A stretch of 64,000 bases of DNA, from contig JAAYUD010000011.1 in the NCBI GenBank assembly GCA_012517855.1, positions 62,001 to 126,000 on the forward strand. The letters are read 5' to 3'. Made by a program: the position numbers and the translations under genes. The stretch's first letter is position 1; every line of letters begins with the position of its first letter. Source of the stretch: Bacteroidales bacterium (lineage in GTDB: Bacteria > Bacteroidota > Bacteroidia > Bacteroidales > Bacteroidaceae). Below are positions 1 to 64,000 of this stretch, piece after piece. A model generated the notes under the pieces. It ran no database searches. It worked only from the letters and a program-made list of their open reading frames with translations, and had not been told where the DNA came from.

Positions 1-2775
1 TAGCGGCTGACGTACTTTGATGCTGACTTTGCGGCGCAATGCTAGTACCATAGATGTTATATCTTGAGCTATTTGCTGGCGGGCTTCCAAGTCACTATTG
101 ATGCACTTTTCGTTTGCGATAGGAAAATCGGCCAAGTGAACAGATAGATGTTTTCCATCATGCCCTGATACTGCTGTTAGATCAGAATAGAGCATATCCG
201 AATAGAATGGAGCGATAGGTGCCATCAGTTTGGCGACTGTCTCGAGACAAGTATATAGAGTCTGGTATGCTGAAAGTTTATCCTCTGTGAATTCTCCACC
301 CCAAAAACGTTTACGGTTTAGACGAACATACCAGTTGGATAGGTTGTCGCTGACAAAGTCCGAAATGAGTCTTCCAGCCTTAGTCGGCTCTAAGTTATTG
401 TATGCGAAATCTACTTTTTTGATAAGGGTATTCAGCAATGACAATATCCAACAATCTATTTCGGGACGCTTTTCGAAAGGAATATCAGCTTCTTTATATT
501 CAAATTCGTCAACATTGGCATACAATGCAAAGAATGAATAAGTATTGAACAATGTTCCGAAGAATTTACGACGTACTTCATCAATACCTTCCAAATCAAA
601 CTTCAAGTTATCCCAAGGAGCTGAGTTGGTAATCATGTACCAACGTACAGGATCGGCTCCGTATTTGTCCAAAGTGGCAAATGGATCAACGGTATTGCCT
701 ATACGTTTAGACATCTTGTTACCATTTTTATCAAGTACCAACCCGTTACTCATTACTGATTTGAAAGCGACGCTGTCGAATATCATCGTTGCAATGGCGT
801 GGAGTGTAAAGAACCAACCGCGTGTTTGATCTACGCCTTCGGCGATAAAGTCGGCAGGGAATACTTTTCCCGAATCCAACAATTCTTTATTTTCGAACGG
901 ATAGTGTATTTGAGCGTAAGGCATGGAACCAGAATCAAACCAAACGTCAATAAGGTCTGTTTCTCTTTTCATTGGTTTGCCGGAATCGGAAACTAATATC
1001 ACATCATCCACAAACGGACGGTGCAAATCTATTTTATTATAATTTTCTTCGGTATATGTGCCTGGTTGAAACCCTTTCTCTTTTAACGGATTCGATTTCA
1101 TTATACCGGCTTTTACCGATTTTTCTATTTCGTTATAGAGTTCTTCTACAGACTCTATGCATTTTTCGTCTTTATTGTCTTCGCTTCGCCAAACAGGTAA
1201 TGGAGTACCCCAAAAACGCGAACGGCTCAAATTCCAATCGTTCAAGTTTTCCAGCCATTTGCCAAAACGTCCTGTCCCTGTTGATTCGGGTTGCCAGCGA
1301 ATCGTTTTGTTGAGTTCGTACATCCTTTCTTTGCAAGCAGTCGACCGGATAAACCAACTGTCTAGCGGATAGTAAAGCACTGGCTTGTCAGTACGCCAGC
1401 AATGTGGATAACTATGAACGTGTTTCTCTATCTTGAAAGCCTGATTGTTCATCTTGAGCATCATGCATAAGCTGATGTCCAGTGTTTCATCTTTATCAGT
1501 TAGCTTCGGATCGTAGTCGTTCTTTACAAAACGACCGGCATATTCATTGTAGAGTTCTACATTCATATTTGCCTGAACGAATTCTTCATCCAGCTCTTCT
1601 ACCAAATAAAATTTACCAGTAAGATCTACCATCGGCCGAATCTCACCTTTCTTATTGATGAGCTGAATAGCAGGAACACCCGCTGCTTTTGCAACATTCG
1701 CATCATCTTGACCAAAGTTTGGCGCGATATGTACAATACCTGTACCATCTTCCGTCGTTACATAGTCACCGGGAATTACTCGAAAAGCTCCTTCTCCAGG
1801 ATTCACCCAAGGCATCAGTTGTTCATATTCCATGCCTACCAGGTCAGTACCTTTGTATTCTCCTACAATTTTGAAAGGAATGATTTTATCGCCTTCTTTG
1901 TAGTCTTCTAGTTTCATTCCGTCGGCTTTGTGATCAAAATAACCATATATACGCTCTTTTGCCATTACAACCGTAATAGGCTTGCCGGTATACATGTTAT
2001 ATGTTTGAACTGCTACATAGTCGATTTTTGGACCGACACAAAGCGCCGCATTCGAAGGCAATGTCCATGGAGTGGTAGTCCAAGCGATAAAGAATGGAGT
2101 TCCCCATTCAGCCATTTCAGGCTTCGGATTCTTCATCTTAAATTGAGCGGTGACAGTCGTGTCTTTTACTTCACGATAACAGCCTGGTAAATTCAATTCG
2201 TGTGAACTCAGTCCTGTTCCCGCAGCAGGAGAATAGGGCTGTACGGTATAACCTTTGTAAAGCAATCCTTTTTTGTGAAATTGTTTCAGTAGCCACCATA
2301 GCGTTTCAATGTAGCGGTTGTCGTATGTGATATAAGGTTGTTTCATGTCTACCCAATATCCCATTTTGTGAGTGACATCTTCCCATTCTTTGGTAAATTT
2401 CATCACATCTTTTCGGCATGTTGCATTATAATCTTTTACCGAAATAGTCTTACCTATATCTTCTTTGGTAATACCGAGTGTCTTCTCAACGCCCAGTTCA
2501 ACAGGTAGTCCATGTGTATCCCATCCGGCCTTACGGTGGACCTGATAACCTTTCATCGTTTTGTATCGGCAGACAATATCTTTAATGGAGCGAGCCATGA
2601 CGTGGTGAATGCCCGGCATGCCGTTGGCAGAAGGAGGACCTTCATAAAAAACGAAAGAAGGAGCGCCTTCACGTTCGGTCATACTTTTGGAAAACACGCT
2701 GTTCTCATCCCATTTCTTCAATACCTCTTTATTGATTTGCGAAAGGTTTAATTGTGAATGTTCGGTAAATTTCAT
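1..2775 (-). CDS. ileS: Isoleucyl-tRNA synthetase, 3' end outside window
   Basis: Charges tRNA-Ile with isoleucine in the cytoplasm. An uninterrupted reading frame of 925 codons starts at the ATG at 2775 (MKFTEHSQLNLSQINKEV) and is still open at base 1; the family in Bacteroides is about 1,140 residues, so the C-terminal tRNA-binding end is missing. The HIGH-like motif is seen as GMPGIHH near residue 50, and the class I KMSKS loop as KMSKRIGN near residue 690. The editing-domain threonine-rich stretch (AWTTTPWTLPSN) is present. The sequence resembles the long, eukaryote-like IleS type usual in Bacteroidetes. It lies 70 bp downstream of sdaA on the same strand. Identity is secure from the motifs. 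Confidence 0.97.
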   Translation of the reverse strand, partial: MKFTEHSQLNLSQINKEVLKKWDENSVFSKSMTEREGAPSFVFYEGPPSANGMPGIHHVMARSIKDIVCRYKTMKGYQVHRKAGWDTHGLPVELGVEKTLGITKEDIGKTISVKDYNATCRKDVMKFTKEWEDVTHKMGYWVDMKQPYITYDNRYIETLWWLLKQFHKKGLLYKGYTVQPYSPAAGTGLSSHELNLPGCYREVKDTTVTAQFKMKNPKPEMAEWGTPFFIAWTTTPWTLPSNAALCVGPKIDYVAVQTYNMYTGKPITVVMAKERIYGYFDHKADGMKLEDYKEGDKIIPFKIVGEYKGTDLVGMEYEQLMPWVNPGEGAFRVIPGDYVTTEDGTGIVHIAPNFGQDDANVAKAAGVPAIQLINKKGEIRPMVDLTGKFYLVEELDEEFVQANMNVELYNEYAGRFVKNDYDPKLTDKDETLDISLCMMLKMNNQAFKIEKHVHSYPHCWRTDKPVLYYPLDSWFIRSTACKERMYELNKTIRWQPESTGTGRFGKWLENLNDWNLSRSRFWGTPLPVWRSEDNKDEKCIESVEELYNEIEKSVKAGIMKSNPLKEKGFQPGTYTEENYNKIDLHRPFVDDVILVSDSGKPMKRETDLIDVWFDSGSMPYAQIHYPFENKELLDSGKVFPADFIAEGVDQTRGWFFTLHAIATMIFDSVAFKSVMSNGLVLDKNGNKMSKRIGNTVDPFATLDKYGADPVRWYMITNSAPWDNLKFDLEGIDEVRRKFFGTLFNTYSFFALYANVDEFEYKEADIPFEKRPEIDCWILSLLNTLIKKVDFAYNNLEPTKAGRLISDFVSDNLSNWYVRLNRKRFWGGEFTEDKLSAYQTLYTCLETVAKLMAPIAPFYSDMLYSDLTAVSGHDGKHLSVHLADFPIANEKCINSDLEARQQIAQDITSMVLALRRKVSIKVRQPL

Positions 2776-2845
2776 ATAGCAATAAAAATGTCTTATCTAA
2801 TTAAGGGTGCAAATTTACTAGAAAAAATAGCTTTAAACAATGATA

Positions 2846-4063
2846 TTAGTCAATTTTTTCATTATAGTCTTTGGCGAGTCCGCCAGTCGACGTTTCTTTA
2901 TAGAGTGACGGCAAGTCATGTCCCGTTTGTTTCATTACCTCAACGACCCGATCGAACGATACTCTGTGGATACCATCTGTGAATGATGAATATAGATTTG
3001 AGTCGAGAGCTCTGGCTGCTGCAAAAGCGTTTCGTTCGATACACGGTATTTGTACTAATCCGCATACCGGATCGCACGTCATTCCCAAGTGATGTTCCAA
3101 TCCCATTTCGGCAGAATATTCAATTTGCGAAGGTCCACCGCCAAAAAGTTGGTTCGATGCAGCCGATGCCATGGCGCATGCTACGCCCACTTCGCCCTGA
3201 CAACCAACGTCTGCTCCCGAGATGGAGGCGTTTTGTTTTACAATATTTCCGATGATGCCGGCTGTTGCAAGCGCTCTTAATATTCTTTTGTCGCTGAAAT
3301 CATGACTTTTTTGAAGGTGGTATAATACCGCTGGCAGCACTCCGCAGCTTCCACAAGTTGGTGCCGTTACAATTGTGCCTCCGGATGCATTCTGCTCACT
3401 TACTGCCAAAGCGTATGCAAATACCAATCCTCTAGATTGAAGGGATCGTTTATATCCTGAGGCTTTTATATAGTAAGTGTATGCTTTTCGAGGTAAATTT
3501 AGTGGCCCGGGCAGTACGCCTTCTGCTTCGAGTCCATTCTCGACAGAAGCTTTCATGTGGTCCCATACGTCAGCCAAGTAATCCCATATATCGCTTTCTT
3601 CGCATTGTCTCACATACTCCCAGTAGCTTCTTCCATTTGTTTCGCACCACTTCATTATCTCGGTCATGCTATTCATTTCGTATACTTCCTGGGTGTTGAA
3701 TCGATCTTCTTCACCTTTTCCTTCCGTTAGTGCTCCACCACCGACACTGTATACCGTCCATGAATCGGTAGGCTTGTTGTCTGCATCTAGTGCTTCGTAC
3801 TTCATTCCATTGGGATGGAAAGGAAGAAATATGGTCGGTTGCCATATTATTTCTACGGGAGCAATTATTTTCAGGACTTCAGTAATGGCCACGTCGGTCA
3901 TGTGTCCTTTGCCTGTTGCCGCTAGACTTCCGTATAGTGTTACACGGAATGATTTAGCGTCGTTGTGACTGTCACCAAAAATATGGGCAGCCTTTTGTGG
4001 TCCCATTGTATGGCTACTCGATGGTCCTTTCCCTATTCGATAGAGTTCTTTAAGTGATTTCAT
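2846..4063 (-). CDS. sdaA: L-serine ammonia-lyase (single-chain, iron-sulfur)
   Basis: Deaminates L-serine to pyruvate and ammonia in the cytoplasm. The 405-residue protein starts at MKSLKELYRIGKGPSSSHT; a longer frame to 4135 overlaps the 3' end of mutS2 and is not conserved-looking, so I chose 4063. The N-terminal GPSSSHTMGP motif and the cysteines of the 4Fe-4S cluster (TAPTCGSCGVLPA, DPVCGLVQIPC) match the fused alpha/beta type of serine dehydratase. Its start is 16 bp after the mutS2 stop, so the two are probably co-transcribed, with ileS possibly following. Confidence 0.93.
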   Translation of the reverse strand: MKSLKELYRIGKGPSSSHTMGPQKAAHIFGDSHNDAKSFRVTLYGSLAATGKGHMTDVAITEVLKIIAPVEIIWQPTIFLPFHPNGMKYEALDADNKPTDSWTVYSVGGGALTEGKGEEDRFNTQEVYEMNSMTEIMKWCETNGRSYWEYVRQCEESDIWDYLADVWDHMKASVENGLEAEGVLPGPLNLPRKAYTYYIKASGYKRSLQSRGLVFAYALAVSEQNASGGTIVTAPTCGSCGVLPAVLYHLQKSHDFSDKRILRALATAGIIGNIVKQNASISGADVGCQGEVGVACAMASAASNQLFGGGPSQIEYSAEMGLEHHLGMTCDPVCGLVQIPCIERNAFAAARALDSNLYSSFTDGIHRVSFDRVVEVMKQTGHDLPSLYKETSTGGLAKDYNEKID

Positions 4064-4079
4064 ATTTTTATATAGGTAT

Positions 4080-6608
4080 TTATAGATCGACAACTGTAAT
4101 GCCGGCACCTCCGAATTGTACATGCTCGTCGGCAAAATGCACTACACCGGGTACCGTCTGTAAGTATTGGCGTATCAGGGTACGCAAAATGCCCGTTCCT
4201 GTACCGTGTAATATTCTTACCCGGCTGATGCCTAGCAAAATGGCATCATCGACAAAGTAAGTTACGGCTTGGATGGCTTCATCGCCTCTCATACCTCTTA
4301 CATCTATATCTTGTCTGAAAGAGAGTTTCTTTTCGTGTATCTCATCTTGAGTTTCCTTACCTACGAACGATTTGACCGAAGAAGTCTCTTGTTTTGTAGG
4401 GGTAGCCCTTTCCAATTTACTTAGTTCTACAGTCGTTTTGATGCTGCCGAATACGACAATGGTTTTTTTGCCATTTATATCGACTATCTTTCCAACAGAA
4501 TTCTGTCCTTTGATACGGACGGTATCGTCTAGTTCAAGGGGCTTTTCTGTTTTCGGTTTAATGACGGTCGGAGCAGTCTTCTTTTTGTTTTCTTTTCGTT
4601 CTTTGTATCGTGTTTGTTTCTCTTGCAGACGTTGCATCTGACGCGAAATCAACAGCTCTTTTTCTTCGTCAGACGCTTTTTTGTTCACTGTCTCTTTGAA
4701 TTCTTCCAGTGTCTTACGAATCTCTTTGGTTTTCTCTTTTTCGGCTTGTGCTTCTTTGATGGAGCGAATCGTGTTTTCTATTAGGGCATTCGATTCCTGC
4801 AACATCTGCTTCGCTTCTTCCTTCGCTTTTTCGATGATCTCTTTTCGTTCTTTCTTTAGATCCTCAATTTCTGTCTGATAGCGAGTTGTTATATCTTCGA
4901 GTTGTTTCTCTTTTTGATGAATGGCTTGTCGTTTATTTTCCCAATAGCGTTTGTCGCGCACAATGTCTTGCAGATATTTATCCGAGTTGATATAATCGCT
5001 CCCTACCAATTCTGAAGCCTCTGCTATTACATCTTCCGGCAAACCGATCTTACGTGCTATCTCTACTGCAAAAGAACTTCCAGGATTTCCTATCTGAAGC
5101 TGAAATAGAGCTTGCATCAAATGTCTGTCGTAGAGCATTGCTCCGTTTACGACGCCTTCGTGGTCTTCTGCAAAATGTTTTAGATTTTGATAATGAGTTG
5201 TAATTACTCCGAAGGTAAGTTTCTCGTTGAATCGTTTCAAGACTGCTTCAGCAATAGCGCCTCCTATTTGTGGTTCGGTACCTCCGCCGAATTCATCAAT
5301 CAGTATCAGGCTTCGTTCATTGCATTGTTTCATCATCACCTTCATGTTAGTAAGGTGCGACGAGTAGGTGCTCAGGTCGTCTTCGATAGATTGTTCGTCG
5401 CCTATATCGATAAATATGTTATCAAATAGCCCTACATGGCTGCTTTCGCTCATCGGAACGAGCAAACCACATTGAAGCATATATTGTAGGAGTCCCACAG
5501 TTTTCAGACACACTGATTTGCCTCCTGCATTCGGACCCGATATCAGCAATATACGTCGTTTGCGAGTCAACTCAATGTCTAGTGGCACAACTTTCTTCTC
5601 ATGTTTGGCCAGCGATATTTGTAATAGAGGGTGAACGGCCATCGACCAATCGATGATTTGTTGGTTTTCTAAAACAGGTTTAATACCCTTTGTGCGGATA
5701 GCGAAACGAGCTTTCGCACGTATGTAGTCTATTATAGCCAAAAACTCATAAGAATCCAATAGACTGGGAACGAAAGGGCGTATTACTTTTGAGAAGTCAG
5801 TTAATATGCGTATAATCTCTCTACGCTCTTCGCTCTCCAACTCTCGAATGCGATTGTTTGCTTCGACCACTTGCTCCGGTTCAACAAAAACAGTTTTTCC
5901 ACTTGCCGACTCATCGTGAACAATACCTTTTATTTTCCGTTTCAATCCGGGAGCGACAGGAATCACCAACCGTCCATCACGCATAGCCGGTGTGACGTCT
6001 TTGTCAACAATTCCGTCGTTTTGAGCGCTATGCAATATGTTGGCAAGAGTGCGAGAGATTCCGTTCATAGTCGAAGCGAGCTTCCTGCGAATTCGCAATA
6101 ATTCTGGAGAGGCACTATCTTTTATCTTGCCATATTTATCTAAAATCTTGTTGATCTGCGATACCAATTGTGGAAAGGCCATTACGTCTTTGGCCAACTG
6201 TCGCAAAGCAGGGTAGGGATAATTCGATTCGTCCGTAGCTTCTTCCTCTTCCTCTATCTCTACATTGTCTTTTCTTCTTTTCAAGAATACAACAATTGCA
6301 CTGATTGTCGCAAGCGAGCGTTGTAGGTTGAATAGTTCTTCCTCTTCGAGGTACATGCCTTCCACCTTAATTCGTTTGAGCGAACTACGCACATCGAAGA
6401 AATATTGGTCTGGAAAATCATCTTCTTCCTGAAGTATGCGAACAAATTCATTCGTCTCATTCAACTCTCTGTCCACTCTGTTATAGGTGCAAGAAAATTC
6501 CATCTCTTCCACTTTCTGCCTGCCAAGCGCACTCAAACATTGATCCGCGAGCATCTCACGAACCAAATTAAAACCAATTTTTATTTCGAAATTTTGTGGA
6601 TAAATCAT
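4080..6608 (-). CDS. mutS2: Endonuclease MutS2
   Basis: MutS2-family ATPase with a C-terminal Smr nuclease domain; members suppress homologous recombination and, in Firmicutes, act on collided ribosomes. The 842-residue protein begins at MIYPQNFEIKIGFN; a purine-rich GAAGAAAG stretch precedes this ATG and supports it over the upstream in-frame ATG at 6653. Seen in order: an N-terminal lever/clamp region, a Walker A motif SGPNAGGKS, a Walker B region LILIDEFGGGTEP, a charged coiled coil rich in K and E, and the Smr domain with DVRGMRGDEA and HGTGTGILR near the C terminus. Length is as expected for the family. Confidence 0.95.
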   Translation of the reverse strand: MIYPQNFEIKIGFNLVREMLADQCLSALGRQKVEEMEFSCTYNRVDRELNETNEFVRILQEEDDFPDQYFFDVRSSLKRIKVEGMYLEEEELFNLQRSLATISAIVVFLKRRKDNVEIEEEEEATDESNYPYPALRQLAKDVMAFPQLVSQINKILDKYGKIKDSASPELLRIRRKLASTMNGISRTLANILHSAQNDGIVDKDVTPAMRDGRLVIPVAPGLKRKIKGIVHDESASGKTVFVEPEQVVEANNRIRELESEERREIIRILTDFSKVIRPFVPSLLDSYEFLAIIDYIRAKARFAIRTKGIKPVLENQQIIDWSMAVHPLLQISLAKHEKKVVPLDIELTRKRRILLISGPNAGGKSVCLKTVGLLQYMLQCGLLVPMSESSHVGLFDNIFIDIGDEQSIEDDLSTYSSHLTNMKVMMKQCNERSLILIDEFGGGTEPQIGGAIAEAVLKRFNEKLTFGVITTHYQNLKHFAEDHEGVVNGAMLYDRHLMQALFQLQIGNPGSSFAVEIARKIGLPEDVIAEASELVGSDYINSDKYLQDIVRDKRYWENKRQAIHQKEKQLEDITTRYQTEIEDLKKERKEIIEKAKEEAKQMLQESNALIENTIRSIKEAQAEKEKTKEIRKTLEEFKETVNKKASDEEKELLISRQMQRLQEKQTRYKERKENKKKTAPTVIKPKTEKPLELDDTVRIKGQNSVGKIVDINGKKTIVVFGSIKTTVELSKLERATPTKQETSSVKSFVGKETQDEIHEKKLSFRQDIDVRGMRGDEAIQAVTYFVDDAILLGISRVRILHGTGTGILRTLIRQYLQTVPGVVHFADEHVQFGGAGITVVDL

Positions 6609-6703
6609 ATATCTTTCTTCTCGTTGTCTATCGAATTTGCTACAAAAATACAACTAATTTCATAAAAAATTCTCTTTCCTTCTTGTAGAATTAAAAACAT
6701 TTG

Positions 6704-6711
6704 TACCTATG
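6704..6711 (+). promoter_or_regulatory. Degraded -7 element of the tRNA-Ser duplicate
   Basis: TACCTATG lies 37 bp before the tRNA-like sequence. The intact tRNA-Ser at 7894 has TACCTTTG at almost the same distance, so this is a one-base variant of the Bacteroides TAnnTTTG element. Weak evidence of reduced promoter function. Confidence 0.4.
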
Positions 6712-6748
6712 CACGCTTTAAAAGAAAAGGACTCTTTAAAAAGAGTCC

Positions 6749-6831
6749 GGAGAGGTGGCTGAGTGGTCGATAGCGGCGGTCTTGAAAACCGTTGTGCCTT
6801 AAGGTCCCTCGGGTTCGGATTCCTCTCTCCA
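6749..6831 (+). pseudogene. Decayed duplicate of tRNA-Ser(UGA)
   Basis: The first 47 bases are identical to the intact tRNA-Ser at 7894, including the anticodon loop CTTGAAA. The 3' half has diverged: the variable arm no longer forms the clean GTACC/GGTAC hairpin, the T loop is TTCGGAT instead of TTCGAAT (the invariant A58 is replaced), only about three of five T-stem pairs can form, and the discriminator base is A where serine tRNAs normally have G. About 45 bp upstream is also shared with the intact copy. I infer a tandem duplication with the first copy decaying. A tRNA finder might still score it as a weak tRNA-Ser. Confidence 0.7.
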
Positions 6832-6914
6832 CAAAATAGAATATTGGGAGTTCAAGATTCTATTTCTTTTTGTCGCTATTATTGTTCTTTTACAATAATC
6901 AATACTGTTGATCT

Positions 6915-7526
6915 CTAATACCCGTATTCTCCTTTCAATAGAATGAGTTCTATTCTATTCTCGTCGAATTGTCCTTGTATTTTTGTGAAGTAGTTGCATA
7001 TCTTCGTCTTCGATTTGCAATCTACGCAATGTCCCGCCTTTACGCATGGATTGTTTTTGGCGCAGCGTATGTTGTCCAGTGGGGCAGCTATCGTTCTCAT
7101 TCGCTCAAGAGCCGATTGCTCATCGTCTACCACTTTGTTGGTTCCCGCTATTAGATAAACTTTGCGGGGTCCGTATAGCATGGGAGCTACTCTGCTGCCG
7201 TTGCCGTCGATATTGAATAGGCAGCCATTGGCGCTGATGGCATTTACACTGGAAAGGAAGAAGTCTGCATCGAAATTTTTCAGATAGATGTTTCGCTTCT
7301 CTTCTTTTGTCAGCCTCTTGTCGTACTTGTCGAGAAAGGTATAGGTTTCTCTTCTCAAGAAATCGTATACTCCTGTCGTCTCCAATGTGACCGAATCGCC
7401 TACTCCGACAACGCTATGAGCCGGCATATTGTTCTTCAAGAAGCAGAGCAATTCATGACTGTCTTCCAGAACCGTTACTTTGATATTGTTCTTCTTGAAA
7501 TTCTTTATTATGATGTCTATGTCCAT
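6915..7526 (-). CDS. LUD-domain protein (LutC/YkgG-like)
   Basis: Protein of 203 residues with the LUD (lactate utilization, DUF162) fold: the N-terminal helix MDIDIIIKNFKKNNIKV, the VVGVGDSVTLETTGVYDFLR segment, FFLSSVNAISANGCL and YLIAGTNKVVDD are characteristic. LUD proteins such as LutC take part in L-lactate oxidation complexes or act alone as small subunits of unknown role. A cysteine group near the C terminus (NPCVKAGHCVDC) is typical of the stand-alone Bacteroides-type members. It sits alone between the two tRNA-Ser copies, with no lutA or lutB nearby, so the physiological role is open. Confidence 0.8.
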   Translation of the reverse strand: MDIDIIIKNFKKNNIKVTVLEDSHELLCFLKNNMPAHSVVGVGDSVTLETTGVYDFLRRETYTFLDKYDKRLTKEEKRNIYLKNFDADFFLSSVNAISANGCLFNIDGNGSRVAPMLYGPRKVYLIAGTNKVVDDEQSALERMRTIAAPLDNIRCAKNNPCVKAGHCVDCKSKTKICNYFTKIQGQFDENRIELILLKGEYGY

Positions 7527-7893
7527 AACTATCTATCCTCTTTCGTTTGCTTTAATACCTGTTCGTCTCGGTTATGACTGCTATTCTTTCAGCGCTCGTA
7601 TCTTTCAGTGATTATGTTCGTACTCAATCATTGCTGGAGAATGTTTCATAACAGTACCATCTTTCACAAAAGTACAAAAGATGCGATGAAAAGCAATCCT
7701 TTTGTCTGCTTTGCGTGGTATATTTAATATTCTTTCTTTGTATTCAGAACCATTATTAATCATTGAAATAGCTTGGTGAAAATTAGAAATAGACTTTTTT
7801 CTTCAAAAAAATGCATTTGGAATTAGGAATATTCAAAAATAAAATATTACCTTTGCAACGCTTTAAGAGAAAAGCACTCCCTAAAAAGAGTTC
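7527..7893. other. Intergenic region upstream of tRNA-Ser
   Basis: Between the LUD gene start and the tRNA. It carries the promoter -7 element TACCTTTG at 7848-7855 for the tRNA; I see no convincing TTTG at the right distance upstream. Nothing else stands out. Confidence 0.5.
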
Positions 7894-7978
7894 GGAGAGG
7901 TGGCTGAGTGGTCGATAGCGGCGGTCTTGAAAACCGTTGTACCGCAAGGTACCCGGGGTTCGAATCCCTGTCTCTCCG
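7894..7978 (+). tRNA. tRNA-Ser(UGA)
   Basis: Acceptor stem GGAGAGG pairs with TCTCTCC, the discriminator is G, the anticodon loop is CTTGAAA (anticodon TGA), the long variable arm forms GTACC-GCAA-GGTAC, and the T arm has TTCGAAT with five pairs. This is a complete class II tRNA. CCA is not encoded. It is followed by a hairpin terminator and, 156 bp on, by a copy of its own last 15 bases. Confidence 0.93.
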
Positions 7979-7981
7979 CAA

Positions 7982-8026
7982 TAAACGTCCAAATTGCTGA
8001 TATATAGCATTTGGGCGTTTTTTTAT
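7982..8026 (+). terminator. Rho-independent terminator after tRNA-Ser
   Basis: An imperfect stem (AACGTCCAAATTGC against GCATTTGGGCGTT) with an 8-base loop is followed by seven T. Confidence 0.7.
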
Positions 8027-8135
8027 TGTTGAAATCGGACAGATTTCGGACAAATATAGCTATAAATGATTTAAGAATGGAATAATAATAAATTAAGAAT
8101 CAACGTATTATATCAAGCGAAAATTTGTTGGTGAG

Positions 8136-8150
8136 TCCCTGTCTCTCCGC
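8136..8150 (+). other. 15-bp copy of the tRNA-Ser 3' end (att-like scar)
   Basis: TCCCTGTCTCTCCGC is an exact direct repeat of the tRNA-Ser 3' end at 7965-7979. Repeats of a tRNA 3' end are what tyrosine-recombinase elements leave at their far border. Here the two copies are only 156 bp apart with no integrase between them, so an intact element is absent; I infer a remnant of a past insertion and excision or deletion. Confidence 0.6.
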
Positions 8151-8185
8151 TGAAAAGTGAAGCCAAAAGGTGACGCCAAGAAACT

Positions 8186-8220
8186 ACACCCTACAAAATC
8201 AATGATTTGTAGGGTTTCCT
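8186..8220 (+). terminator. Hairpin next to the att-like repeat
   Basis: ACCCTACAAAATCA pairs with TGATTTGTAGGGTTT around a very short loop. It lies 36 bp beyond the tRNA 3'-end repeat, in a stretch (8151-8322) that resembles the non-coding end of a Bacteroides integrative element. It could terminate transcription from either side. Confidence 0.5.
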
Positions 8221-8322
8221 TTGTTTATACGGTTCCCGTCGGGAGCCACGAAAAGGCCAAAACTATACTACTTCTGTGACCAAATCGTGACCTATTCCAA
8301 ATTTTGGGAAATCGGTTATAAA

Positions 8323-8495
8323 ATCATAAACTACTTCGACAGCTTCGGCGTGCCCTGTAATCTTCTTACAAACCTCTTTATGGGTAGGGGGCTCGGTCTT
8401 ATCGCCAATATATCTCGACTCAGCAGAGATAACTTCCAGTTGCTGCTGTATCAGGCGTTCGACTACCAAAAACAACCTCCGGCAAAGGTTGCGTT
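8323..8495 (-). pseudogene. Truncated msrA half of a former MsrB-MsrA fusion
   Basis: Immediately after the msrB stop codon the same reading frame continues as NATFAGGCFW, which contains the MsrA catalytic motif GCFW. A second stop follows, and after a one-base shift the MsrA reading resumes as VERLIQQQLEVISAES, then a TEPPTHKEVCKKITGHAEAV segment that matches the family's GY-GG-T-P-Y-VC-TGHAE region. Similarity ends near 8323, where the DNA changes to the tRNA-linked remnant. So the MsrA part has a nonsense codon (TAG, 8496-8498), a frameshift near 8467 and loss of its C-terminal half. Bacteroides commonly encode a bifunctional MsrB/MsrA protein, which supports decay of a fusion. Confidence 0.75.
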
Positions 8496-8942
8496 CTACT
8501 TTTTTGTGGCAGGTATAAACTCCAGCGAAATAGAGTTCACGCAATGGCGTGTATTCTTATAGGTAAACCCTTCACCCTCGAATACGTGACCGAGGTGTCC
8601 GCCACATTTGGCACAAATAATCTCGGTACGTTTTCCATCGGCATCGGGAACACGCTTTACTGCTCCCTTTATCTCATCGTCGAACGACGGCCATCCGCAA
8701 CCCGAATCAAACTTATCGCTTGATTTATAGAGCTCTGCTCCACATTTCTTACAGGTGTAGGTCCCTGCCTCCTTGAAATTATAATACTTACCGCTATATG
8801 GGCGTTCCGTACCTTTATCTTCAATTACATACTTCTCTTCTGCTGTTAGCTTTTTCATTTTTACCTCCTTTTTACTTTGTTGTGCCGAGCATTGGCAACT
8901 ACTCATTAACACAGCAATAAACAAAATTATTATCTGTTTCAT
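8496..8942 (-). CDS. msrB: Peptide-methionine (R)-S-oxide reductase MsrB, lipoprotein
   Basis: Reduces methionine-R-sulfoxide in proteins. The 148-residue protein has a lipoprotein signal with lipobox LMSSC near residue 16, so it acts in the periplasm or at a membrane surface. Zinc-binding pairs CKKC and CAKC, the GCGWPSF motif, GGHLGHVF and the catalytic cysteine in [11 protein letters not shown] are all present. The frame ends at a TAG right where an MsrA domain would begin, and broken MsrA sequence follows; the product is therefore the surviving B half of what was probably a two-domain enzyme. Confidence 0.9.
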
Positions 8943-9086
8943 AACGGATCGAGTTTTATCAAATATTCTTAATCATATACTATATCACGCATCCATCGAA
9001 AATCGAAGACCAGCCCACTAAGTGACAATTCCACCTTGGCGGCTGTATCAAACTAATATATAAATAGATTTACAAATTCTTTTATA

Positions 9087-10508
9087 TTATATAAGTAACG
9101 GTCTACTTTTTCTCTTCTCGAACAGTTTTATCGTTCCATCTTGAGATATCTTCAAAGAAATTCCATTTGCAGATAATGCACCGGCAGCGCTCTCACCGGT
9201 TCCTTTAATGCCTTTGACTTCAATTTTATTCAAATCAATGATGCAGCCAAAGTATTGCAACAACCCATTTTTATCAATAATGGTTGCTCCATCGCTAGAA
9301 AGATACCTAATAATGTGATTCGTAAATGATTTATCCATTATCGAAATGGGCTTCTTTATAAATCTATTCATCGTCTTCTTTTTCAATAAATCTTCAATTT
9401 GATCGATCTTTTCGGGTAGCCATATAATAGAACTAATAGCGTTCTTAGAGCAATATATAATGAAAAATAAGATACTCTCTACGATGTCCGGATTATTAAA
9501 ATGAGCCAGGAATAGCTTTCTAATATAGGTGTAATCCCTAAATTTCCATTGATTTTCTATGTAGCTTATTTCAATGTTTGCAGTATTTATGATAGAAAAT
9601 GATTTTTCATTTTCCACTTTAAATAGCAGATCAGCCCCCTTCAAGCTTTTTGCTAATGTGTGACTATCGATATAGTTCGCTTCTTGGTATTCTTTGGCTA
9701 AAACAAATATTTGGTCAACGAACAATGATTTGTTACACATAAAGAATGTTTTCTTGCCATCAACAAGATACCAAATGCGTCTTTCTATTTGGCATTGATT
9801 TGCTAAAGAAAAGGGGCGTTTCAAGCTATATGAACTTCCGAATCTATCATTTTTATTATAAGCATAATGAGACTTTGTAAGAATTAAGCCTGTGCTAAAA
9901 AAGCTGCCTTCAAAAGAAGTTGTTCTCAGCTTTTGGAATATACTGATTAAATGTCTTATCAGTCGATTGTCATATCCACCCTTTGATACGTAGTTGCAAA
10001 TGGTATGCAATATTAGTTCATCACCTAGTGAATATTTACAGTTTCCAAAATTATTATTATACTCTAGAGTTAATGTGTGAGTTAGTGCCCCTTCCAATTT
10101 AGTGAGAAAATTCCCAGAATACTTAATGCCCTTTTTTGACAACTTTATTCCCAATGAAGATATCAGTGTTCTATCATCGCTCATAATTCGCCCTAAGACG
10201 ATGATATTATCATCATCTAAAGGATAGAAACCTCTATTTTCATTCTCCAGAATATTTATATTATAATCTTGAAGTTCGAGTAATGGATTTGTGAATATTT
10301 TAACTTCGCAGGATAGAAAGTTCGCGATAGTACTTTGTAGGATGGTTAAACCGAATTGTTCTAAATTATTATAACCATTTATTTTTTTAATTAAAATGTA
10401 ATCCATTTTGTCTCTTAAGATTAGAGGTGTAACATATCTCATCCACTCTTCTTCAATCAGCAGATGTGAATACAAAGATATATCTTTTTTACGATGTTCA
10501 TCGCTCAA
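9087..10508 (-). CDS. Putative sensor protein with C-terminal DisA-N-like (DAC) domain
   Basis: Protein of 473 residues with no signal peptide. I recognise only the C-terminal part. Residues 404-463 read SSDGATIIDKNG, then GTGESAAGALSANGIS and SQDGTIKLFEK, which follows the layout of diadenylate cyclase (DisA-N) domains: a DGA motif, then GTRHRAA-LS, then a VSEETG-I strand. DGA is kept (residues 406-408) but RHR is replaced by GES, so catalysis of c-di-AMP synthesis is unlikely. Families of such inactive DAC-like domains have been predicted as nucleotide sensors in conflict systems. The N-terminal 400 residues are unrecognised. The gene is AT-rich and lies beside a TIR-like gene and a tRNA integration scar. 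The domain call is inference from motif order. Confidence 0.5.
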   Translation of the reverse strand: MSDEHRKKDISLYSHLLIEEEWMRYVTPLILRDKMDYILIKKINGYNNLEQFGLTILQSTIANFLSCEVKIFTNPLLELQDYNINILENENRGFYPLDDDNIIVLGRIMSDDRTLISSLGIKLSKKGIKYSGNFLTKLEGALTHTLTLEYNNNFGNCKYSLGDELILHTICNYVSKGGYDNRLIRHLISIFQKLRTTSFEGSFFSTGLILTKSHYAYNKNDRFGSSYSLKRPFSLANQCQIERRIWYLVDGKKTFFMCNKSLFVDQIFVLAKEYQEANYIDSHTLAKSLKGADLLFKVENEKSFSIINTANIEISYIENQWKFRDYTYIRKLFLAHFNNPDIVESILFFIIYCSKNAISSIIWLPEKIDQIEDLLKKKTMNRFIKKPISIMDKSFTNHIIRYLSSDGATIIDKNGLLQYFGCIIDLNKIEVKGIKGTGESAAGALSANGISLKISQDGTIKLFEKRKSRPLLI

Positions 10509-10914
10509 AGATCTGTTTCTTTTAAAGTCGTTCTATTGTTTTTTTATGAATATCTAATAGTTGATAAAAACAGGAAATGATGAGGAGGGTCCCTGTTCCT
10601 ATGTTGATAATCGAACTCCTATAAAGTGTTTGTTAGTAGCATGAAGATTTGTTTCAAAGCAATATAGCTGTTTGATGTCGTATTATACCTGATCTTACAG
10701 TGTTGGGCTAATGCTGTGAAAAGAAAGCTGTTGAGACGGCAAAGGGAAACGACCTCTACACCCATGAAACGTAGACCGTTATATTTGAATGTGATATTGA
10801 TAACCCTCCGGAATTCTCACCCAGCTACTTTCTTTCGTGAGCCTATGCAGGTAAGAAAAGTAGTAAAAAGCCGTTTATTTGTTTCTTTACTTTTGTGAAT
10901 AAAAAGATATATCA
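10509..10914. other. Intergenic region, possible gene remnant
   Basis: The stretch between the DAC-like and TIR-like genes. On the plus strand around 10720-10890 a frame reads ETAKGNDLYTHET, stop, TVIFECDIDNPPEFSPSYF, stop, which looks like decayed coding sequence, but I cannot assign it. No promoter is clear. Confidence 0.3.
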
Positions 10915-12030
10915 CTAATGAAAGAGCCTTTCATTAACGATAAAATAATTCCCTGTTATCCTTACCCATTCGTTGATTTCTGTTGATAATTCAAATATTT
11001 TTTGAGCAACATATTGTACGGCATCTGATTTTAGTTGGTAGAGATTGGTTAAATCAGTCAGTTTCGATTTTTTAAAAATCCCACTGTCAAGAACAATATG
11101 TTTATCCCCCTCTATTTTTTCGGTAAGTATATAGCTATCTTTAGGATTTTCTTTATTCATTTTAGTGGCATCTATTATGCAGTATTCTTTTTTCACGCCA
11201 GCTTTATTGTAAATTTCGGTGTTATTGATGATATTGTTAAAATCTTTGAATTGTAGAATTATTTTAGCTAAAGTGTGTTTCTCTTTTTCATTAAGGAAGT
11301 TTAGGTATACTTGATTGTTGTAAAGAGCAATAAACTCCTCTAAATGCGGGGTGTTATTCTTGAATAATTGAAATCCTAATAACTTTCGTTCGAAAAGTTC
11401 CACGACTAGTTCATCAATCGTGGAATGAAGAATTAAATTGTAATCATAGCTTTTAGGCGTTTCACGAAAAAATAGCATCTTGCTAACATCTATTAGAACA
11501 GCCTGCAATGACAAATCAATTTCTTTCTTTATTGATGTGAAATATAGTTTATTACTAATACGATTATCTATAATGGACTGAAGTTGATTAATCAATATTT
11601 TAACAAGTGCCTTGTTGTCCAAATTGTAAGTAAGAGGTTTCCTATGTCTAATATCGAAAGGTAAATCTTCTATTTGTCCATATGCCAAATTATACACGCA
11701 TAAAATTCTATCCCATCCTAATTTAGAACTTGCATATCCTAATTCGATAAGTACATTTGGATTACATATTTTCCGAAAATCTTTACCTTGATTTATAATT
11801 GATATGTCAGCTATAAAAATATCACTTTGGTCTATTTTTGAAAATATTGTACTTGCTAATTCAGGTGTACCGCTTTCCCCTCTACTATCACTTTCAATAA
11901 TCCAATCAGAAATCGAAAGATTATTTTGATGAATTGTTTTCATTGCTTTTTCAAGGCAATCCATTATAAATTGTCTATTTGTATTATTTGGTAAATCAGA
12001 TTGCCAAGAGTAAAATATCTTTAATTTCAT
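10915..12030 (-). CDS. TIR-like nucleotide-binding domain protein
   Basis: Protein of 371 residues starting MKLKIFYSWQSDLP. This opening, followed by ESDSRGESGTPELASTIF, FSKIDQSDIFIADIS and NPNVLIELGYA, matches a bacterial family with a TIR-like flavodoxin fold often found in defence islands. The glutamate in LIELGYA lies where TIR and Nuc-deoxyribosyltransferase folds place a catalytic acid. The C-terminal 200 residues are unassigned. The open frame extends to 12228, but the extra 66 residues overlap the terminator and neighbouring gene and do not fit the family, so I chose 12030. It points the same way as the DAC-like gene 400 bp downstream. A link between the two is inference from proximity. 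Confidence 0.6.
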   Translation of the reverse strand: MKLKIFYSWQSDLPNNTNRQFIMDCLEKAMKTIHQNNLSISDWIIESDSRGESGTPELASTIFSKIDQSDIFIADISIINQGKDFRKICNPNVLIELGYASSKLGWDRILCVYNLAYGQIEDLPFDIRHRKPLTYNLDNKALVKILINQLQSIIDNRISNKLYFTSIKKEIDLSLQAVLIDVSKMLFFRETPKSYDYNLILHSTIDELVVELFERKLLGFQLFKNNTPHLEEFIALYNNQVYLNFLNEKEKHTLAKIILQFKDFNNIINNTEIYNKAGVKKEYCIIDATKMNKENPKDSYILTEKIEGDKHIVLDSGIFKKSKLTDLTNLYQLKSDAVQYVAQKIFELSTEINEWVRITGNYFIVNERLFH

Positions 12031-12083
12031 AGATTCAATAGTATTTTGAATATAATGATTCTTCTCTATCACAAAGTTAATCA

Positions 12084-12116
12084 CAAAAAAACACCCAACA
12101 ATAAAATATTGAATGT
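12084..12116 (-). terminator. Terminator after the small repeated ORF
   Basis: On the minus strand ACATTCAATA pairs with TGTTGGGTGT (some G-T pairs) and is followed by seven T. It separates the 12143-12373 ORF from the TIR-like gene. Confidence 0.6.
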
Positions 12117-12142
12117 TTCTTAACACATTTATACAATAAGGT

Positions 12143-12373
12143 TTATTTATCTTCCTTGCTACTATCATTATTGAACGAGAGATTAAACTGCCCCAACTGC
12201 TTGAAACGATCTTCCATATATACGCCAATGGTCTGTTGGCCGCTGGATGCAGAGGTGTAGTAGTGTCCTATGTGAGTTTTTTCGGTGACGTCCTTAAGTT
12301 TCTCAGAAAACGTATGGACGTCGACCTTTTTAGGTCCATACGTGGTTTTCGAAAGATAAAGGTAGGCATTCAT
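12143..12373 (-). CDS. Small protein of a locally repeated family, function unknown
   Basis: A 76-residue protein, MNAYLYLSKTTYGPKKVDV..., with no signal peptide or membrane segment and a Q/S/T-rich middle. I do not recognise the family. It is worth attention because decayed copies of the same coding sequence occur at 61035-61135 (YLSKTR-stop-GPKSVDV, then DVTEKTNI) and at about 33000-33065 (EKHKDVTEKTNIRQ). It is followed by its own terminator and preceded by the conserved non-coding repeat described next. Conservation of the frame across copies suggests it was once a real protein. Confidence 0.55.
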   Translation of the reverse strand: MNAYLYLSKTTYGPKKVDVHTFSEKLKDVTEKTHIGHYYTSASSGQQTIGVYMEDRFKQLGQFNLSFNNDSSKEDK

Positions 12374-12900
12374 TTAAAGTATATACGTGTAATTAGATGA
12401 AGTGCATAAGGTAGGAAATCTGTGTAAAATCGTTTTGTGTTGTGAAAGATTACCAAAAGTGCGGAATGTGCGGCATTGAAATCCTATAAACTCTATATTT
12501 TTTTTATCAGTGTATAATACGTTTATCATTATGACACTGTAGTTATATGAAATATGATTACATAAAAATAAAAAATAAAAAAAATATAAGAGGAGGGAAT
12601 CCTATGCGACACATGCGACAAGGGCATGTCGATTTTCGAAGCGGTAGTATATTGTAACTGCGATTTTCGGAAAAAGGAGTTTTTTTGTGCTTTTTTGAAA
12701 TTTGCCGCTTCTTCTCTAAAAGTTGCGTTTTTGCTATTATTTCAAATAGTTCATAGAACTGTTTATTCGTAATCTATTTGATACGAATATATCTGATTTA
12801 TGTGAATGATGATATTTCATAAAAAGCTGAAAATGGGCAGATTTACGTCTTTTTTGGAATTTGCATAAAAAACTCCTCCATGCATAAAGTGTGTCTTATT
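12374..12900 (-). repeat. Dispersed repeat, copy A (upstream region of the small ORF)
   Basis: About 500 bp of AT-rich sequence that, read on the minus strand, matches the plus-strand sequence at 32490-33065 over long patches, for example AAAAGACGTAAATCTG, AGCTTTTTATG, AATATCATCATTCA and GGCAAATTTCAAAAAAG. It holds two pairs of short direct repeats: GTGCGGAAT/GTGCGGCAT at 12453-12470 and GCGACA twice at 12605-12619. I see no long open frame in it. It looks like a regulatory or structural module that travels with the small ORF. Confidence 0.6.
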
Positions 12901-12925
12901 TGTAAGCTTTTATTCTTGCTCTGGA

Positions 12926-13013
12926 AACTAACGTATGTCGCAGCAATAACTAACGGAAGTTACTGCGGTAACTAACAGAAGTTATCCTGATAACTAACGT
13001 TAGTTTTGTCTGC
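12926..13013 (+). repeat. Tandem palindromic array, 4 x 22 bp
   Basis: Four units begin at 12926, 12948, 12970 and 12992, each exactly 22 bp and each starting AACTAAC, with a near-palindromic core of the form AACTAACnnAAGTTA. The fourth holds the perfect palindrome AACTAACGTTAGTT. Further units in inverted orientation continue to about 13053. It lies 75 bp past the end of the serine hydrolase gene. Confidence 0.75.
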
Positions 13014-13087
13014 AACATCCGTTAGTTACGGCGGTAACATACGTCTGTTTTTTGGGGTACCAAAGAAACAGTGAAGTTCTACTTCTG

Positions 13088-14644
13088 TTAGGGGCAACAA
13101 TGACCTACCAATCGGATGGGTAATCCTTTGGGGTCTTCGCTACTCGAAAGGAGCAGGATGATACGTCTGCCATCGAATGTAATGTCGTATGTTTCGTTGC
13201 TGCTGTCTTCCAGATATTCGAAAAACAGGGACAGGTGGCACGGGCTTTGCCATGTGGCATATCCTGATACGGTGTATGGCGACAGTCCGATGGGGTTGCG
13301 GTAGCGCTCGTTGTAGTAAGGGCTGTTTTTGTCTGTCAAGAATGTTTTCCAACTGTCGTTGCCACATACCAGGGTGTGGGTAGCCGTGTTTGTTCTGATA
13401 ATCAATCGGCATGAGTCGTCGTCCATATTCAGAGAGATGTTTCGGATGTCTTGGTCGTTACTTTCGATTGTGTAGGTATTCGACAGACGAGGGCGGGTAG
13501 GGTTGGATTCTGTGTCTTTGAATGGCGTGGGTATTGCCAAACGGTTCAATGTATGAGTCAGCGTCTGATAGGCTTTTTTGTCGGCTGGCAGCTTGGTTGC
13601 CGAGAAGGCGGGCAGTATATTGTCCCACACTTCTTGCAGTTCGCGCTGCATATCGTTCTCGTTTGCCGTAATCGCCATAACAGCATCTTGCTGAGGCATT
13701 ACGATGATGAATTGTCCAAAAGATCCGTCCGCCCTGAAGGCTTGATTGCGACATTGCCATAACAGATAGCCGTATCCTTGCGCCCAGTCCGACTGAGCTT
13801 TCTCGTTCTCTGTCGAATTTGGGGCGGTCTCTATCTGTTTCGTTGTCGATTCTTCTATCCACGAGACGGGCAACAATTGCCGGTTCTTCCATTTCCCTTT
13901 TTGCAAGAGAAGTTGACCAACCTTTGCCATGTCGGATGTTTTTACGCTCATGCCCCATCCGCCACAGTCTATCCCGGCGGGACTTTGCTCTCTTTCGACT
14001 CCTGTTATTCCCAGCGGTTCGAACAGTCGGGGTTTGAGGTAGTCGCGCACAGTCTTTCCAGTAGCTCGTTGAAGGATGGCCGAAAGTAAGTAGCAGGCAT
14101 ACGAATTGTATTCGAATTTGTCTTTCAAAGCCGCATCTTGATGGTCGCTCAAGATAGCTTTTATCCAATCGATGTCTCTCAGTCGGAAGTCGGCAAAAGG
14201 TTCTTTACCGGCTGTCATGGTCAGTAGGTTTCGAATGGTGAGTTCTTTTACGAACGAATTTTCATTATAAACATCTTGGTATTCGGGGAAAAAGGAGATG
14301 ACTTTATCGTTCAGTGACAGTTTCTTCTCTTGTATGGCAAACCCCGTGGCTATTGAAGTGAATGTCTTGCTGACGGAATACATGATGTGCCGGGCATCCG
14401 GGCGATACGGATTCCACCATGCTTCGGCAACCACCTTGCCGTGTCTGAGCAGTATGAAACTATGCAATCGAATCTGTTTCTTTTCGACAGACTGAACGAA
14501 ACGGGTGATACCGTCGCTGTGTACTCCTTCGGCTTCAGGAGTGCTACGTATCAAACCGTCTGCATAAAGCGACGGCCTGTTTTGCGACATAGCCTGCACT
14601 GATATGGCAATGCAAGCGTAGAACAATATTCTGATTTTATTCAT
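13088..14644 (-). CDS. Secreted serine hydrolase, beta-lactamase/CubicO family
   Basis: Protein of 518 residues with an N-terminal Sec signal (MNKIRILFYACIAISVQAMS). The class C-type penicillin-binding fold is shown by the SxxK motif S90-V-S-K93, a conserved tyrosine in FEYNSYACYLL near residue 179, and the WMS-type segment GWGMSVKTSDMAKVG. Family members include D-aminopeptidases, esterases and beta-lactamases, so the substrate cannot be stated. The last 150 residues form a separate beta-rich domain, as in many CubicO proteins. It is followed on the same strand, upstream, by a GH31 gene with a 37-bp gap, so the two may be one transcript. Confidence 0.85.
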   Translation of the reverse strand: MNKIRILFYACIAISVQAMSQNRPSLYADGLIRSTPEAEGVHSDGITRFVQSVEKKQIRLHSFILLRHGKVVAEAWWNPYRPDARHIMYSVSKTFTSIATGFAIQEKKLSLNDKVISFFPEYQDVYNENSFVKELTIRNLLTMTAGKEPFADFRLRDIDWIKAILSDHQDAALKDKFEYNSYACYLLSAILQRATGKTVRDYLKPRLFEPLGITGVEREQSPAGIDCGGWGMSVKTSDMAKVGQLLLQKGKWKNRQLLPVSWIEESTTKQIETAPNSTENEKAQSDWAQGYGYLLWQCRNQAFRADGSFGQFIIVMPQQDAVMAITANENDMQRELQEVWDNILPAFSATKLPADKKAYQTLTHTLNRLAIPTPFKDTESNPTRPRLSNTYTIESNDQDIRNISLNMDDDSCRLIIRTNTATHTLVCGNDSWKTFLTDKNSPYYNERYRNPIGLSPYTVSGYATWQSPCHLSLFFEYLEDSSNETYDITFDGRRIILLLSSSEDPKGLPIRLVGHCCP

Positions 14645-14681
14645 GGTGAACGAATATCGTTTGCTTTATTGAGTAAGCGTG

Positions 14682-16844
14682 TTAAAGGTTTATATCGATG
14701 TTTCTTCCCAACGTGCCCGATGCCGTATAAGCTTTGCCGTTGAGTAGTAGCGTGACATTTATTTTCTTTATGTCTTTGTCTACAATCCGTTGCCCTTCTT
14801 TACCGGTGAGCTCCAGACGTACCATCTGCCCCTTCCGCTCGGCCTCGAACGTCAACAAGCTATAATCGCCTTTCTGGAAAGACCATCCGTCGCCTGCATC
14901 CATATATAGGTTTCCGATAGCTTTACCGTCTTTGTCGAGACATACGATGAGGCTGAGTGGGTAGAACGAATTGTCGTTTGTGTTCTGAACAATTTTGCCA
15001 AGAGGAACGATGCTCCCTCCTCTGATTTTCAACGTTGCCTGATACTTGTCTGTCTTATCGCCGTCTACCAGACTGAACGTTTCCCAGATGCCCGAAGGTA
15101 ATGACGGATGTTCGGCAAAAGCAGGGATGACCAGAATGTCTTTGCCCAGCATAAAAGCTTCTTCTTCTTGTCGCAGCGATAAATCCTGCGGATCGGCGAA
15201 GAATACGGGGCGCATCACCGGCAGTCCGCTCAACGATGCTTCGCGAAACAGCGTATAGATATAGGGCAGCAACCGATAGCGGCGCTCTATGGCTATGCGT
15301 GATGATTTTTCGATAGCGGGTCCATAAGCCCACGGCTCTTTATTGTTGGTACCGGCGCAAGCATGTCCTCTAGTGAAAGGAAAGAATATGCCGAATCCCA
15401 ACCAATTGGCCCATAAATCGCCATCGGTGTTTCCTAAGAAACCGCCTATATCGGGGCCATTGAACGGCTGTCCCGACAGTCCCAGCGTAATAGACATGGG
15501 GATGGAGAGCTTTAGATGTTTCCAACTAGCCTCATTGTCGCCTGTCCAGGTGGCTGCATAACGCTGTCCGCCAAGCAGGTTGGCCCGAGTCAGCAAGAAA
15601 GGACGTTTATCCGGATTGGCCTCCATGATACCGGCTTGAGAAGCCTCTACCATCAGTCGTCCGAATGCATTGTGATACAATAAGTGTGGTCCTGCCGGAA
15701 GACCACCACCTCCCTTGTGGCGATTGTTGTAGGGCATTGTTCCCGTACGTTCCGCTTCGGGCAGTTCGCTGTCGTTGATGGCAGGTTCGTTCATATCGTT
15801 CCATACTCCATCTACTCCCTTCGCCATAAAATCTTTGTAGAGGCCCGCCCACCATTGCCTGGTAGTAGGGCTGGTGAAGTCGGGGAAGGCGCAATCGCCC
15901 GGCCAAACCTTGCCATGATATTCTTCTCCGTTCGCTTTCTTCACCCATACATTCTGGCTTGTTCCCGATTGATAGACGTTGTAATCCTTGTCCACCTTTA
16001 CTCCCGGATCAATCATATAGACATCGTGAAAGCCTTTCTTGTGTAGATAAGTATTGAGTTTGAGCGGATCGGAGAAATTCTTCTTATTGAAAGTGAAGAT
16101 TCTAAATCCTTCCATGTAGTCTATATCCATCCAGATGACGTCGCATGGTATTTTTTTGATTCGGAACGTATCGGCTATTTCGCGCACACGTTTGTCCGTT
16201 GCATACGAGAAGCGGCATTGATGGTATCCCAATGCCCAGCGGGGCGGCATCTTGATGGTACCTATGAGTTCTGCCAATCCTTTCAGAACTTCCTGAGGCG
16301 ATGTTCTGTCGATGATGAAAATACGGAATAAAGCACCTTCTGTACGAAGAGTGATTTTGTTGGATGCGGTGGTAAGTTCCGATTTCCATGACGTATCGAA
16401 AAGAATGCCGAAAGCACTGCCGTCTTTGCGTACTCCCAGTACCCATGGGTGCGACTGATATAGTCTTTTGCCTCCTTCTACGCTATATGCGCCGGTATCT
16501 GTATTCCACAATTTGATGGATTGGCCGTTACGTAGAAGCGGGCCGGTCACTTCGCCTCCTCCGTACAAGCTCACTTCTCCCGTTATTTTGAGCGAGGCGC
16601 TCGCTTTTTTGCCTGTCAGTGTAAATTCCGGCACGAGCGACCAGCCGGACGGCACTTTGCCTACGGATGCAGGTTCGGCCTTCAGTATGAGAGACGGCGT
16701 CTTCGTGCGATCGAAGCCACTGGGGACAAACTCTACGATTCGTTTGCCTACTGCAAATCGATGGGCAATGGGTACATTGCTTGCCCGCGTATTTATGATA
16801 TTCAATGAAATGATACCAATTAAAAAATAACGATAGAACTTCAT
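14682..16844 (-). CDS. Glycoside hydrolase family 31 (alpha-glucosidase/xylosidase type)
   Basis: Hydrolyses alpha-linked glucose or xylose units, probably in the periplasm. The start chosen, MKFYRYFLIGIISLN, gives a standard signal peptide; an in-frame ATG at 16880 would add 12 residues. The nucleophile aspartate is in GVWNDMNEPA near residue 350, and the acid/base aspartate in ATWTGDNE near residue 436 (720-residue numbering); PPRWALGYHQCRFSY is the usual approach to the barrel. It precedes the serine hydrolase gene on the same strand. Which sugar it prefers cannot be read from these motifs. Confidence 0.9.
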   Translation of the reverse strand: MKFYRYFLIGIISLNIINTRASNVPIAHRFAVGKRIVEFVPSGFDRTKTPSLILKAEPASVGKVPSGWSLVPEFTLTGKKASASLKITGEVSLYGGGEVTGPLLRNGQSIKLWNTDTGAYSVEGGKRLYQSHPWVLGVRKDGSAFGILFDTSWKSELTTASNKITLRTEGALFRIFIIDRTSPQEVLKGLAELIGTIKMPPRWALGYHQCRFSYATDKRVREIADTFRIKKIPCDVIWMDIDYMEGFRIFTFNKKNFSDPLKLNTYLHKKGFHDVYMIDPGVKVDKDYNVYQSGTSQNVWVKKANGEEYHGKVWPGDCAFPDFTSPTTRQWWAGLYKDFMAKGVDGVWNDMNEPAINDSELPEAERTGTMPYNNRHKGGGGLPAGPHLLYHNAFGRLMVEASQAGIMEANPDKRPFLLTRANLLGGQRYAATWTGDNEASWKHLKLSIPMSITLGLSGQPFNGPDIGGFLGNTDGDLWANWLGFGIFFPFTRGHACAGTNNKEPWAYGPAIEKSSRIAIERRYRLLPYIYTLFREASLSGLPVMRPVFFADPQDLSLRQEEEAFMLGKDILVIPAFAEHPSLPSGIWETFSLVDGDKTDKYQATLKIRGGSIVPLGKIVQNTNDNSFYPLSLIVCLDKDGKAIGNLYMDAGDGWSFQKGDYSLLTFEAERKGQMVRLELTGKEGQRIVDKDIKKINVTLLLNGKAYTASGTLGRNIDINL

Positions 16845-16880
16845 GTTCTGTCGTATAGACTTTACAGCTTTTGGTGGCAT

Positions 16881-17240
16881 ATGATACTACTTTCTATTTG
16901 TTTGTTAATGGCAAAGTTATAGAAATTTATGATATTGTATTGTTTTCTCTACTGGAAAATATGAGGTGGTGAACTTTTTTACAATAAAATAGTTGGTCTC
17001 TTTTGAATGAAAGGAAAAACAGTTACCTTTGCCATACTAAAATTATTGGATGTTTAAATTTAATATGGATTTGGTGAAGTAAATAACCTTTGCATCTGTT
17101 GCAACAGGTTATCCCTCGGTTTATACTTTGGCATTTATTTGTCAGAGTACTTTCTGTATACAATAAAATTCATAAAATAGCGAAGGCTTTTTTTTCTGTA
17201 GATGTCTATTGATAAGGTCTTCCACTAAAATTTAAACATC
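16881..17240. other. Divergent intergenic region
   Basis: Lies between GH31 (minus) and the methyltransferase (plus). It contains TTTG (17002-17005), 18 bp, TACCTTTG (17024-17031), a good Bacteroides-type promoter reading toward the methyltransferase. The long leader of about 210 bp after it shows no small ORF that I would call. Confidence 0.5.
17002..17031 (+). promoter_or_regulatory. Bacteroides-type promoter
   Basis: TTTG and TACCTTTG separated by 18 bp, close to the consensus TTTG-N(19-21)-TAnnTTTG. It faces the methyltransferase gene, whose ATG is 210 bp further on. Confidence 0.55.
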
Positions 17241-18017
17241 ATGAGTAATCATCATAATCAATCGATTAATGAATTCGATTTCAATTTAATTTGCGAATAT
17301 TTTTCGAGTATAGAGCGGCAAGGTCCCGGGAGTCCTGAAGCTACTGTAAGAGCGTTGAGCTTTATTGACAATCTTACTTCTGACTCACACATAGCCGATG
17401 TGGGCTGTGGTACAGGTTCGCCCACCCGAGTATTGGTTCAACATACTCCGTGCCGGATAACCGGAATAGATTTGTTTCCTCATTTTATCGAGCTTTTTAA
17501 TGATAATGCCGAGTCGCAACATCTTCAGGATAGAGTAAAAGGAGTTGTTGCCTCCATGTGCGAAATGCCTTTTCGTGAAGAAGAATTGGATCTTATCTGG
17601 TCTGAAGGGGCTATTTACAATATAGGTTATCAAAAAGGACTGACCGAATGGCACCGTTATCTTAAGCAAGGTGGATATATTGCCGTTTCGGAGGCTACTT
17701 GGTTTACCGACGAACGTCCGGCAGAGATTAACGATTACTGGATGGACGCTTATTCGGAGATCGATACGGTGGCGAATAAGATTCTTCAGATGCAAAAGGC
17801 CGGTTACAGCTTCGTATCGGCATTTGTGCTCCCCGAAAACTGTTGGACAGATCATTATTATGCCCTTCAGGTTCCGGTACATGAAACTTTTCTGCTTAAG
17901 CATAAAGACAATCGGACTGCATGTGACCTTGTTGTTGCCCAGCGGCATGAAGCACAGATGTATGCAAAATACAAGGAATACTATGGCTATGTCTTTTATA
18001 TTGGGAAGAAGAGCTAA
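17241..18017 (+). CDS. SAM-dependent class I methyltransferase
   Basis: Cytoplasmic protein of 258 residues. The SAM-binding motif I is [14 protein letters not shown] (about residue 52), motif II ends in [10 protein letters not shown], and [14 protein letters not shown] plus [14 protein letters not shown] are the later Rossmann strands. It resembles a small-molecule methyltransferase family found across Bacteroides; the acceptor is unknown. A strong terminator follows at once. It stands alone between genes on the other strand. Confidence 0.87.
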
Positions 18018-18042
18018 ACTGTAGAAATCGTATATCGAGCGG

Positions 18043-18086
18043 GTAGGGTTGCTTTCTGTATATGGAGGCAATCCTACTTTTGTTTT
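18043..18086 (+). terminator. Rho-independent terminator
   Basis: GTAGGGTTGC pairs with GGCAATCCTAC and is followed by TTTTGTTTT. It ends the methyltransferase transcript and overlaps the last codons of the convergent DUF2867 gene. Confidence 0.75.
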
Positions 18087-18616
18087 GTAGATTCCAGCTT
18101 CTCGAAATTCTTTTTCATTACGATAGGAACAAACATCCTGTGGAACGGTTTGACAAAGAAAAAGTAAACCTTGCCTAACCGATTGTTGAGTTTGACTACG
18201 GTGCTTACCGTTATAACCGTTTTGGATGATTCTTCCACGCTATGGTGCATGAATAGAGAAACCCGCACATCCAAATGTTTGTCGTCTTCGCCTAGAATGA
18301 GTTCTTGAGCCGTTTGGGCATATAAGGTAAAGATTCCGACTCTTTTGCCTATTTCCAACTGATAGTCTTCCGGTAGTGTTTTGTTGTCTGCATCCGGTGT
18401 TTTCAAATGGAATAATCGGACTATTCTGTTTCTGAAATCAAATAGTCTCTTGAACCATTCGGGACCCGGCTGCGAAAAGGCACGCCCGATACCGAGCATA
18501 TTCATTTGGTCGGGAGAAACGTTGAGCGTATACTGAAAACTATCTCTATAATCGAACTTTGAGTGGTCGAGAAAGAGTAAGGACTCTTTGGGGAGGTCTG
18601 TTTTTATATACTTCAT
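18074..18616 (-). CDS. DUF2867 domain protein
   Basis: Protein of 180 residues starting MKYIKTDLPKESLLFL; an in-frame ATG at 18670 would add 18 residues without improving the match. The middle (FFDFRNRIVRLF-like) and the C-terminal KVYFFFVKPFHRMFVPIVMKK segments are typical of DUF2867 proteins, a START-like fold family of unknown function. No signal peptide. No partner gene is evident. Confidence 0.7.
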   Translation of the reverse strand: MKYIKTDLPKESLLFLDHSKFDYRDSFQYTLNVSPDQMNMLGIGRAFSQPGPEWFKRLFDFRNRIVRLFHLKTPDADNKTLPEDYQLEIGKRVGIFTLYAQTAQELILGEDDKHLDVRVSLFMHHSVEESSKTVITVSTVVKLNNRLGKVYFFFVKPFHRMFVPIVMKKNFEKLESTKQK

Positions 18617-18812
18617 CTTTTTTTGAATATTATGAATACCAATCCAGCCTTTTGTCTCTTGTCGCAGCAATATGATAATATTGCTTGCACGAGCAAAGAT
18701 ACAGAAATCTGTAATAATGCAAATAGAAAATGCTTATAGATTTCTGTGATCTCTGTTTAGCTAAGCTTATTCATTCGGGCCATTCACTATGCCCTAAATT
18801 TGAAATATAAAA

Positions 18813-21011
18813 TCAATGAATCGTTTTAATGAGGGAAAGTCTAGCCATGAGATAGCATATTGACGATTCCGCTCCTTGGTTCAGATTTATATTATTTTCT
18901 TCCAATCCATCATAACAACCTCCTGTAGCAGGATTGTATATAATTTGATGTAGATGATTGTTCCCTAAAAACCAACTGAAAGCATTGTTTTGCTTTTTGA
19001 TATATTCCGGGTCATTGAAAAATTTGTAGAAAGTAGATAATGCCATTACTGTGCCGGCTACGTCAATGGGCTGTTCGCCAAACTTTGTACTGGATTTCCC
19101 TTTGTATAACCATTCTTGATTTGAGATAACTTTAATTTGTTTATTGGCGAATATTTTTGTCAGCAAGAAATCAAATGATTCTTTCGCTATATCTTTATAT
19201 TGCTCATTATTTGTTATCATGTATGCATACATCAAGCTCTCTGGTAACACTGCATTTTCGTACGTCAAGTAAGTCTCGAACCACTTCCAACTATTACTGT
19301 TTGTTAGTAAATACAAATTAACCAATTTGTCTGCCAATATTTGAATAAGGTCGTAGACTTCTTGAGATGCTTCTTTCGCATACGAGTAGCATAATCCTTT
19401 TATGGCAAAAGCTAAACTTCGAGGAGATTGTATCTTCTGAAGAATCGGCATCGTAAGTCGGAGAGCATTTACTGCCGCTTGTACCAGTAACTGAGGAAAA
19501 GAATCTCCCTGACAGATAAAATAGCCGAGCGCCCATATAGCCCGTCCGTTGCTATCTTCCAACAATACACTCTCGTTTTGGGACGTGAATTGATAGTGTT
19601 TGTCGACATAGTTTTTGAAAGATCCATCCTCTTGTTGGCAAAACAAAATAAATTTTAAATAGCGTCTAATGTACGTTTCGCAGGTAAGATCTTTTTCTTG
19701 GTTGTATACCTTGCATAGGCCTATAAGCGCGCGCGCGTTATCGTCAAGTGTATATCCCGACTCTATATCCGGTTTGTTTCCTTTAGAAAATTGAATGATA
19801 CCAAAGTGGCGGCTCATATACTTGATATGTTCTGTATTGATTGCCGGTAATGAATAGATAAGCTCTTCGTTAGAAGCTATAAGCTTTTCAAAAAGTAACG
19901 TGTATGCAATGGCTGAATTTTCCCAAGCGGTGAAGGCCGTCTTTTGTAGGCCTGCAATTTCCATTTCCGCCCGTAATTTTTCATCTTTCAGCAGTTTATT
20001 TGTTGCCTTTGCCAGTTGTGAGGAATTGTGAAAGTCGAAAAGGACACCTGTGCCATCATGAAGAAGTTCTAATGCGTGAGGAATCGGGGTTGCTACGATA
20101 GGGCAGCCACAACTGAGCGCATAGACAAATGTGCCACTAACCACCTGGTTGGGATCGGAAGAGGTGAAAAGATAAACATCTGTCATCTGAAGATATTCTA
20201 GCAGTACAGGAATCTTTAAGAAACTATTTACGAATTGAACATTGTCAGTTAGGTGTAGTTCTTCTATTTTCGCTTTTAAACTTTCACGATATGTTTCGCC
20301 ATTATTTCTTACAATAGTAGGATGTGTCTCGCCTATGATGAGAAACAAAACAGATGGGTTCTTTTCGATAATAGCGGGTAAAGCCTCGAGTGTGGTCTCA
20401 ATGCTCTTGCCCGGGCTTAATAAACCAAAGGTTGAAAGAATCTTCCTTTCGGAAAATCCATACTTTCTTTTCAATGACTTTTTGTCTACTTGAGATACTA
20501 AATGGGTGCCGTGTGGAATAATGGTTATTTTGTCAGCGTCTGTTTGATATTCTTCTCGCAGAATCATGGATGAAGTATGCGTCATTACAACGACCGATTG
20601 ACAAGCGGCTATAATTTCTTGTAAATATTCTCGTGATTCTTTAGTGGGATGCGGCAATACTGTGTGAAATACGATGACGATAGGCTTTTTTATTGTTTGA
20701 ACAAGCTGGAGGAATGATTCTTTATTCTCATTGTAAAGTCCGAATTCATGTTCGATGCAGACTAAATTGACCTCGTCGTCTTGATTTATCTTTTTTGCAA
20801 CTACGGCGAAGTCTTCTTTGTCGGAAGAATTCAGTGTATACTCCACCGTATCGTCATAAGTATGTTTTTCTATTGTAGATTCTACAGCACATATTTTTAT
20901 AACAAAATTTTGTTCAAACTTTTTGTGAATAGTTTGTATCAGATCATACGAAAAGGTGGCGATTCCGCATACACGTGGTGGATAAGTAGTAATACATATT
21001 ATTTTCTTCAT
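18813..21011 (-). CDS. GT4-type glycosyltransferase fused to an alpha/alpha-toroid domain
   Basis: Cytoplasmic protein of 732 residues. Residues 1-380 form a GT-B glycosyltransferase: the N-terminal TTYPPRVCGIATFS loop, HTVLPHPTKE, IPHGTH, and the donor-site stretch SGTFVYALSCGCPIVATPIPHALELL. Residues 400-732 start with GYTLDDNARALIGLC and consist of helical repeats (for example EDGSFKNYVDKHYQF, SNGRAIWALGYF) as in alpha/alpha-toroid glycan enzymes. Its ATG overlaps the GH130 stop in an ATGA, so translation is coupled. With the GH130 partner I infer synthesis and turnover of a manno-configured intracellular glycan, but the sugar is not proven. Confidence 0.75.
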   Translation of the reverse strand: MKKIICITTYPPRVCGIATFSYDLIQTIHKKFEQNFVIKICAVESTIEKHTYDDTVEYTLNSSDKEDFAVVAKKINQDDEVNLVCIEHEFGLYNENKESFLQLVQTIKKPIVIVFHTVLPHPTKESREYLQEIIAACQSVVVMTHTSSMILREEYQTDADKITIIPHGTHLVSQVDKKSLKRKYGFSERKILSTFGLLSPGKSIETTLEALPAIIEKNPSVLFLIIGETHPTIVRNNGETYRESLKAKIEELHLTDNVQFVNSFLKIPVLLEYLQMTDVYLFTSSDPNQVVSGTFVYALSCGCPIVATPIPHALELLHDGTGVLFDFHNSSQLAKATNKLLKDEKLRAEMEIAGLQKTAFTAWENSAIAYTLLFEKLIASNEELIYSLPAINTEHIKYMSRHFGIIQFSKGNKPDIESGYTLDDNARALIGLCKVYNQEKDLTCETYIRRYLKFILFCQQEDGSFKNYVDKHYQFTSQNESVLLEDSNGRAIWALGYFICQGDSFPQLLVQAAVNALRLTMPILQKIQSPRSLAFAIKGLCYSYAKEASQEVYDLIQILADKLVNLYLLTNSNSWKWFETYLTYENAVLPESLMYAYMITNNEQYKDIAKESFDFLLTKIFANKQIKVISNQEWLYKGKSSTKFGEQPIDVAGTVMALSTFYKFFNDPEYIKKQNNAFSWFLGNNHLHQIIYNPATGGCYDGLEENNINLNQGAESSICYLMARLSLIKTIH

Positions 21012-22042
21012 TTTTTATAATTTAATAGTTCGCCAATTAGTTCACTCATTGAAACAGAAGCACAAGCAATACATTTATCTGCTGCTCCGTAATAGATATA
21101 CAATCTGTCATCCCATATAATTGCACCGGTAGGAAAACAAACCTTGTCCACTATTCCCAGATTTTCATAATCCATCTCCGGCGTGATGAGCGGATAAGGC
21201 AAACGTGCCATTTCAATGGTAGGATCGTCTTTGTCGAGTAATGCGGCACTTGCCGAATATACATATCCATCAGAAGTGTCACAAACGCTGTGGTAGATCA
21301 TTAGCCATCCTTCATCAATTTCAATGGGTGGACATCCAGCTCCAATATAACTTGATTCATGGTCATATCGATGTTTGAAAAAAATATGATCAGTGAAATT
21401 CGAGTAATACTTTTCCCAGAATGCCGGAGTAAGATCTTCAAAATGATCGATTAGTATCGATTGGATGTCTGGTCTTATCCGGTGCATGAAAAAGAATTTC
21501 CCATTAATTTTGCGAGGAAATAATACCAAATCCTTGTCTGCCAAGTAAAGAGGGTTTCCTTCTTGCGTCTTAGTCTGTCGCTGATTATATGCACGAAAAT
21601 ATTTCTCTGTGTGTGGGCTATCGTCTTTCTTTAATAATTTAGTAAATTGAGAATACGTAATTTGGGAAGCAATTATTCCAATCCTCGTAAAATGTTTTAG
21701 ATCTTTAGATACAGCCAACGATCCTATTGCATTGTGTCCATCGTATGCGGTATATGTCATATAGTATGTATCTTCTATTTTGACTATCCGAGGATCTTCC
21801 ACTCCATGGCTTTCGCACTCAACTAGAGGAGACAATATGGGCTCTTTTTCACGATAGACAACTTCTAACGGACTTTTCATTTTGCAATAACCGATAGTTG
21901 AATGATTCCCCTCTTGAACTGCTCTATAAAACATGTGTATATCATCTCCGACAGTGATGACGGCCGGATTCATTACACTTTCATTTTCGAATTCAAGATC
22001 CGTTGTCTGAAGAATAATGCCTTCTCTTTTTATGTTTATCAT
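21008..22042 (-). CDS. Glycoside hydrolase family 130 phosphorylase-like protein
   Basis: Protein of 344 residues with no signal peptide, so cytoplasmic. GH130 hallmarks are NPAVITVGDDIHMFYRA, HGVEDPRIVKIEDTYYMTYTAYDG, IGAGCPPIEIDEGWLMIYH and FPTGAIIWDDRLYIYYGAAD. Family members are mostly phosphorylases or hydrolases of beta-1,4- or beta-1,2-mannosides. The gene starts one base into the stop of a 42-residue ORF (TAATG) and overlaps the glycosyltransferase start (ATGA), so three genes are translationally linked. A phosphorylase paired with a glycosyltransferase fits storage or compatible-solute glycan turnover. Confidence 0.85.
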   Translation of the reverse strand: MINIKREGIILQTTDLEFENESVMNPAVITVGDDIHMFYRAVQEGNHSTIGYCKMKSPLEVVYREKEPILSPLVECESHGVEDPRIVKIEDTYYMTYTAYDGHNAIGSLAVSKDLKHFTRIGIIASQITYSQFTKLLKKDDSPHTEKYFRAYNQRQTKTQEGNPLYLADKDLVLFPRKINGKFFFMHRIRPDIQSILIDHFEDLTPAFWEKYYSNFTDHIFFKHRYDHESSYIGAGCPPIEIDEGWLMIYHSVCDTSDGYVYSASAALLDKDDPTIEMARLPYPLITPEMDYENLGIVDKVCFPTGAIIWDDRLYIYYGAADKCIACASVSMSELIGELLNYKK

Positions 22043-22170
22043 TATGTCTTTGTATTCGTTCCAAATATCGCTTCTCCTTTTCTCTCTTTTTCCTTCTGAT
22101 ATTCACTCTTGATTTTTACTTTACCTGTTTGAGGTTTTTTCTTTACTTCTTTTCTTTCTTTCTGTTTCAT
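22042..22170 (-). CDS. Small lysine-rich protein leading the GH130 operon
   Basis: A 42-residue frame, MKQKERKEVKKKPQTGKVKI..., ending in FGTNTKT. More than a third of its residues are K or R, with many E. Its TAA overlaps the GH130 ATG by one base. A purine-rich stretch precedes its own ATG. It could be a leader peptide coupling translation or a nucleic-acid-binding small protein. No family is recognised; the tight coupling is the main support. Confidence 0.5.
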   Translation of the reverse strand: MKQKERKEVKKKPQTGKVKIKSEYQKEKERKGEAIFGTNTKT

Positions 22171-22747
22171 GATTTTTCTTTTTTTTGTATTGTTATTGTT
22201 ATTATTTATTCTTTATGATATGGATATAGTTATATCTCGTTGATATTATTCTTATGAAGAGGGGGGGGGGAGGATGAATGAATAATATAAAATAGTTGGC
22301 TCGTATAATGCCAGGGAATATAAACCTGTAAAATCAATTTTTACTTATTTCCAAAGTTACCGTTTTAATTCGGTTTATTGTCTATAATAATGGTTTTATT
22401 TTGAACGGAATGGAATGATTTATACATTCCATAGTTATAAATACGTTACTTAACATGGGTGGATATTATATAACGATGGGGTCTTGATTGCTATTATACG
22501 ACTTTCTATGCCTGGCAATTCGAGTGCCCTTATTGTTTCTCTGTGACTTTAATGTTGTTGGTTTGTGAAAAAGTTCCCTGGGCTAATAAAATCGATAGAT
22601 GTTCTTCCTATAGAATCCAAAACGTTGTTTTGTAAGTCTATAGTTAATATGAAGGCTAATAGGCTGGTATACGTTGATTATCCCCCTTTAAATAGGTGCT
22701 GTTGATAAAGAAATGGAATGTTTCGTTGGGCGCTTTTTACTCCGAAA
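22171..22747. other. Intergenic region with a G10 tract
   Basis: Some 580 bp between the GH130 operon and the Dph6-like gene, both on the minus strand. It has a run of ten G at 22261-22270, about 90 bp upstream of the operon's first codon. Otherwise AT-rich; I see no gene or RNA. Confidence 0.5.
22261..22270 (+). repeat. Homopolymer of ten G
   Basis: Ten consecutive G (C on the operon's coding strand) in an AT-rich leader. Tracts of this length are prone to slippage. Confidence 0.9.
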
Positions 22748-23470
22748 TTAAGCGATATTGATAGCTGTTATCCAATAACCATAGTTTTTTGTCGTGCCAT
22801 CGTCCATCGCAATATCATACGAAACAAAGCGTGGTGCTCCCAGCTTGTAAGAAATCTCTTTTTTGAATAATGGGCCTGCATACGCTAGTGTATGATACTC
22901 GCCTTCTTCGCCACATAAATCGACATCCTGTGGCAGGGAGGAAAAATAATTGCGGTTGAGTTCTTTGCCGATATAAGTCTTGTCCAATTTACTCGCTAAT
23001 GTTACGATTACTTTGGATCGTATTCCCGATTCCAAGAATTCTTCGACCACTTCTTTTGAAGTCTTATTCCATAAAGGCTCTACCACTTCAATGCCGTATG
23101 GGCTTAGCTTTGATTCTCTATACTTCTTTATATCGTACAAGAAAATATCGCCAAAGATAAAGTGTGTAACTCCTTCTGCTTTGAAATGAACGACTGCTGT
23201 TCTCATGTTATCTTCATAGCCGGTCATATCGTTAGAAGGCAATTCTATGGTGTAGAGAGGGATGCCAATGCTCTTGGCTTGTTCTTTGAGTATCTCTAGC
23301 GGAATTCCGTGTATGGACGAGCACATTGTTGTTTGTGTTATGGTAGTAAGCAATGCCACAATCTCAAACTCTTCCGATTGAAGAGTTTTGTATAATGCAA
23401 ATGCAGAGTCTTTGCCTCCGCTCCAATTAAATACTGCCTTCTTTTTTATTGCCATCATATCGCTGATCAT
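22748..23470 (-). CDS. Dph6-related ATP pyrophosphatase
   Basis: Cytoplasmic protein of 240 residues of the adenine nucleotide alpha-hydrolase superfamily. The PP-loop is AVFNWSGGKDSAFALYKTLQ near the N terminus; the GDIFLYDIKKYRE and GEYHTLAYAGPLF segments are typical of the diphthine-ammonia ligase (Dph6) family. Bacteria lack diphthamide, so the substrate is unknown. In-frame ATGs at 23458 and 23455 (MMAIKKKAV) are equally possible starts, because no clear ribosome site distinguishes them. Confidence 0.85.
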   Translation of the reverse strand: MISDMMAIKKKAVFNWSGGKDSAFALYKTLQSEEFEIVALLTTITQTTMCSSIHGIPLEILKEQAKSIGIPLYTIELPSNDMTGYEDNMRTAVVHFKAEGVTHFIFGDIFLYDIKKYRESKLSPYGIEVVEPLWNKTSKEVVEEFLESGIRSKVIVTLASKLDKTYIGKELNRNYFSSLPQDVDLCGEEGEYHTLAYAGPLFKKEISYKLGAPRFVSYDIAMDDGTTKNYGYWITAINIA

Positions 23471-23730
23471 TTATGAAATAATAGGGTGTTGACAGGGCAA
23501 TATCTCTTTGCCCTATATGTCTTGATTTTATCTTTCGGAGATATAAACCTCGCAGAAAGGAAAATCTTTGTTATAGCAAAAGTAATATATTTTTTTTGAA
23601 TAATGTATTTGGAATGTTTATAACTTCTGAAGACTCTTTTTGGTAGAATCTGTATTGCGTGAGTATGGTCTTTATACAGGTCCTTGATTGAGAGGGCCTA
23701 TGCTGGTAAGGTCCTAAATATTTTATTGAA

Positions 23731-23764
23731 TTTGTCTGTCGAATAGAATATTTCTGTATTTTTG
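23731..23764 (+). promoter_or_regulatory. Bacteroides-type promoter
   Basis: TTTG at 23731-23734, 22 bp, TATTTTTG at 23757-23764, 60 bp before the AlkZ-like gene. The spacing is slightly long. Confidence 0.45.
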
Positions 23765-23824
23765 TGGCTTTACGATAGGGCCGTCGTGTTTTATGATTTG
23801 ATATATAATGTTACTAATCTATAA

Positions 23825-24907
23825 ATGAATACATCAGAACTACTTCAACTTCGTTTGTACAATCAGCTGCTTGGCAGTCATCAGTTGAAAGAACCTCACG
23901 AAATTGTTTCTTGGCTGGGAGCCATGCAATCTCAAACCCTTGATATGGCAAAATGGGCAATTGGGGCACGCCTCGAAAACAAAGTTGCAAAAGATATTGA
24001 TGAGGCGTTGAATGCCGGAAAAATTATACGTACTCATATATTGCGCCCAACGTGGCATTTCGTATCGGCGAAAGATATCCGTTGGATGCTCGATTTGTCA
24101 GCTGCGCGTCTCAAACCCATTTATCTTTCTTATGCCAAGATACACGGTATAGGCGAATCGGATATATACCGCACCATCCCCTTTCTGGAAAAGGTATTGA
24201 CGGGAGGTAAACATCTGACGAAAGAAGAAATAGGGAGCGCTTTGCAAAATGAAAAGATGATATTGGATCCCGATCATCTGAGGTTGGCTATCTCTTATGC
24301 CGAGGTTGAAGGAGTTTTGGTTAATGGAGGGGTGAAAAGGAATAAACAGACGTTTACCTTGCTTGAAGAATGGGTGCCTTGCATGCCGACGATTGATAGG
24401 GAAGAAGCGTTGGAACGTTTGGCGCGAAAGTTCTTTGTGAGTCACGGGCCAGCTACCGTATCTGACTTCGCATGGTGGTCGGGACTATCGATGACCGAAT
24501 GCCGAAAGGGCGTAGAGATGATTAAGACCGATTTTATTTGTGAAGCAGTCAATGGACGCGAATTCTGGATGAAGAACGATATTGAAATGCCTCCTGCTGA
24601 TAAGGTATCGGCATTGTTACTTCCCCCGTTCGACGAATATGTGGTTAGCTATAAAGACCGTTCCGAGATTATTGAAGATGCTTATTATGGAAAAGTCATG
24701 ACTCGAAACGGATTGTTCTCTCCTACGATCATGCTAAATGGCGAAATTGTGGGCTCGTGGAAGAAGATTGTGCAGAAAAAGACAGTACGAATAGAACTCT
24801 CTTTCTTTAAGAAAACCCCTAAGAAGACGGCAGCACTATTCGATACAGAGATAAAGCGTTTAGAAAATTTCTATACTTCTAATTTGGCGGTTGATGACCG
24901 CGCTTGA
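23825..24907 (+). CDS. Winged-helix DNA glycosylase, AlkZ/HTH_42 family
   Basis: Cytoplasmic protein of 360 residues. The family's catalytic QxQ motif is present as Q35-S-Q37 in GAMQSQTLDMAKWAIGAR, and THILRPTWHFVSAKDIRWML is the conserved adjoining segment; DFAWWSGLSMTECR and LLPPFDEYVVSYKDR follow the family's order. Members remove alkylated bases or open interstrand crosslinks in DNA. Which lesion this one repairs is unknown. The beta-lactamase gene follows 49 bp later with its own promoter-like element inside the end of this gene. Confidence 0.82.
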   Translation: MNTSELLQLRLYNQLLGSHQLKEPHEIVSWLGAMQSQTLDMAKWAIGARLENKVAKDIDEALNAGKIIRTHILRPTWHFVSAKDIRWMLDLSAARLKPIYLSYAKIHGIGESDIYRTIPFLEKVLTGGKHLTKEEIGSALQNEKMILDPDHLRLAISYAEVEGVLVNGGVKRNKQTFTLLEEWVPCMPTIDREEALERLARKFFVSHGPATVSDFAWWSGLSMTECRKGVEMIKTDFICEAVNGREFWMKNDIEMPPADKVSALLLPPFDEYVVSYKDRSEIIEDAYYGKVMTRNGLFSPTIMLNGEIVGSWKKIVQKKTVRIELSFFKKTPKKTAALFDTEIKRLENFYTSNLAVDDRA

Positions 24908-24923
24908 TTATTTACTAACTTTG
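24891..24923 (+). promoter_or_regulatory. Candidate beta-lactamase promoter
   Basis: TTGA, 21 bp, TAACTTTG, ending 33 bp before the ATG. The -7 element fits TAnnTTTG; the -33 is one base off. Confidence 0.45.
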
Positions 24924-24956
24924 GGAGCTCAACACTAATTAATAAAGGCTGTAGAA

Positions 24957-25916
24957 ATGAAAAAAATCGTCATCTTTGTGGCTGTCTGCCTACAATTGAG
25001 TTGTGCTTCGGCTCAACAATGCATGGTGCCTGCACAGACAAAGGTACCTGCGCGTAGGTATGTTGCGATGCAAAATGATATTCGTCGCATCGTAAGAGAT
25101 CGGAAGGCCGTAATTGGAGTTGCCATATACGATTGCAAAAACGGAAATTCTTTTTGTATCAACGGATATAAGCGCTTTCCGATGCAAAGCGTCTTTAAGC
25201 TACCGATAGTGCTTAAACTGCTAAGTAAGGTAGATGTAGGTGAACTGAGTTTATCCGATTCTATTTATATAAAAGATTCCGATTTGCTGCCCGAAACATG
25301 GAGCCCTATGCGCGAAAAATACATTCATGGTAATATTAATGTTGCCTTATCGGATATTATTCGATATACGATTGCCGAGAGTGATAATAATGGTTGCGAT
25401 ATTTTGTTGCGGCATATTGGCGGTCCGTTGGCGGTAAATGAGTATTTGCGCTCTATTGGCATTGAACAGATAACGATTGCTAGAAATGAAGCGGAGCAAC
25501 ATGCAAATTTTAATTCTCAATACGACAATTGGGCTACGCCGATGGAGAGTATACAACTTTTGAGATTGTTGTACGAACAGAGATTATTGAAGAAAGATAG
25601 CTATGATTTTCTGTGGAAAACGATGTGTGAAACATCTACTGGATCGGTAAAAGATAAAATCCCTCAAACGGTATCTGTGGCTCATAAAACCGGTTCGGGG
25701 TTTGATCCGAGGACTAAATTGTTTGTGATAAATGATGTTGGCATAATGGTGTTGCCCGACAATACTGCCGCTTTATATGCCATTTATATTATGAAGTCGA
25801 AAGAAAGTCGCAGTACCAATTATGAAATCATTGCCGACATAGCCAAATGTCTGCATCGCTATTTGTCGTGCGATGAAAAAGGTGAAATGGTTTCGTCTAA
25901 TAATAAAACGAAATGA
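24957..25916 (+). CDS. Class A beta-lactamase (CblA/CepA/PER-like branch)
   Basis: Periplasmic serine beta-lactamase of 319 residues with signal peptide MKKIVIFVAVCLQLSCASA. The four class A landmarks are seen: S78-V-F-K81, S142-D-N144, an omega loop carrying NEAEQ then QYDNWATP (residues 177-194), and K244-T-G246. The PETWSPMREKY segment and the NWATP loop are typical of the Bacteroidetes subclass A2 (CblA, CepA, CfxA, PER). It is not one of the sequences I know by heart, so no allele name is given. The last bases of the gene overlap the esterase start. Confidence 0.9.
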   Translation: MKKIVIFVAVCLQLSCASAQQCMVPAQTKVPARRYVAMQNDIRRIVRDRKAVIGVAIYDCKNGNSFCINGYKRFPMQSVFKLPIVLKLLSKVDVGELSLSDSIYIKDSDLLPETWSPMREKYIHGNINVALSDIIRYTIAESDNNGCDILLRHIGGPLAVNEYLRSIGIEQITIARNEAEQHANFNSQYDNWATPMESIQLLRLLYEQRLLKKDSYDFLWKTMCETSTGSVKDKIPQTVSVAHKTGSGFDPRTKLFVINDVGIMVLPDNTAALYAIYIMKSKESRSTNYEIIADIAKCLHRYLSCDEKGEMVSSNNKTK

Positions 25917-26707
25917 TAAACAGTGGGTCGCAAATAATAGATACAAACATGTATAGCAATGCACTGGGTAAAGATATGAATCTTTGTGTGTATTTGCCTG
26001 TAGGATATGAAGAGGCTGAGAGGCTGCCTGTGCTCTATTTGTTACACGGACGGAGCGGGGATGAAAAATTTATTTATGATGTAGGAGTGAAAGAAATGGC
26101 CGACCGATTAATCGACAATGGCGAGATGATGCCCTTGATCATTGTTTGTCCTAATATGGAAAATAGCCGCGGATTGAATTCTGCCGATACTTGCACGGAG
26201 GTTGTTTCTTCGAATGGGTTGGTTATCAATCTTGGTCGCTACGAAGATTATTTCATTGATGAAATAATACCTTTTGTAGATAGTCGCTTTAAAACATTTG
26301 CAGATAGATGTTATCGATATGTAGGAGGAGCATCGGCCGGTGGATATGAAGCGTTGCATTTTGCCCTTCGTCATCAGTCTTTATTCACTAGGGTAGGTGG
26401 GCACATGCCGGCGTTGGAGCTTACATTGGAAGAAGAGGATGAACCTTATTTCCGTTCTGAAGAAATGTGGTTGGAATATGATCCGTGGCATATTGCTGCA
26501 ACAAATGATATTATGCCCGATATGCATTTCTATCTGGATGCTGGTGATAAAGATGAGGGCGGCTTTTATAAAGGTTGTGCCGCCCTCGATAAGATACTGA
26601 AAAATAGAGGAGTAGATGTGCAAAATCACGTATTTGCAGGACATCATAATATTACGTACTTGCAAGATAATCTTGACAAGTGTTTGCGTTTTTATGCACC
26701 TCATTAA
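25913..26707 (+). CDS. Alpha/beta-hydrolase esterase (CE1/esterase D-like)
   Basis: Protein of 264 residues. The nucleophile elbow is GGASAGGYEA with S141; LPVLYLLHGRSGDE supplies the oxyanion region, and the histidine is in AGHHNITY near residue 248. No signal peptide is visible, so it is probably cytoplasmic, unlike the beta-lactamase. The ATG overlaps the beta-lactamase TGA (ATGA), so the pair is translationally coupled. The function of the pairing is unknown; deacetylation of a cell-wall or drug-derived compound is one guess. Confidence 0.8.
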   Translation: MINSGSQIIDTNMYSNALGKDMNLCVYLPVGYEEAERLPVLYLLHGRSGDEKFIYDVGVKEMADRLIDNGEMMPLIIVCPNMENSRGLNSADTCTEVVSSNGLVINLGRYEDYFIDEIIPFVDSRFKTFADRCYRYVGGASAGGYEALHFALRHQSLFTRVGGHMPALELTLEEEDEPYFRSEEMWLEYDPWHIAATNDIMPDMHFYLDAGDKDEGGFYKGCAALDKILKNRGVDVQNHVFAGHHNITYLQDNLDKCLRFYAPH

Positions 26708-26768
26708 AGAATGATGATAAGAGAACCTGCTTAAATTGAAAATAGTAAGTCGGTGACTCTCTTTCATA

Positions 26769-27986
26769 CTAATCCAACGCTTGTGCAAAGACGCTGATAG
26801 GATGTATACATTTCTTAGAAGTGGACATTTCTATTTGCCATTTGCAGGTTTCGCAATCTGAAACGATAAAATCAAAATCTCCTTCTTCTATCTCTTTAAA
26901 CAGGGGAGCTCCTATCTTTTGTGCGTTTTCATAGTTCTCTTTTTTGAATCCGTATGTTCCGCCAATGCCGCAACAGTTGGGCTTCAAAACCGTAAGGTTA
27001 ATGTTAGGGATGAGTCGTAATAGTTCGAGTGAGTAGTACTCCCAACCAAGTTTTTCCAAATGGCAAGGGGTATGATAGGCTATCTTTAAAGGACGATTGC
27101 GGAATTTTAGTTTTGAGACGTCGAATGCTTTTGTTTCGTGAATCATGCGATAAATGAAACGAGTGGCTATCTCAATGTGATCGCGTACATCCTTGTTGTC
27201 CAGATTTAAGACGTGCGGATATTCGTCGCGCAAAGTCATTGCACATGTCGAGGAGGTAAGAATTACCGCTTTCTCCTGCGAAACGGCTTTGCGGATCGAT
27301 TTTAAATTAGTTTCTGCCTGCTTGCGGGCTTGGCCTACGAAACCGTTGGATATTAATGCTACTCCACAACATTTCTCTTCTTCCAGAAGCTCTACACCAT
27401 AACCGAACGCATTCATTATTCGGACTAGGTCTTTTCCTAGATCGGGGAAGTTGTAGTTGACATAGCATCCATGAAAATAGCATAACTGATGTGGGTATTG
27501 TTTCTGTTCGTCTGCATGCTTCTTCATCCAAGAGGTGAATTTTTCGTGCGAATATTTCGGGAAGGTACGATGACGGTCCACTTTGAGAACTCCGTCGAGT
27601 ATTTGTTTGGTCACATTCCAGCCTAGAGCTTTATTGACCAGTGGTGCGAATGGTGATGATAACGTTCCGACCAAGTCGGTGTGCGACAAGAAGAAATCTC
27701 GTACCGATGGTCTGTGACGGCTATATTTGAGCTTCGCCTTTTGAATAATATCGCCGATGCGTACGTTAGATGGACACGCTACTTCGCATCGTTTGCAATT
27801 CATGCAATATTTGTTGGCTTCATCGTAAAAAGAAGGCATCTTGAGACGCAGGCGTTCTTGATCGGGACCGCCATGTTTGGGACCAGGGAACTGTGGATTT
27901 ACAGCCAATACCGGACAATAAACGGTACAAATGGTACACTTCAGGCATTGTTCAAAATTATTGTCGCTTTTATTTATTGATTCCAT
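26769..27986 (-). CDS. glpC: Anaerobic glycerol-3-phosphate dehydrogenase subunit C
   Basis: Membrane-associated electron-transfer subunit of 405 residues that passes electrons from GlpAB to menaquinone. Two 4Fe-4S motifs are seen at the N terminus (CLKCTICTVYCPV and CMNCKRCEVACPS), and two CCG-type domains follow (EKCCGVALISNG near residue 205 and CCGIGGTYG near residue 340). Last gene of the glpABC operon, 14 bp after glpB. Confidence 0.93.
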   Translation of the reverse strand: MESINKSDNNFEQCLKCTICTVYCPVLAVNPQFPGPKHGGPDQERLRLKMPSFYDEANKYCMNCKRCEVACPSNVRIGDIIQKAKLKYSRHRPSVRDFFLSHTDLVGTLSSPFAPLVNKALGWNVTKQILDGVLKVDRHRTFPKYSHEKFTSWMKKHADEQKQYPHQLCYFHGCYVNYNFPDLGKDLVRIMNAFGYGVELLEEEKCCGVALISNGFVGQARKQAETNLKSIRKAVSQEKAVILTSSTCAMTLRDEYPHVLNLDNKDVRDHIEIATRFIYRMIHETKAFDVSKLKFRNRPLKIAYHTPCHLEKLGWEYYSLELLRLIPNINLTVLKPNCCGIGGTYGFKKENYENAQKIGAPLFKEIEEGDFDFIVSDCETCKWQIEMSTSKKCIHPISVFAQALD

Positions 27987-28000
27987 TGTCTTTGTATATA

Positions 28001-29263
28001 TTACTTCTTGTTACCTAAAATCTCTTCGGCTGCATAAAGTGCAGTCAATAGTGATGCACCGCCTCCACAACCGTCCTTCAAAGCGTTGAAACCTCCAAGA
28101 GAAGCTCCGCAAACGTGTAAGTTGTCGATTGTTTTCTGGTCTTTTATTGCTAAAAAATGTTCATTGGTCTTTATGCCGAACGATTCGTAATTTTGCTTAT
28201 CGAATGTATCATCGGCAAACCATTGCTTGCGATCCGAAATGTAATCGATGTCTAAACCGCAGATGGGGTCGATTATATCGTTAGGAAGTGCTACTAGTCC
28301 TTGGCTGAAAAAACTTCCCGAACATAAAACATATTGTTCGCCACGCAGTGGAATATCGTTATGATTAACTGTATATATCTTCGTCACTTGGTTGCCCTCG
28401 AATTCGACTTTGTTGACCGTGTCTCCAAGCATATAAGTACCTCCCAACTCCATGAAGCGTTGTTTTAGTAAGTATTGGGAGCGAATACCCGATACGGATG
28501 GTGGAAAGGTTGGTAGCAATTTTACTGTCACACCCAAAATATTGGAAAGCGTATCCACGATGTCCGCGTGCTCAAGTCCTAAGCAGGCCGGAAGTAAAAC
28601 AGCGTCGCTCTTTTCTATTTTCGATTTCAGAATATTGGCAAAGTTGGCAAACGTTTTCCCGTTGTCAAACAATCGAGCTATATTCGTTGAACGCATCTCG
28701 CTCAAGTTGTTTTTATTGTTTGCGATAGTGGCCAAGTCGATTTCTATCTCGCGAACGCTCATGCCCATCCGTCTAAACTTGTCGGCAAAGAAATTGGGAT
28801 GGAAGTCGAGATAAGCGGTGAAGTTGATGATCGATATATTTTTCCATGAGAAAGTGTCGGGCTGCTCGGCATATACATAATCGGCCATTGTGAGCCAAGT
28901 TGGTTTGGTTATGGCAAAAGGAGTCAGGCGATAGTGATTTGCATGGTAAGAACCTACTGTCTGAATCTTGGCATCGGCAAGTAACCTTTGCGCTTCTTGT
29001 GCAAGATGGGCAAACTTTTCTTCTCCTATCTTTGTATACGGATGTTTTGGATTCTGCGCTTTTAGTTCCTTTAGCGCATCAATAGGATTTGTCACTTTTG
29101 TACCATCGGGCAGTGCATTTAATAAATCGAATGAGCCCGATGAAAAATGAAGTGCGCTTTGTCCCGAAGAAATAATAACACATTTTTTTCCCGCTTCTTG
29201 CAGTCGTATGCCGCAAGTCAATCCGGAAGATCCTCCTCCTATTATTACTGTATCAAAAATCAT
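28001..29263 (-). CDS. glpB: Anaerobic glycerol-3-phosphate dehydrogenase subunit B
   Basis: FAD/FMN-binding subunit of 420 residues. The N-terminal dinucleotide-binding motif is DTVIIGGGSSGLTCGIRL, and the C-terminal FAD segment reads HVCGASLGGFNALKDGCGGG. Middle section FPPSVSGIRSQYLLKQRF is typical for GlpB. It sits 6 bp after glpA and 14 bp before glpC, in an operon. Confidence 0.93.
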   Translation of the reverse strand: MIFDTVIIGGGSSGLTCGIRLQEAGKKCVIISSGQSALHFSSGSFDLLNALPDGTKVTNPIDALKELKAQNPKHPYTKIGEEKFAHLAQEAQRLLADAKIQTVGSYHANHYRLTPFAITKPTWLTMADYVYAEQPDTFSWKNISIINFTAYLDFHPNFFADKFRRMGMSVREIEIDLATIANNKNNLSEMRSTNIARLFDNGKTFANFANILKSKIEKSDAVLLPACLGLEHADIVDTLSNILGVTVKLLPTFPPSVSGIRSQYLLKQRFMELGGTYMLGDTVNKVEFEGNQVTKIYTVNHNDIPLRGEQYVLCSGSFFSQGLVALPNDIIDPICGLDIDYISDRKQWFADDTFDKQNYESFGIKTNEHFLAIKDQKTIDNLHVCGASLGGFNALKDGCGGGASLLTALYAAEEILGNKK

Positions 29264-29269
29264 TGTTCT

Positions 29270-30895
29270 TTATTTTTTATTTTCATCACCAAGTCCACAA
29301 ACACTTTCGTATACCCATGAGGCATATTGGCTTTCGCGTAGACTGTCGCCCCATGCAATAGGTTTCACACCTTTCCACCGTTCATTCAGAAAAGCAATGA
29401 GTTCTTCTTTCTCCCGAGTTGGACAGATTTGTTTTTGTTTGGCCAATATGCCGATAGCCCGACATGCACAAAACTCTCCTTGGCATGTTCCCATTCCTAC
29501 ACGAGTGCGGCGTCTAAGATCGATCAGATTGTGTACGTCCATGTGGTCTATGGCGTAACTGACTTCTCCATAAGATACTTCTTCGCATTCGCATACCAGA
29601 CTGTTATTGATCGTATTGTTCTTTGACATCTTTTCTGCCATATCGCCATGTCGGTACACCATCGATTCTTGAATAGAAATCGGCATTGAATACAGTTTCT
29701 TAAGTGTCGTTTCTTTCTCTTCACGCGATCCGGGTAATTTGATGTGTGCTGTTTCACATTTTTTATTCACATCGAGTTTTTCGCATACCAGGTCGGTTGC
29801 TTTTTCTGCCATTAGCCGATAAGTCATCAATTTGCCACCGGTAATAGTGATAAAGCCTTTTAGCCCGTCGCGCTTCTCGTGATCGAAAAGTACGATACCC
29901 CGACTCACACTGCGTCCTGATGGATCGTCGTCAGAAGCGACTAATGGTCTGACACCAGCATAGCATCTCAGTATTCGAGTCTTCTCTAAAATAGGTGAGA
30001 GCTCTTGGGCTCCTTTGCGCAAGATCTCTACTTCTTCGGGCAACACATACATATTGTCTATCTCATCGTAAGGGACTTTTGTCGAAGTTGTTCCTATCAA
30101 GCAGATCGTGTCGCCCGGTACGAGTATATCGGCGTCCGAAGGTTTGCGACAACGGTTCAATACTATTTTGTTGACACGGTGCCCATAGATGAGTAAGGCG
30201 CCTTTGGCAGGAAACATAGAAATCTTGACTCCCGCCATTTGAGCTAGGTGTGCTCCCCAAATGCCACAGGCGTTTACGACAATCGGAGCATGAAGTTCGG
30301 TTTGTTCTCCGGTTCTCATATCGGTGGCCCTTACTCCGGTAATTGTTCCTTGCCGGTGTAAAAGTTCAGTAACGAGGTGATATGTCAATACGGTAGCTCC
30401 GTGAGCTTTTGCATCTTGAATATTCGAAGCTGTAAGTCTGAAAGGGTCGATAGAACCGTCGGGAACTCTTACAGCACCTATTGCCGAAGGATTCATCGAT
30501 GGCTCTAGTGATAGGGCTTCTTTCGGATCGAGAACATCGGCGCGAATACCGGCCATTTGGCAAGATGCTACAAATTTGTTTTGAAAAGCTAAATCATCAT
30601 CAGGTAGACTGATGAAAAAACCATCGGTCTCGTCTACACAATGTCTGGCTATGTGTCTGAGAATCTGATTCTCACTAATGCATTCTTGTGCCGACTCTTG
30701 ATCGGTTACAGCATAGCGTGCTCCACTGTGGAGTAAACCGTGGTTTCTTCCTGTAGCTCCGGTTGCAATATCCGAGCGCTCTATTAATGCTGCTTTCAGT
30801 CCACGTAATGAACAGTCGCGTAGTGTACCGGCTCCGGTAGCTCCGCCTCCTATAATAATGACATCGTATTCGTTCATTAGTTTTTCAATTTTCAT
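29270..30895 (-). CDS. glpA: Anaerobic glycerol-3-phosphate dehydrogenase subunit A
   Basis: Catalytic subunit of 541 residues; oxidises glycerol-3-phosphate to dihydroxyacetone phosphate. The FAD motif DVIIIGGGATGAGTLRDCSLRG is at the N terminus, HGLLHSGARYA is the conserved substrate-side loop, and a BFD-like 2Fe-2S domain closes the protein (CECEEVSYGEV and GMGTCQGEFCACR). An in-frame ATG at 30877 (MNEYDVIII) is an alternative start. First gene of glpABC. Confidence 0.94.
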   Translation of the reverse strand: MKIEKLMNEYDVIIIGGGATGAGTLRDCSLRGLKAALIERSDIATGATGRNHGLLHSGARYAVTDQESAQECISENQILRHIARHCVDETDGFFISLPDDDLAFQNKFVASCQMAGIRADVLDPKEALSLEPSMNPSAIGAVRVPDGSIDPFRLTASNIQDAKAHGATVLTYHLVTELLHRQGTITGVRATDMRTGEQTELHAPIVVNACGIWGAHLAQMAGVKISMFPAKGALLIYGHRVNKIVLNRCRKPSDADILVPGDTICLIGTTSTKVPYDEIDNMYVLPEEVEILRKGAQELSPILEKTRILRCYAGVRPLVASDDDPSGRSVSRGIVLFDHEKRDGLKGFITITGGKLMTYRLMAEKATDLVCEKLDVNKKCETAHIKLPGSREEKETTLKKLYSMPISIQESMVYRHGDMAEKMSKNNTINNSLVCECEEVSYGEVSYAIDHMDVHNLIDLRRRTRVGMGTCQGEFCACRAIGILAKQKQICPTREKEELIAFLNERWKGVKPIAWGDSLRESQYASWVYESVCGLGDENKK

Positions 30896-31163
30896 TTAAT
30901 GGTTTATTAGGCACAAAGAAATAAATAAAAAACATAAAAAACAAATAATATGGCACAAAATAAATATTTTTGTTTTTATATTCTTTCATTTCTTTTCTTT
31001 TGGCTTGTTGGAGGACTGCGATTCGTCTCTGATAAGTGAGAAATACAATGTACTTTTCAGCTTAAAGAATAAATAATATTAAAACCATGAGAAAAAATAA
31101 GAATATGCTATTCATTATATGAAGTTTTATTTCGAAATTTGTGAACTAATAAAAAACGCTGTT

Positions 31164-32273
31164 ATGAATAGAAAAGTTCTTTCGCTATTTCTGCTTATAT
31201 TGTTTGTATCGGTTCCTTTCTGTTGGGGGAAGTCTGGTGATAAGCGTATCAAATTGGATAATCCCGATTCTTGGACATTAGTTTTCATACCCGATATTCA
31301 GAATTATTCAAAATATACCCGTAATCAACCTATTTTGGACTTGATGTTGGCTTGGATAGAAAGTCACATAGATTCGTTACATATTAAGTTGGTGATGTGC
31401 CCCGGTGACTTGGTGGAGTATAACGATTGGATCGTGAATAATAACGACGGTAATGTTCCGTCAAATGATCAATGGAAGTTTGTAGCGCGTGCTTTTGATC
31501 GGTTGAACGGGAAAGTTCCCTATATTCTTGCTACCGGTAATCACGATTATTCTTATACCTTGGACGGTAAAAAGGCGTTCTCGCAATATCGCCATTATAT
31601 AACTTCTAATCGCAATGTGCTTAATCAGAGATATTTGCGCCAGACTGCACCGGATTGTGAAGGCTATATGACAATGGAAAATGCTGCTTTTGAAATGAAG
31701 ATGCCCGATCAGAAAAATTATCTTTTTCTTTCGCTGGAGTATGCCCCTAGAGATACTGTAATGAGATGGGCTAACAATGTGGTAAAGTTGCCCGAATACA
31801 AGGATGATCGGATAGTGCTTCTTACTCATTCTTATATTAGAGCGAACAATGAATATGTAACCGGCAAACAAGGTATGATTTCTCCTTCTTATGTTTCTGA
31901 TAATATTTTTAGAAGAGCCGGAGTCGGTTTGGAAGATGGAAATTCGGGCAAGGATATTTGGGAAAAGCTGGTGAGGCCTAATAATATAGAGCTAGTGCTT
32001 TGTGGTCATATCATGGGAAAAGGATTCAGGCAAGATAAAAATATTTCGGGTCAAAATGTATATCAAATGCTCTTTGATGCGCAATCGGAAGGAGGAGGGC
32101 ATCGGAATGGTAATGGAGGAGATGGATGGCTCCGTGTATTAGAATTTTTTCCTGATGGAAAGACAGTGAAAGTGAAAACCTTTTCGCCACTGTTTGATTG
32201 TTCACCTTCTACCAGGCATTTGTCTACCAGAACTGACAAAGAGAATGAATTTACTTTTGTCTTTGATAAATAG
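31164..32273 (+). CDS. Secreted calcineurin-like metallophosphoesterase
   Basis: Hydrolyses a phosphoester outside the cytoplasm. The start MNRKVLSLFLLILFVSVPFCWG gives a Sec signal; the frame's earlier ATG at 31119 is in leader sequence. Metal-binding blocks in order: FIPDIQNY (D-x-Q in place of the usual D-x-H), CPGDLVEYND, ATGNHDYSY, LLTHSYI and LCGHIMGKG. Length is 369 residues. It opens the plus-strand cluster that leads to susCD, though a 1.2-kb repeat-bearing gap separates it from the next gene. Substrate unknown; phosphodiesters are plausible from the neighbours. Confidence 0.85.
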   Translation: MNRKVLSLFLLILFVSVPFCWGKSGDKRIKLDNPDSWTLVFIPDIQNYSKYTRNQPILDLMLAWIESHIDSLHIKLVMCPGDLVEYNDWIVNNNDGNVPSNDQWKFVARAFDRLNGKVPYILATGNHDYSYTLDGKKAFSQYRHYITSNRNVLNQRYLRQTAPDCEGYMTMENAAFEMKMPDQKNYLFLSLEYAPRDTVMRWANNVVKLPEYKDDRIVLLTHSYIRANNEYVTGKQGMISPSYVSDNIFRRAGVGLEDGNSGKDIWEKLVRPNNIELVLCGHIMGKGFRQDKNISGQNVYQMLFDAQSEGGGHRNGNGGDGWLRVLEFFPDGKTVKVKTFSPLFDCSPSTRHLSTRTDKENEFTFVFDK

Positions 32274-33443
32274 AAAGAGTGGCTTTGTTTTTAACTATTT
32301 CTCAATATAATTCTTTCTCCTTATTATTATAAATGCAATGCCTTGAGTTTGTATTTATAAGATACTTTTCTTATCCTAACGTAAGTGGTATGTCCCTGTA
32401 GAATGCTATTTTGGTTCTAATAAATTGTTTTATTCGCCTTATTTTTTTTATTGTGAATAAAAGTTACAAAATAGAGATGTTTTATTTTGAGGGAGTTTTT
32501 TTAGGCAAATTCCAGAAAAGACGTAAATCTGTCCCTTTTTAGCTTTTTATGCAATATCATCATTCATACAAATTTAATATATCCGTATCAAATAGATTTC
32601 GAATCAACAGTTTGATGAGCCATTTGGAAAAAGAGTAAAGCAGTATTTTTTAGAGAGGAAACGGCAAATTTCAAAAAAGTACAAAAAAACTCCTTTTCCC
32701 GAAAATCGCAGCTACAATATATTATGACTTCGAAAATCGACATACCCCTGCCGAACATGCCGAACTACTTTCCACTCCTTTATATTTTTTTTATTTTTAA
32801 TTTTTTTGTATAGTATATTTACTTGTTCTATATATCTTTTTGATATTGGTATAAAATGTCGAATAAAAAAAATTCAGAACTCCCTATATATAGTTCGGCA
32901 TGTTCGGCACTTTTGGTAAAATAGGACAACACAAAACAGTTTCGCTTGTCTCGCAGATAATCCATACTTCGCCCCATTCACGTATGTATGTTCTTTTGTT
33001 GTCGTATGTACGTCATGCGAAAAACATAAGGACGTCACCGAAAAAACTAACATACGACAATTTTAGGATATACTACAAGTTCAAATGTCTTATGTGTATG
33101 ATATCATATTAAGATATAGAAGGTTGCTATTAAGAAAAGAATGTAATATGTGTATACATTAAAAATGAAGGGATAATGTCTTTGGCAAAAGTGGCTGGTC
33201 TTAAGTGATTTATAAAGTGAATCTAGTCTATATAATCGGCTGTGACTTTTACTTTTTTATTTTGTTTCAAAACGGTTTCAAAACGATAACATGTTAATTA
33301 AATCTGCTATTTATGAAAAAAAACATCACGAAATGAAAAATATTTCTTTTTTTACTTGGCGTTTCGTTATATTTGTCTTATAATTGCAAAAAAATTAAAG
33401 ACTGTGCTTTAAAATCTAATATTTTGTTTCAAAATCTTATTAT
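32274..33443. other. Long intergenic region with dispersed repeat copy B
   Basis: About 1.2 kb without a credible gene. Repeat copy B occupies 32490-33065. A promoter-like TATATTTG lies at 33368-33375, 69 bp before the next gene, without a clear TTTG upstream. Confidence 0.5.
32490..33065 (+). repeat. Dispersed repeat, copy B, with a perfect 18-bp inverted pair
   Basis: Matches the reverse complement of copy A (12374-12900) in order, from AAAGACGTAAATCTG through GGCAAATTTCAAAAAAG to GCACTTTTGGTAA and ACAACACAAAAC, then a decayed piece of the small ORF (DVTEKTNI) near 33040. TGCCGAACATGCCGAACT at 32749-32766 recurs inverted at 32892-32909, 125 bp away; each arm is itself two 9-bp direct repeats. 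A second inverted pair, TTGTCGTATGT and ACATACGACAA, brackets 32998-33063. Confidence 0.65.
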
Positions 33444-35435
33444 ATGGAAATGAGAAATTCCTTTTTGAGAAATGATAACCTCTATGCTCCGTCGAGAAAA
33501 GTTCTGCGGCAGTTTTTGGTTATTGTGTTGTGTCTTGGCTTTGGGTTATCTTGTGCAAGTTGCAAAGATGATGATAATACCGCCAAGATTGAGACGCTTG
33601 GCATTACAGGTGTGTCGATTCCTAATCCGCTTTCGGTGGAAAGCGGAACTGTCGTTACTTTATCTGGGAAGGGTGTTGCCGTAGGTGACAAGCTGATGTT
33701 CAAATCTACCGATGGAGTCGAATACGCTACTACGGTAAGCTCTGTTACAGACTCTTCTTGGTCGTTTACTTTGCCTTCCGACTTTTCTACCGGAACTTAT
33801 TATTTTTACTTGACCCGTGGTAATGTTAAAGTAAGCCTTTCAAAAGTCGCTATTCAGATTACTGTTAATCTTTCCATTCCAGACAAAGACGGAATGACTG
33901 TTAAGGGGGTTGTCTATTGTAATGGGGAAGGTATAAAAGGGGTTGAAGTCTCGGATGGCATAGAAGTGACGCAAACGGATGCAAATGGCATTTATTATCT
34001 TCCTTCAAAGAAAAAATACGGATATGTATTTATTTCGATTCCTAGTGGTTATGAAGTGACTAATGATGGAAATGCACCGTTGTTCTATGCTCGGGTGAAT
34101 AGTGCTTCTCCAACAACTGTAGAACAAGCAGATTTCTCTTTAAGGAAAGTTGATAATCAGAAACATGCTGTTTTAGCTTTGACCGATTTCCATTTGGCCA
34201 ATCGTAATGATGATGTTTCGCAATTTAGGGCTTTTGTTAAAGACGTAAATAGTACCATATCAGATTTATCGACTGCTGGTTATCGTGTATATGTAATGAG
34301 TATGGGAGATGAAAGTTGGGATGCTTATTGGTATGCTAATAGCTATGCTCTTCCTGATTCGTATGTAGAAATGCAGGGATTGAATGCTACCACTTTCCAT
34401 TGTATGGGCAATCATGACAATGATCCTTATTGTCCTGATGATTGGCTGGCCGAGGCTGCTTGGCGTCGTGTGTGCGGTCCTGTTTATTATTCGTTTAATA
34501 TAGGTAAGGTTCATTACATTGTTTTGGACAATATACAATATTTGAATACAGGCGCTAATCAAGGTACTATAGGTGAACGCAATTACAATAAAGTGCTTAT
34601 TAATGAAGAAATTGAATGGCTGAAGAAAGATTTAGCTCTTATTTCTGACAAAAATACTCCTGTTGTTGTTGGCATGCATGCTCCTTTGTATGAGCGGCCT
34701 TCTCTTTCGGGGCAAAGTCAAGTTGATACGTATGATATGACAGGTGGTGCTAATTTTGTTAGCTATTTTAGTGGCTTCTCTAATGTGCAAGTTCTGACGG
34801 GGCATACTCATGTCAATTATAATGTTTCTAAAGAAAGCAATCTGATGGAGCATAATACAGCAGCCGTTTGTGCTACTTGGTGGTGGACAAACAAATTGGT
34901 GAAAAACCATATCTGTTGTGATGGAACTCCTGGTGGTTATGGCGTTTACAATTTTAGCGGAGATAATTTAGCTTGGTATTATAAGAGTTATGGATATACA
35001 AAAGATTATCAATTCAGAGCATACGATTTGAATACAACTTATATTGATCCTAGTGTGTACGCTCCTAATTATGTGTCTGATATGGCGGCATACGCTCATG
35101 AATATGCTACGCCTAGTACAGCCAATGAGGTTTTGATTAATGTATGGAACTATGATCTTCAATGGAAAGTTGAAGTTTCTGAAAATGGCACATCGTTGCC
35201 AGTTACGCGAGTTTGTACATACGACCCGTTGCATATTATATCTTACGATGCCGCACGCATCAAGACGGGGGGAGCAAGTGCTGTAAGTTTCCCAAGCGAA
35301 CCGACTGCACATCTTTTTAAAGTCAAAGCTTCGAGTGCTACTTCTTCTTTAGTAATAAAGGTTACCGATAGATTTGGAAACACTTATTCCGAGACGATGA
35401 CCCGTCCAAAAGCTTTCAATTATAGTATGAAATAG
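33444..35435 (+). CDS. Calcineurin-like phosphoesterase lipoprotein with N- and C-terminal beta domains
   Basis: Surface or periplasmic phosphoesterase of 663 residues. A membrane signal ends in a cysteine-rich SCASCKDD segment near residue 38, consistent with a lipoprotein. Residues 50-135 form an IPT/TIG-like domain (ITGVSIPNPLSVESGTVVTL), then a MetallophosN-type domain (GMTVKGVVYCNGEGIKGVEV). The catalytic domain shows LALTDFHLANR, MSMGDESWD, CMGNHDNDP, VGMHAPLY and LTGHTHVNY. The last 150 residues fit the calcineurin C-terminal domain. It is 23 bp upstream of susC and so belongs to the uptake operon. Confidence 0.87.
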   Translation: MEMRNSFLRNDNLYAPSRKVLRQFLVIVLCLGFGLSCASCKDDDNTAKIETLGITGVSIPNPLSVESGTVVTLSGKGVAVGDKLMFKSTDGVEYATTVSSVTDSSWSFTLPSDFSTGTYYFYLTRGNVKVSLSKVAIQITVNLSIPDKDGMTVKGVVYCNGEGIKGVEVSDGIEVTQTDANGIYYLPSKKKYGYVFISIPSGYEVTNDGNAPLFYARVNSASPTTVEQADFSLRKVDNQKHAVLALTDFHLANRNDDVSQFRAFVKDVNSTISDLSTAGYRVYVMSMGDESWDAYWYANSYALPDSYVEMQGLNATTFHCMGNHDNDPYCPDDWLAEAAWRRVCGPVYYSFNIGKVHYIVLDNIQYLNTGANQGTIGERNYNKVLINEEIEWLKKDLALISDKNTPVVVGMHAPLYERPSLSGQSQVDTYDMTGGANFVSYFSGFSNVQVLTGHTHVNYNVSKESNLMEHNTAAVCATWWWTNKLVKNHICCDGTPGGYGVYNFSGDNLAWYYKSYGYTKDYQFRAYDLNTTYIDPSVYAPNYVSDMAAYAHEYATPSTANEVLINVWNYDLQWKVEVSENGTSLPVTRVCTYDPLHIISYDAARIKTGGASAVSFPSEPTAHLFKVKASSATSSLVIKVTDRFGNTYSETMTRPKAFNYSMK

Positions 35436-35458
35436 TTAACTTTAATAACAATAATGCG

Positions 35459-38400
35459 ATGAATTTAAAACAGAATACAAAGTGTTTGGCTTTTGTGATA
35501 GCTCTTCTGCTTTCTATCACATCGTTGACGGCACAGACAGTTACTGTCACAGGTACGGTCTTTGAACAAGACGGTACTACTGGAATGATTGGCGTCAATG
35601 TGTTGCAAAAAGGCATGGCAAAGGGCGTAATAACTGATTTAGATGGTAAATTTACTCTTCGTGTAACAGGTGCCAATCCTATTCTAATCTTTAGATCTGT
35701 TGGTTATGATACACAAGAAATACCGCTTAATGGACGTCGTATACTAAAGGTGACAATGGTTGAATCGACAACAGCTTTGCAAGGTGTTGTTGTGACGGCA
35801 CTGGGTATCTCCCGTAAAGAAAAGTCTTTAGGCTATTCGGTAGCAAAGGTCGATAATACCGCTTTAACGAATACGGTTTCCGGAAATTGGATGAATGCAA
35901 TGGCAGGTAAAGTTGCCGGCTTGACATTTGATAATGCTTCTACGGGTCCTATGAGTTCAATGCGTGTGACACTTCGTGGTGATCAGTCTTTGAATTATGG
36001 AAATAACGGTGCTCTCTTTGTGGTTGATGGCGTCCCAATAACGTCAGGAACCACTTCTGTTGGTAGTGGTAGTAATTATGCCAATAGTGATGGACCTGTT
36101 GATTTTGGTAACGGAGCTGGTGATGTTAATCCTGAAGATGTAGAATCGGTTACTGTTCTGAAAGGTGCTGCGGCGACAGCTTTATATGGTTCGTTGGCAG
36201 GTAACGGAGCGATTGTGATTACTACTAAATCCGGTCGTAAAGACAAAGGGGTTGGTGTAACAGTCAATTCTTCTTTAACTATTGAACAGTCTAGCTATTG
36301 GCCTAGTTTTCAAAAGGAATATGGTGCAGGCTCTGATATGGGATTAAATCCTTTTTGTTTTTGGCCTTTGGATGCAACTGAAGCTCCGGATGGTATAGCA
36401 ACTCAGAGAAATATTTCGCGCTATGCTTTTGGTGAGAAGTTTGATGCCTCAAAACTTCGCTATCAATATGCTTCAAAGAATTGGGATAATAATACATACA
36501 CCAAATTACCTTGGTTATATAAGGATGATTGGTATAAAGGTCTTTTCCAGACTGGTATCACCTGGAATAATTCGGTGACAGTATCAGGAGGAAACGGTAA
36601 AGGAACCAGTGCTCGCGCATCTATTACAGATACTCGTAACAATTGGATTGTACCTAATACCGGTTATCAAAGCGATGCTATTTCATTAGCCTTCGATACG
36701 GAACTGAATAAATCCATGAAATTGAGTTCTCGCGTGAACTTTATTCATAAAGGAAGTGATAATCTGCCTGTAAGTGGATATAGTGCACAGAGCCCAATGT
36801 ACTCATTGGTATGGGGCTATAATAACAATAGTATAAAAGATTGGAAGAACGAATATTTTAACGGCCGTTTCAATGCCGAGAATTACAATAATGCAGACGG
36901 TACACATGGCAAAAGTTTGGTATATCCTGCAGATGAATCTTATAATCCATATCGTACGGCATACGAGGAAATAAATAAATTGGATAAGAATCGTGTATAT
37001 GGTAATGTACAATTAAATATCCAGCTTGCTAAAGATTGGAATTTAAACTTGCGTACGGCCATGGATATGTCAGATGAGTGGCGTTCTCAGCAGAAACCTT
37101 TTTATACCTCGGGTTCCGTATCCGGATTCTACCGTGAACAAAGTATGAGAACATATGAATTCAATTCTGATTTCTTGCTCAGGTATACTCATAATGATTG
37201 GTTTGATAAACGTTTTGGATTTACCGCTGCTTTTGGTGGAAATAATATGCAGTCTAAGTATTTTCAGAATGAAGTGACATTGTCACAATTGGATAATCCA
37301 GGTGTATATAATATTTATAATTTACCTTCAGGAGACAAACCAGGGGTTGATAATTATAGGAGTAAGAAAATTATAAATAGCTTTTATGGTTTAGCCTCAT
37401 TGAGCTGGGATGATACTTATTTCTTGGATTTGACCGGTCGTAACGATTGGTCGAGTACTTTGGGTAAGAGCAATCGGTCTTATTTCTATCCGTCTGTTTG
37501 TGGTAGTGTGTTGCTTGATAAAGTCTTTCGTTTTGATAGAATAGCATCTTGGATCGATTTTCTAAAATATCGTTTGTCGTGGGCAAATGTTGGTAACGAT
37601 ACTTCTCCTTATTCATTGGATCGTTATTATAATCCTTCAGATCCATATTCTGGTGGTTATACAATGTCTGGAACTATTCCAAATCCAGACATCAAACCCG
37701 AGAATGTGCAAAGTTGGGAAACCGGTTTGGAAGGAAAGTTGTTTAAAAATCGTTTTTCATTCGATTTTACAGTATATCATTCTTCTACAACAGATCAGAT
37801 TGTTACTATTGATATGGATCAGATAACTGGAGCTACCGGTTATAAAATAAATGCCGGTAAAATAGTCAATAAGGGTGTTGAAATATCAGCTTCTGTAACT
37901 CCTATAAAGAATCGAAACTTTACATGGAATATAGATATGAACTGGTCTAAAAACTGGAATAAATTAGTTGACTTACAAAAAGGATGGGATCCTGCTCAAC
38001 CTTTTCAGACGGATATGGGTACTACCATTGGAAGTCGTGTCTTTATATATTCTTATTTAGGGCAAGAGATGAATCAAATTTATGGTCGTGGATACCAACG
38101 TGCTCCAGAGGGATCTTATTATACGGATCAGAATGGAAATAAAGTTGATTGTTCGGGCATGAAATTGATTAATGCGAATGGTTATCCAATTCTTGATACT
38201 AATCCAACTCGCCATATTGGTCGTGTAAACCCTGAATGGCGTGCAGGTTTGAGTACACGTCTTGTTTATAAAAATGTATCACTCTCTCTTGTCTTTACAG
38301 GACAATATGGAGGTCATTGTTATTCTGTTACGAATTTCTCATTATCTTATCAAGGGAAATTGAGAAATTCATTGAAAGGACGTTATGACGGTCTGGTCGT

Positions 38401-38782
38401 TGACGGAGTACAAGCTACAGTCGTGAACGGACAAGCTGTTTATGCAAAGAATACGACTGTAACGCCTAGTATTCAGGAATATTACAATTCTTATGTATGG
38501 AATCGTAATAATGCAGAAGAAAATACGTTCAATACTTCTTATCTAAAATTGAAAGAATTGCGTTTTGATTATCAAATACCGAAGAGTTGGTGCGCTAAAA
38601 CAAAAGTGCTACAAACGGCAGGCTTAGGATTCTTTGCTACAAATTTATTTTGCTTGACCAGTTTTCCGCAGTATGATCCAGATACCGGTATGGTCGATGG
38701 TTCTAGTATACACCGAGGTATTGAGGCAATGGCATATCCAATGACTCGTTCGTATGGTTTTAATGTTAAACTTTCATTTTAG
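35459..38782 (+). CDS. SusC-like TonB-dependent outer-membrane transporter
   Basis: Outer-membrane beta-barrel of 1,107 residues that imports oligomeric substrates with its SusD lid. After a signal peptide ending SLTAQ comes a CarboxypepD_reg-like domain (TVTGTVFEQDGTTGMIGVNV), then the plug with QGVVVTALGISRKEKSLGYS and VLKGAAATALYGSLAGNGAI. The C terminus ends in aromatic FNVKLSF as barrels do. It follows a phosphoesterase gene and precedes susD by 6 bp. The substrate is set by context; no glycoside hydrolase is in this cluster. Confidence 0.95.
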   Translation: MNLKQNTKCLAFVIALLLSITSLTAQTVTVTGTVFEQDGTTGMIGVNVLQKGMAKGVITDLDGKFTLRVTGANPILIFRSVGYDTQEIPLNGRRILKVTMVESTTALQGVVVTALGISRKEKSLGYSVAKVDNTALTNTVSGNWMNAMAGKVAGLTFDNASTGPMSSMRVTLRGDQSLNYGNNGALFVVDGVPITSGTTSVGSGSNYANSDGPVDFGNGAGDVNPEDVESVTVLKGAAATALYGSLAGNGAIVITTKSGRKDKGVGVTVNSSLTIEQSSYWPSFQKEYGAGSDMGLNPFCFWPLDATEAPDGIATQRNISRYAFGEKFDASKLRYQYASKNWDNNTYTKLPWLYKDDWYKGLFQTGITWNNSVTVSGGNGKGTSARASITDTRNNWIVPNTGYQSDAISLAFDTELNKSMKLSSRVNFIHKGSDNLPVSGYSAQSPMYSLVWGYNNNSIKDWKNEYFNGRFNAENYNNADGTHGKSLVYPADESYNPYRTAYEEINKLDKNRVYGNVQLNIQLAKDWNLNLRTAMDMSDEWRSQQKPFYTSGSVSGFYREQSMRTYEFNSDFLLRYTHNDWFDKRFGFTAAFGGNNMQSKYFQNEVTLSQLDNPGVYNIYNLPSGDKPGVDNYRSKKIINSFYGLASLSWDDTYFLDLTGRNDWSSTLGKSNRSYFYPSVCGSVLLDKVFRFDRIASWIDFLKYRLSWANVGNDTSPYSLDRYYNPSDPYSGGYTMSGTIPNPDIKPENVQSWETGLEGKLFKNRFSFDFTVYHSSTTDQIVTIDMDQITGATGYKINAGKIVNKGVEISASVTPIKNRNFTWNIDMNWSKNWNKLVDLQKGWDPAQPFQTDMGTTIGSRVFIYSYLGQEMNQIYGRGYQRAPEGSYYTDQNGNKVDCSGMKLINANGYPILDTNPTRHIGRVNPEWRAGLSTRLVYKNVSLSLVFTGQYGGHCYSVTNFSLSYQGKLRNSLKGRYDGLVVDGVQATVVNGQAVYAKNTTVTPSIQEYYNSYVWNRNNAEENTFNTSYLKLKELRFDYQIPKSWCAKTKVLQTAGLGFFATNLFCLTSFPQYDPDTGMVDGSSIHRGIEAMAYPMTRSYGFNVKLSF

Positions 38783-38788
38783 CACAAT

Positions 38789-40378
38789 ATGAAAATCTAT
38801 AATAAAATATTAATTGTTGCACTGTTGATAATGGGACTGAGTGCATGTACCGATCATTTTGAGTCGGCTAACACGAACCCTAACAAAATAACTGTTGGAG
38901 ATAATTCCCTCGAATGTACTTCAATGTATGAACCATTGCTTTATGGTGGTGCTAATTTTTTTAGTTACTATTCTTGGTTTTGGAATGATGAACTTATTCA
39001 GTTTACAGCTTTTACAGGGGGGGGGACGCGTCAAGAACATCGTTATTTTATAGCTGATAATAATTGGCAAGCTGTATGGAACACTTATTCACGCTATGCA
39101 TCCAATGATGTTCATATGTATAATCTTGCTGTTGCACAGCAAAATGAAGCTATGCAGGCTGTTGCTTTAACTATGAAAGTGCTTTTTTTAGAAAATCTGA
39201 CAGATATGTATGGCGATATTCCTTATTCAGAGGCTTTTCAAATAGATAAAGGAATTAATAAACCAATATTTGATTCTCAAGAGAGTGTTTATCAACAAAT
39301 GTGCGCAGAATTGGAGAAAGCGAATGAAATATATGCTACCAACCCTTATGTTAATCCTAAAAAAATATCTTTGGATGGTATGTATAAATTTGATATGGCA
39401 AAATGGCGTAAGTTTAATAATTCTTTATATCTTCGTTTATTATGTCGCATTAGTGGACGTTCTTCGACAATTGTTGACGGGAAAAATACAGTAGTCCAAA
39501 AGATGCAGCAAATTGTATCTAATCCTACAAATTATCCTATTTTTACTTCCAATACTGATAATGCTACGGTAAAGTATACAGGTATTTCTCCATATTATAG
39601 TCAATTTGATCCAAAACAATATACGGAAAGTGCATTCACATCAAGTGGCTATAAGCTGACAGAACAATTGATAAAAATGACTGTGATTAATGATGCTACT
39701 GGAAATGAAGTATACGAAGATCCGCGTTTGCCGATTTATGGAAAGAAAGCCAATAAATTTACCTATTGGAAAGGCACTATTGCCGGTTGCAATGTTTCCG
39801 AACAGAGTGCTGCAGACTTAGGAGCTTCTTATTTGAATTATGAAGTATTTTGTAGGAATAATTCAGATGAATGGTTTATAGATTATGCAGAAGTGCAATT
39901 TATTTTGGCCGAAGCTGCTTTGAAGGGGTATATTTCGGGAGGAGAATCGGCTGCAAAGGTATATTATGAAGCTGCTATAAGAGCGTCAATGCAGAAATGG
40001 TCTGCTATGGGAGCTTACAGTAAAATACCATGTTCTATTACAGATGACAATATAAGTACATTCTTATCTTCCGATTTGGCAGCGTGGGATAAACATGATA
40101 ATAAAGAAGAACTTATAGCTAATCAAAAATATTTAGCCTTATTTATGACTGGAATGGAGACTTATCATGAATATCGCCGTACCGGATATCCGACGCTGAC
40201 AATTGGTAAGGGGACTGTTTATAATGACAATATTTTGCCTACTCGTTTTGCTTATCCTAATACTACAATGGCAACAAATTCTAATAATGCAAAAGCAGCG
40301 TTAGCACGTATGGGAGGTGATAATGATATGAAAACTCCTGTATGGTGGAGTAAACAAGCCATTGAAGCGGGTAAATAG
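38789..40378 (+). CDS. SusD-like outer-membrane lipoprotein
   Basis: Substrate-binding lid of the SusC channel, 529 residues, with lipobox LSACTD (cysteine 20). Helical TPR-like segments such as QAVALTMKVLFLENLTDMYGDIPYSEAF identify the SusD/RagB fold of the SusD_2 branch; AEVQFILAEAALKGYISGG is the typical late helix. Residues 77-79 are glycines encoded by nine consecutive G (39017-39025), an unusual run for this AT-rich gene and a possible slippage site. Confidence 0.93.
   Translation: MKIYNKILIVALLIMGLSACTDHFESANTNPNKITVGDNSLECTSMYEPLLYGGANFFSYYSWFWNDELIQFTAFTGGGTRQEHRYFIADNNWQAVWNTYSRYASNDVHMYNLAVAQQNEAMQAVALTMKVLFLENLTDMYGDIPYSEAFQIDKGINKPIFDSQESVYQQMCAELEKANEIYATNPYVNPKKISLDGMYKFDMAKWRKFNNSLYLRLLCRISGRSSTIVDGKNTVVQKMQQIVSNPTNYPIFTSNTDNATVKYTGISPYYSQFDPKQYTESAFTSSGYKLTEQLIKMTVINDATGNEVYEDPRLPIYGKKANKFTYWKGTIAGCNVSEQSAADLGASYLNYEVFCRNNSDEWFIDYAEVQFILAEAALKGYISGGESAAKVYYEAAIRASMQKWSAMGAYSKIPCSITDDNISTFLSSDLAAWDKHDNKEELIANQKYLALFMTGMETYHEYRRTGYPTLTIGKGTVYNDNILPTRFAYPNTTMATNSNNAKAALARMGGDNDMKTPVWWSKQAIEAGK
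39017..39025 (+). repeat. Nine-G tract inside susD
   Basis: GGG GGG GGG encodes Gly77-79. GGG is a rare glycine codon in the surrounding genes. A gain or loss of one base would truncate SusD early. Confidence 0.9.
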
Positions 40379-40393
40379 TAACTATTTCAAAAA

Positions 40394-41680
40394 ATGAATA
40401 AGATGAACAATATATTTCAGAAAAGAAATTCGAACCTATTGACTCTCGTCATGTCTACCTTGTTTATCATGTCGATGACGTCTTGTTCGAGTGATAAATA
40501 TAATGAAGATCCTTATTTTTATATTGAGGATCAAATGACAGCTGTCACTGCAGATGCAAGTGGTATTTTACAAACAAATATGAAGGCTTATACTATTCGT
40601 TCCAATAGACCGTGGACAATTACCCAAGAGAAGGCGGCTGATTGGCTTCATGTATTTGCCGATGAAGGTGAAGATGATGGGATATTTGATATATGGATAG
40701 ATAAAAATCCTAATTTCACTTCTCGTACAGGAAATTTGATTTTTAAGGTTGATGGTCAAGAACAACCGGTTATGTTTCGTGTAGATCAGAAAGCTGATGT
40801 CCCTGGAGTTACTATTGTTAATGCTGCTGCTGGGTATACCGTGCTTGGCAGGGGTACGATATTGAAAGTGCCTGTTACTAATAATGTCAAGTGGGAGGCG
40901 TCCTTATCTGCAAGTGATTGGGCTGCTATAGATTCAGTAGGGAAAGATACTGTTTATATAAAGACTCAAATTAATGATACCAACGATCCACGTTGTGTGA
41001 CGCTAAAAGTTGTTGGAACAGGAAGTTACTCCTCTTTGTCTTCTCAAACAATAATAACTCAATCTACTGTTGGCATCATTATAAATGAACACTTTGATTG
41101 GATGCAAGAAGGTGTTGTCGACTCTTTGTACAATTATCCTGAAGTTAATAGTACTAATTGGTCTACTGTTGAAAAAAATTATGGGTGGACAACATTAGGA
41201 GCTTCTATGTATGGAGGTCGTGGCTATTTGAAAGTAGGCAAAACAAACTATGGTGGTGATTTAGTTTCTCCTGTTTTTTCTAGTATTGAAGGTACAAAAG
41301 ATTTAATTGTAACATTCAAGTCTATTGGCTATATCTCAGTAGGTGGTACTAAAGATGATGGAGTCCTCAATATCGCAATTGCCGGTGATGGTTTTATTAG
41401 TGATCATAGTACAAAGAATATGAAAATCAATAATAAAGATTATAACGTTGCGACTTTTAATATTAGTGTTTATCCTAATTCTAAAAATCAGGAAAATGGA
41501 GCAGCTTATGATGCTTGGGGACAACCTGGAGCTAAGTTCTCATTTAAAATTAAAGGGGCAACAGCGAAAACTCAAATTATTTTTGTCGGTGGCTCAGCTT
41601 GGGGAGATGCCTTGAAGAATATAGGTCAAAGCAAAAATCGTTGTTACTTTGATGATATTCTTGTGAAGCTTGATGAATAG
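40394..41680 (+). CDS. BACON-domain surface lipoprotein, putative substrate-binding protein
   Basis: Lipoprotein of 428 residues (lipobox MTSCSS). Residues 60-135 form a BACON domain (YTIRSNRPWTITQEKAADWL ... RTGNLIFKVDGQEQPVMFRV), residues 140-220 a second BACON-like repeat, and residues 230-428 a jelly-roll-like domain beginning IINEHFDWM. Genes in this position after susD usually encode surface binding proteins that help capture the substrate. It starts 15 bp after susD. Confidence 0.75.
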   Translation: MNKMNNIFQKRNSNLLTLVMSTLFIMSMTSCSSDKYNEDPYFYIEDQMTAVTADASGILQTNMKAYTIRSNRPWTITQEKAADWLHVFADEGEDDGIFDIWIDKNPNFTSRTGNLIFKVDGQEQPVMFRVDQKADVPGVTIVNAAAGYTVLGRGTILKVPVTNNVKWEASLSASDWAAIDSVGKDTVYIKTQINDTNDPRCVTLKVVGTGSYSSLSSQTIITQSTVGIIINEHFDWMQEGVVDSLYNYPEVNSTNWSTVEKNYGWTTLGASMYGGRGYLKVGKTNYGGDLVSPVFSSIEGTKDLIVTFKSIGYISVGGTKDDGVLNIAIAGDGFISDHSTKNMKINNKDYNVATFNISVYPNSKNQENGAAYDAWGQPGAKFSFKIKGATAKTQIIFVGGSAWGDALKNIGQSKNRCYFDDILVKLDE

Positions 41681-41793
41681 ACGTTTATAAAGTTATAATC
41701 AATATCAGTCGTGAGTTGTACATAGACGGTGTATCATTTATTTGGTATATCGAATATGTACAACTTTTATAAAAAAGGAGAATAAAAATTCTA

Positions 41794-42699
41794 ATGAATT
41801 TAAAGAGAAACATACTTGTTGCATTGCTTTTGTTGTGTGTCGGCATAATGGTTCATGCACAACATTTAGGTAGCGATTATCGATTGAAGCGAATTATTCC
41901 GGTAATCGGTCGACAGGGAATTGCTATTGATGAACACTCTTATTATGTCTCGGATAGTAAAGCGCTGTATAAGTATGATAAAAATGGGATTCTTCTTACT
42001 GCTAATAAAAATCCTTTTATCGAATTTAAATTGAGTGCCAATCATATAGGAGATATTGATGTTTGGAATGGAGAACTGTATGCAGGTGTGGAGTGGTTTG
42101 AAGATGGTCATGCTAAGAATATACAGATTGCAGTGTTCGATGCCAATTCATTACAATTTAAGCGTGTTGTTCAGTGGAATGTAGCATCGGGTCAGGCAGA
42201 AGTTTCGGGTATTGCTATTGATAAAAAACGAAAGATGGTGTGGATGTCCGATTGGAGTGATAGTCGTTATGTTTATTGTTATAGCTTGGAAACAGGAACG
42301 TATTATACTAAAATGCAGTGTCGTCCTACTCCATATTGGTGTCAAGGCTTATTTATCGCTGATAATATGATGTTGTTCAGTGCCGATGACGGTGACTCGA
42401 CTTTTCAAATACCTGATTGTATCTATTGTGCCGACATTAGTTATGTGCCATATTCGGGCGTAAAAGAAGGTCATGCAGCAGGTGCTATAGCGGGCAAGTT
42501 AAATCTTTTTAGAGAAATGAACGATTTTGTACGCACTGGAGAAATAGAAGGATTATCTATTGATCCTGTAAATGATGATTTGGTCGTTCTTAATAATCGT
42601 GGGCTTCAAATTGTAAACGGAATGCCTAAGGAGCCTTATAAAGAAGAGGGTTATAGTAGCGAAATACATGAATTATATATTTACGAAAAATTAAAATAG
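41794..42699 (+). CDS. Secreted beta-propeller protein
   Basis: Protein of 301 residues with signal peptide ending MVHAQ. Repeating strands such as QGIAIDEHSYYVSDSKALYK, SGIAIDKKRKMVWMSDWSD and IEGLSIDPVNDDLVVLNNR suggest a six-bladed propeller of the NHL or phytase-like esterase type. No catalytic residues can be assigned with confidence. It may bind or process the substrate imported by the locus. Confidence 0.6.
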   Translation: MNLKRNILVALLLLCVGIMVHAQHLGSDYRLKRIIPVIGRQGIAIDEHSYYVSDSKALYKYDKNGILLTANKNPFIEFKLSANHIGDIDVWNGELYAGVEWFEDGHAKNIQIAVFDANSLQFKRVVQWNVASGQAEVSGIAIDKKRKMVWMSDWSDSRYVYCYSLETGTYYTKMQCRPTPYWCQGLFIADNMMLFSADDGDSTFQIPDCIYCADISYVPYSGVKEGHAAGAIAGKLNLFREMNDFVRTGEIEGLSIDPVNDDLVVLNNRGLQIVNGMPKEPYKEEGYSSEIHELYIYEKLK

Positions 42700-42765
42700 A
42701 AAATAATTTATTGCCGATGGATATGATTATCTTTACCGACCATCAGCATATTAAAAAAAGAGAAT

Positions 42766-44115
42766 ATGTTTAGAAATTTATTGAATTTTTACAAAACATC
42801 ATCACCGGCTGTAGGTGTTGACCCTTCTTTATTAACAGAAAAACGCTTCAAAAGTTTAAGGTGGAAAACGTTTTTGGCGTTTACTTTTGGCTATACTATG
42901 TTTTATATATGCCGCTTGAGTCTAAATGTGATGAAAGGACCTATTGTCAAAGAGGGTATTTTTTCTGAAACAGAATTAGGTATCATAGGGTCTGCTTTAT
43001 TTTTTACATATGCTATCGGTAAATTCGCAAATGGCTTTTTGGCTGACCATTGTAATATCCGCAAGTTCTTATCGACAGGACTTTTTGTTACGGCAGCAGT
43101 CAATTTGTCTTTGGGATATGTCCATTCTTTTGTTTTCTTTGCTGTATTGTGGGGAGTTAGTGGTTGGTTTCAATCTATTGGTGCACCGTCTTGTGTCGTA
43201 GAGTTATCTCGTTGGTATAACGAAAAAGAGCGAGGAACATTTTATGGCATTTGGATTATAAGTCATAATTTGGGAGAGGGTTTAACTTGGATATTATCTA
43301 CTTTTATTGTAGCAGCATTAGGGTGGCGTTTTGGCTTTCTGTGTTCCGGTCTTCTTGGAATGTTGGGAGTGTTGATTATTTGGAAATTTGTTCATGATAC
43401 TCCTGAAAGCGAGGGATTCCCTTCTGTTAATCCTCCTAAAGTACAGAAAAATGCTTCTTCGGAAGAAGTTTCGGATATAAAAAGGGCACAAATTGCCGTT
43501 TTGAAAAATCCTGCCATCTGGGTTCTTGCTATATCCAGTGCTTTTATGTATTTTTGTCGGTATGCTATTAATAGTTGGGGTATCTTTTTCCTGCAGAACC
43601 AAAAGGGATACAGCTTGAAAGAAGCTGGTATGATATTGTCTATTAATTCGATTTTTGGTATAATAGGAACAGGTTGCTCTGGATTTATCTCTGATAAGAT
43701 GTTTGGAGGAGGCCGTAATATACCGGCGCTGATTGCGGGAGTTCTTGATATTATTGCATTGATGCTCTTTTTGTTGGTTCCGGGACACAATTTGTGGATT
43801 GATTCTCTTGCTATGGTTATGTTTGGAACTGGTATCGGTGTTTTGATTTGTTTCCTTGGTGGATTAATGGCTGTTGATATTGCTCCAAGCAATGCATCTG
43901 GAGCTGCTCTGGGAGTTATTGGAATTGCCAGCTACGTAGGTGCCGGTATTCAAGATATTCTTAGTGGTGTGTTGATACAGGGGAACAAACACATGATAAA
44001 TGGTACAGCACATTATGACTTTACAGCGATTTCTTGGTGCTGGATTGGTGCTGCTATCCTTTCTACTCTTGTTGCTACTTTTGTATGGAATGTTACGGGG
44101 AAAAGACAAAGTTAA
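42766..44115 (+). CDS. MFS organophosphate:phosphate antiporter (GlpT/UhpT family)
   Basis: Inner-membrane transporter of 449 residues with 12 predicted helices. The two phosphate-binding arginines of the family are in place: R50 in FYICRLSLNV and R265 in MYFCRYAINSWG, equivalent to R45 and R269 of E. coli GlpT. The family exchanges sugar phosphates or glycerol-3-phosphate for phosphate. Presence inside a Sus-type cluster suggests that the released periplasmic product is a phosphate monoester that is taken up intact. Exact substrate not provable here. Confidence 0.85.
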   Translation: MFRNLLNFYKTSSPAVGVDPSLLTEKRFKSLRWKTFLAFTFGYTMFYICRLSLNVMKGPIVKEGIFSETELGIIGSALFFTYAIGKFANGFLADHCNIRKFLSTGLFVTAAVNLSLGYVHSFVFFAVLWGVSGWFQSIGAPSCVVELSRWYNEKERGTFYGIWIISHNLGEGLTWILSTFIVAALGWRFGFLCSGLLGMLGVLIIWKFVHDTPESEGFPSVNPPKVQKNASSEEVSDIKRAQIAVLKNPAIWVLAISSAFMYFCRYAINSWGIFFLQNQKGYSLKEAGMILSINSIFGIIGTGCSGFISDKMFGGGRNIPALIAGVLDIIALMLFLLVPGHNLWIDSLAMVMFGTGIGVLICFLGGLMAVDIAPSNASGAALGVIGIASYVGAGIQDILSGVLIQGNKHMINGTAHYDFTAISWCWIGAAILSTLVATFVWNVTGKRQS

Positions 44116-44139
44116 ATTACAATTAATAATAAAAATACA

Positions 44140-44904
44140 ATGTTGAGTATAGCTGAAAGACATAAGTTTATTTTGGATTCGCTAAAGAAATTCGGTTTTG
44201 TGAAGGTTAATGATATTGCTGTGCAATTGGATGTGACACCTGCTACTATACGAAATGACTTGAAAAGTCTTGAAGCGAAGAAACTTTTATATCGTACTCA
44301 TGGGAGTGCAAGTCCTATCAATCCGATTGCTATTGATACGCAAGTAGAGGTGAAAGAAAAAATTCATATTGAAGAAAAGAAAAGAATTGCGGCTCGAGCC
44401 TGTGAATTGATTGAAGAAAATGATTCTATTATTATTGGATCGGGCTCTACCATTTATACTTTTGCAGAACAAATTCCTTCTTCACTTAAGTTGACAGCAG
44501 TGACTACGTCTCCTAAAATATCGATATTGTTGAATAAATCACCTAATATTGAGGTCGTGCAATTAGGAGGTACGCTTCGAAAGAATTCTTTTTCTGTAAT
44601 AGGAGAATATACGAACTATTTTTTTAATGATATTACATGTTCTAAGCTTTTCCTTGGGGTTGATGGTATTGATTTGGAATATGGCATTACTAATTCTAAT
44701 ATGGAAGAAGCTATGCTTAATAAACGGATGATTGATTCTTCTTTGCGTACCATTATATTGGCCGATTCCTCTAAGTTTGGGCGTCGGGGATTTGGTAGAG
44801 TATGTAGTTTGGATAAGATCGATGTGATTATTACCGATTCGGGAATTCCGGAAGTAATGGCTAAGTCTATCGAAGAGATTGGAATCGAACTTATTATTGT
44901 CTAA
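44140..44904 (+). CDS. DeoR-family transcriptional regulator
   Basis: DNA-binding protein of 254 residues. The N-terminal helix-turn-helix is GFVKVNDIAVQLDVTPATIRNDLKSLEAKKLLYRTHGSA; the C-terminal sensor fold shows IIGSGSTIYTFAEQ and KLFLGVDGIDLEYG. DeoR sensors normally bind phosphorylated sugars or polyols, which fits the neighbouring phosphate antiporter. It lies 24 bp after that gene and probably regulates the cluster. Confidence 0.9.
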   Translation: MLSIAERHKFILDSLKKFGFVKVNDIAVQLDVTPATIRNDLKSLEAKKLLYRTHGSASPINPIAIDTQVEVKEKIHIEEKKRIAARACELIEENDSIIIGSGSTIYTFAEQIPSSLKLTAVTTSPKISILLNKSPNIEVVQLGGTLRKNSFSVIGEYTNYFFNDITCSKLFLGVDGIDLEYGITNSNMEEAMLNKRMIDSSLRTIILADSSKFGRRGFGRVCSLDKIDVIITDSGIPEVMAKSIEEIGIELIIV

Positions 44905-44924
44905 AATTGATCCCTTTATTGTAT

Positions 44925-46004
44925 ATGAAGCGAATAACTGTGTTATTATGTGTTATTGTCGGTTTATCTGATTTGTTGTTGGCACAAACGTCAAATATGC
45001 GTTATATCGATGCCAAGGATCTTAATTTAATTGGAAAAATAACACCTACTCCTCAATTGTATCATCGTGTGGATACTGCACGATATAGAGATTTTACACC
45101 TAATCAGAATATTCTAGTAACTGAAGCTGCCGGATTGGCTTTGTGTTTTAAGACTAATAGTAGTCGTATATCTGTTCATACTTATTTCCATTCAATGGGT
45201 AATGGCGCTAATATGACAGGTATCAATCAGTATGGGTATGATTTGTATATTAAGAAAAATAAAGAGTGGCTTTATGCTGCTTCGAAAGCAAAATTAGAGA
45301 AGGATAATTTGCTACCGTTGATTAGCAATATGGATACGTCTCAAAAAGAATGCTTGTTGTATTTACCTGCTTTTAGTGTAATTGATTCCATTAAAATAGG
45401 TATTGATGAACAAGCGGATATTGAATCTTTGCCTAATCCTTTTCGCCATCGCATTATTATTTTCGGCTCTAGTTTCACTCATGGTACTTCGGCCAATCGC
45501 TCTGGAATGAGTTACCCATTGATGGTAGAGCGTGATACTGGTCTATATATAATGAATTTGGGCGTTAGTGGAAACTCCAAATTGCAACAATCTTTTGCTC
45601 GTGTATTGGCTGATGCTGATGCCGACGTTTTTATCTTCGATGCTTTTTCTAATCCTTCGGCAAAAGAGATAGAAGAACGATTTGATTCGTTTGTTAAGAC
45701 TATTAGGGCTTCTCATCCTACAACTCCTCTTATTTTCATGCAGACTATTTATCGTGAAGAACGCAATTTTGATAAGCGTGCCGATCGTTATGAGCAAGAT
45801 AAGATGGATATGGCAGAGAAGATAGTGAAGAAAGCTATGCAATACGATAAAAATATTTATTTTATAAATCCTAAAAATTATACGGGAGATGACCACGTTA
45901 CTTCTACAGATGGTATTCATCCCTCGGCACTAGGGTATTATCGATGGGCTAAAACGATAGAACCTTTGTTATTAACAATTTTGAAAAAGTATCATATAGA
46001 GTAA
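44925..46004 (+). CDS. Secreted SGNH/GDSL-like hydrolase
   Basis: Esterase-type enzyme of 359 residues; the start MKRITVLLCVIVGLSDLLLAQ gives a signal peptide. An N-terminal jelly-roll domain is followed by the hydrolase: FGSSFTHGTS (nucleophile serine, block I), GVSGNSKLQ (block II) and STDGIHPSALGYYRWA (block V, Asp and His). It lies 20 bp after the regulator. In this locus it could remove acyl or acetyl ester groups from the phosphorylated substrate. Confidence 0.85.
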   Translation: MKRITVLLCVIVGLSDLLLAQTSNMRYIDAKDLNLIGKITPTPQLYHRVDTARYRDFTPNQNILVTEAAGLALCFKTNSSRISVHTYFHSMGNGANMTGINQYGYDLYIKKNKEWLYAASKAKLEKDNLLPLISNMDTSQKECLLYLPAFSVIDSIKIGIDEQADIESLPNPFRHRIIIFGSSFTHGTSANRSGMSYPLMVERDTGLYIMNLGVSGNSKLQQSFARVLADADADVFIFDAFSNPSAKEIEERFDSFVKTIRASHPTTPLIFMQTIYREERNFDKRADRYEQDKMDMAEKIVKKAMQYDKNIYFINPKNYTGDDHVTSTDGIHPSALGYYRWAKTIEPLLLTILKKYHIE

Positions 46005-46117
46005 TTGATTTGATAATAGTATATTAGTTTTTGTCAGGTGTGAGACTATCATTCATTTTTTTTCTCCCGCCTGAATAAGTTTTACTACCGCAAAAAGGCG
46101 GATGGATAATAGATATA

Positions 46118-46978
46118 ATGGTTATAGACAAAAAGCAAATGGTCGTGCAGACCGATAGTGAGCGTGATGCCTTATTAACAAAAATACGTCATATAGCTCT
46201 CGATATGGATGGGACAATTTATAATGGTAATACATTGTTCCCCTTTACAGTTTCTTTTCTGAATAATCTGAAAAAATGGGATATCAGTTATTCTTTTCTT
46301 ACTAATAATCCCACTAAAAGCGCCGAAGATTATGTTAATCATTTATTGGAGATGGGAGTTCCTGCTACGTTGAACGAAATGTATACTTCTGCGCAAGCTA
46401 CTATCGATTACATTAAGCTGCATCATCCTGATTTTAAGAGATTATTTATATTGGGTACTCCCAGTATGATTCATGAATTTGAAAAAGCGGGATTTGTTTC
46501 TACTCGTGAAGATGCTACAGATATTCCGGATGCTGTATTGGTAAGCTTTGATAAATCGCTGATCTATCCTCGACTTTGCCGTGCTGCATGGTGGATCTCT
46601 CAAGGTACACCATATTTTGCTACAAATCCAGATAGAGTTTGCCCAACCGACCAACCCACAGTATTGGTGGATTGTGGCTCTTTGATTAGCTGCTTGGCAT
46701 ATGCAACGGGTCGAAACCCTGATGTTGTAATAGGTAAGCCAGATCCACGTATGCTTTATTGCATAATGGAAAAATTAAATTTAAAACCGGAAGAAGTCGC
46801 GGTCGTAGGGGATCGTATTTATACGGATGTTAAGACGGCTTTAAATGCAGGAAGTCCTGGAATATTAGTTCTCTCTGGAGAAACAACGATGGATATTGTT
46901 CGAGAGTCGGACAGAAAGCCAACTATTATTGCTCGTGATTTGGACGAGCTTGGCTCTTGGTTGTCTTTAGTGCATTAA
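46118..46978 (+). CDS. HAD-IIA phosphatase (NagD/PGP-like)
   Basis: Cytoplasmic phosphatase of 286 residues. Motif I is ALDMDGTIYNG, motif II SFLTNNPTKS, and motifs III and IV appear as VIGKPDPRML and VAVVGDRIYTDVKTALNAG. The IIA cap lies between. Members dephosphorylate phosphoglycolate, glycerol phosphate or nucleotides. As the last gene of the cluster it could dephosphorylate the imported phosphate ester. Confidence 0.85.
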   Translation: MVIDKKQMVVQTDSERDALLTKIRHIALDMDGTIYNGNTLFPFTVSFLNNLKKWDISYSFLTNNPTKSAEDYVNHLLEMGVPATLNEMYTSAQATIDYIKLHHPDFKRLFILGTPSMIHEFEKAGFVSTREDATDIPDAVLVSFDKSLIYPRLCRAAWWISQGTPYFATNPDRVCPTDQPTVLVDCGSLISCLAYATGRNPDVVIGKPDPRMLYCIMEKLNLKPEEVAVVGDRIYTDVKTALNAGSPGILVLSGETTMDIVRESDRKPTIIARDLDELGSWLSLVH

Positions 46979-47032
46979 TTGTTACGAAATAGCACTGTTC
47001 CTTTTGTTGCTGCTTTAGAGGTATTTAAGTTC

Positions 47033-48376
47033 TTAAAGTGAGATAGGAGTACTGTTTGCCATATTATCAATAAGCCTTACAGCCTCTTCTATTCCAATTT
47101 TAGAAGTGTTGATGACAAGATCATAATGCCGTGCATCTGTCCATCTTTCTCCTGTATATTCCCAATAATGGTTTGTCCTTTGTTTATTTGTTTGATTGAT
47201 CATTATTTGGGCTTTTTCTTTGGAGATATGATGTTCTTCTGCGACTCTTTTACTTGCAAAATCCATGTCTGAATAAATGAAGACCTTAAAACAGTTTGGT
47301 CTATCTTTTAGTATCCAATTGGCACAACGTCCAATGATAATACAATCTTCTTGTTCGGCTACTCGTTTTATGGTAGAACTTTGTGATACGAATATGGCAT
47401 CTTCGGTAGATAAATACATCGACTTTGGTACACTCTTGTCGGTTAAAATAAGTTTGAGCAATTGCCCTGTGCTAATATTCTGTTCTTTTTCGCTTACGAA
47501 TTCATAAGTAAGGCCAAGCTCTTTTGCTGTTTCGTCTATGATTTTCTTGTCGTATAATTTGCAGCCAAGTCTTTTTGCTAATTTTTCTCCTACTTCGTGT
47601 CCACCACTTCCGTATTGGCGAGAGATGGTTATTACAAGAGGCTCTTTTGTCTTTTTAAGATGAGGCTCTAGTTGTTCAGATGGTTCTGTATTTGGTATAA
47701 CGATTTTATCGAGCCAATTAATGCAGTGGCTAAACTTGCGTACCATATAACCAACAAAGAAAGTCGAAAACAATGTCCCGATACCAATAAGCTCCCATCT
47801 CCATTGACCAAAGAAAGCCAAGCAAAAGATAATGCCGACTGATACCAAACCGGTATCTGAACATATTTTGACTTTGCCGAAGTCTATATGTGTTACTTTC
47901 GAAATAGTCAGAGGAAAACCTTCGCCTGGCAACAACAGTACATCGCAACGTACTTCGAGTGCAATGCCGTAAGCTAATATAGAACCTCCTATTATAAGTT
48001 GTAACCAGCGTAATGAATATCCTAATACACTGTCGTCAAACTGTATAAAACTTGTAATCCACATCGTCAAATCTGTATATACTCCGAATAACAAGCTAAC
48101 GGCCAATTGTAGAAGTTGTATCTTCTTGAAGTTTTTGCGTAGCATGACTATTTGTGATAAGACGAAGAAGATGTGCATGCAAAACACATAGAAGCCCATG
48201 GAGTATTTTGTATAGGGAATGCGGCTTAATACATAAGGTGGGCAGGATATCGGGGATGAGCCTAAGTTGGCTCGAATAGACAATGAAGTGCCGAATGCAA
48301 TGATAAATAATACGAAAACAAATGCTATATAACGCCTTAATAATTCTTGAAAACTTCTTGTCCTGATATTCTCCAT
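47033..48376 (-). CDS. YitT-like membrane protein fused to a cytidylate kinase-like domain
   Basis: Protein of 447 residues. Residues 1-220 carry about six membrane segments (for example YIAFVFVLFIIAFGTSLSI) of the YitT/YczE kind. Residues 235-447 are a cytidylate-kinase-like P-loop domain: VITISRQYGSGGHEVGEKLA is the nucleotide loop, with CIIIGRCANWILKDRPNCF downstream. The fusion places a nucleotide-binding domain on the cytoplasmic side of a transporter-like core; the function is unknown. The divergent LysR gene may control it. Confidence 0.8.
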   Translation of the reverse strand: MENIRTRSFQELLRRYIAFVFVLFIIAFGTSLSIRANLGSSPISCPPYVLSRIPYTKYSMGFYVFCMHIFFVLSQIVMLRKNFKKIQLLQLAVSLLFGVYTDLTMWITSFIQFDDSVLGYSLRWLQLIIGGSILAYGIALEVRCDVLLLPGEGFPLTISKVTHIDFGKVKICSDTGLVSVGIIFCLAFFGQWRWELIGIGTLFSTFFVGYMVRKFSHCINWLDKIVIPNTEPSEQLEPHLKKTKEPLVITISRQYGSGGHEVGEKLAKRLGCKLYDKKIIDETAKELGLTYEFVSEKEQNISTGQLLKLILTDKSVPKSMYLSTEDAIFVSQSSTIKRVAEQEDCIIIGRCANWILKDRPNCFKVFIYSDMDFASKRVAEEHHISKEKAQIMINQTNKQRTNHYWEYTGERWTDARHYDLVINTSKIGIEEAVRLIDNMANSTPISL

Positions 48377-48473
48377 CTATTTTTTATTTTTTCGGCGGCA
48401 AAGGTACGGCTTTCAAAATTATTATATATATTTGTTTTATTAATAATTTTGATAGATATAATTAATAGGATTA

Positions 48474-49349
48474 ATGATCGACTTTACCCAACTCAAATAT
48501 TTTGCAAAGCTGGCAGAAGTGCTAAGCTTTACCGAAGCGGCTAAACAGTTGTTTATTACGCAGAGTACGTTGTCTCAAAGTATAGCAAAGATGGAACGCG
48601 AACTTGGCGTGCAGCTTTTTGACCGCATTGGGCATCGGCTTTATTTGAACGAAGCCGGTAAACTCTTTTTCCCTAATGCCGTGGAAACAATACGACATGC
48701 AGAAGAAGGAATACAAAAATTGCGCGATATGCAGCAAATTTATCTTTGCGATCTTCATATAGGCGTCACTTATAGTCTTTGTCCTACTTTGGTTCATGGC
48801 TTATCTTTGTTTTCTCATCGGTTTCCACAAGTCAAAATACGTGTTTCGTATAGCACCTCTATCTCTGAAATATTGGAAAGCGTTAAGACCAATAAGATGG
48901 ATTTTGCTATTACTTATCGTCCTTCTCCATTAGACCCTTCGATTGAGGGGATTGACCTCTTTCATTCTCCGCTCTGCGTGATACTGGATAAGCAGCATCC
49001 GCTTGCATCTTTAGATTCGATTTCTTTGGAAGAATTGGCAAACTATCCTCTCATTCTTCCTACTTCCGGATTACATACTCGGAAGCTATTGGACAATTTG
49101 TTGAGCCGGAAAGGATTTGCTTTAAATCCTACCATAGAGGTCAATGAAATTAGTATGATAACTCAAGTTCTTTATCATAGTCAATGGGTTTCGATCCTCA
49201 CCCAAAATAGTGTTCTCGGTAATCCCTTTTTGAAAGCTGTGCCTTTAGTAGAAAGGAGTGGATTGATGAGGGCATCTATTCTATGGCCTAAAGGAGGCTA
49301 TAAGAAAAAGATGGCTAAGGAACTTGCCGATATACTATTAAATGAATAA
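48474..49349 (+). CDS. LysR-family transcriptional regulator
   Basis: DNA-binding regulator of 291 residues. The winged helix is at the N terminus (LKYFAKLAEVLSFTEAAKQL, then FITQSTLSQSIAKMERELGV), followed by the substrate-binding fold with DLHIGVTYSLCPTLV. It is divergently placed 97 bp from the YitT/kinase fusion, the usual arrangement of a LysR gene and its target. Confidence 0.92.
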   Translation: MIDFTQLKYFAKLAEVLSFTEAAKQLFITQSTLSQSIAKMERELGVQLFDRIGHRLYLNEAGKLFFPNAVETIRHAEEGIQKLRDMQQIYLCDLHIGVTYSLCPTLVHGLSLFSHRFPQVKIRVSYSTSISEILESVKTNKMDFAITYRPSPLDPSIEGIDLFHSPLCVILDKQHPLASLDSISLEELANYPLILPTSGLHTRKLLDNLLSRKGFALNPTIEVNEISMITQVLYHSQWVSILTQNSVLGNPFLKAVPLVERSGLMRASILWPKGGYKKKMAKELADILLNE

Positions 49350-49413
49350 ACGAAAGATTCGTAAATTCTTTAGGCTTATTGCTTCTATTGTCTGAGAAAT
49401 AATATTTGTCTTT

Positions 49414-50796
49414 TTAATTTATTGCTATAGACCTTATCCATCCCACCATATCTTGTAGCACTTCAGGGGCAAATGTCTCTTCTATATTATTGTATTCCGA
49501 AATGGCTCCGGTAGTACAATGCTGAAACAGATGATTTAGCCCTTTATACTCTTTTATCAGATTCTTTTTGTTTGGAGGTAGTAGTCTTTTTATCGTCTCT
49601 AAATTGTACTGAGGTATCACTTGATTATCAAGACTGCCATTGATTGCCATAACGGGGCATTTGGTCTTTGATATGTCGTTAACTGGATCGTAAGTTATAA
49701 AAAAGTTGATCCATGGGTTCTGCATGTTCAGTATGTTTATGATATTTGCTCTTTGTGCTGAAGGTAGATTGGCTTTCACTTCGTTGATTATTTGGTCGAC
49801 TACAGCTTCTGGGTTATCTGTGCTTTTATAAACCTTTGCTCTGCTATCGATCTTATATTGATAGACTTTTTTCAATACATTGCAATAATCATTTATATTT
49901 TGCGAAGGAACATTAACTTGTTGCATGGCAATCCTATTTTGTGATACCAAAACACTGTCTCCTCTGACACCGGTACCGGCAAGACTGATGATGAAGTCTG
50001 TCTTTTGTCGCCCACCCAGCATAAACGATATGGTGCCTCCTTCGCTATGTCCCATTACGCCTACTTTGCCAAATTCTTTCCTTTGGCGCAAGTAATTAAG
50101 GCCTGCTGCTGCGTCCTTCATAAAATTGTAGGTCGTGGCATTTTTGACATCACCAGTCGATTTTCCCATTGTGCGGTCGTCGAAACGAAGTGATGCAATA
50201 CCGTTTTTAGCTAAAAAGTCGGCAATGACTAAAAAAGGTTTATGGTCAAACAATTCTTCGTCTCTATTTTGAAGTCCACTACCTGTTACCATGAGTACTA
50301 CCGGTACAGATCTCTTTTTCATTTTGTCATATCCGACAGGGTAGGTGAGGGTGCCGCACAGTTTAGCATTGTCTTCACTATTGGTGAAATAGACTTCTTC
50401 TGTGTGGTATGCAAAGGGTGGCTGTGGAGTTTGCGGTCTCCTGAATAGAGGTTTGCCGGGTTTTAAGTCAAGTTGCAACGTATAGATTGCTTGAGTAAAT
50501 GTACCTTTAATTATTCCATCTTTGAGGCATCCTTCGTATAAGACACCCAATGCCGGTATCTTTAACTTGAGCGAATCTGCCGAAAGTAAAATAAGCTCGG
50601 TGGGTATATTTTTCTTCATCTGATCCGGTACATCCATTGTACAGACATTCTTGCCGTTATTGTCTTTCGATAGATTGAACGTAATGTTTAGTTTGTTGGC
50701 GCCAACATCCATTGCGCCCGACCATGATCCTGATATGTTTTGTGCTCCAACCGATATGGAAAATACGAGTAGCAGCAAGTATAGATGTCTTTTCAT
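49414..50796 (-). CDS. Secreted alpha/beta hydrolase
   Basis: Protein of 460 residues; MKRHLYLLLLVFSISVGAQ is the signal peptide and sets the start (the frame's ATG at 50829 is further upstream). Residues 20-130 form a beta-rich N-terminal domain (ISGSWSGAMDVGANKLNITF). The hydrolase part has VVLMVTGSGLQNRDEE, LRFDDRTMGKSTG, the nucleophile motif GHSEGG and a late histidine in GLNHLFQHC. Substrate unknown. It is convergent with the LysR gene. Confidence 0.83.
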   Translation of the reverse strand: MKRHLYLLLLVFSISVGAQNISGSWSGAMDVGANKLNITFNLSKDNNGKNVCTMDVPDQMKKNIPTELILLSADSLKLKIPALGVLYEGCLKDGIIKGTFTQAIYTLQLDLKPGKPLFRRPQTPQPPFAYHTEEVYFTNSEDNAKLCGTLTYPVGYDKMKKRSVPVVLMVTGSGLQNRDEELFDHKPFLVIADFLAKNGIASLRFDDRTMGKSTGDVKNATTYNFMKDAAAGLNYLRQRKEFGKVGVMGHSEGGTISFMLGGRQKTDFIISLAGTGVRGDSVLVSQNRIAMQQVNVPSQNINDYCNVLKKVYQYKIDSRAKVYKSTDNPEAVVDQIINEVKANLPSAQRANIINILNMQNPWINFFITYDPVNDISKTKCPVMAINGSLDNQVIPQYNLETIKRLLPPNKKNLIKEYKGLNHLFQHCTTGAISEYNNIEETFAPEVLQDMVGWIRSIAIN

Positions 50797-51067
50797 TATT
50801 TTGTAATTAAATGTAATTGATTGTGACAAAGATATAAATAAGAAGGATATAAACAGTTTCTATTTACAAAAAATAATCAGTGCATGCATCTTTTATAGAG
50901 AGGTGCGTGCAATACGCAATACGAATTCAATTGCGCCATGATTCTTTTGTAGATTTATGAGGAGATCAGCGCTGTTGCTATAGCTTAAACAGTTATTTTT
51001 TAATACTTTCGTATGATTCTATAGAAACAAAAGGACGATTTAAAAGGCTCGTTTGTTTGTTTATATC

Positions 51068-51155
51068 GTCCCACAATAGTGATTCGTGCGTCTCACGGTT
51101 GTGGTACGCATGTCTCACACCCGTGGTACACATGTCCCACTATTGTGAGACTATA
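51068..51155 (+). repeat. Tandem palindromic array, 4 x 22 bp
   Basis: Units of 22 bp start at 51068, 51090, 51112 and 51134, each beginning GTCYCAC with a palindromic core of the form GTCTCACnnnnGTGGTAC. The first and last cores, CACAATAGTG and CACTATTGTG, are inverted copies of each other. Same period and design as the array at 12926, with a different sequence word. Confidence 0.75.
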
Positions 51156-51581
51156 AATACTATTTGTTGTTTTGCAGAAAACAATCTTATGTGAAAAACA
51201 ATAGTGCCTTATGTCATCCGTTTGTCTTCCTTTTCCAATAAAGACTAATATCTTATGGTATAGTAAAATGGATGAAGTGGACAAAAAAAATGTATGCTTC
51301 AAGCTTTCAAATATAACTGGCTGCCTATGTGGATGTTTAGAATGAAATTTGTAGATAATCTTTGCTCTGATTAGGTCTTTTACTACTCTTTTTTTGTAAT
51401 GTATCATCGATTTGGACTTCAAATATGGGAATTATTCATTCAAGTAAATGTTAATGATGAATATAATTCGTATAATAACAAAAATGAATGCAATATTCAA
51501 TTATTATGCGATAGTTATTATATTTATTGTGAATATTATATCAATAATATTCTATTATGATAAAAATATTATCAAAATGAT

Positions 51582-51610
51582 TTTGTTTTTATTATAATTT
51601 TATACATTTG
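51582..51610 (+). promoter_or_regulatory. Candidate promoter of the second susCD operon
   Basis: TTTG, 17 bp, TACATTTG, ending 35 bp before the susC ATG. The -7 element is good; the spacing is two bases short of the consensus. Confidence 0.4.
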
Positions 51611-51645
51611 CATCGGTATTAATATTTTTAAGAGAGAGAGATTTT

Positions 51646-54600
51646 ATGAGTAAAAAGTTTTTGTTGCTCATCATTTGTTGGATAACAATGATGAGCGGCA
51701 CAATGGCGCAAGCTCAAGTCAAGGTGAGCGGTATCGTTCTGGGTGCAGACGATGGCGAACCTATAGTAGGGGCTTCTGTTATTGTGAAAGGTTCTAAAGT
51801 GGGCGCTGCAACGGATGTAAATGGTAATTTTACACTCAAAGCGCCGAGTTACAATGTCACTCTGGTCGTTTCGTATATCGGAATGGCGACAAAAGAAGTG
51901 AAAGCTTCAAACTTTGTGAAAGTGACACTACAGAGCAATACACAAACTCTGAACGAAGTTGTTGTTACCGGTTATGGTGTAACAAAGAAAGCAGCTTTTA
52001 CCGGTGCGGCTAATACTATCGGTGAGAAGCAGATAGGCAATCGAAACGATGCGAATCCTATTAAATCATTAGAAGGTGTGGTACCCGGTTTGCAGATGAA
52101 TATTGAGTCCGGTCAGCCTGGTGCTCCTGCTTCTATTTTCATTCGTGGCATCAATTCCATTAATTCCGGAACTCAGCCGCTCTATGTTATAGATGGTGTT
52201 CCATTCGATAATGATGCGGTTGGTATCCGTGCTGATGAGGGACAGGAAACGAGTCCGCTATCAACCTTGAACGCTTCTGATATTGCAACGATAACCGTAT
52301 TGAAAGATGCTACAGCTACTTCTATTTATGGAGCTAGAGCTGCCAATGGCGTGATCGTTATCACAACAAAGCGTGGACAGGCAGGTAAACCCGTTATTAA
52401 TGTCACTGCTAAAATGGGCTTCGACGAATTGCCTTCGTATACCAATAGATATAAATTGGTAGGTACTGCAAAAAATATTGAATTGGCTACTGAATCGTTG
52501 CTTAATGACTATGCTGATAATGGCGATTTTTCTTATATGGGATCTGCCGGCGGTTATGCCAATACAGCAGCAGCAGCCAAACAATTTTATGATGATTACA
52601 CAGGTGGTTGGGTAACAGCTGCCGAAAAGTATGGCTATAATACGGACTGGATGAAAGAAGTTACCCGTAAGGGATTGACTCAATCCTACGGTTTTGATAT
52701 TTCGGGTGGAGGAGCCAATGGTACAGCTCCCGTCTATTATGCTTCTTTCGGTTACGACAATCAGAAATCATTGATGAAGGGTAAGGACTTGAAGCGTTAT
52801 TCGTTCCGTTATAACATGGATCAGGCGCCATCAAAGTTTGTGAAATATGGGTTCAATACCAATCTTTCGTATACCGAAACCAATATGGGTGTTAGTGGTG
52901 GTTATTATAGCGATCCGCTCACTCAGGTTTATATGATGAATCCGATGAATCCTGTTTATAATCAAGATGGTTCATGGAACTTCAACACACCTACGGGATA
53001 TAACCCAGTAGCTCTTCGTAGTGCGGATGGTGATAAAGCGTTTGCCAAACAATATCGTGTTTTAATAAGCCCGTACTTACAAGTGAATTTCACTCCTGAC
53101 TTGTTTTTTATGAGTCGCTTTGGTGTGGATGCTTATTTGATTGACGAATTCGGATATATGTCATTCTTGGATCCTGAAGGAGCTGATTATAATGGTTCTG
53201 GTGAGAATGGTAATACAACTCGTACTCTAATTACTACCACCAATACATTGAATTATATTCACACCTTTGGCAATGTTCATCATTTGAATCTGCTTGTTGG
53301 TCAAGAAGGTCAAAAGAGACATTTGAAGACTGCTTATTTGTCAGGTACGAATTATCCAGTGCAAGATAAGAATGATGTAGCTTTGGCTGCAGTCCCCAGT
53401 TCTGTATTTACAAAAAACAGTGATTTGAAGTTATCGTCATTTTTCGGTAACGCCCAATACGACTATGATAATAAGTATTATTTATCGGGTAGTTATCGTT
53501 TTGATGGTTCTTCGCGTTTTGCTGCCGGCCATCGTTGGTCAGCATTCTGGTCGGTTGGTGCCAAATATAGAATATCCAGTGAGAAGTTCATGGAATCCAC
53601 TAAAGATTGGTTAAGCAATTTATCATTTCGTGCCAGTTACGGTACTACCGGTAATCAAGAAGTAGGAAACACCGATTTCGCAGGAGGTTGGTATGCAGCT
53701 TCTGATTTGTTTGATTACGGATATAATTATAATGGAGTTCCAGGTAGTGCTCATACTCAATTTGGTAATAGTAACTTGAAATGGGAGGAAACGGATAAGT
53801 TCAACGTAGGGCTTGATATGACTCTTTTTGATCGTATAAATGTCACTTTCGATTATTACGATCATCAAACAAAGCATATGGTATTTGCAGTACCTCTTTC
53901 GTTTACTACTGGGTTAAGTTCTATTTATCAGAATGTGGGTAAACTATCCAATAAGGGTGTCGAACTGACAGTAAATGCTGTTATTTTGAAAGCGAAAGAT
54001 CTTTCTTGGGATGTTACTTTCAATGGCTCCTATAATAAGAATAAGGTAGTTAAATTGAGTACGGACAATCCTATTGAGACACGTGTGCAGATTACCGAGG
54101 TGGGGCATCCGCTTAATCAATTTAAAATGAAAGAGTGGGCGGGAGTTGATCCCCAAACCGGCGCTGGCTTATGGTATTTGAATGCAACCGGTGACCAGAC
54201 GACAACCGATTACAATAAAGCGGCAAAGCGCTATTTGGGTTCTGCCAATCCTAAGTTTATTGGTTCTTTCTCAACCAATTTCGCATGGAAAGGTTTTGAT
54301 TTAGCTCTTCAGATGAATTATGCTTTGGGAGGTAAGATATATGGTAGCAACCTTCGTTACGACGAACAGACGGGTGCTTCATTTTATAACAATTATACCA
54401 ATTATGTCTATGATCATCGTTGGAAGAAAGCCGGTGATATAACGAATGTTCCTCGTCTGACCGCAGCTGGTAGTACCGCAGATAACCATTCTTCTCGTTT
54501 CTTGATGGATGGCGATTATCTCAAAGTTCGTTCATTGAGCATAGGCTATACATTGCCTTCTTCATTGCTCGAAGGAACTTTCATTAATAAAGTGAGACTT

Positions 54601-54744
54601 TTTATGGATGCTGAGAATTTGTACACCTTTACAGCAAAGAACTATCGTGGTTTCGATCCGGCAGGAATTGGCTCCGATGGCGTACAATGGTGGAACTATC
54701 CTATTGCAAGAAGTTTTATGTTTGGTGTAAATGTTAGATTTTAA
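51646..54744 (+). CDS. SusC-like TonB-dependent outer-membrane transporter
   Basis: Outer-membrane transporter of 1,032 residues. Signal peptide ending MAQAQ, CarboxypepD_reg-like domain (VSGIVLGADDGEPIVGASVI), plug with LNEVVVTGYGVTKKAAFTGA, a carbohydrate-class motif IFIRGINSINSGTQPLYVID and VLKDATATSIYGARAANGVI, and the terminal FGVNVRF. A SusD partner follows. The neighbouring exb genes are downstream on the same strand after a terminator. Confidence 0.95.
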   Translation: MSKKFLLLIICWITMMSGTMAQAQVKVSGIVLGADDGEPIVGASVIVKGSKVGAATDVNGNFTLKAPSYNVTLVVSYIGMATKEVKASNFVKVTLQSNTQTLNEVVVTGYGVTKKAAFTGAANTIGEKQIGNRNDANPIKSLEGVVPGLQMNIESGQPGAPASIFIRGINSINSGTQPLYVIDGVPFDNDAVGIRADEGQETSPLSTLNASDIATITVLKDATATSIYGARAANGVIVITTKRGQAGKPVINVTAKMGFDELPSYTNRYKLVGTAKNIELATESLLNDYADNGDFSYMGSAGGYANTAAAAKQFYDDYTGGWVTAAEKYGYNTDWMKEVTRKGLTQSYGFDISGGGANGTAPVYYASFGYDNQKSLMKGKDLKRYSFRYNMDQAPSKFVKYGFNTNLSYTETNMGVSGGYYSDPLTQVYMMNPMNPVYNQDGSWNFNTPTGYNPVALRSADGDKAFAKQYRVLISPYLQVNFTPDLFFMSRFGVDAYLIDEFGYMSFLDPEGADYNGSGENGNTTRTLITTTNTLNYIHTFGNVHHLNLLVGQEGQKRHLKTAYLSGTNYPVQDKNDVALAAVPSSVFTKNSDLKLSSFFGNAQYDYDNKYYLSGSYRFDGSSRFAAGHRWSAFWSVGAKYRISSEKFMESTKDWLSNLSFRASYGTTGNQEVGNTDFAGGWYAASDLFDYGYNYNGVPGSAHTQFGNSNLKWEETDKFNVGLDMTLFDRINVTFDYYDHQTKHMVFAVPLSFTTGLSSIYQNVGKLSNKGVELTVNAVILKAKDLSWDVTFNGSYNKNKVVKLSTDNPIETRVQITEVGHPLNQFKMKEWAGVDPQTGAGLWYLNATGDQTTTDYNKAAKRYLGSANPKFIGSFSTNFAWKGFDLALQMNYALGGKIYGSNLRYDEQTGASFYNNYTNYVYDHRWKKAGDITNVPRLTAAGSTADNHSSRFLMDGDYLKVRSLSIGYTLPSSLLEGTFINKVRLFMDAENLYTFTAKNYRGFDPAGIGSDGVQWWNYPIARSFMFGVNVRF

Positions 54745-54748
54745 TGAT

Positions 54749-54754
54749 AGGAGG
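54749..54754 (+). promoter_or_regulatory. Ribosome binding site that fixes the susD start
   Basis: AGGAGG lies 7 bp before the ATG at 54762. The upstream in-frame ATG at 54744, which overlaps the susC stop, includes this site in its first codons and is therefore unlikely to be used. Confidence 0.75.
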
Positions 54755-54761
54755 AACTAAA

Positions 54762-56195
54762 ATGAAAAATAGATACCTATATATAATAGCTTTTGTGCTG
54801 ATGGTTGTCGGGTTGTCTTCGTGTAGCTTGAATGAAACACCATACGATGCAACAGATACGGGCGATTCGTATAAGACGTTGACCGATGTCCGTAACGGAA
54901 TGAATGGCGCTTATTATGCACTGGGACAATATGAATTTCTTGGAAACTATGCTATCTGTCTTGGCGATATGTCTGCTGGAGTCTCAACAGGTAGTGCCGC
55001 TTCCGGTCACATGATTGACTATAGTAATTTTACTTTTGCCGAATCGGCTTCCGAGTTAGAGGATATGTGGAACTATGGATTTAAAGTCATAGATCGTACC
55101 ACTCGTACTATAAAAGGTGCCAAACAACTGATTGCTGCCGGTTCTATTTCTGATTTAGATCAGGCAAATGCTTATATCGGTCAGTGCTATGCATTGAAAG
55201 CACTTGCCAATTACTACCTCGTGAATCTTTTTGCATTGCCCTATTCGGATGCCAATAAGACTTCACTCGGATTGCCGCTTGTAAAAGATGAACCTGTGGA
55301 TGCTCTGACTAAAGTAGCGCGTAGTACGGTTGACGAAACTTATACTCAGATACTTTCCGATTTGACTGCAGCCGAAAAGGCTTTTGATAATGCTTCTTCC
55401 GTTACATCAGCTTATTATATGGGGCCGATGGGGCTGAAAGCTTTAGAGGCTCGAGTATATATGTCCATGGGGCAATATGATAAGGCTGAAGCTGCTGCCA
55501 AAGAAGCAATCTCTTTGAAAGGTAAAGGCGATGGTACTGCAACTGATGTCGCTCCGAGTAACGAAGGCTATATTTCGATGTGGACTTCAACAGCTATTAG
55601 CGATGAGGATATTTTTACCATTGTCAAATCAGATAATGATAATCTTTCGTCCAATTCTTTAAATACGATATATGATGCCTATTATTGTACAACTCAGAAA
55701 GTAGCCTTGAAGTTGTTTGCAAATACGGATATTCGTAAGAGTTTGTTTGTAGAGAGCTCTTCTGCCGGTGGTACTCAACCTACTAAGTTTAGAGGAACAG
55801 CAACTAATGCAGCCGTGAATAATATTCCTATTTTCCGTAAATCTGAGATGAGTCTGATTATAGCCGAATGCGAAGCTCGTATAGGTACGGTAAGTGAAGC
55901 GCAGAACTATCTATTGTATACTGCAAAGCGCAATACCGCTATTCAGACTGTCGGCGACTTGCCTTCTACTTCGGCAGATTTGTTACAGTTCATTTCTCAA
56001 GAACGTATTCGTGAGTTCTTCGGAGAAGGGCATCGCTTTTATGATGCTCGTCGTATAGGTGATAAAATTAATGCTGATAATTACTCAGACTTCGATATTC
56101 AGAAGTTTGTGTTCCCTATACCCGAAGCAGAAATCAATGCAGGATTCGGTATCACTCAAAATACCGGTTGGGAGGACAATTTGCCCGCAATATAA
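54762..56195 (+). CDS. SusD-like outer-membrane lipoprotein
   Basis: Substrate-binding partner of the preceding SusC, 477 residues, lipobox GLSSCS. Typical SusD elements are LTDVRNGMNGAYYALGQYEF, AYIGQCYALKALANYYLVNLFA and the late QERIREFFGEGHRFYDARR helix, the last being highly characteristic of the SusD_RagB C-terminal domain. The start is set by an AGGAGG site. A strong terminator closes the operon. Confidence 0.95.
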   Translation: MKNRYLYIIAFVLMVVGLSSCSLNETPYDATDTGDSYKTLTDVRNGMNGAYYALGQYEFLGNYAICLGDMSAGVSTGSAASGHMIDYSNFTFAESASELEDMWNYGFKVIDRTTRTIKGAKQLIAAGSISDLDQANAYIGQCYALKALANYYLVNLFALPYSDANKTSLGLPLVKDEPVDALTKVARSTVDETYTQILSDLTAAEKAFDNASSVTSAYYMGPMGLKALEARVYMSMGQYDKAEAAAKEAISLKGKGDGTATDVAPSNEGYISMWTSTAISDEDIFTIVKSDNDNLSSNSLNTIYDAYYCTTQKVALKLFANTDIRKSLFVESSSAGGTQPTKFRGTATNAAVNNIPIFRKSEMSLIIAECEARIGTVSEAQNYLLYTAKRNTAIQTVGDLPSTSADLLQFISQERIREFFGEGHRFYDARRIGDKINADNYSDFDIQKFVFPIPEAEINAGFGITQNTGWEDNLPAI

Positions 56196-56234
56196 AGGTT
56201 GAATGACGTCTCTTTTTGAGATTAGATAAACATC

Positions 56235-56284
56235 AGCCCCGAATAGAAAAGTCGTTGACGACAATTCTGTTTGGGGCTTTTTTC
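56235..56284 (+). terminator. Strong terminator after the second susD
   Basis: AGCCCCGAATAGAA pairs with TTCTGTTTGGGGCT, with an inner GTCGT/ACGAC stem, and is followed by six T. Confidence 0.85.
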
Positions 56285-56488
56285 TATTCATATATTTCCC
56301 TCCATGCTAAGAATATGTCCTTTATAATATTGTTTGTAGGCATTATTTGTGCAAATCTGTATGAAAAATGATTTAGCTGCATGATGAAATTACATTAATA
56401 TAGCTGTCTCTTATGTTTTATTTAGCTTTTTGATTTGTCAATCTTAATACTATTCCATATTTTTGTCTTTTGTCTAATTATCCATTTT

Positions 56489-57256
56489 ATGAGAAAAGTA
56501 ATATTCTTTTTTGCATTAATAATGTCTTTGACTCTTTGTAGCACGATTTTACGGGCTCAAGAGATTAGTGATGCCGTATCCGATTCGACTGCTAGCCAAG
56601 TAACGACGGAACATCTTAGTTTGCATAAACAAATCAAGCAAAAGTTTATTGAAGGATCGGCTCTTTTCATGTCGTTTGTTGCATTGGTCTTTGTTGCCGG
56701 ACTGGCGTTTTGCATTGAGCGTATCATATATCTTAATATGTCACGTTCTAATTCGCGGCGTTTGCTGATTGACATAAAAGAGGCATTAGCTCGTGGTGAT
56801 ACCGAAACGGCAAAAAATGCGTGCCAAGGCAATCAAGGTCCTGTAGCTGCTATTTGTTATAATGGATTACAACGAATAGACCAGGGTGCCGACGTGGTAG
56901 AAAAATCCGTTGCAGCACAAGGCAATATACAGTCTGCCTATCTCATTAAACATTGTTCTTGGATCAAGCTTTTTATTCGTATGTCTCCGGGCTTAGGATT
57001 TTTAGGTACTATATTCGGAATGGTACAAGCTTTTGATAAGATTCAGCAAGTTGGTGAAATATCTCCTTCTGTTGTTGCCGGAGGAATTAAGGTGGCACTC
57101 ATTACAACGATCTTTGGATTGATAAGTGCTCTTGTTCTGCAAGTGTTCTACAATTATATTCTTTCTCGAATTGATAATATTACCAATGATATGGAGAATT
57201 CTTCGATAACGCTTTTAGATTTGGTTGTGAAATACAATCTAAAATATAAACGATAA
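56489..57256 (+). CDS. ExbB/TolQ/MotA-type inner-membrane protein
   Basis: Channel-forming subunit of a proton-driven energising complex, 255 residues. The start MRKVIFFFALIMSLTLCS gives a signal-like first helix. The conserved MotA/TolQ core is MSPGLGFLGTIFGMVQAFDKI followed by GGIKVALITTIFGLISALVL and FYNYIL. Threonines in LGTIFG and ALITTIFG, which line the channel in ExbB, are kept. It leads a four-gene set: ExbB, a TM protein, and two ExbD-like proteins. Confidence 0.85.
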   Translation: MRKVIFFFALIMSLTLCSTILRAQEISDAVSDSTASQVTTEHLSLHKQIKQKFIEGSALFMSFVALVFVAGLAFCIERIIYLNMSRSNSRRLLIDIKEALARGDTETAKNACQGNQGPVAAICYNGLQRIDQGADVVEKSVAAQGNIQSAYLIKHCSWIKLFIRMSPGLGFLGTIFGMVQAFDKIQQVGEISPSVVAGGIKVALITTIFGLISALVLQVFYNYILSRIDNITNDMENSSITLLDLVVKYNLKYKR

Positions 57257-57271
57257 GGGGGAGAAAGGATC

Positions 57272-57757
57272 ATGAAAAATAAAGCTTGGAAAGTATCGAA
57301 TTTTACACTATGGATTATTTTGGGTGTATCGTTAATCATAGCTTTGTTGTTTTACTGTGGCGGTGAAGTCCCCGAAGCGCAACGTATCGTTTATGACTTG
57401 CCGCAACCTTCGTTCACCGATTTGTTTATCGGGTGGGTATTTGTTCTTTTGGCTTTGGCCTTTATCAGCATTATTTTTTTGGAGATTTATAAATATGCGG
57501 TGAGCGATGAGAAAAGCTCCGTTCTGCATACTGTCTCTTTTACGGGAGCATGTGGTTTGTTGTTTCTGCTATTCTTAACGTGGATTGTGGGTGATGGTGA
57601 TACATTGAATGTGCCTGGTTACGTTGGAAGTTATAATAATTCCTTTTGGCTGAAAGTTGGTGATATGTGGTTATATTCGATATCTATATTGATTGTTATT
57701 GCTGTTGGCCTTATTGTTTGCTTTAGTTTACGTAACTATTTTAACGGTAAAAAGTAA
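57272..57757 (+). CDS. Four-helix membrane protein of the ExbBD set
   Basis: Protein of 161 residues with about four hydrophobic segments (FTLWIILGVSLIIALLFYCG, FIGWVFVLLALAFISIIFLE, FTGACGLLFLLFLTWIVG, and a last helix near residue 140). Proteins of this size are commonly found between ExbB and ExbD genes in Bacteroidetes; their role is unknown. It is 15 bp after exbB and 5 bp before exbD1. Confidence 0.65.
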   Translation: MKNKAWKVSNFTLWIILGVSLIIALLFYCGGEVPEAQRIVYDLPQPSFTDLFIGWVFVLLALAFISIIFLEIYKYAVSDEKSSVLHTVSFTGACGLLFLLFLTWIVGDGDTLNVPGYVGSYNNSFWLKVGDMWLYSISILIVIAVGLIVCFSLRNYFNGKK

Positions 57758-57762
57758 TATTA

Positions 57763-58332
57763 ATGATGTCTCGTAGTAGAAAAATAAATTTGAAAGTCCA
57801 TTTTGTAGAGACTGGATATATAGCCTTTCTACTATTGGTGTTTTTTGTTATTTTTGTGTCAATAAACAACTCTCGACCTCACGGACGTATAGTGATACCA
57901 TTAAAGGATTCAGGGGTACCTGATGTATCCACTCTTAAACCGAGAAATATTTTAAAATTAAAATTGGATAAAGATGATCGTCTAATGGTAGAGGGAGAAC
58001 AAATCCCTATCGATCAGCTTAAGGGTGTGGCTAAAGAATTTATTGATAATCCCAATAACGAACCTAATAAGCCCTTGAAAGGAGAACGTAATATTCCGTA
58101 TTTTGGTCCGATGATTATTACTTTACAGCATATCATTTATTTTGAGTATGATAGACAAACTTCATTCGGCGCTTATATGAACGTTCGTAAGGAATTGAAA
58201 AGAGCTTATTTCGAATTGCGGGATGAGTTGTCAAGGGAAAAATGGCAGAAAAAATATAAGACGTTATTACCCGATGAAAAGAAAGCTGTATTGATGATTT
58301 ATCCACAGCAAATTTTTGAGAAAATGAATTAA
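57763..58332 (+). CDS. ExbD-like protein lacking the pore aspartate (Y19)
   Basis: Single-span protein of 189 residues. The N-terminal segment KVHFVETGYIAFLLLVFFVIF aligns with the family's TADISFMLLIFFLV; the invariant proton-carrying aspartate is replaced by Y19. The periplasmic part keeps the Bacteroidetes pattern EFIDNPNNEPNKPLKGE, YFGPMIITLQHIIYF and AYFELRDELSREKWQKKY. So it is a recognisable ExbD with an altered channel residue. Nearest acidic residue is E16. Confidence 0.8.
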   Translation: MMSRSRKINLKVHFVETGYIAFLLLVFFVIFVSINNSRPHGRIVIPLKDSGVPDVSTLKPRNILKLKLDKDDRLMVEGEQIPIDQLKGVAKEFIDNPNNEPNKPLKGERNIPYFGPMIITLQHIIYFEYDRQTSFGAYMNVRKELKRAYFELRDELSREKWQKKYKTLLPDEKKAVLMIYPQQIFEKMN

Positions 58333-58348
58333 TGAGAAGAGGAATATA

Positions 58349-58786
58349 ATGATGGAACTATTTAAGAAAAAGAAAAAAATATCAACGCCTTCTTTGCTTA
58401 CTTACACTTATGCAAATTTGGTTTTTCTCCTATTATTCTTCTTTTTGTTGATGACCAATATGCATAAGGATGCTAAAAAGGCGCAATTCTGCAATCTTAG
58501 AGCTGTGCAACTTACTCATCTTGAAAGAAAAACGCTGGTGACTTATATTACTGTCCTTCCTGCGATAGATGAAAGAGGCAGTCGTATACAAATAAATGAT
58601 TCTTATGCCACAGTAGATGATATCTATTATTATATTATCAAAGAAAGAGCTTCTCTTGATAGTGCCGATAAGTGTAAAATAGTCATTTCGCTTCGTATTG
58701 ACAAAAATGCTCGGATGTCACTTGTTAATCAAGTAAGGAATGTGCTTTTGAAGGCAGGTATTACGAAGGTCGATTATAGATTGTGA
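58349..58786 (+). CDS. Second ExbD-like protein lacking the pore aspartate (N23)
   Basis: Single-span protein of 145 residues. The membrane segment YANLVFLLLFFFLLMTNM aligns with the family's LPDIVFMLLFFFMVTTVM; the aspartate position is N23. The rest follows the usual second ExbD: LTHLERKTLVTYITV, RIQINDSYATVDDIYYYI, SLRIDKNARMSLVNQVRNVL and KVDYRL. It lies 16 bp after the first ExbD-like gene. Confidence 0.8.
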   Translation: MMELFKKKKKISTPSLLTYTYANLVFLLLFFFLLMTNMHKDAKKAQFCNLRAVQLTHLERKTLVTYITVLPAIDERGSRIQINDSYATVDDIYYYIIKERASLDSADKCKIVISLRIDKNARMSLVNQVRNVLLKAGITKVDYRL

Positions 58787-58936
58787 CAACTTTGCCGTAT
58801 TTGATGATCAATCAAATCGAAGTCTTATGAGGCTATTCATTAAAAACGAATAATTGCCAATCTTTTGTGTCGTTTGGCTATCTGTAGGGTGAACTGTTTA
58901 CCCTATTTTTGTTCCGGATATTAAAACAATGTTGTT

Positions 58937-59431
58937 ATGAAATTATTTAAACAGACTTTTACGTTATTATTTTTATTGCTTACTCTTATGGCTTGTGCAG
59001 GCAATGCCAATAAGAATGCAAAGAGCGGAGATAATAATAGTGAACTGAAACAAAAGAAAGGAGTAAAAAACATGAAAGTAATTCATTTGACGAAAGCTGA
59101 ATTTCTAGAGAAAGTATATAACTTCGAGAAAAATCCTAATGATTGGAAGTACGAGGGTGACAAACCTGCTATTGTAGATTTCTTTGCTACTTGGTGTGGT
59201 CCGTGCAACGCTTTGTCGCCTATTATGGAAGAGCTTGCCGGAGAGTATGATGGGAAAATCTATATATATAAAGTGGATGTCGACCAAGAAGAAGACCTGG
59301 CCGCTGCATTTGGCGTTCGTAGTATTCCCACTCTCTTGTTTATTCCGCAAAACGGTAAACCTACTATAACCCAAGGTGCTTTACCTAAAAGCGATTTGAA
59401 GAAAATGATAGATCAGCATCTATTGAAGTAA
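58937..59431 (+). CDS. Thioredoxin-fold lipoprotein
   Basis: Disulfide reductase-type protein of 164 residues exported as a lipoprotein (lipobox LMACAG, cysteine 20). A 25-residue charged linker precedes the fold. The redox motif is WCGPC in DFFATWCGPCNALSPIMEEL, and the cis-proline loop is SIPTLLF. It probably acts in the periplasm. A terminator follows directly. Confidence 0.9.
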   Translation: MKLFKQTFTLLFLLLTLMACAGNANKNAKSGDNNSELKQKKGVKNMKVIHLTKAEFLEKVYNFEKNPNDWKYEGDKPAIVDFFATWCGPCNALSPIMEELAGEYDGKIYIYKVDVDQEEDLAAAFGVRSIPTLLFIPQNGKPTITQGALPKSDLKKMIDQHLLK

Positions 59432-59456
59432 TATACTGTTTGAATATTTTATTTAT

Positions 59457-59495
59457 AAAAAGGATAGTTCGATAATTTTCGTTCTATCCTTTTTT
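59457..59495 (+). terminator. Rho-independent terminator
   Basis: AAAAAGGATAG pairs with CTATCCTTTTTT, with a 15- to 16-base loop, directly after the thioredoxin gene. Confidence 0.8.
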
Positions 59496-59526
59496 GTTTA
59501 TATTTGTAAGCAGAAAACTTTTGCTT

Positions 59527-60363
59527 ATGGAATATAATCTCAATACTCGTCTCAATGGAAGTATGATAGTTACTTCAGAATTGCATCACAATAAATTGGT
59601 GATGCAAGATAAATCGCTCTATAAATTTATTTGGGTTCGTAGTGGAATGATAACAATAGAGATAGATCATATCCCGATGAGGCTTGTTGCTGATGAGGTC
59701 ATCGCCTTGCTACCTTTGCATCATCTATCTTTTATCGCAGTCGAAGGCGAATATCAGGCATTATTATTCAACAGTAACTTTTATTGCATTTTCAGCCATG
59801 AGAATGATGTGTCTTGCAGTGGGTTTCTTTTCAACGGATCATCGCATATCATATTGCTCAAACTTACTCCTTTGCAAACAGAAAAGCTCCAAAGTGTTTT
59901 TGGAGAATTTGTTGATGAATGCCAGTTGAAAGATTATTTGCAAGAGGAAATGTTACGCATTCTACTCGAACGTTTTATTATTATTTGTACTCGTATAGCG
60001 CGCGAAAGCTCTGCTGTAACGAAAGAAAATGATAAGAGTTTTGATGTTGTCCGCCAATTCTATGTACTTGTCAATACTCATTTTAAAGAGAAAAAGCAAG
60101 TACAAGATTATGCTGATTTATTGTTTCGTTCGCCCAAAACGATATCCAATCTCTTTTCCGAGTATGGTTTACCTTCACCTTTGCGAGTCATTCATGAACG
60201 AATTGCCGGTGAAGCCAAACGTTTATTACTTTATACCAATAAGAGTGCTAAAGAAGTAGGTGGCATATTGGGCTTCGAAGATATTGCAGCATTCAGTCGT
60301 TTCTTTAAAAAGGTTGTGGGCGAAAGTATTTCTGATTATCGCAAGAAGAGTAAAGATGAATAG
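59527..60363 (+). CDS. AraC-family transcriptional regulator
   Basis: DNA-binding regulator of 278 residues; the start MEYNLNTRLNGSMIV follows the terminator, and the earlier in-frame ATG at 59494 falls in the terminator tail. N-terminal half is cupin-like (KFIWVRSGMITIEIDHIPMR). The C-terminal double helix-turn-helix is seen in YADLLFRSPKTISNLFSEYG and SAKEVGGILGFEDIAAFSRF plus FKKVVGESISDYRK. Targets may include the adjoining genes. Confidence 0.87.
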   Translation: MEYNLNTRLNGSMIVTSELHHNKLVMQDKSLYKFIWVRSGMITIEIDHIPMRLVADEVIALLPLHHLSFIAVEGEYQALLFNSNFYCIFSHENDVSCSGFLFNGSSHIILLKLTPLQTEKLQSVFGEFVDECQLKDYLQEEMLRILLERFIIICTRIARESSAVTKENDKSFDVVRQFYVLVNTHFKEKKQVQDYADLLFRSPKTISNLFSEYGLPSPLRVIHERIAGEAKRLLLYTNKSAKEVGGILGFEDIAAFSRFFKKVVGESISDYRKKSKDE

Positions 60364-60426
60364 CGTCATTATAGTATTTATTTGTCTTCCTTTTTGTAAG
60401 GTAAAACCAAAATAATTAATCTGAAA

Positions 60427-60458
60427 TTTGGGAGATTATAAAATAAACACTACCTTTG
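60427..60458 (+). promoter_or_regulatory. Bacteroides-type promoter of tRNA-Phe
   Basis: TTTG, exactly 20 bp, TACCTTTG, with the tRNA starting 15 bp later. This is an excellent match to the TTTG/TAnnTTTG consensus. Confidence 0.8.
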
Positions 60459-60473
60459 CATCCGCAAATAAGA

Positions 60474-60546
60474 GGTGCCTTAGCTCAGGTGGTAGAGCAT
60501 CGGACTGAAAATCCGTGTGTCCTTGGTTCGACTCCAAGAGGCACCA
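60474..60546 (+). tRNA. tRNA-Phe(GAA)
   Basis: Acceptor GGTGCCT pairs with AGGCACC, D arm TAGCTCAGGTGGTAGAGCA, anticodon loop CTGAAAA (GAA), T arm TTGGTTCGACTCCAA. All arms fold. CCA is not fully encoded (ACCAC follows). Confidence 0.95.
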
Positions 60547-60557
60547 CTTAAAAAAGA

Positions 60558-60597
60558 AAATGCTAATAGTTTTTATTAACTGTTAGCATTTCTGTTT
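60558..60597 (+). terminator. Terminator after tRNA-Phe
   Basis: AAATGCTAATAGTT pairs with AACTGTTAGCATTT around a short AT loop, followed by a T-rich tail. Confidence 0.75.
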
Positions 60598-61095
60598 TTA
60601 TATATTCTCCAAAATTTTTAAAAAACTTTTCATAAACCGGTTCACTAGTAAAAGTGTGGGGAATATGCATAATATCCTTCGCCACCTTCGTATGACACCA
60701 TACCGCGCTACCACACAGTAAGTTAACGATGCACCGTATACAACGCCAGGGAAAATAGGTCCCAAAATCGGCTTTAGAGCATATTGTGGGTACCTTATTT
60801 TCAGCGGACCTTTGTTTAGAACGATTCTAAACGTAAGCCTACAGGTGTCTGAGGAGCCGTTTGTATACAAGAGAGTGTGTCCCTCCATTTTGATAAATAC
60901 TTTGCTTTCGACGAAAGGAGGCGAGTAAGTAAGTGACGTAACAACATCAATATACGGTTGATCTTTTACAAGAAAATAGGGCTGAAGAACAAATATAAGA
61001 ACAATGGTTGATAGACAAATGGTAAGATCGTCGTTGTCGTATGTTAGTTTTTTCGGTGACGTCCATACGTTTTCAAAAAAACTTAAGGACGTCAA
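60598..61095 (-). pseudogene. Possible decayed gene of unknown kind
   Basis: A 165-residue frame on the minus strand. Its N-terminal 20 residues are the wrong-frame reading of dispersed repeat copy C, so it is not a genuine start. Downstream parts such as SLTYSPPFVESKVFIKMEGH look protein-like, and in another frame near 60660-60720 SYEGGEGYYAYSPHFY appears, as if a frameshift had broken a gene. No family recognised. Confidence 0.3.
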
Positions 61096-61135
61096 CAGAT
61101 TTAGGTCCTTATCTGGTTTTAGAAAGATAAGGATG
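61035..61135 (-). repeat. Dispersed repeat, copy C (decayed small ORF)
   Basis: Minus-strand reading gives YLSKTR-stop-GPKSVDVLKFF-stop-KRMDVTEKTNI, which matches the 76-residue protein at 12143-12373 in frame but has two stop codons. The block between two GACGTC palindromes is in opposite orientation compared with the 12-kb copy. Confidence 0.65.
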
Positions 61136-61220
61136 ATTCTGATACTATTCTAACCATACCGAAGTGCACTTATTGATATAAGATTTTGAAGGTTTGTTTT
61201 CGAAAAATGATAAGGGCGAA

Positions 61221-61292
61221 CATAAAAATTCATAAGGACGAAACTAAAAGTTTATACATACAAACTTTTAGTTTCGTCCTTATGAATTTATG
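61221..61292 (+). repeat. Long near-perfect hairpin
   Basis: Left arm 61221-61253 and right arm 61262-61292 are inverted copies (outer CATAAA...TTTATG, inner AAAGTTT/AAACTTT), differing only by two extra A, with an 8-base loop. No T tract follows, so a terminator is unlikely. Confidence 0.8.
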
Positions 61293-61871
61293 CTTGAATA
61301 TCAACGATTTATATGCTATCTATTTATGCCTTGTCTCTATTCGATTTACATTCGATCGGTGAACCGATAGCTAAAATAGTGCCTTATAAGGCCTTTTCGC
61401 TTGGGTTGTGATAAGAAAGTATCAGCATCGGCTCCAATATTCACTCTAGAATACTTTCTGGAAAATGGATTGAACGCAACGTGTTATTGTTGTGTGCTAG
61501 CTCGTTTTGTGTCAATGAGGTGAGTACGTTGTCTGTTGTGATTTAGTTTTTAAATTTTCTTGTTGCAATATCTAATAAATGATATTGTGTTTAAAGAATG
61601 TTGAGGTCGTATTTATACAATAGTCTGATAAATAATGAAATGGAATTATGGCAAACGTTGATCAAAATTGTCGGCGTATTGTTAGGCTAGATTACTATAA
61701 AATATTATTAATAGAAATGGAACAAGATTATAAAATGGTCGTTTCTTCCATGAAAAATAGTGTTTTACAATATTTTTTTGTAAATTGCGTACAGGTGAAT
61801 TTCGTTAAATCGACAAGCGACCTTATGCAATACTGATATTGTTAATCGAAATCAATTAAAACTTAGTGATT
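61293..61871. other. Intergenic region before the trehalose gene
   Basis: About 580 bp with no gene I would support. A 62-codon frame at 61648-61836 lacks any recognisable feature. AT-rich throughout. Confidence 0.4.
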
Positions 61872-64000
61872 ATGAAATTGTTTATTATATCGAATAGATT
61901 GCCTGTAAAAGTCACGAAAGACAAACAAAACGGCTTTTGCCTCGTAAAGAGTGAAGGTGGTTTGGCAACGGGTCTGGCTTCACTTGACATGGATCGTGTA
62001 GAAAAGCATTGGATAGGATGGGCCGGAATAGATGTCGAGAATGAGAATGATAAAAAAAACATTGTGTCAACGTTAAATGAGTCTCATTACCATCCTGTGT
62101 TTTTATCGGCAAAGCAAATACATCAATATTACGAAGGGTATTGTAATAGTACACTTTGGCCTTTATTCCATTACTTTTATTCATTCGTAGAATACGATAA
62201 TAGATATTGGGATACTTATAAAGACGTTAATCGGTTGTTCTATCAAGTCGCTCAAACGTTGATTTCTCCCGGTGATATTGTATGGGTACAAGACTATCAT
62301 CTGATGTTGCTCCCCAAAATGTTGAGAGAAGGAATTAAAGATATAAGGATAGGCTATTTTCATCATGTTCCGTTTCCTTCTTATGAACTGTTCAGGGTGC
62401 TTCCCGAACGCGCTGAAATATTATACGGATTGTTGGGAGCCGATTTAATAGGATTTCATACCCATGATTATGTACGGCATTTTGCCAGTACGGTAAGTCG
62501 AGTCTTGAGATTGCCTCTCAAACTTGATTGTATTTGTATGGAACGCCACAAGTCGTATGTTAACGCTTTCCCAATGGGAATCAATTATGATTTATACCAT
62601 GATGCGGCAACGATGCCAGATGTAAAGAAATCTGTAAGGAAACTGAAGAAAGATTATGGTAAAGATAATAAATTGATCTTATCAGTCGATCGATTGGATT
62701 ATAGTAAAGGTATACTACATCGGATTAAGGGATTTGCCCTCTTTTTACGAAATCATCCTCAATACAAAGAGAAAGTTTCACTCGTTATGATTATTGTCCC
62801 ATCTCGTAATATAGTTGGTAAGTATACCAAATTAAAAACAAAAATAGATGAACAAATCGGTGCTATTAACGGGAAATACTCAACAATCAACTGGATTCCG
62901 GTTCACTATTTCTATCATAGTTTTGAATTTAATGATTTGGTTTCAATGTATGCTATCGCTGATATAGGTTTAGTAACTCCGTTAAGAGATGGGATGAATT
63001 TGGTTGCTAAAGAATACATCGCGACCAAAAGAAGTGCACCGTGCGTACTGATATTAAGTGAAATGGCTGGAGCTTCTATCGAATTGAGGGATGCTATTAT
63101 TATCAATCCCAATGATATTAAACAAATTGAACAGGCTATTGTGCAGGCTTTGGAAATGCCTATAAAAGAACAAAACGAGCGGTTAAAAAAAATGCAAGAC
63201 ATATTATCCAGGCATACGGTAGAAAAATGGGCCATTGGTTTTGTTAACGAACTAATTGGGGTATATGATAAGAACAAATATCTAAATAAAAAAGTGATTG
63301 ATGCTAAAGAATGCAAGGATATTAGTACGGCATACCATAACAGTACATGCCGTTTGTTGGTATTTGACTATGATGGAACATTAGTCGGTTTCAAAGATAA
63401 TCCTTCTGATGCTTACCCGGACAATGTGGTGTTAGATTTGCTGAAGCAAATTTCAAGAGATAAATCAAACCATGTAGTTATTAGTAGCGGACGAGACCAA
63501 GGCACATTGGAAAAATGGTTTGGACACCTATGTATCGATATGGCTGCCGAACATGGAGCTGCTTATAAAGAACGTGGAATATGGCACGGCTTTGTTGGAC
63601 AAAAAATGTGGGATAATGAAATATTGGATATTCTGCAAATGTATACAGACAAAACTCCAGGAGCTTATCTCGAGAAAAAGAAAACAGCTTTGGTATGGCA
63701 TTATAGGTGTGTAGACGAATGGCTTGCATCTTTTAGAGAGCAGCAGCTCGTCAACGCTTTGATGTCACCTTGTAACCGAAATGGCTTGCAAATGATGCGA
63801 GGCAATAAAATTTTAGAAATAAAGTCGCCGTTATATTCAAAGGGAGGCGAAATGAAAAGGCAGTTAGAAAAAGGCAAATATGATTTTATTATGTCTATGG
63901 GCGACGATATAACTGATGAAGACATGTTCAAAGTATTGCCTGATGGCGCATATAGTATTAAAATAGGTAGTAGCTCCGATATTGCAAGGTATAATATACC
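61872..64000 (+). CDS. Bifunctional trehalose-6-phosphate synthase/phosphatase, 3' end outside window
   Basis: Makes trehalose in the cytoplasm: a GT20 synthase domain joins UDP-glucose and glucose-6-phosphate, and a HAD phosphatase domain removes the phosphate. About 709 codons are inside the window. The synthase part has SNRLPVKV, EGGLATGL, VWVQDYHLMLLP, GYFHHVPFPS and SVDRLDYSKGI, then DGMNLVAKEYIA. The phosphatase part starts near residue 497 with LLVFDYDGTLVGF, includes VVISSGRDQGTLEKWF and ends in SMGDDITDEDMF. An OtsA-OtsB fusion of this order is common in Bacteroidetes. Confidence 0.93.
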   Translation, partial: MKLFIISNRLPVKVTKDKQNGFCLVKSEGGLATGLASLDMDRVEKHWIGWAGIDVENENDKKNIVSTLNESHYHPVFLSAKQIHQYYEGYCNSTLWPLFHYFYSFVEYDNRYWDTYKDVNRLFYQVAQTLISPGDIVWVQDYHLMLLPKMLREGIKDIRIGYFHHVPFPSYELFRVLPERAEILYGLLGADLIGFHTHDYVRHFASTVSRVLRLPLKLDCICMERHKSYVNAFPMGINYDLYHDAATMPDVKKSVRKLKKDYGKDNKLILSVDRLDYSKGILHRIKGFALFLRNHPQYKEKVSLVMIIVPSRNIVGKYTKLKTKIDEQIGAINGKYSTINWIPVHYFYHSFEFNDLVSMYAIADIGLVTPLRDGMNLVAKEYIATKRSAPCVLILSEMAGASIELRDAIIINPNDIKQIEQAIVQALEMPIKEQNERLKKMQDILSRHTVEKWAIGFVNELIGVYDKNKYLNKKVIDAKECKDISTAYHNSTCRLLVFDYDGTLVGFKDNPSDAYPDNVVLDLLKQISRDKSNHVVISSGRDQGTLEKWFGHLCIDMAAEHGAAYKERGIWHGFVGQKMWDNEILDILQMYTDKTPGAYLEKKKTALVWHYRCVDEWLASFREQQLVNALMSPCNRNGLQMMRGNKILEIKSPLYSKGGEMKRQLEKGKYDFIMSMGDDITDEDMFKVLPDGAYSIKIGSSSDIARYNI

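Follow-up and report, generated by a model that had tools for sequence, protein, structure and literature searches.

The locus lies within a window of 64,000 nucleotides, the whole stretch of DNA that was analysed (positions 62,001 to 126,000 of contig JAAYUD010000011.1, assembly GCA_012517855.1), from a Bacteroidales bacterium of the family Bacteroidaceae. The collection contains no other species of the genus to which the source genome (3.64 Mb in 114 contigs, 99.9% complete) belongs, and comparisons were therefore made within the family. All open reading frames of the initial annotation were recovered at their positions (Table 1), and its gene content was borne out by Pfam and NCBIfam, which returned two Metallophos proteins, SusC, SusD-like_2, BACON, an MFS transporter, a DeoR regulator, a GxDLY/Lipase_GDSL_3 SGNH protein, a HAD-IIA phosphatase and GlpA, GlpB and GlpC. 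Nine + strand genes, from the phosphoesterase PE2 to the HAD protein, follow one another with gaps of ~2-113 bp. The adjacent SusC (TIGR04056) and SusD place the block among the SusCD or PUL-type loci, which are usually read as glycan-eating systems. Among the proteins scanned (25.9-50.8 kb), however, no glycoside hydrolase or polysaccharide lyase family was matched, such as would be expected of a glycan PUL. The locus also contains no glycerophosphodiester phosphodiesterase (GDPD, PF03009), the only two of the genome being on contigs C78 and C11.

Table 1. Features of the locus and its surroundings, in window coordinates.
Feature	Position	Strand	Evidence
glpC	26769-27986	-	TIGR03379, 614 bits, over equivalog cut-off
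glpB	28001-29263	-	TIGR03378, 460 bits, over equivalog cut-off
glpA	29270-30895	-	TIGR03377, 801 bits, over equivalog cut-off
glpABC, anaerobic glycerol-3-phosphate dehydrogenase	26769-30895	-	divergent from PE1
PE1, secreted metallophosphoesterase	31164-32273	+	PF00149, 38 bits
Dispersed genomic repeats (most of stretch)	32600-33080	.	46 matches in own genome, itself included
PE2, MetallophosN-Metallophos-MetallophosC lipoprotein	33444-35435	+	PF16371/PF00149/PF16370
SusC-type TonB-dependent transporter	35459-38782	+	TIGR04056, 596.7 bits (cut-off 368)
SusD-type lipoprotein	38789-40378	+	PF12771 (SusD-like_2), 263 bits (cut-off 27); solved SusD homologs
BACON-domain lipoprotein	40394-41680	+	PF13004, 38.9 bits
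Secreted beta-propeller	41794-42699	+	no Pfam match; AlphaFold2 pLDDT 83, beta-propeller matches
OPA-type MFS transporter	42766-44115	+	TIGR00881 best model, below cut-off; R50, K86, H167, R265
DeoR-family regulator	44140-44904	+	PF00455 + PF08220
Secreted SGNH esterase (GxDLY + Lipase_GDSL_3)	44907-46004	+	PF14606/PF14607; PDB 4lhs, 273 bits
Cytoplasmic HAD-IIA phosphatase	46118-46978	+	TIGR01460, 120.3 bits (cut-off 100.15)
DUF6198 membrane domain fused to cytidylate-kinase-like domain	47033-48376	-	

Of the two phosphoesterases initially assigned to the system, only PE2 is retained here. Judged by the DxH and GHxH ligands of calcineurin-like metallophosphoesterases, PE1 carries DxQ instead of DxH and lacks the final His of GHxH; in the alignment of its family DxQ is invariant and the final His mostly missing. 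Its relatives adjoin GH20 or other SusCD genes or lie in varied contexts, with no glp or GDPD genes visible nearby. PE1, whose mechanical ORF begins at 31119 (the start at 31164 is its second ATG), matched no PDB sequence. Between it and PE2 lie 1,170 bp of AT-rich sequence with dispersed repeats, and therefore only the genes from PE2 to HAD form one possible transcription unit. Given the repeat-filled gap, the missing metal ligands and the contexts of its relatives, we rejected membership of PE1 in the system, outside which it probably lies. The repetitive stretch comprises two elements, one of which is ~270 bp long and includes a perfect inverted repeat of 19 nt (32749-32767 / 32891-32909); the other measures ~85 bp. 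Upstream of PE2 the exact Bacteroides promoter consensus was not matched; candidates with one mismatch lie near 33343-33375, a count that was also attained in 39 of 200 shuffles. No Rfam elements were detected in 26-50 kb.

PE2 keeps every ligand expected from the DxH, GD, GNHD, H and GHxH motifs (D248, H250, D289, N323, H412, H454 and H456 in the alignment). Its N-terminal cysteine is followed by KDDDN, an arrangement that we take to resemble the surface-lipoprotein signals of Bacteroidota and that suggests surface exposure, making PE2 a probable cell-surface lipoprotein. It has no sequence match in the PDB, and its structure model (pLDDT 80) matches folds including purple acid phosphatase and 5'-nucleotidase, with low whole-model TM. 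These two matches confirm the catalytic fold only, and do not separate diester from monoester cleavage.

The order PE2-SusC-SusD-BACON recurs in several other loci (L002, L003 and L048-L052), whose proteins are 48-52% (PE2), 53-65% (SusC) and 53-63% (SusD) identical to those described here. BACON orthologs, although only 28-43% identical, occupy the same position in related loci, and SusC-SusD-BACON is kept in L004 and in L001, which lies at a contig start. These four genes are thus a conserved module. A Bacteroidia MAG (L003) encodes, in one same-strand run, a GlpT-like transporter (505 bits with its best model, TIGR00712, but short of the cut-off), a HAD phosphatase, a GDPD, PE2, SusC, SusD and BACON. 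A Prevotellaceae MAG (L004) has SusC-SusD-BACON-GDPD and then homologs of DeoR (45%), glpA (62%) and glpB (39%) and another GlpT-like transporter (540 bits), and in L001 SusD-BACON precedes a GDPD. A distant version (L073 and L141; SusC 35%, SusD 29%) contains a MetallophosN/C enzyme with a GDPD adjoining the phosphoesterase. Most PE2 modules (L002, L048-L052) lack adjacent GDPD or glp genes. Three genomes (G007, G035 and G093) combine the PE2 module with a separate glpABC-GlpT-GDPD-porin operon, which would be suited to small diesters.

The transporter had been described as an OPA-type antiporter with two phosphate-binding arginines, and both the OPA type and the arginines hold: R50 and R265 align with R45 and R269 of GlpT, the two substrate-phosphate-binding arginines by which OPA proteins were recognised, and K86 and H167 correspond to K80 and H165 of GlpT. 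The family cut-off of TIGR00881 was not reached (245.4 vs 407.75 bits), though this was the best-scoring model. Equating the transporter with GlpT itself did not hold up, given a TIGR00712 score of 209.8 bits against a cut-off of 632.55, and the alignment and tree are likewise against it. GlpT residues Y38, Y42, R45, Y76, K80, H165, Y266, R269 and Y393 are retained, but the clade is without GlpT K46, N162, D274 and E299, and the substrate may therefore not be glycerol-3-phosphate. In a 48-row tree the transporter groups with those of GDPD-bearing SusCD loci (100/100 for the set), apart from both true GlpT and a clade tied to glycerol-1-phosphate dehydrogenase (G1PDH), its exact place being unsure because of a long branch. 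Among 19 relatives of the transporter compared with the GDPD family, 17 have a GDPD within 1 kb, in SusCD loci, the two exceptions being the most distant (51-52%). These genomes hold only 2-7 GDPDs, and adjacency by chance would be expected at ~0.003-0.03 per locus; the loci span several genera and are not independent events.

Similar associations surround the regulator and the HAD phosphatase. Relatives of the DeoR protein stand divergent to glpABC-GlpT-GDPD-porin O/P genes (L191, L193 and L194, the L191 transporter exceeding the GlpT cut-off), next to glpABC (L188) or ahead of GDPD-G1PDH-MFS-HAD (L176). Relatives of the HAD protein (56-62%) occur with glpABC, G1PDH and/or OPA transporters in ~12 of 13 readable loci; NF002022 is the best model for the G1PDH near them, below its cut-off, and the nearest solved relatives include PDB 9h4x and 4rgq. 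The source genome itself contains a second, paralogous cluster on contig C11 (L138) of DeoR (62%), G1PDH, MFS and HAD (75%) genes. The G1PDH-like gene of this cluster (15379-16713, - strand) is split by a TAA into ORFs of 293 and 147 aa, and is either a pseudogene or an assembly error. Elsewhere, operons L179-L187 and L176 combine glpABC, G1PDH, a HAD-IIA phosphatase and one or two OPA transporters, L181 additionally encoding a KbaZ-like protein; catabolism of both glycerol-phosphate enantiomers is possible for these.

The two remaining genes are less closely connected to this chemistry. The propeller, proposed at the outset and recognisable by its structure model rather than by Pfam, matches no PDB sequence. 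Its family alignment has many invariant acidic residues and invariant GDIDV, GEIEGL and DDG motifs, which resemble a catalytic or metal-binding site. Foldseek gave generic beta-propellers only (TM ~0.5), and assignment to a known enzyme was rejected. Its glp link is weaker, since only in L134 and L128 does a relative have glp genes nearby. The SGNH esterase is linked to GDPD only through L139 (positions 3442-7933, genome G268), a SusCD locus with two GDPDs, one of which directly adjoins a GH20-SGNH fusion. The L139 enzymes would be suited to GlcNAc- and acyl-decorated glycerol-phosphate polymers.

Some of these features recall an ordinary glycan locus, in which the phosphatases would only strip phosphate decorations (e.g. 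from phosphomannan, a phosphorylated capsule or sugar-phosphate polymers) under an AgaR-like regulator. The best NCBIfam model for the regulator is indeed AgaR, below its cut-off, with no GlpR-type equivalog cut-off passed; the SGNH family includes carbohydrate esterases, and L139 joins an SGNH domain and a GH20 enzyme in one protein. Nevertheless, with no glycoside hydrolase or polysaccharide lyase among the proteins scanned, and with associations that indicate glycerol phosphate and not hexose catabolism, we regard a glycan locus as very improbable.

The PE2-HAD block is a composite. A synteny comparison suggested with the initial annotation recovered the PE2-SusC-SusD-BACON module repeatedly, but the exact gene combination of the locus was found in none of the other genomes compared, where the MFS, HAD and regulator genes travel apart from the SusCD module. 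The two halves could be chance neighbours, the first serving some phosphorylated substrate and the transporter-DeoR-SGNH-HAD cassette serving glycerol phosphates made or obtained elsewhere. They occupy different places outside the locus (in G057 the module and the transporter are on separate contigs), and the 113 bp gaps between BACON and propeller and between SGNH and HAD could house internal promoters, although neither gap contains a match to the Bacteroides consensus with one mismatch or fewer. GDPD adjacency, by contrast, independently ties both halves to the same chemistry, and L003 and L004 unite the SusCD module, a GlpT-like transporter and a GDPD with a phosphatase or regulator. We consider chance neighbourhood quite unlikely.

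No GlpT equivalog exists in the source genome, where the GlpT model matches just two proteins, the transporters of the locus and of L138, so that glpABC is without another obvious GlpT-type feeder. It is plausible that the locus transporter feeds GlpABC.

The SusCD module, transporter, regulator and HAD phosphatase each lie elsewhere near GDPD, glpABC or G1PDH, and the proposal of a glycerol-phosphodiester substrate is therefore well supported by association. We conclude that the PE2-HAD block, together with the adjacent glpABC, is probably a locus of SusCD type that takes up glycerol-phosphate phosphodiesters. PE2 would cut the substrate outside the cell, and SusC and SusD, with the help of BACON, would carry the fragments inwards through the outer membrane. 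The SGNH esterase, and possibly the propeller, may complete trimming in the periplasm. The OPA-type transporter would then import a glycerol-phosphate-type monoester, probably in exchange for phosphate, for oxidation of sn-glycerol-3-phosphate by GlpABC; the HAD-IIA enzyme may remove phosphate from a similar ester. The intermediate may be sensed by the DeoR protein, which would control the genes. This scheme retains the initially proposed route from phosphodiester capture to GlpABC, while the associations do not favour any one of teichoic acid, a decorated glycan or small glycerophosphodiesters.

A more specific possibility, which we put forward tentatively and consider rather unlikely, is that this SusCD locus of a Bacteroidaceae member serves teichoic acid alone. 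Here the surface phosphodiesterase would cut poly(glycerol phosphate) shed by Gram-positive neighbours, the esterase would strip acyl or D-alanyl groups, and both enantiomers would be catabolised: glycerol-3-phosphate via GlpABC, glycerol-1-phosphate via the HAD/G1PDH cluster elsewhere in the genome. A probable surface enzyme with SusCD would make most sense for a polymer, because G007, G035 and G093 also hold their separate porin-GDPD-GlpT-glpABC operon for small diesters.

The glp regulon of E. coli, GlpQ-GlpT-GlpABC-GlpR, offers one parallel to a glycerol-phosphodiester locus. The two share extracytoplasmic phosphodiester cleavage (as proposed for the locus), an OPA antiporter, GlpABC and a DeoR-family regulator, a repressor in E. 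coli. Unlike the regulon, the locus has no GlpQ, uses SusCD, has a transporter of a separate OPA clade and has a regulator below the GlpR-type equivalog cut-off.

The nearest described kind is PusCD (PUS I-IV) of Flavobacterium, in which SusCD is accompanied by phosphodiesterases and/or phosphomonoesterases in place of CAZymes; these loci are induced by phosphate depletion and proposed to scavenge phosphodiesters, and PusD is reported to be polyphyletic (PMC8115612). In both cases SusCD is co-located with such genes, PE2 adjoining SusC and HAD lying downstream. The present locus differs in that its enzyme is a MetallophosN/C lipoprotein, it has its own OPA-type transporter, DeoR and HAD, and it abuts glpABC. 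Its gene logic matches that of PusCD, and it resembles a Bacteroidaceae variant of that kind directed at glycerol phosphate. The combination of SusCD with both phosphoesterase types and no CAZymes (PMC8115612) would also accommodate phosphorus scavenging induced by phosphate starvation, with phosphate and not carbon as the gain and many phosphoesters as substrates. This overlaps with our preferred explanation in mechanism and differs in purpose and control. We judge it unlikely, as the presence of glpABC and of a DeoR-type regulator suggests that carbon is used under the control of metabolites. In the expression table of PMC10434189, B. thetaiotaomicron BT4724-BT4725 (SusCD) appear with the GDPD BT4727, resembling by gene content the SusCD-GDPD loci of transporter relatives (L053-type). 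For a link in Bacteroides between SusD and teichoic acid or glycerophosphodiester, the open-access literature yielded no described system besides PusCD.

Loci of this type could be sought through the PE2-SusC-SusD-BACON order, or through the OPA transporter clade of the locus together with a GDPD. If our interpretation is correct, a glycerol-phosphate-diester locus would extend the Flavobacterium PusCD idea to gut-type Bacteroidaceae. It would link capture at the outer membrane with a pathway dedicated to glycerol phosphate, and would suggest that these bacteria feed on the head groups of phospholipids or on teichoic acids of Gram-positive bacteria.
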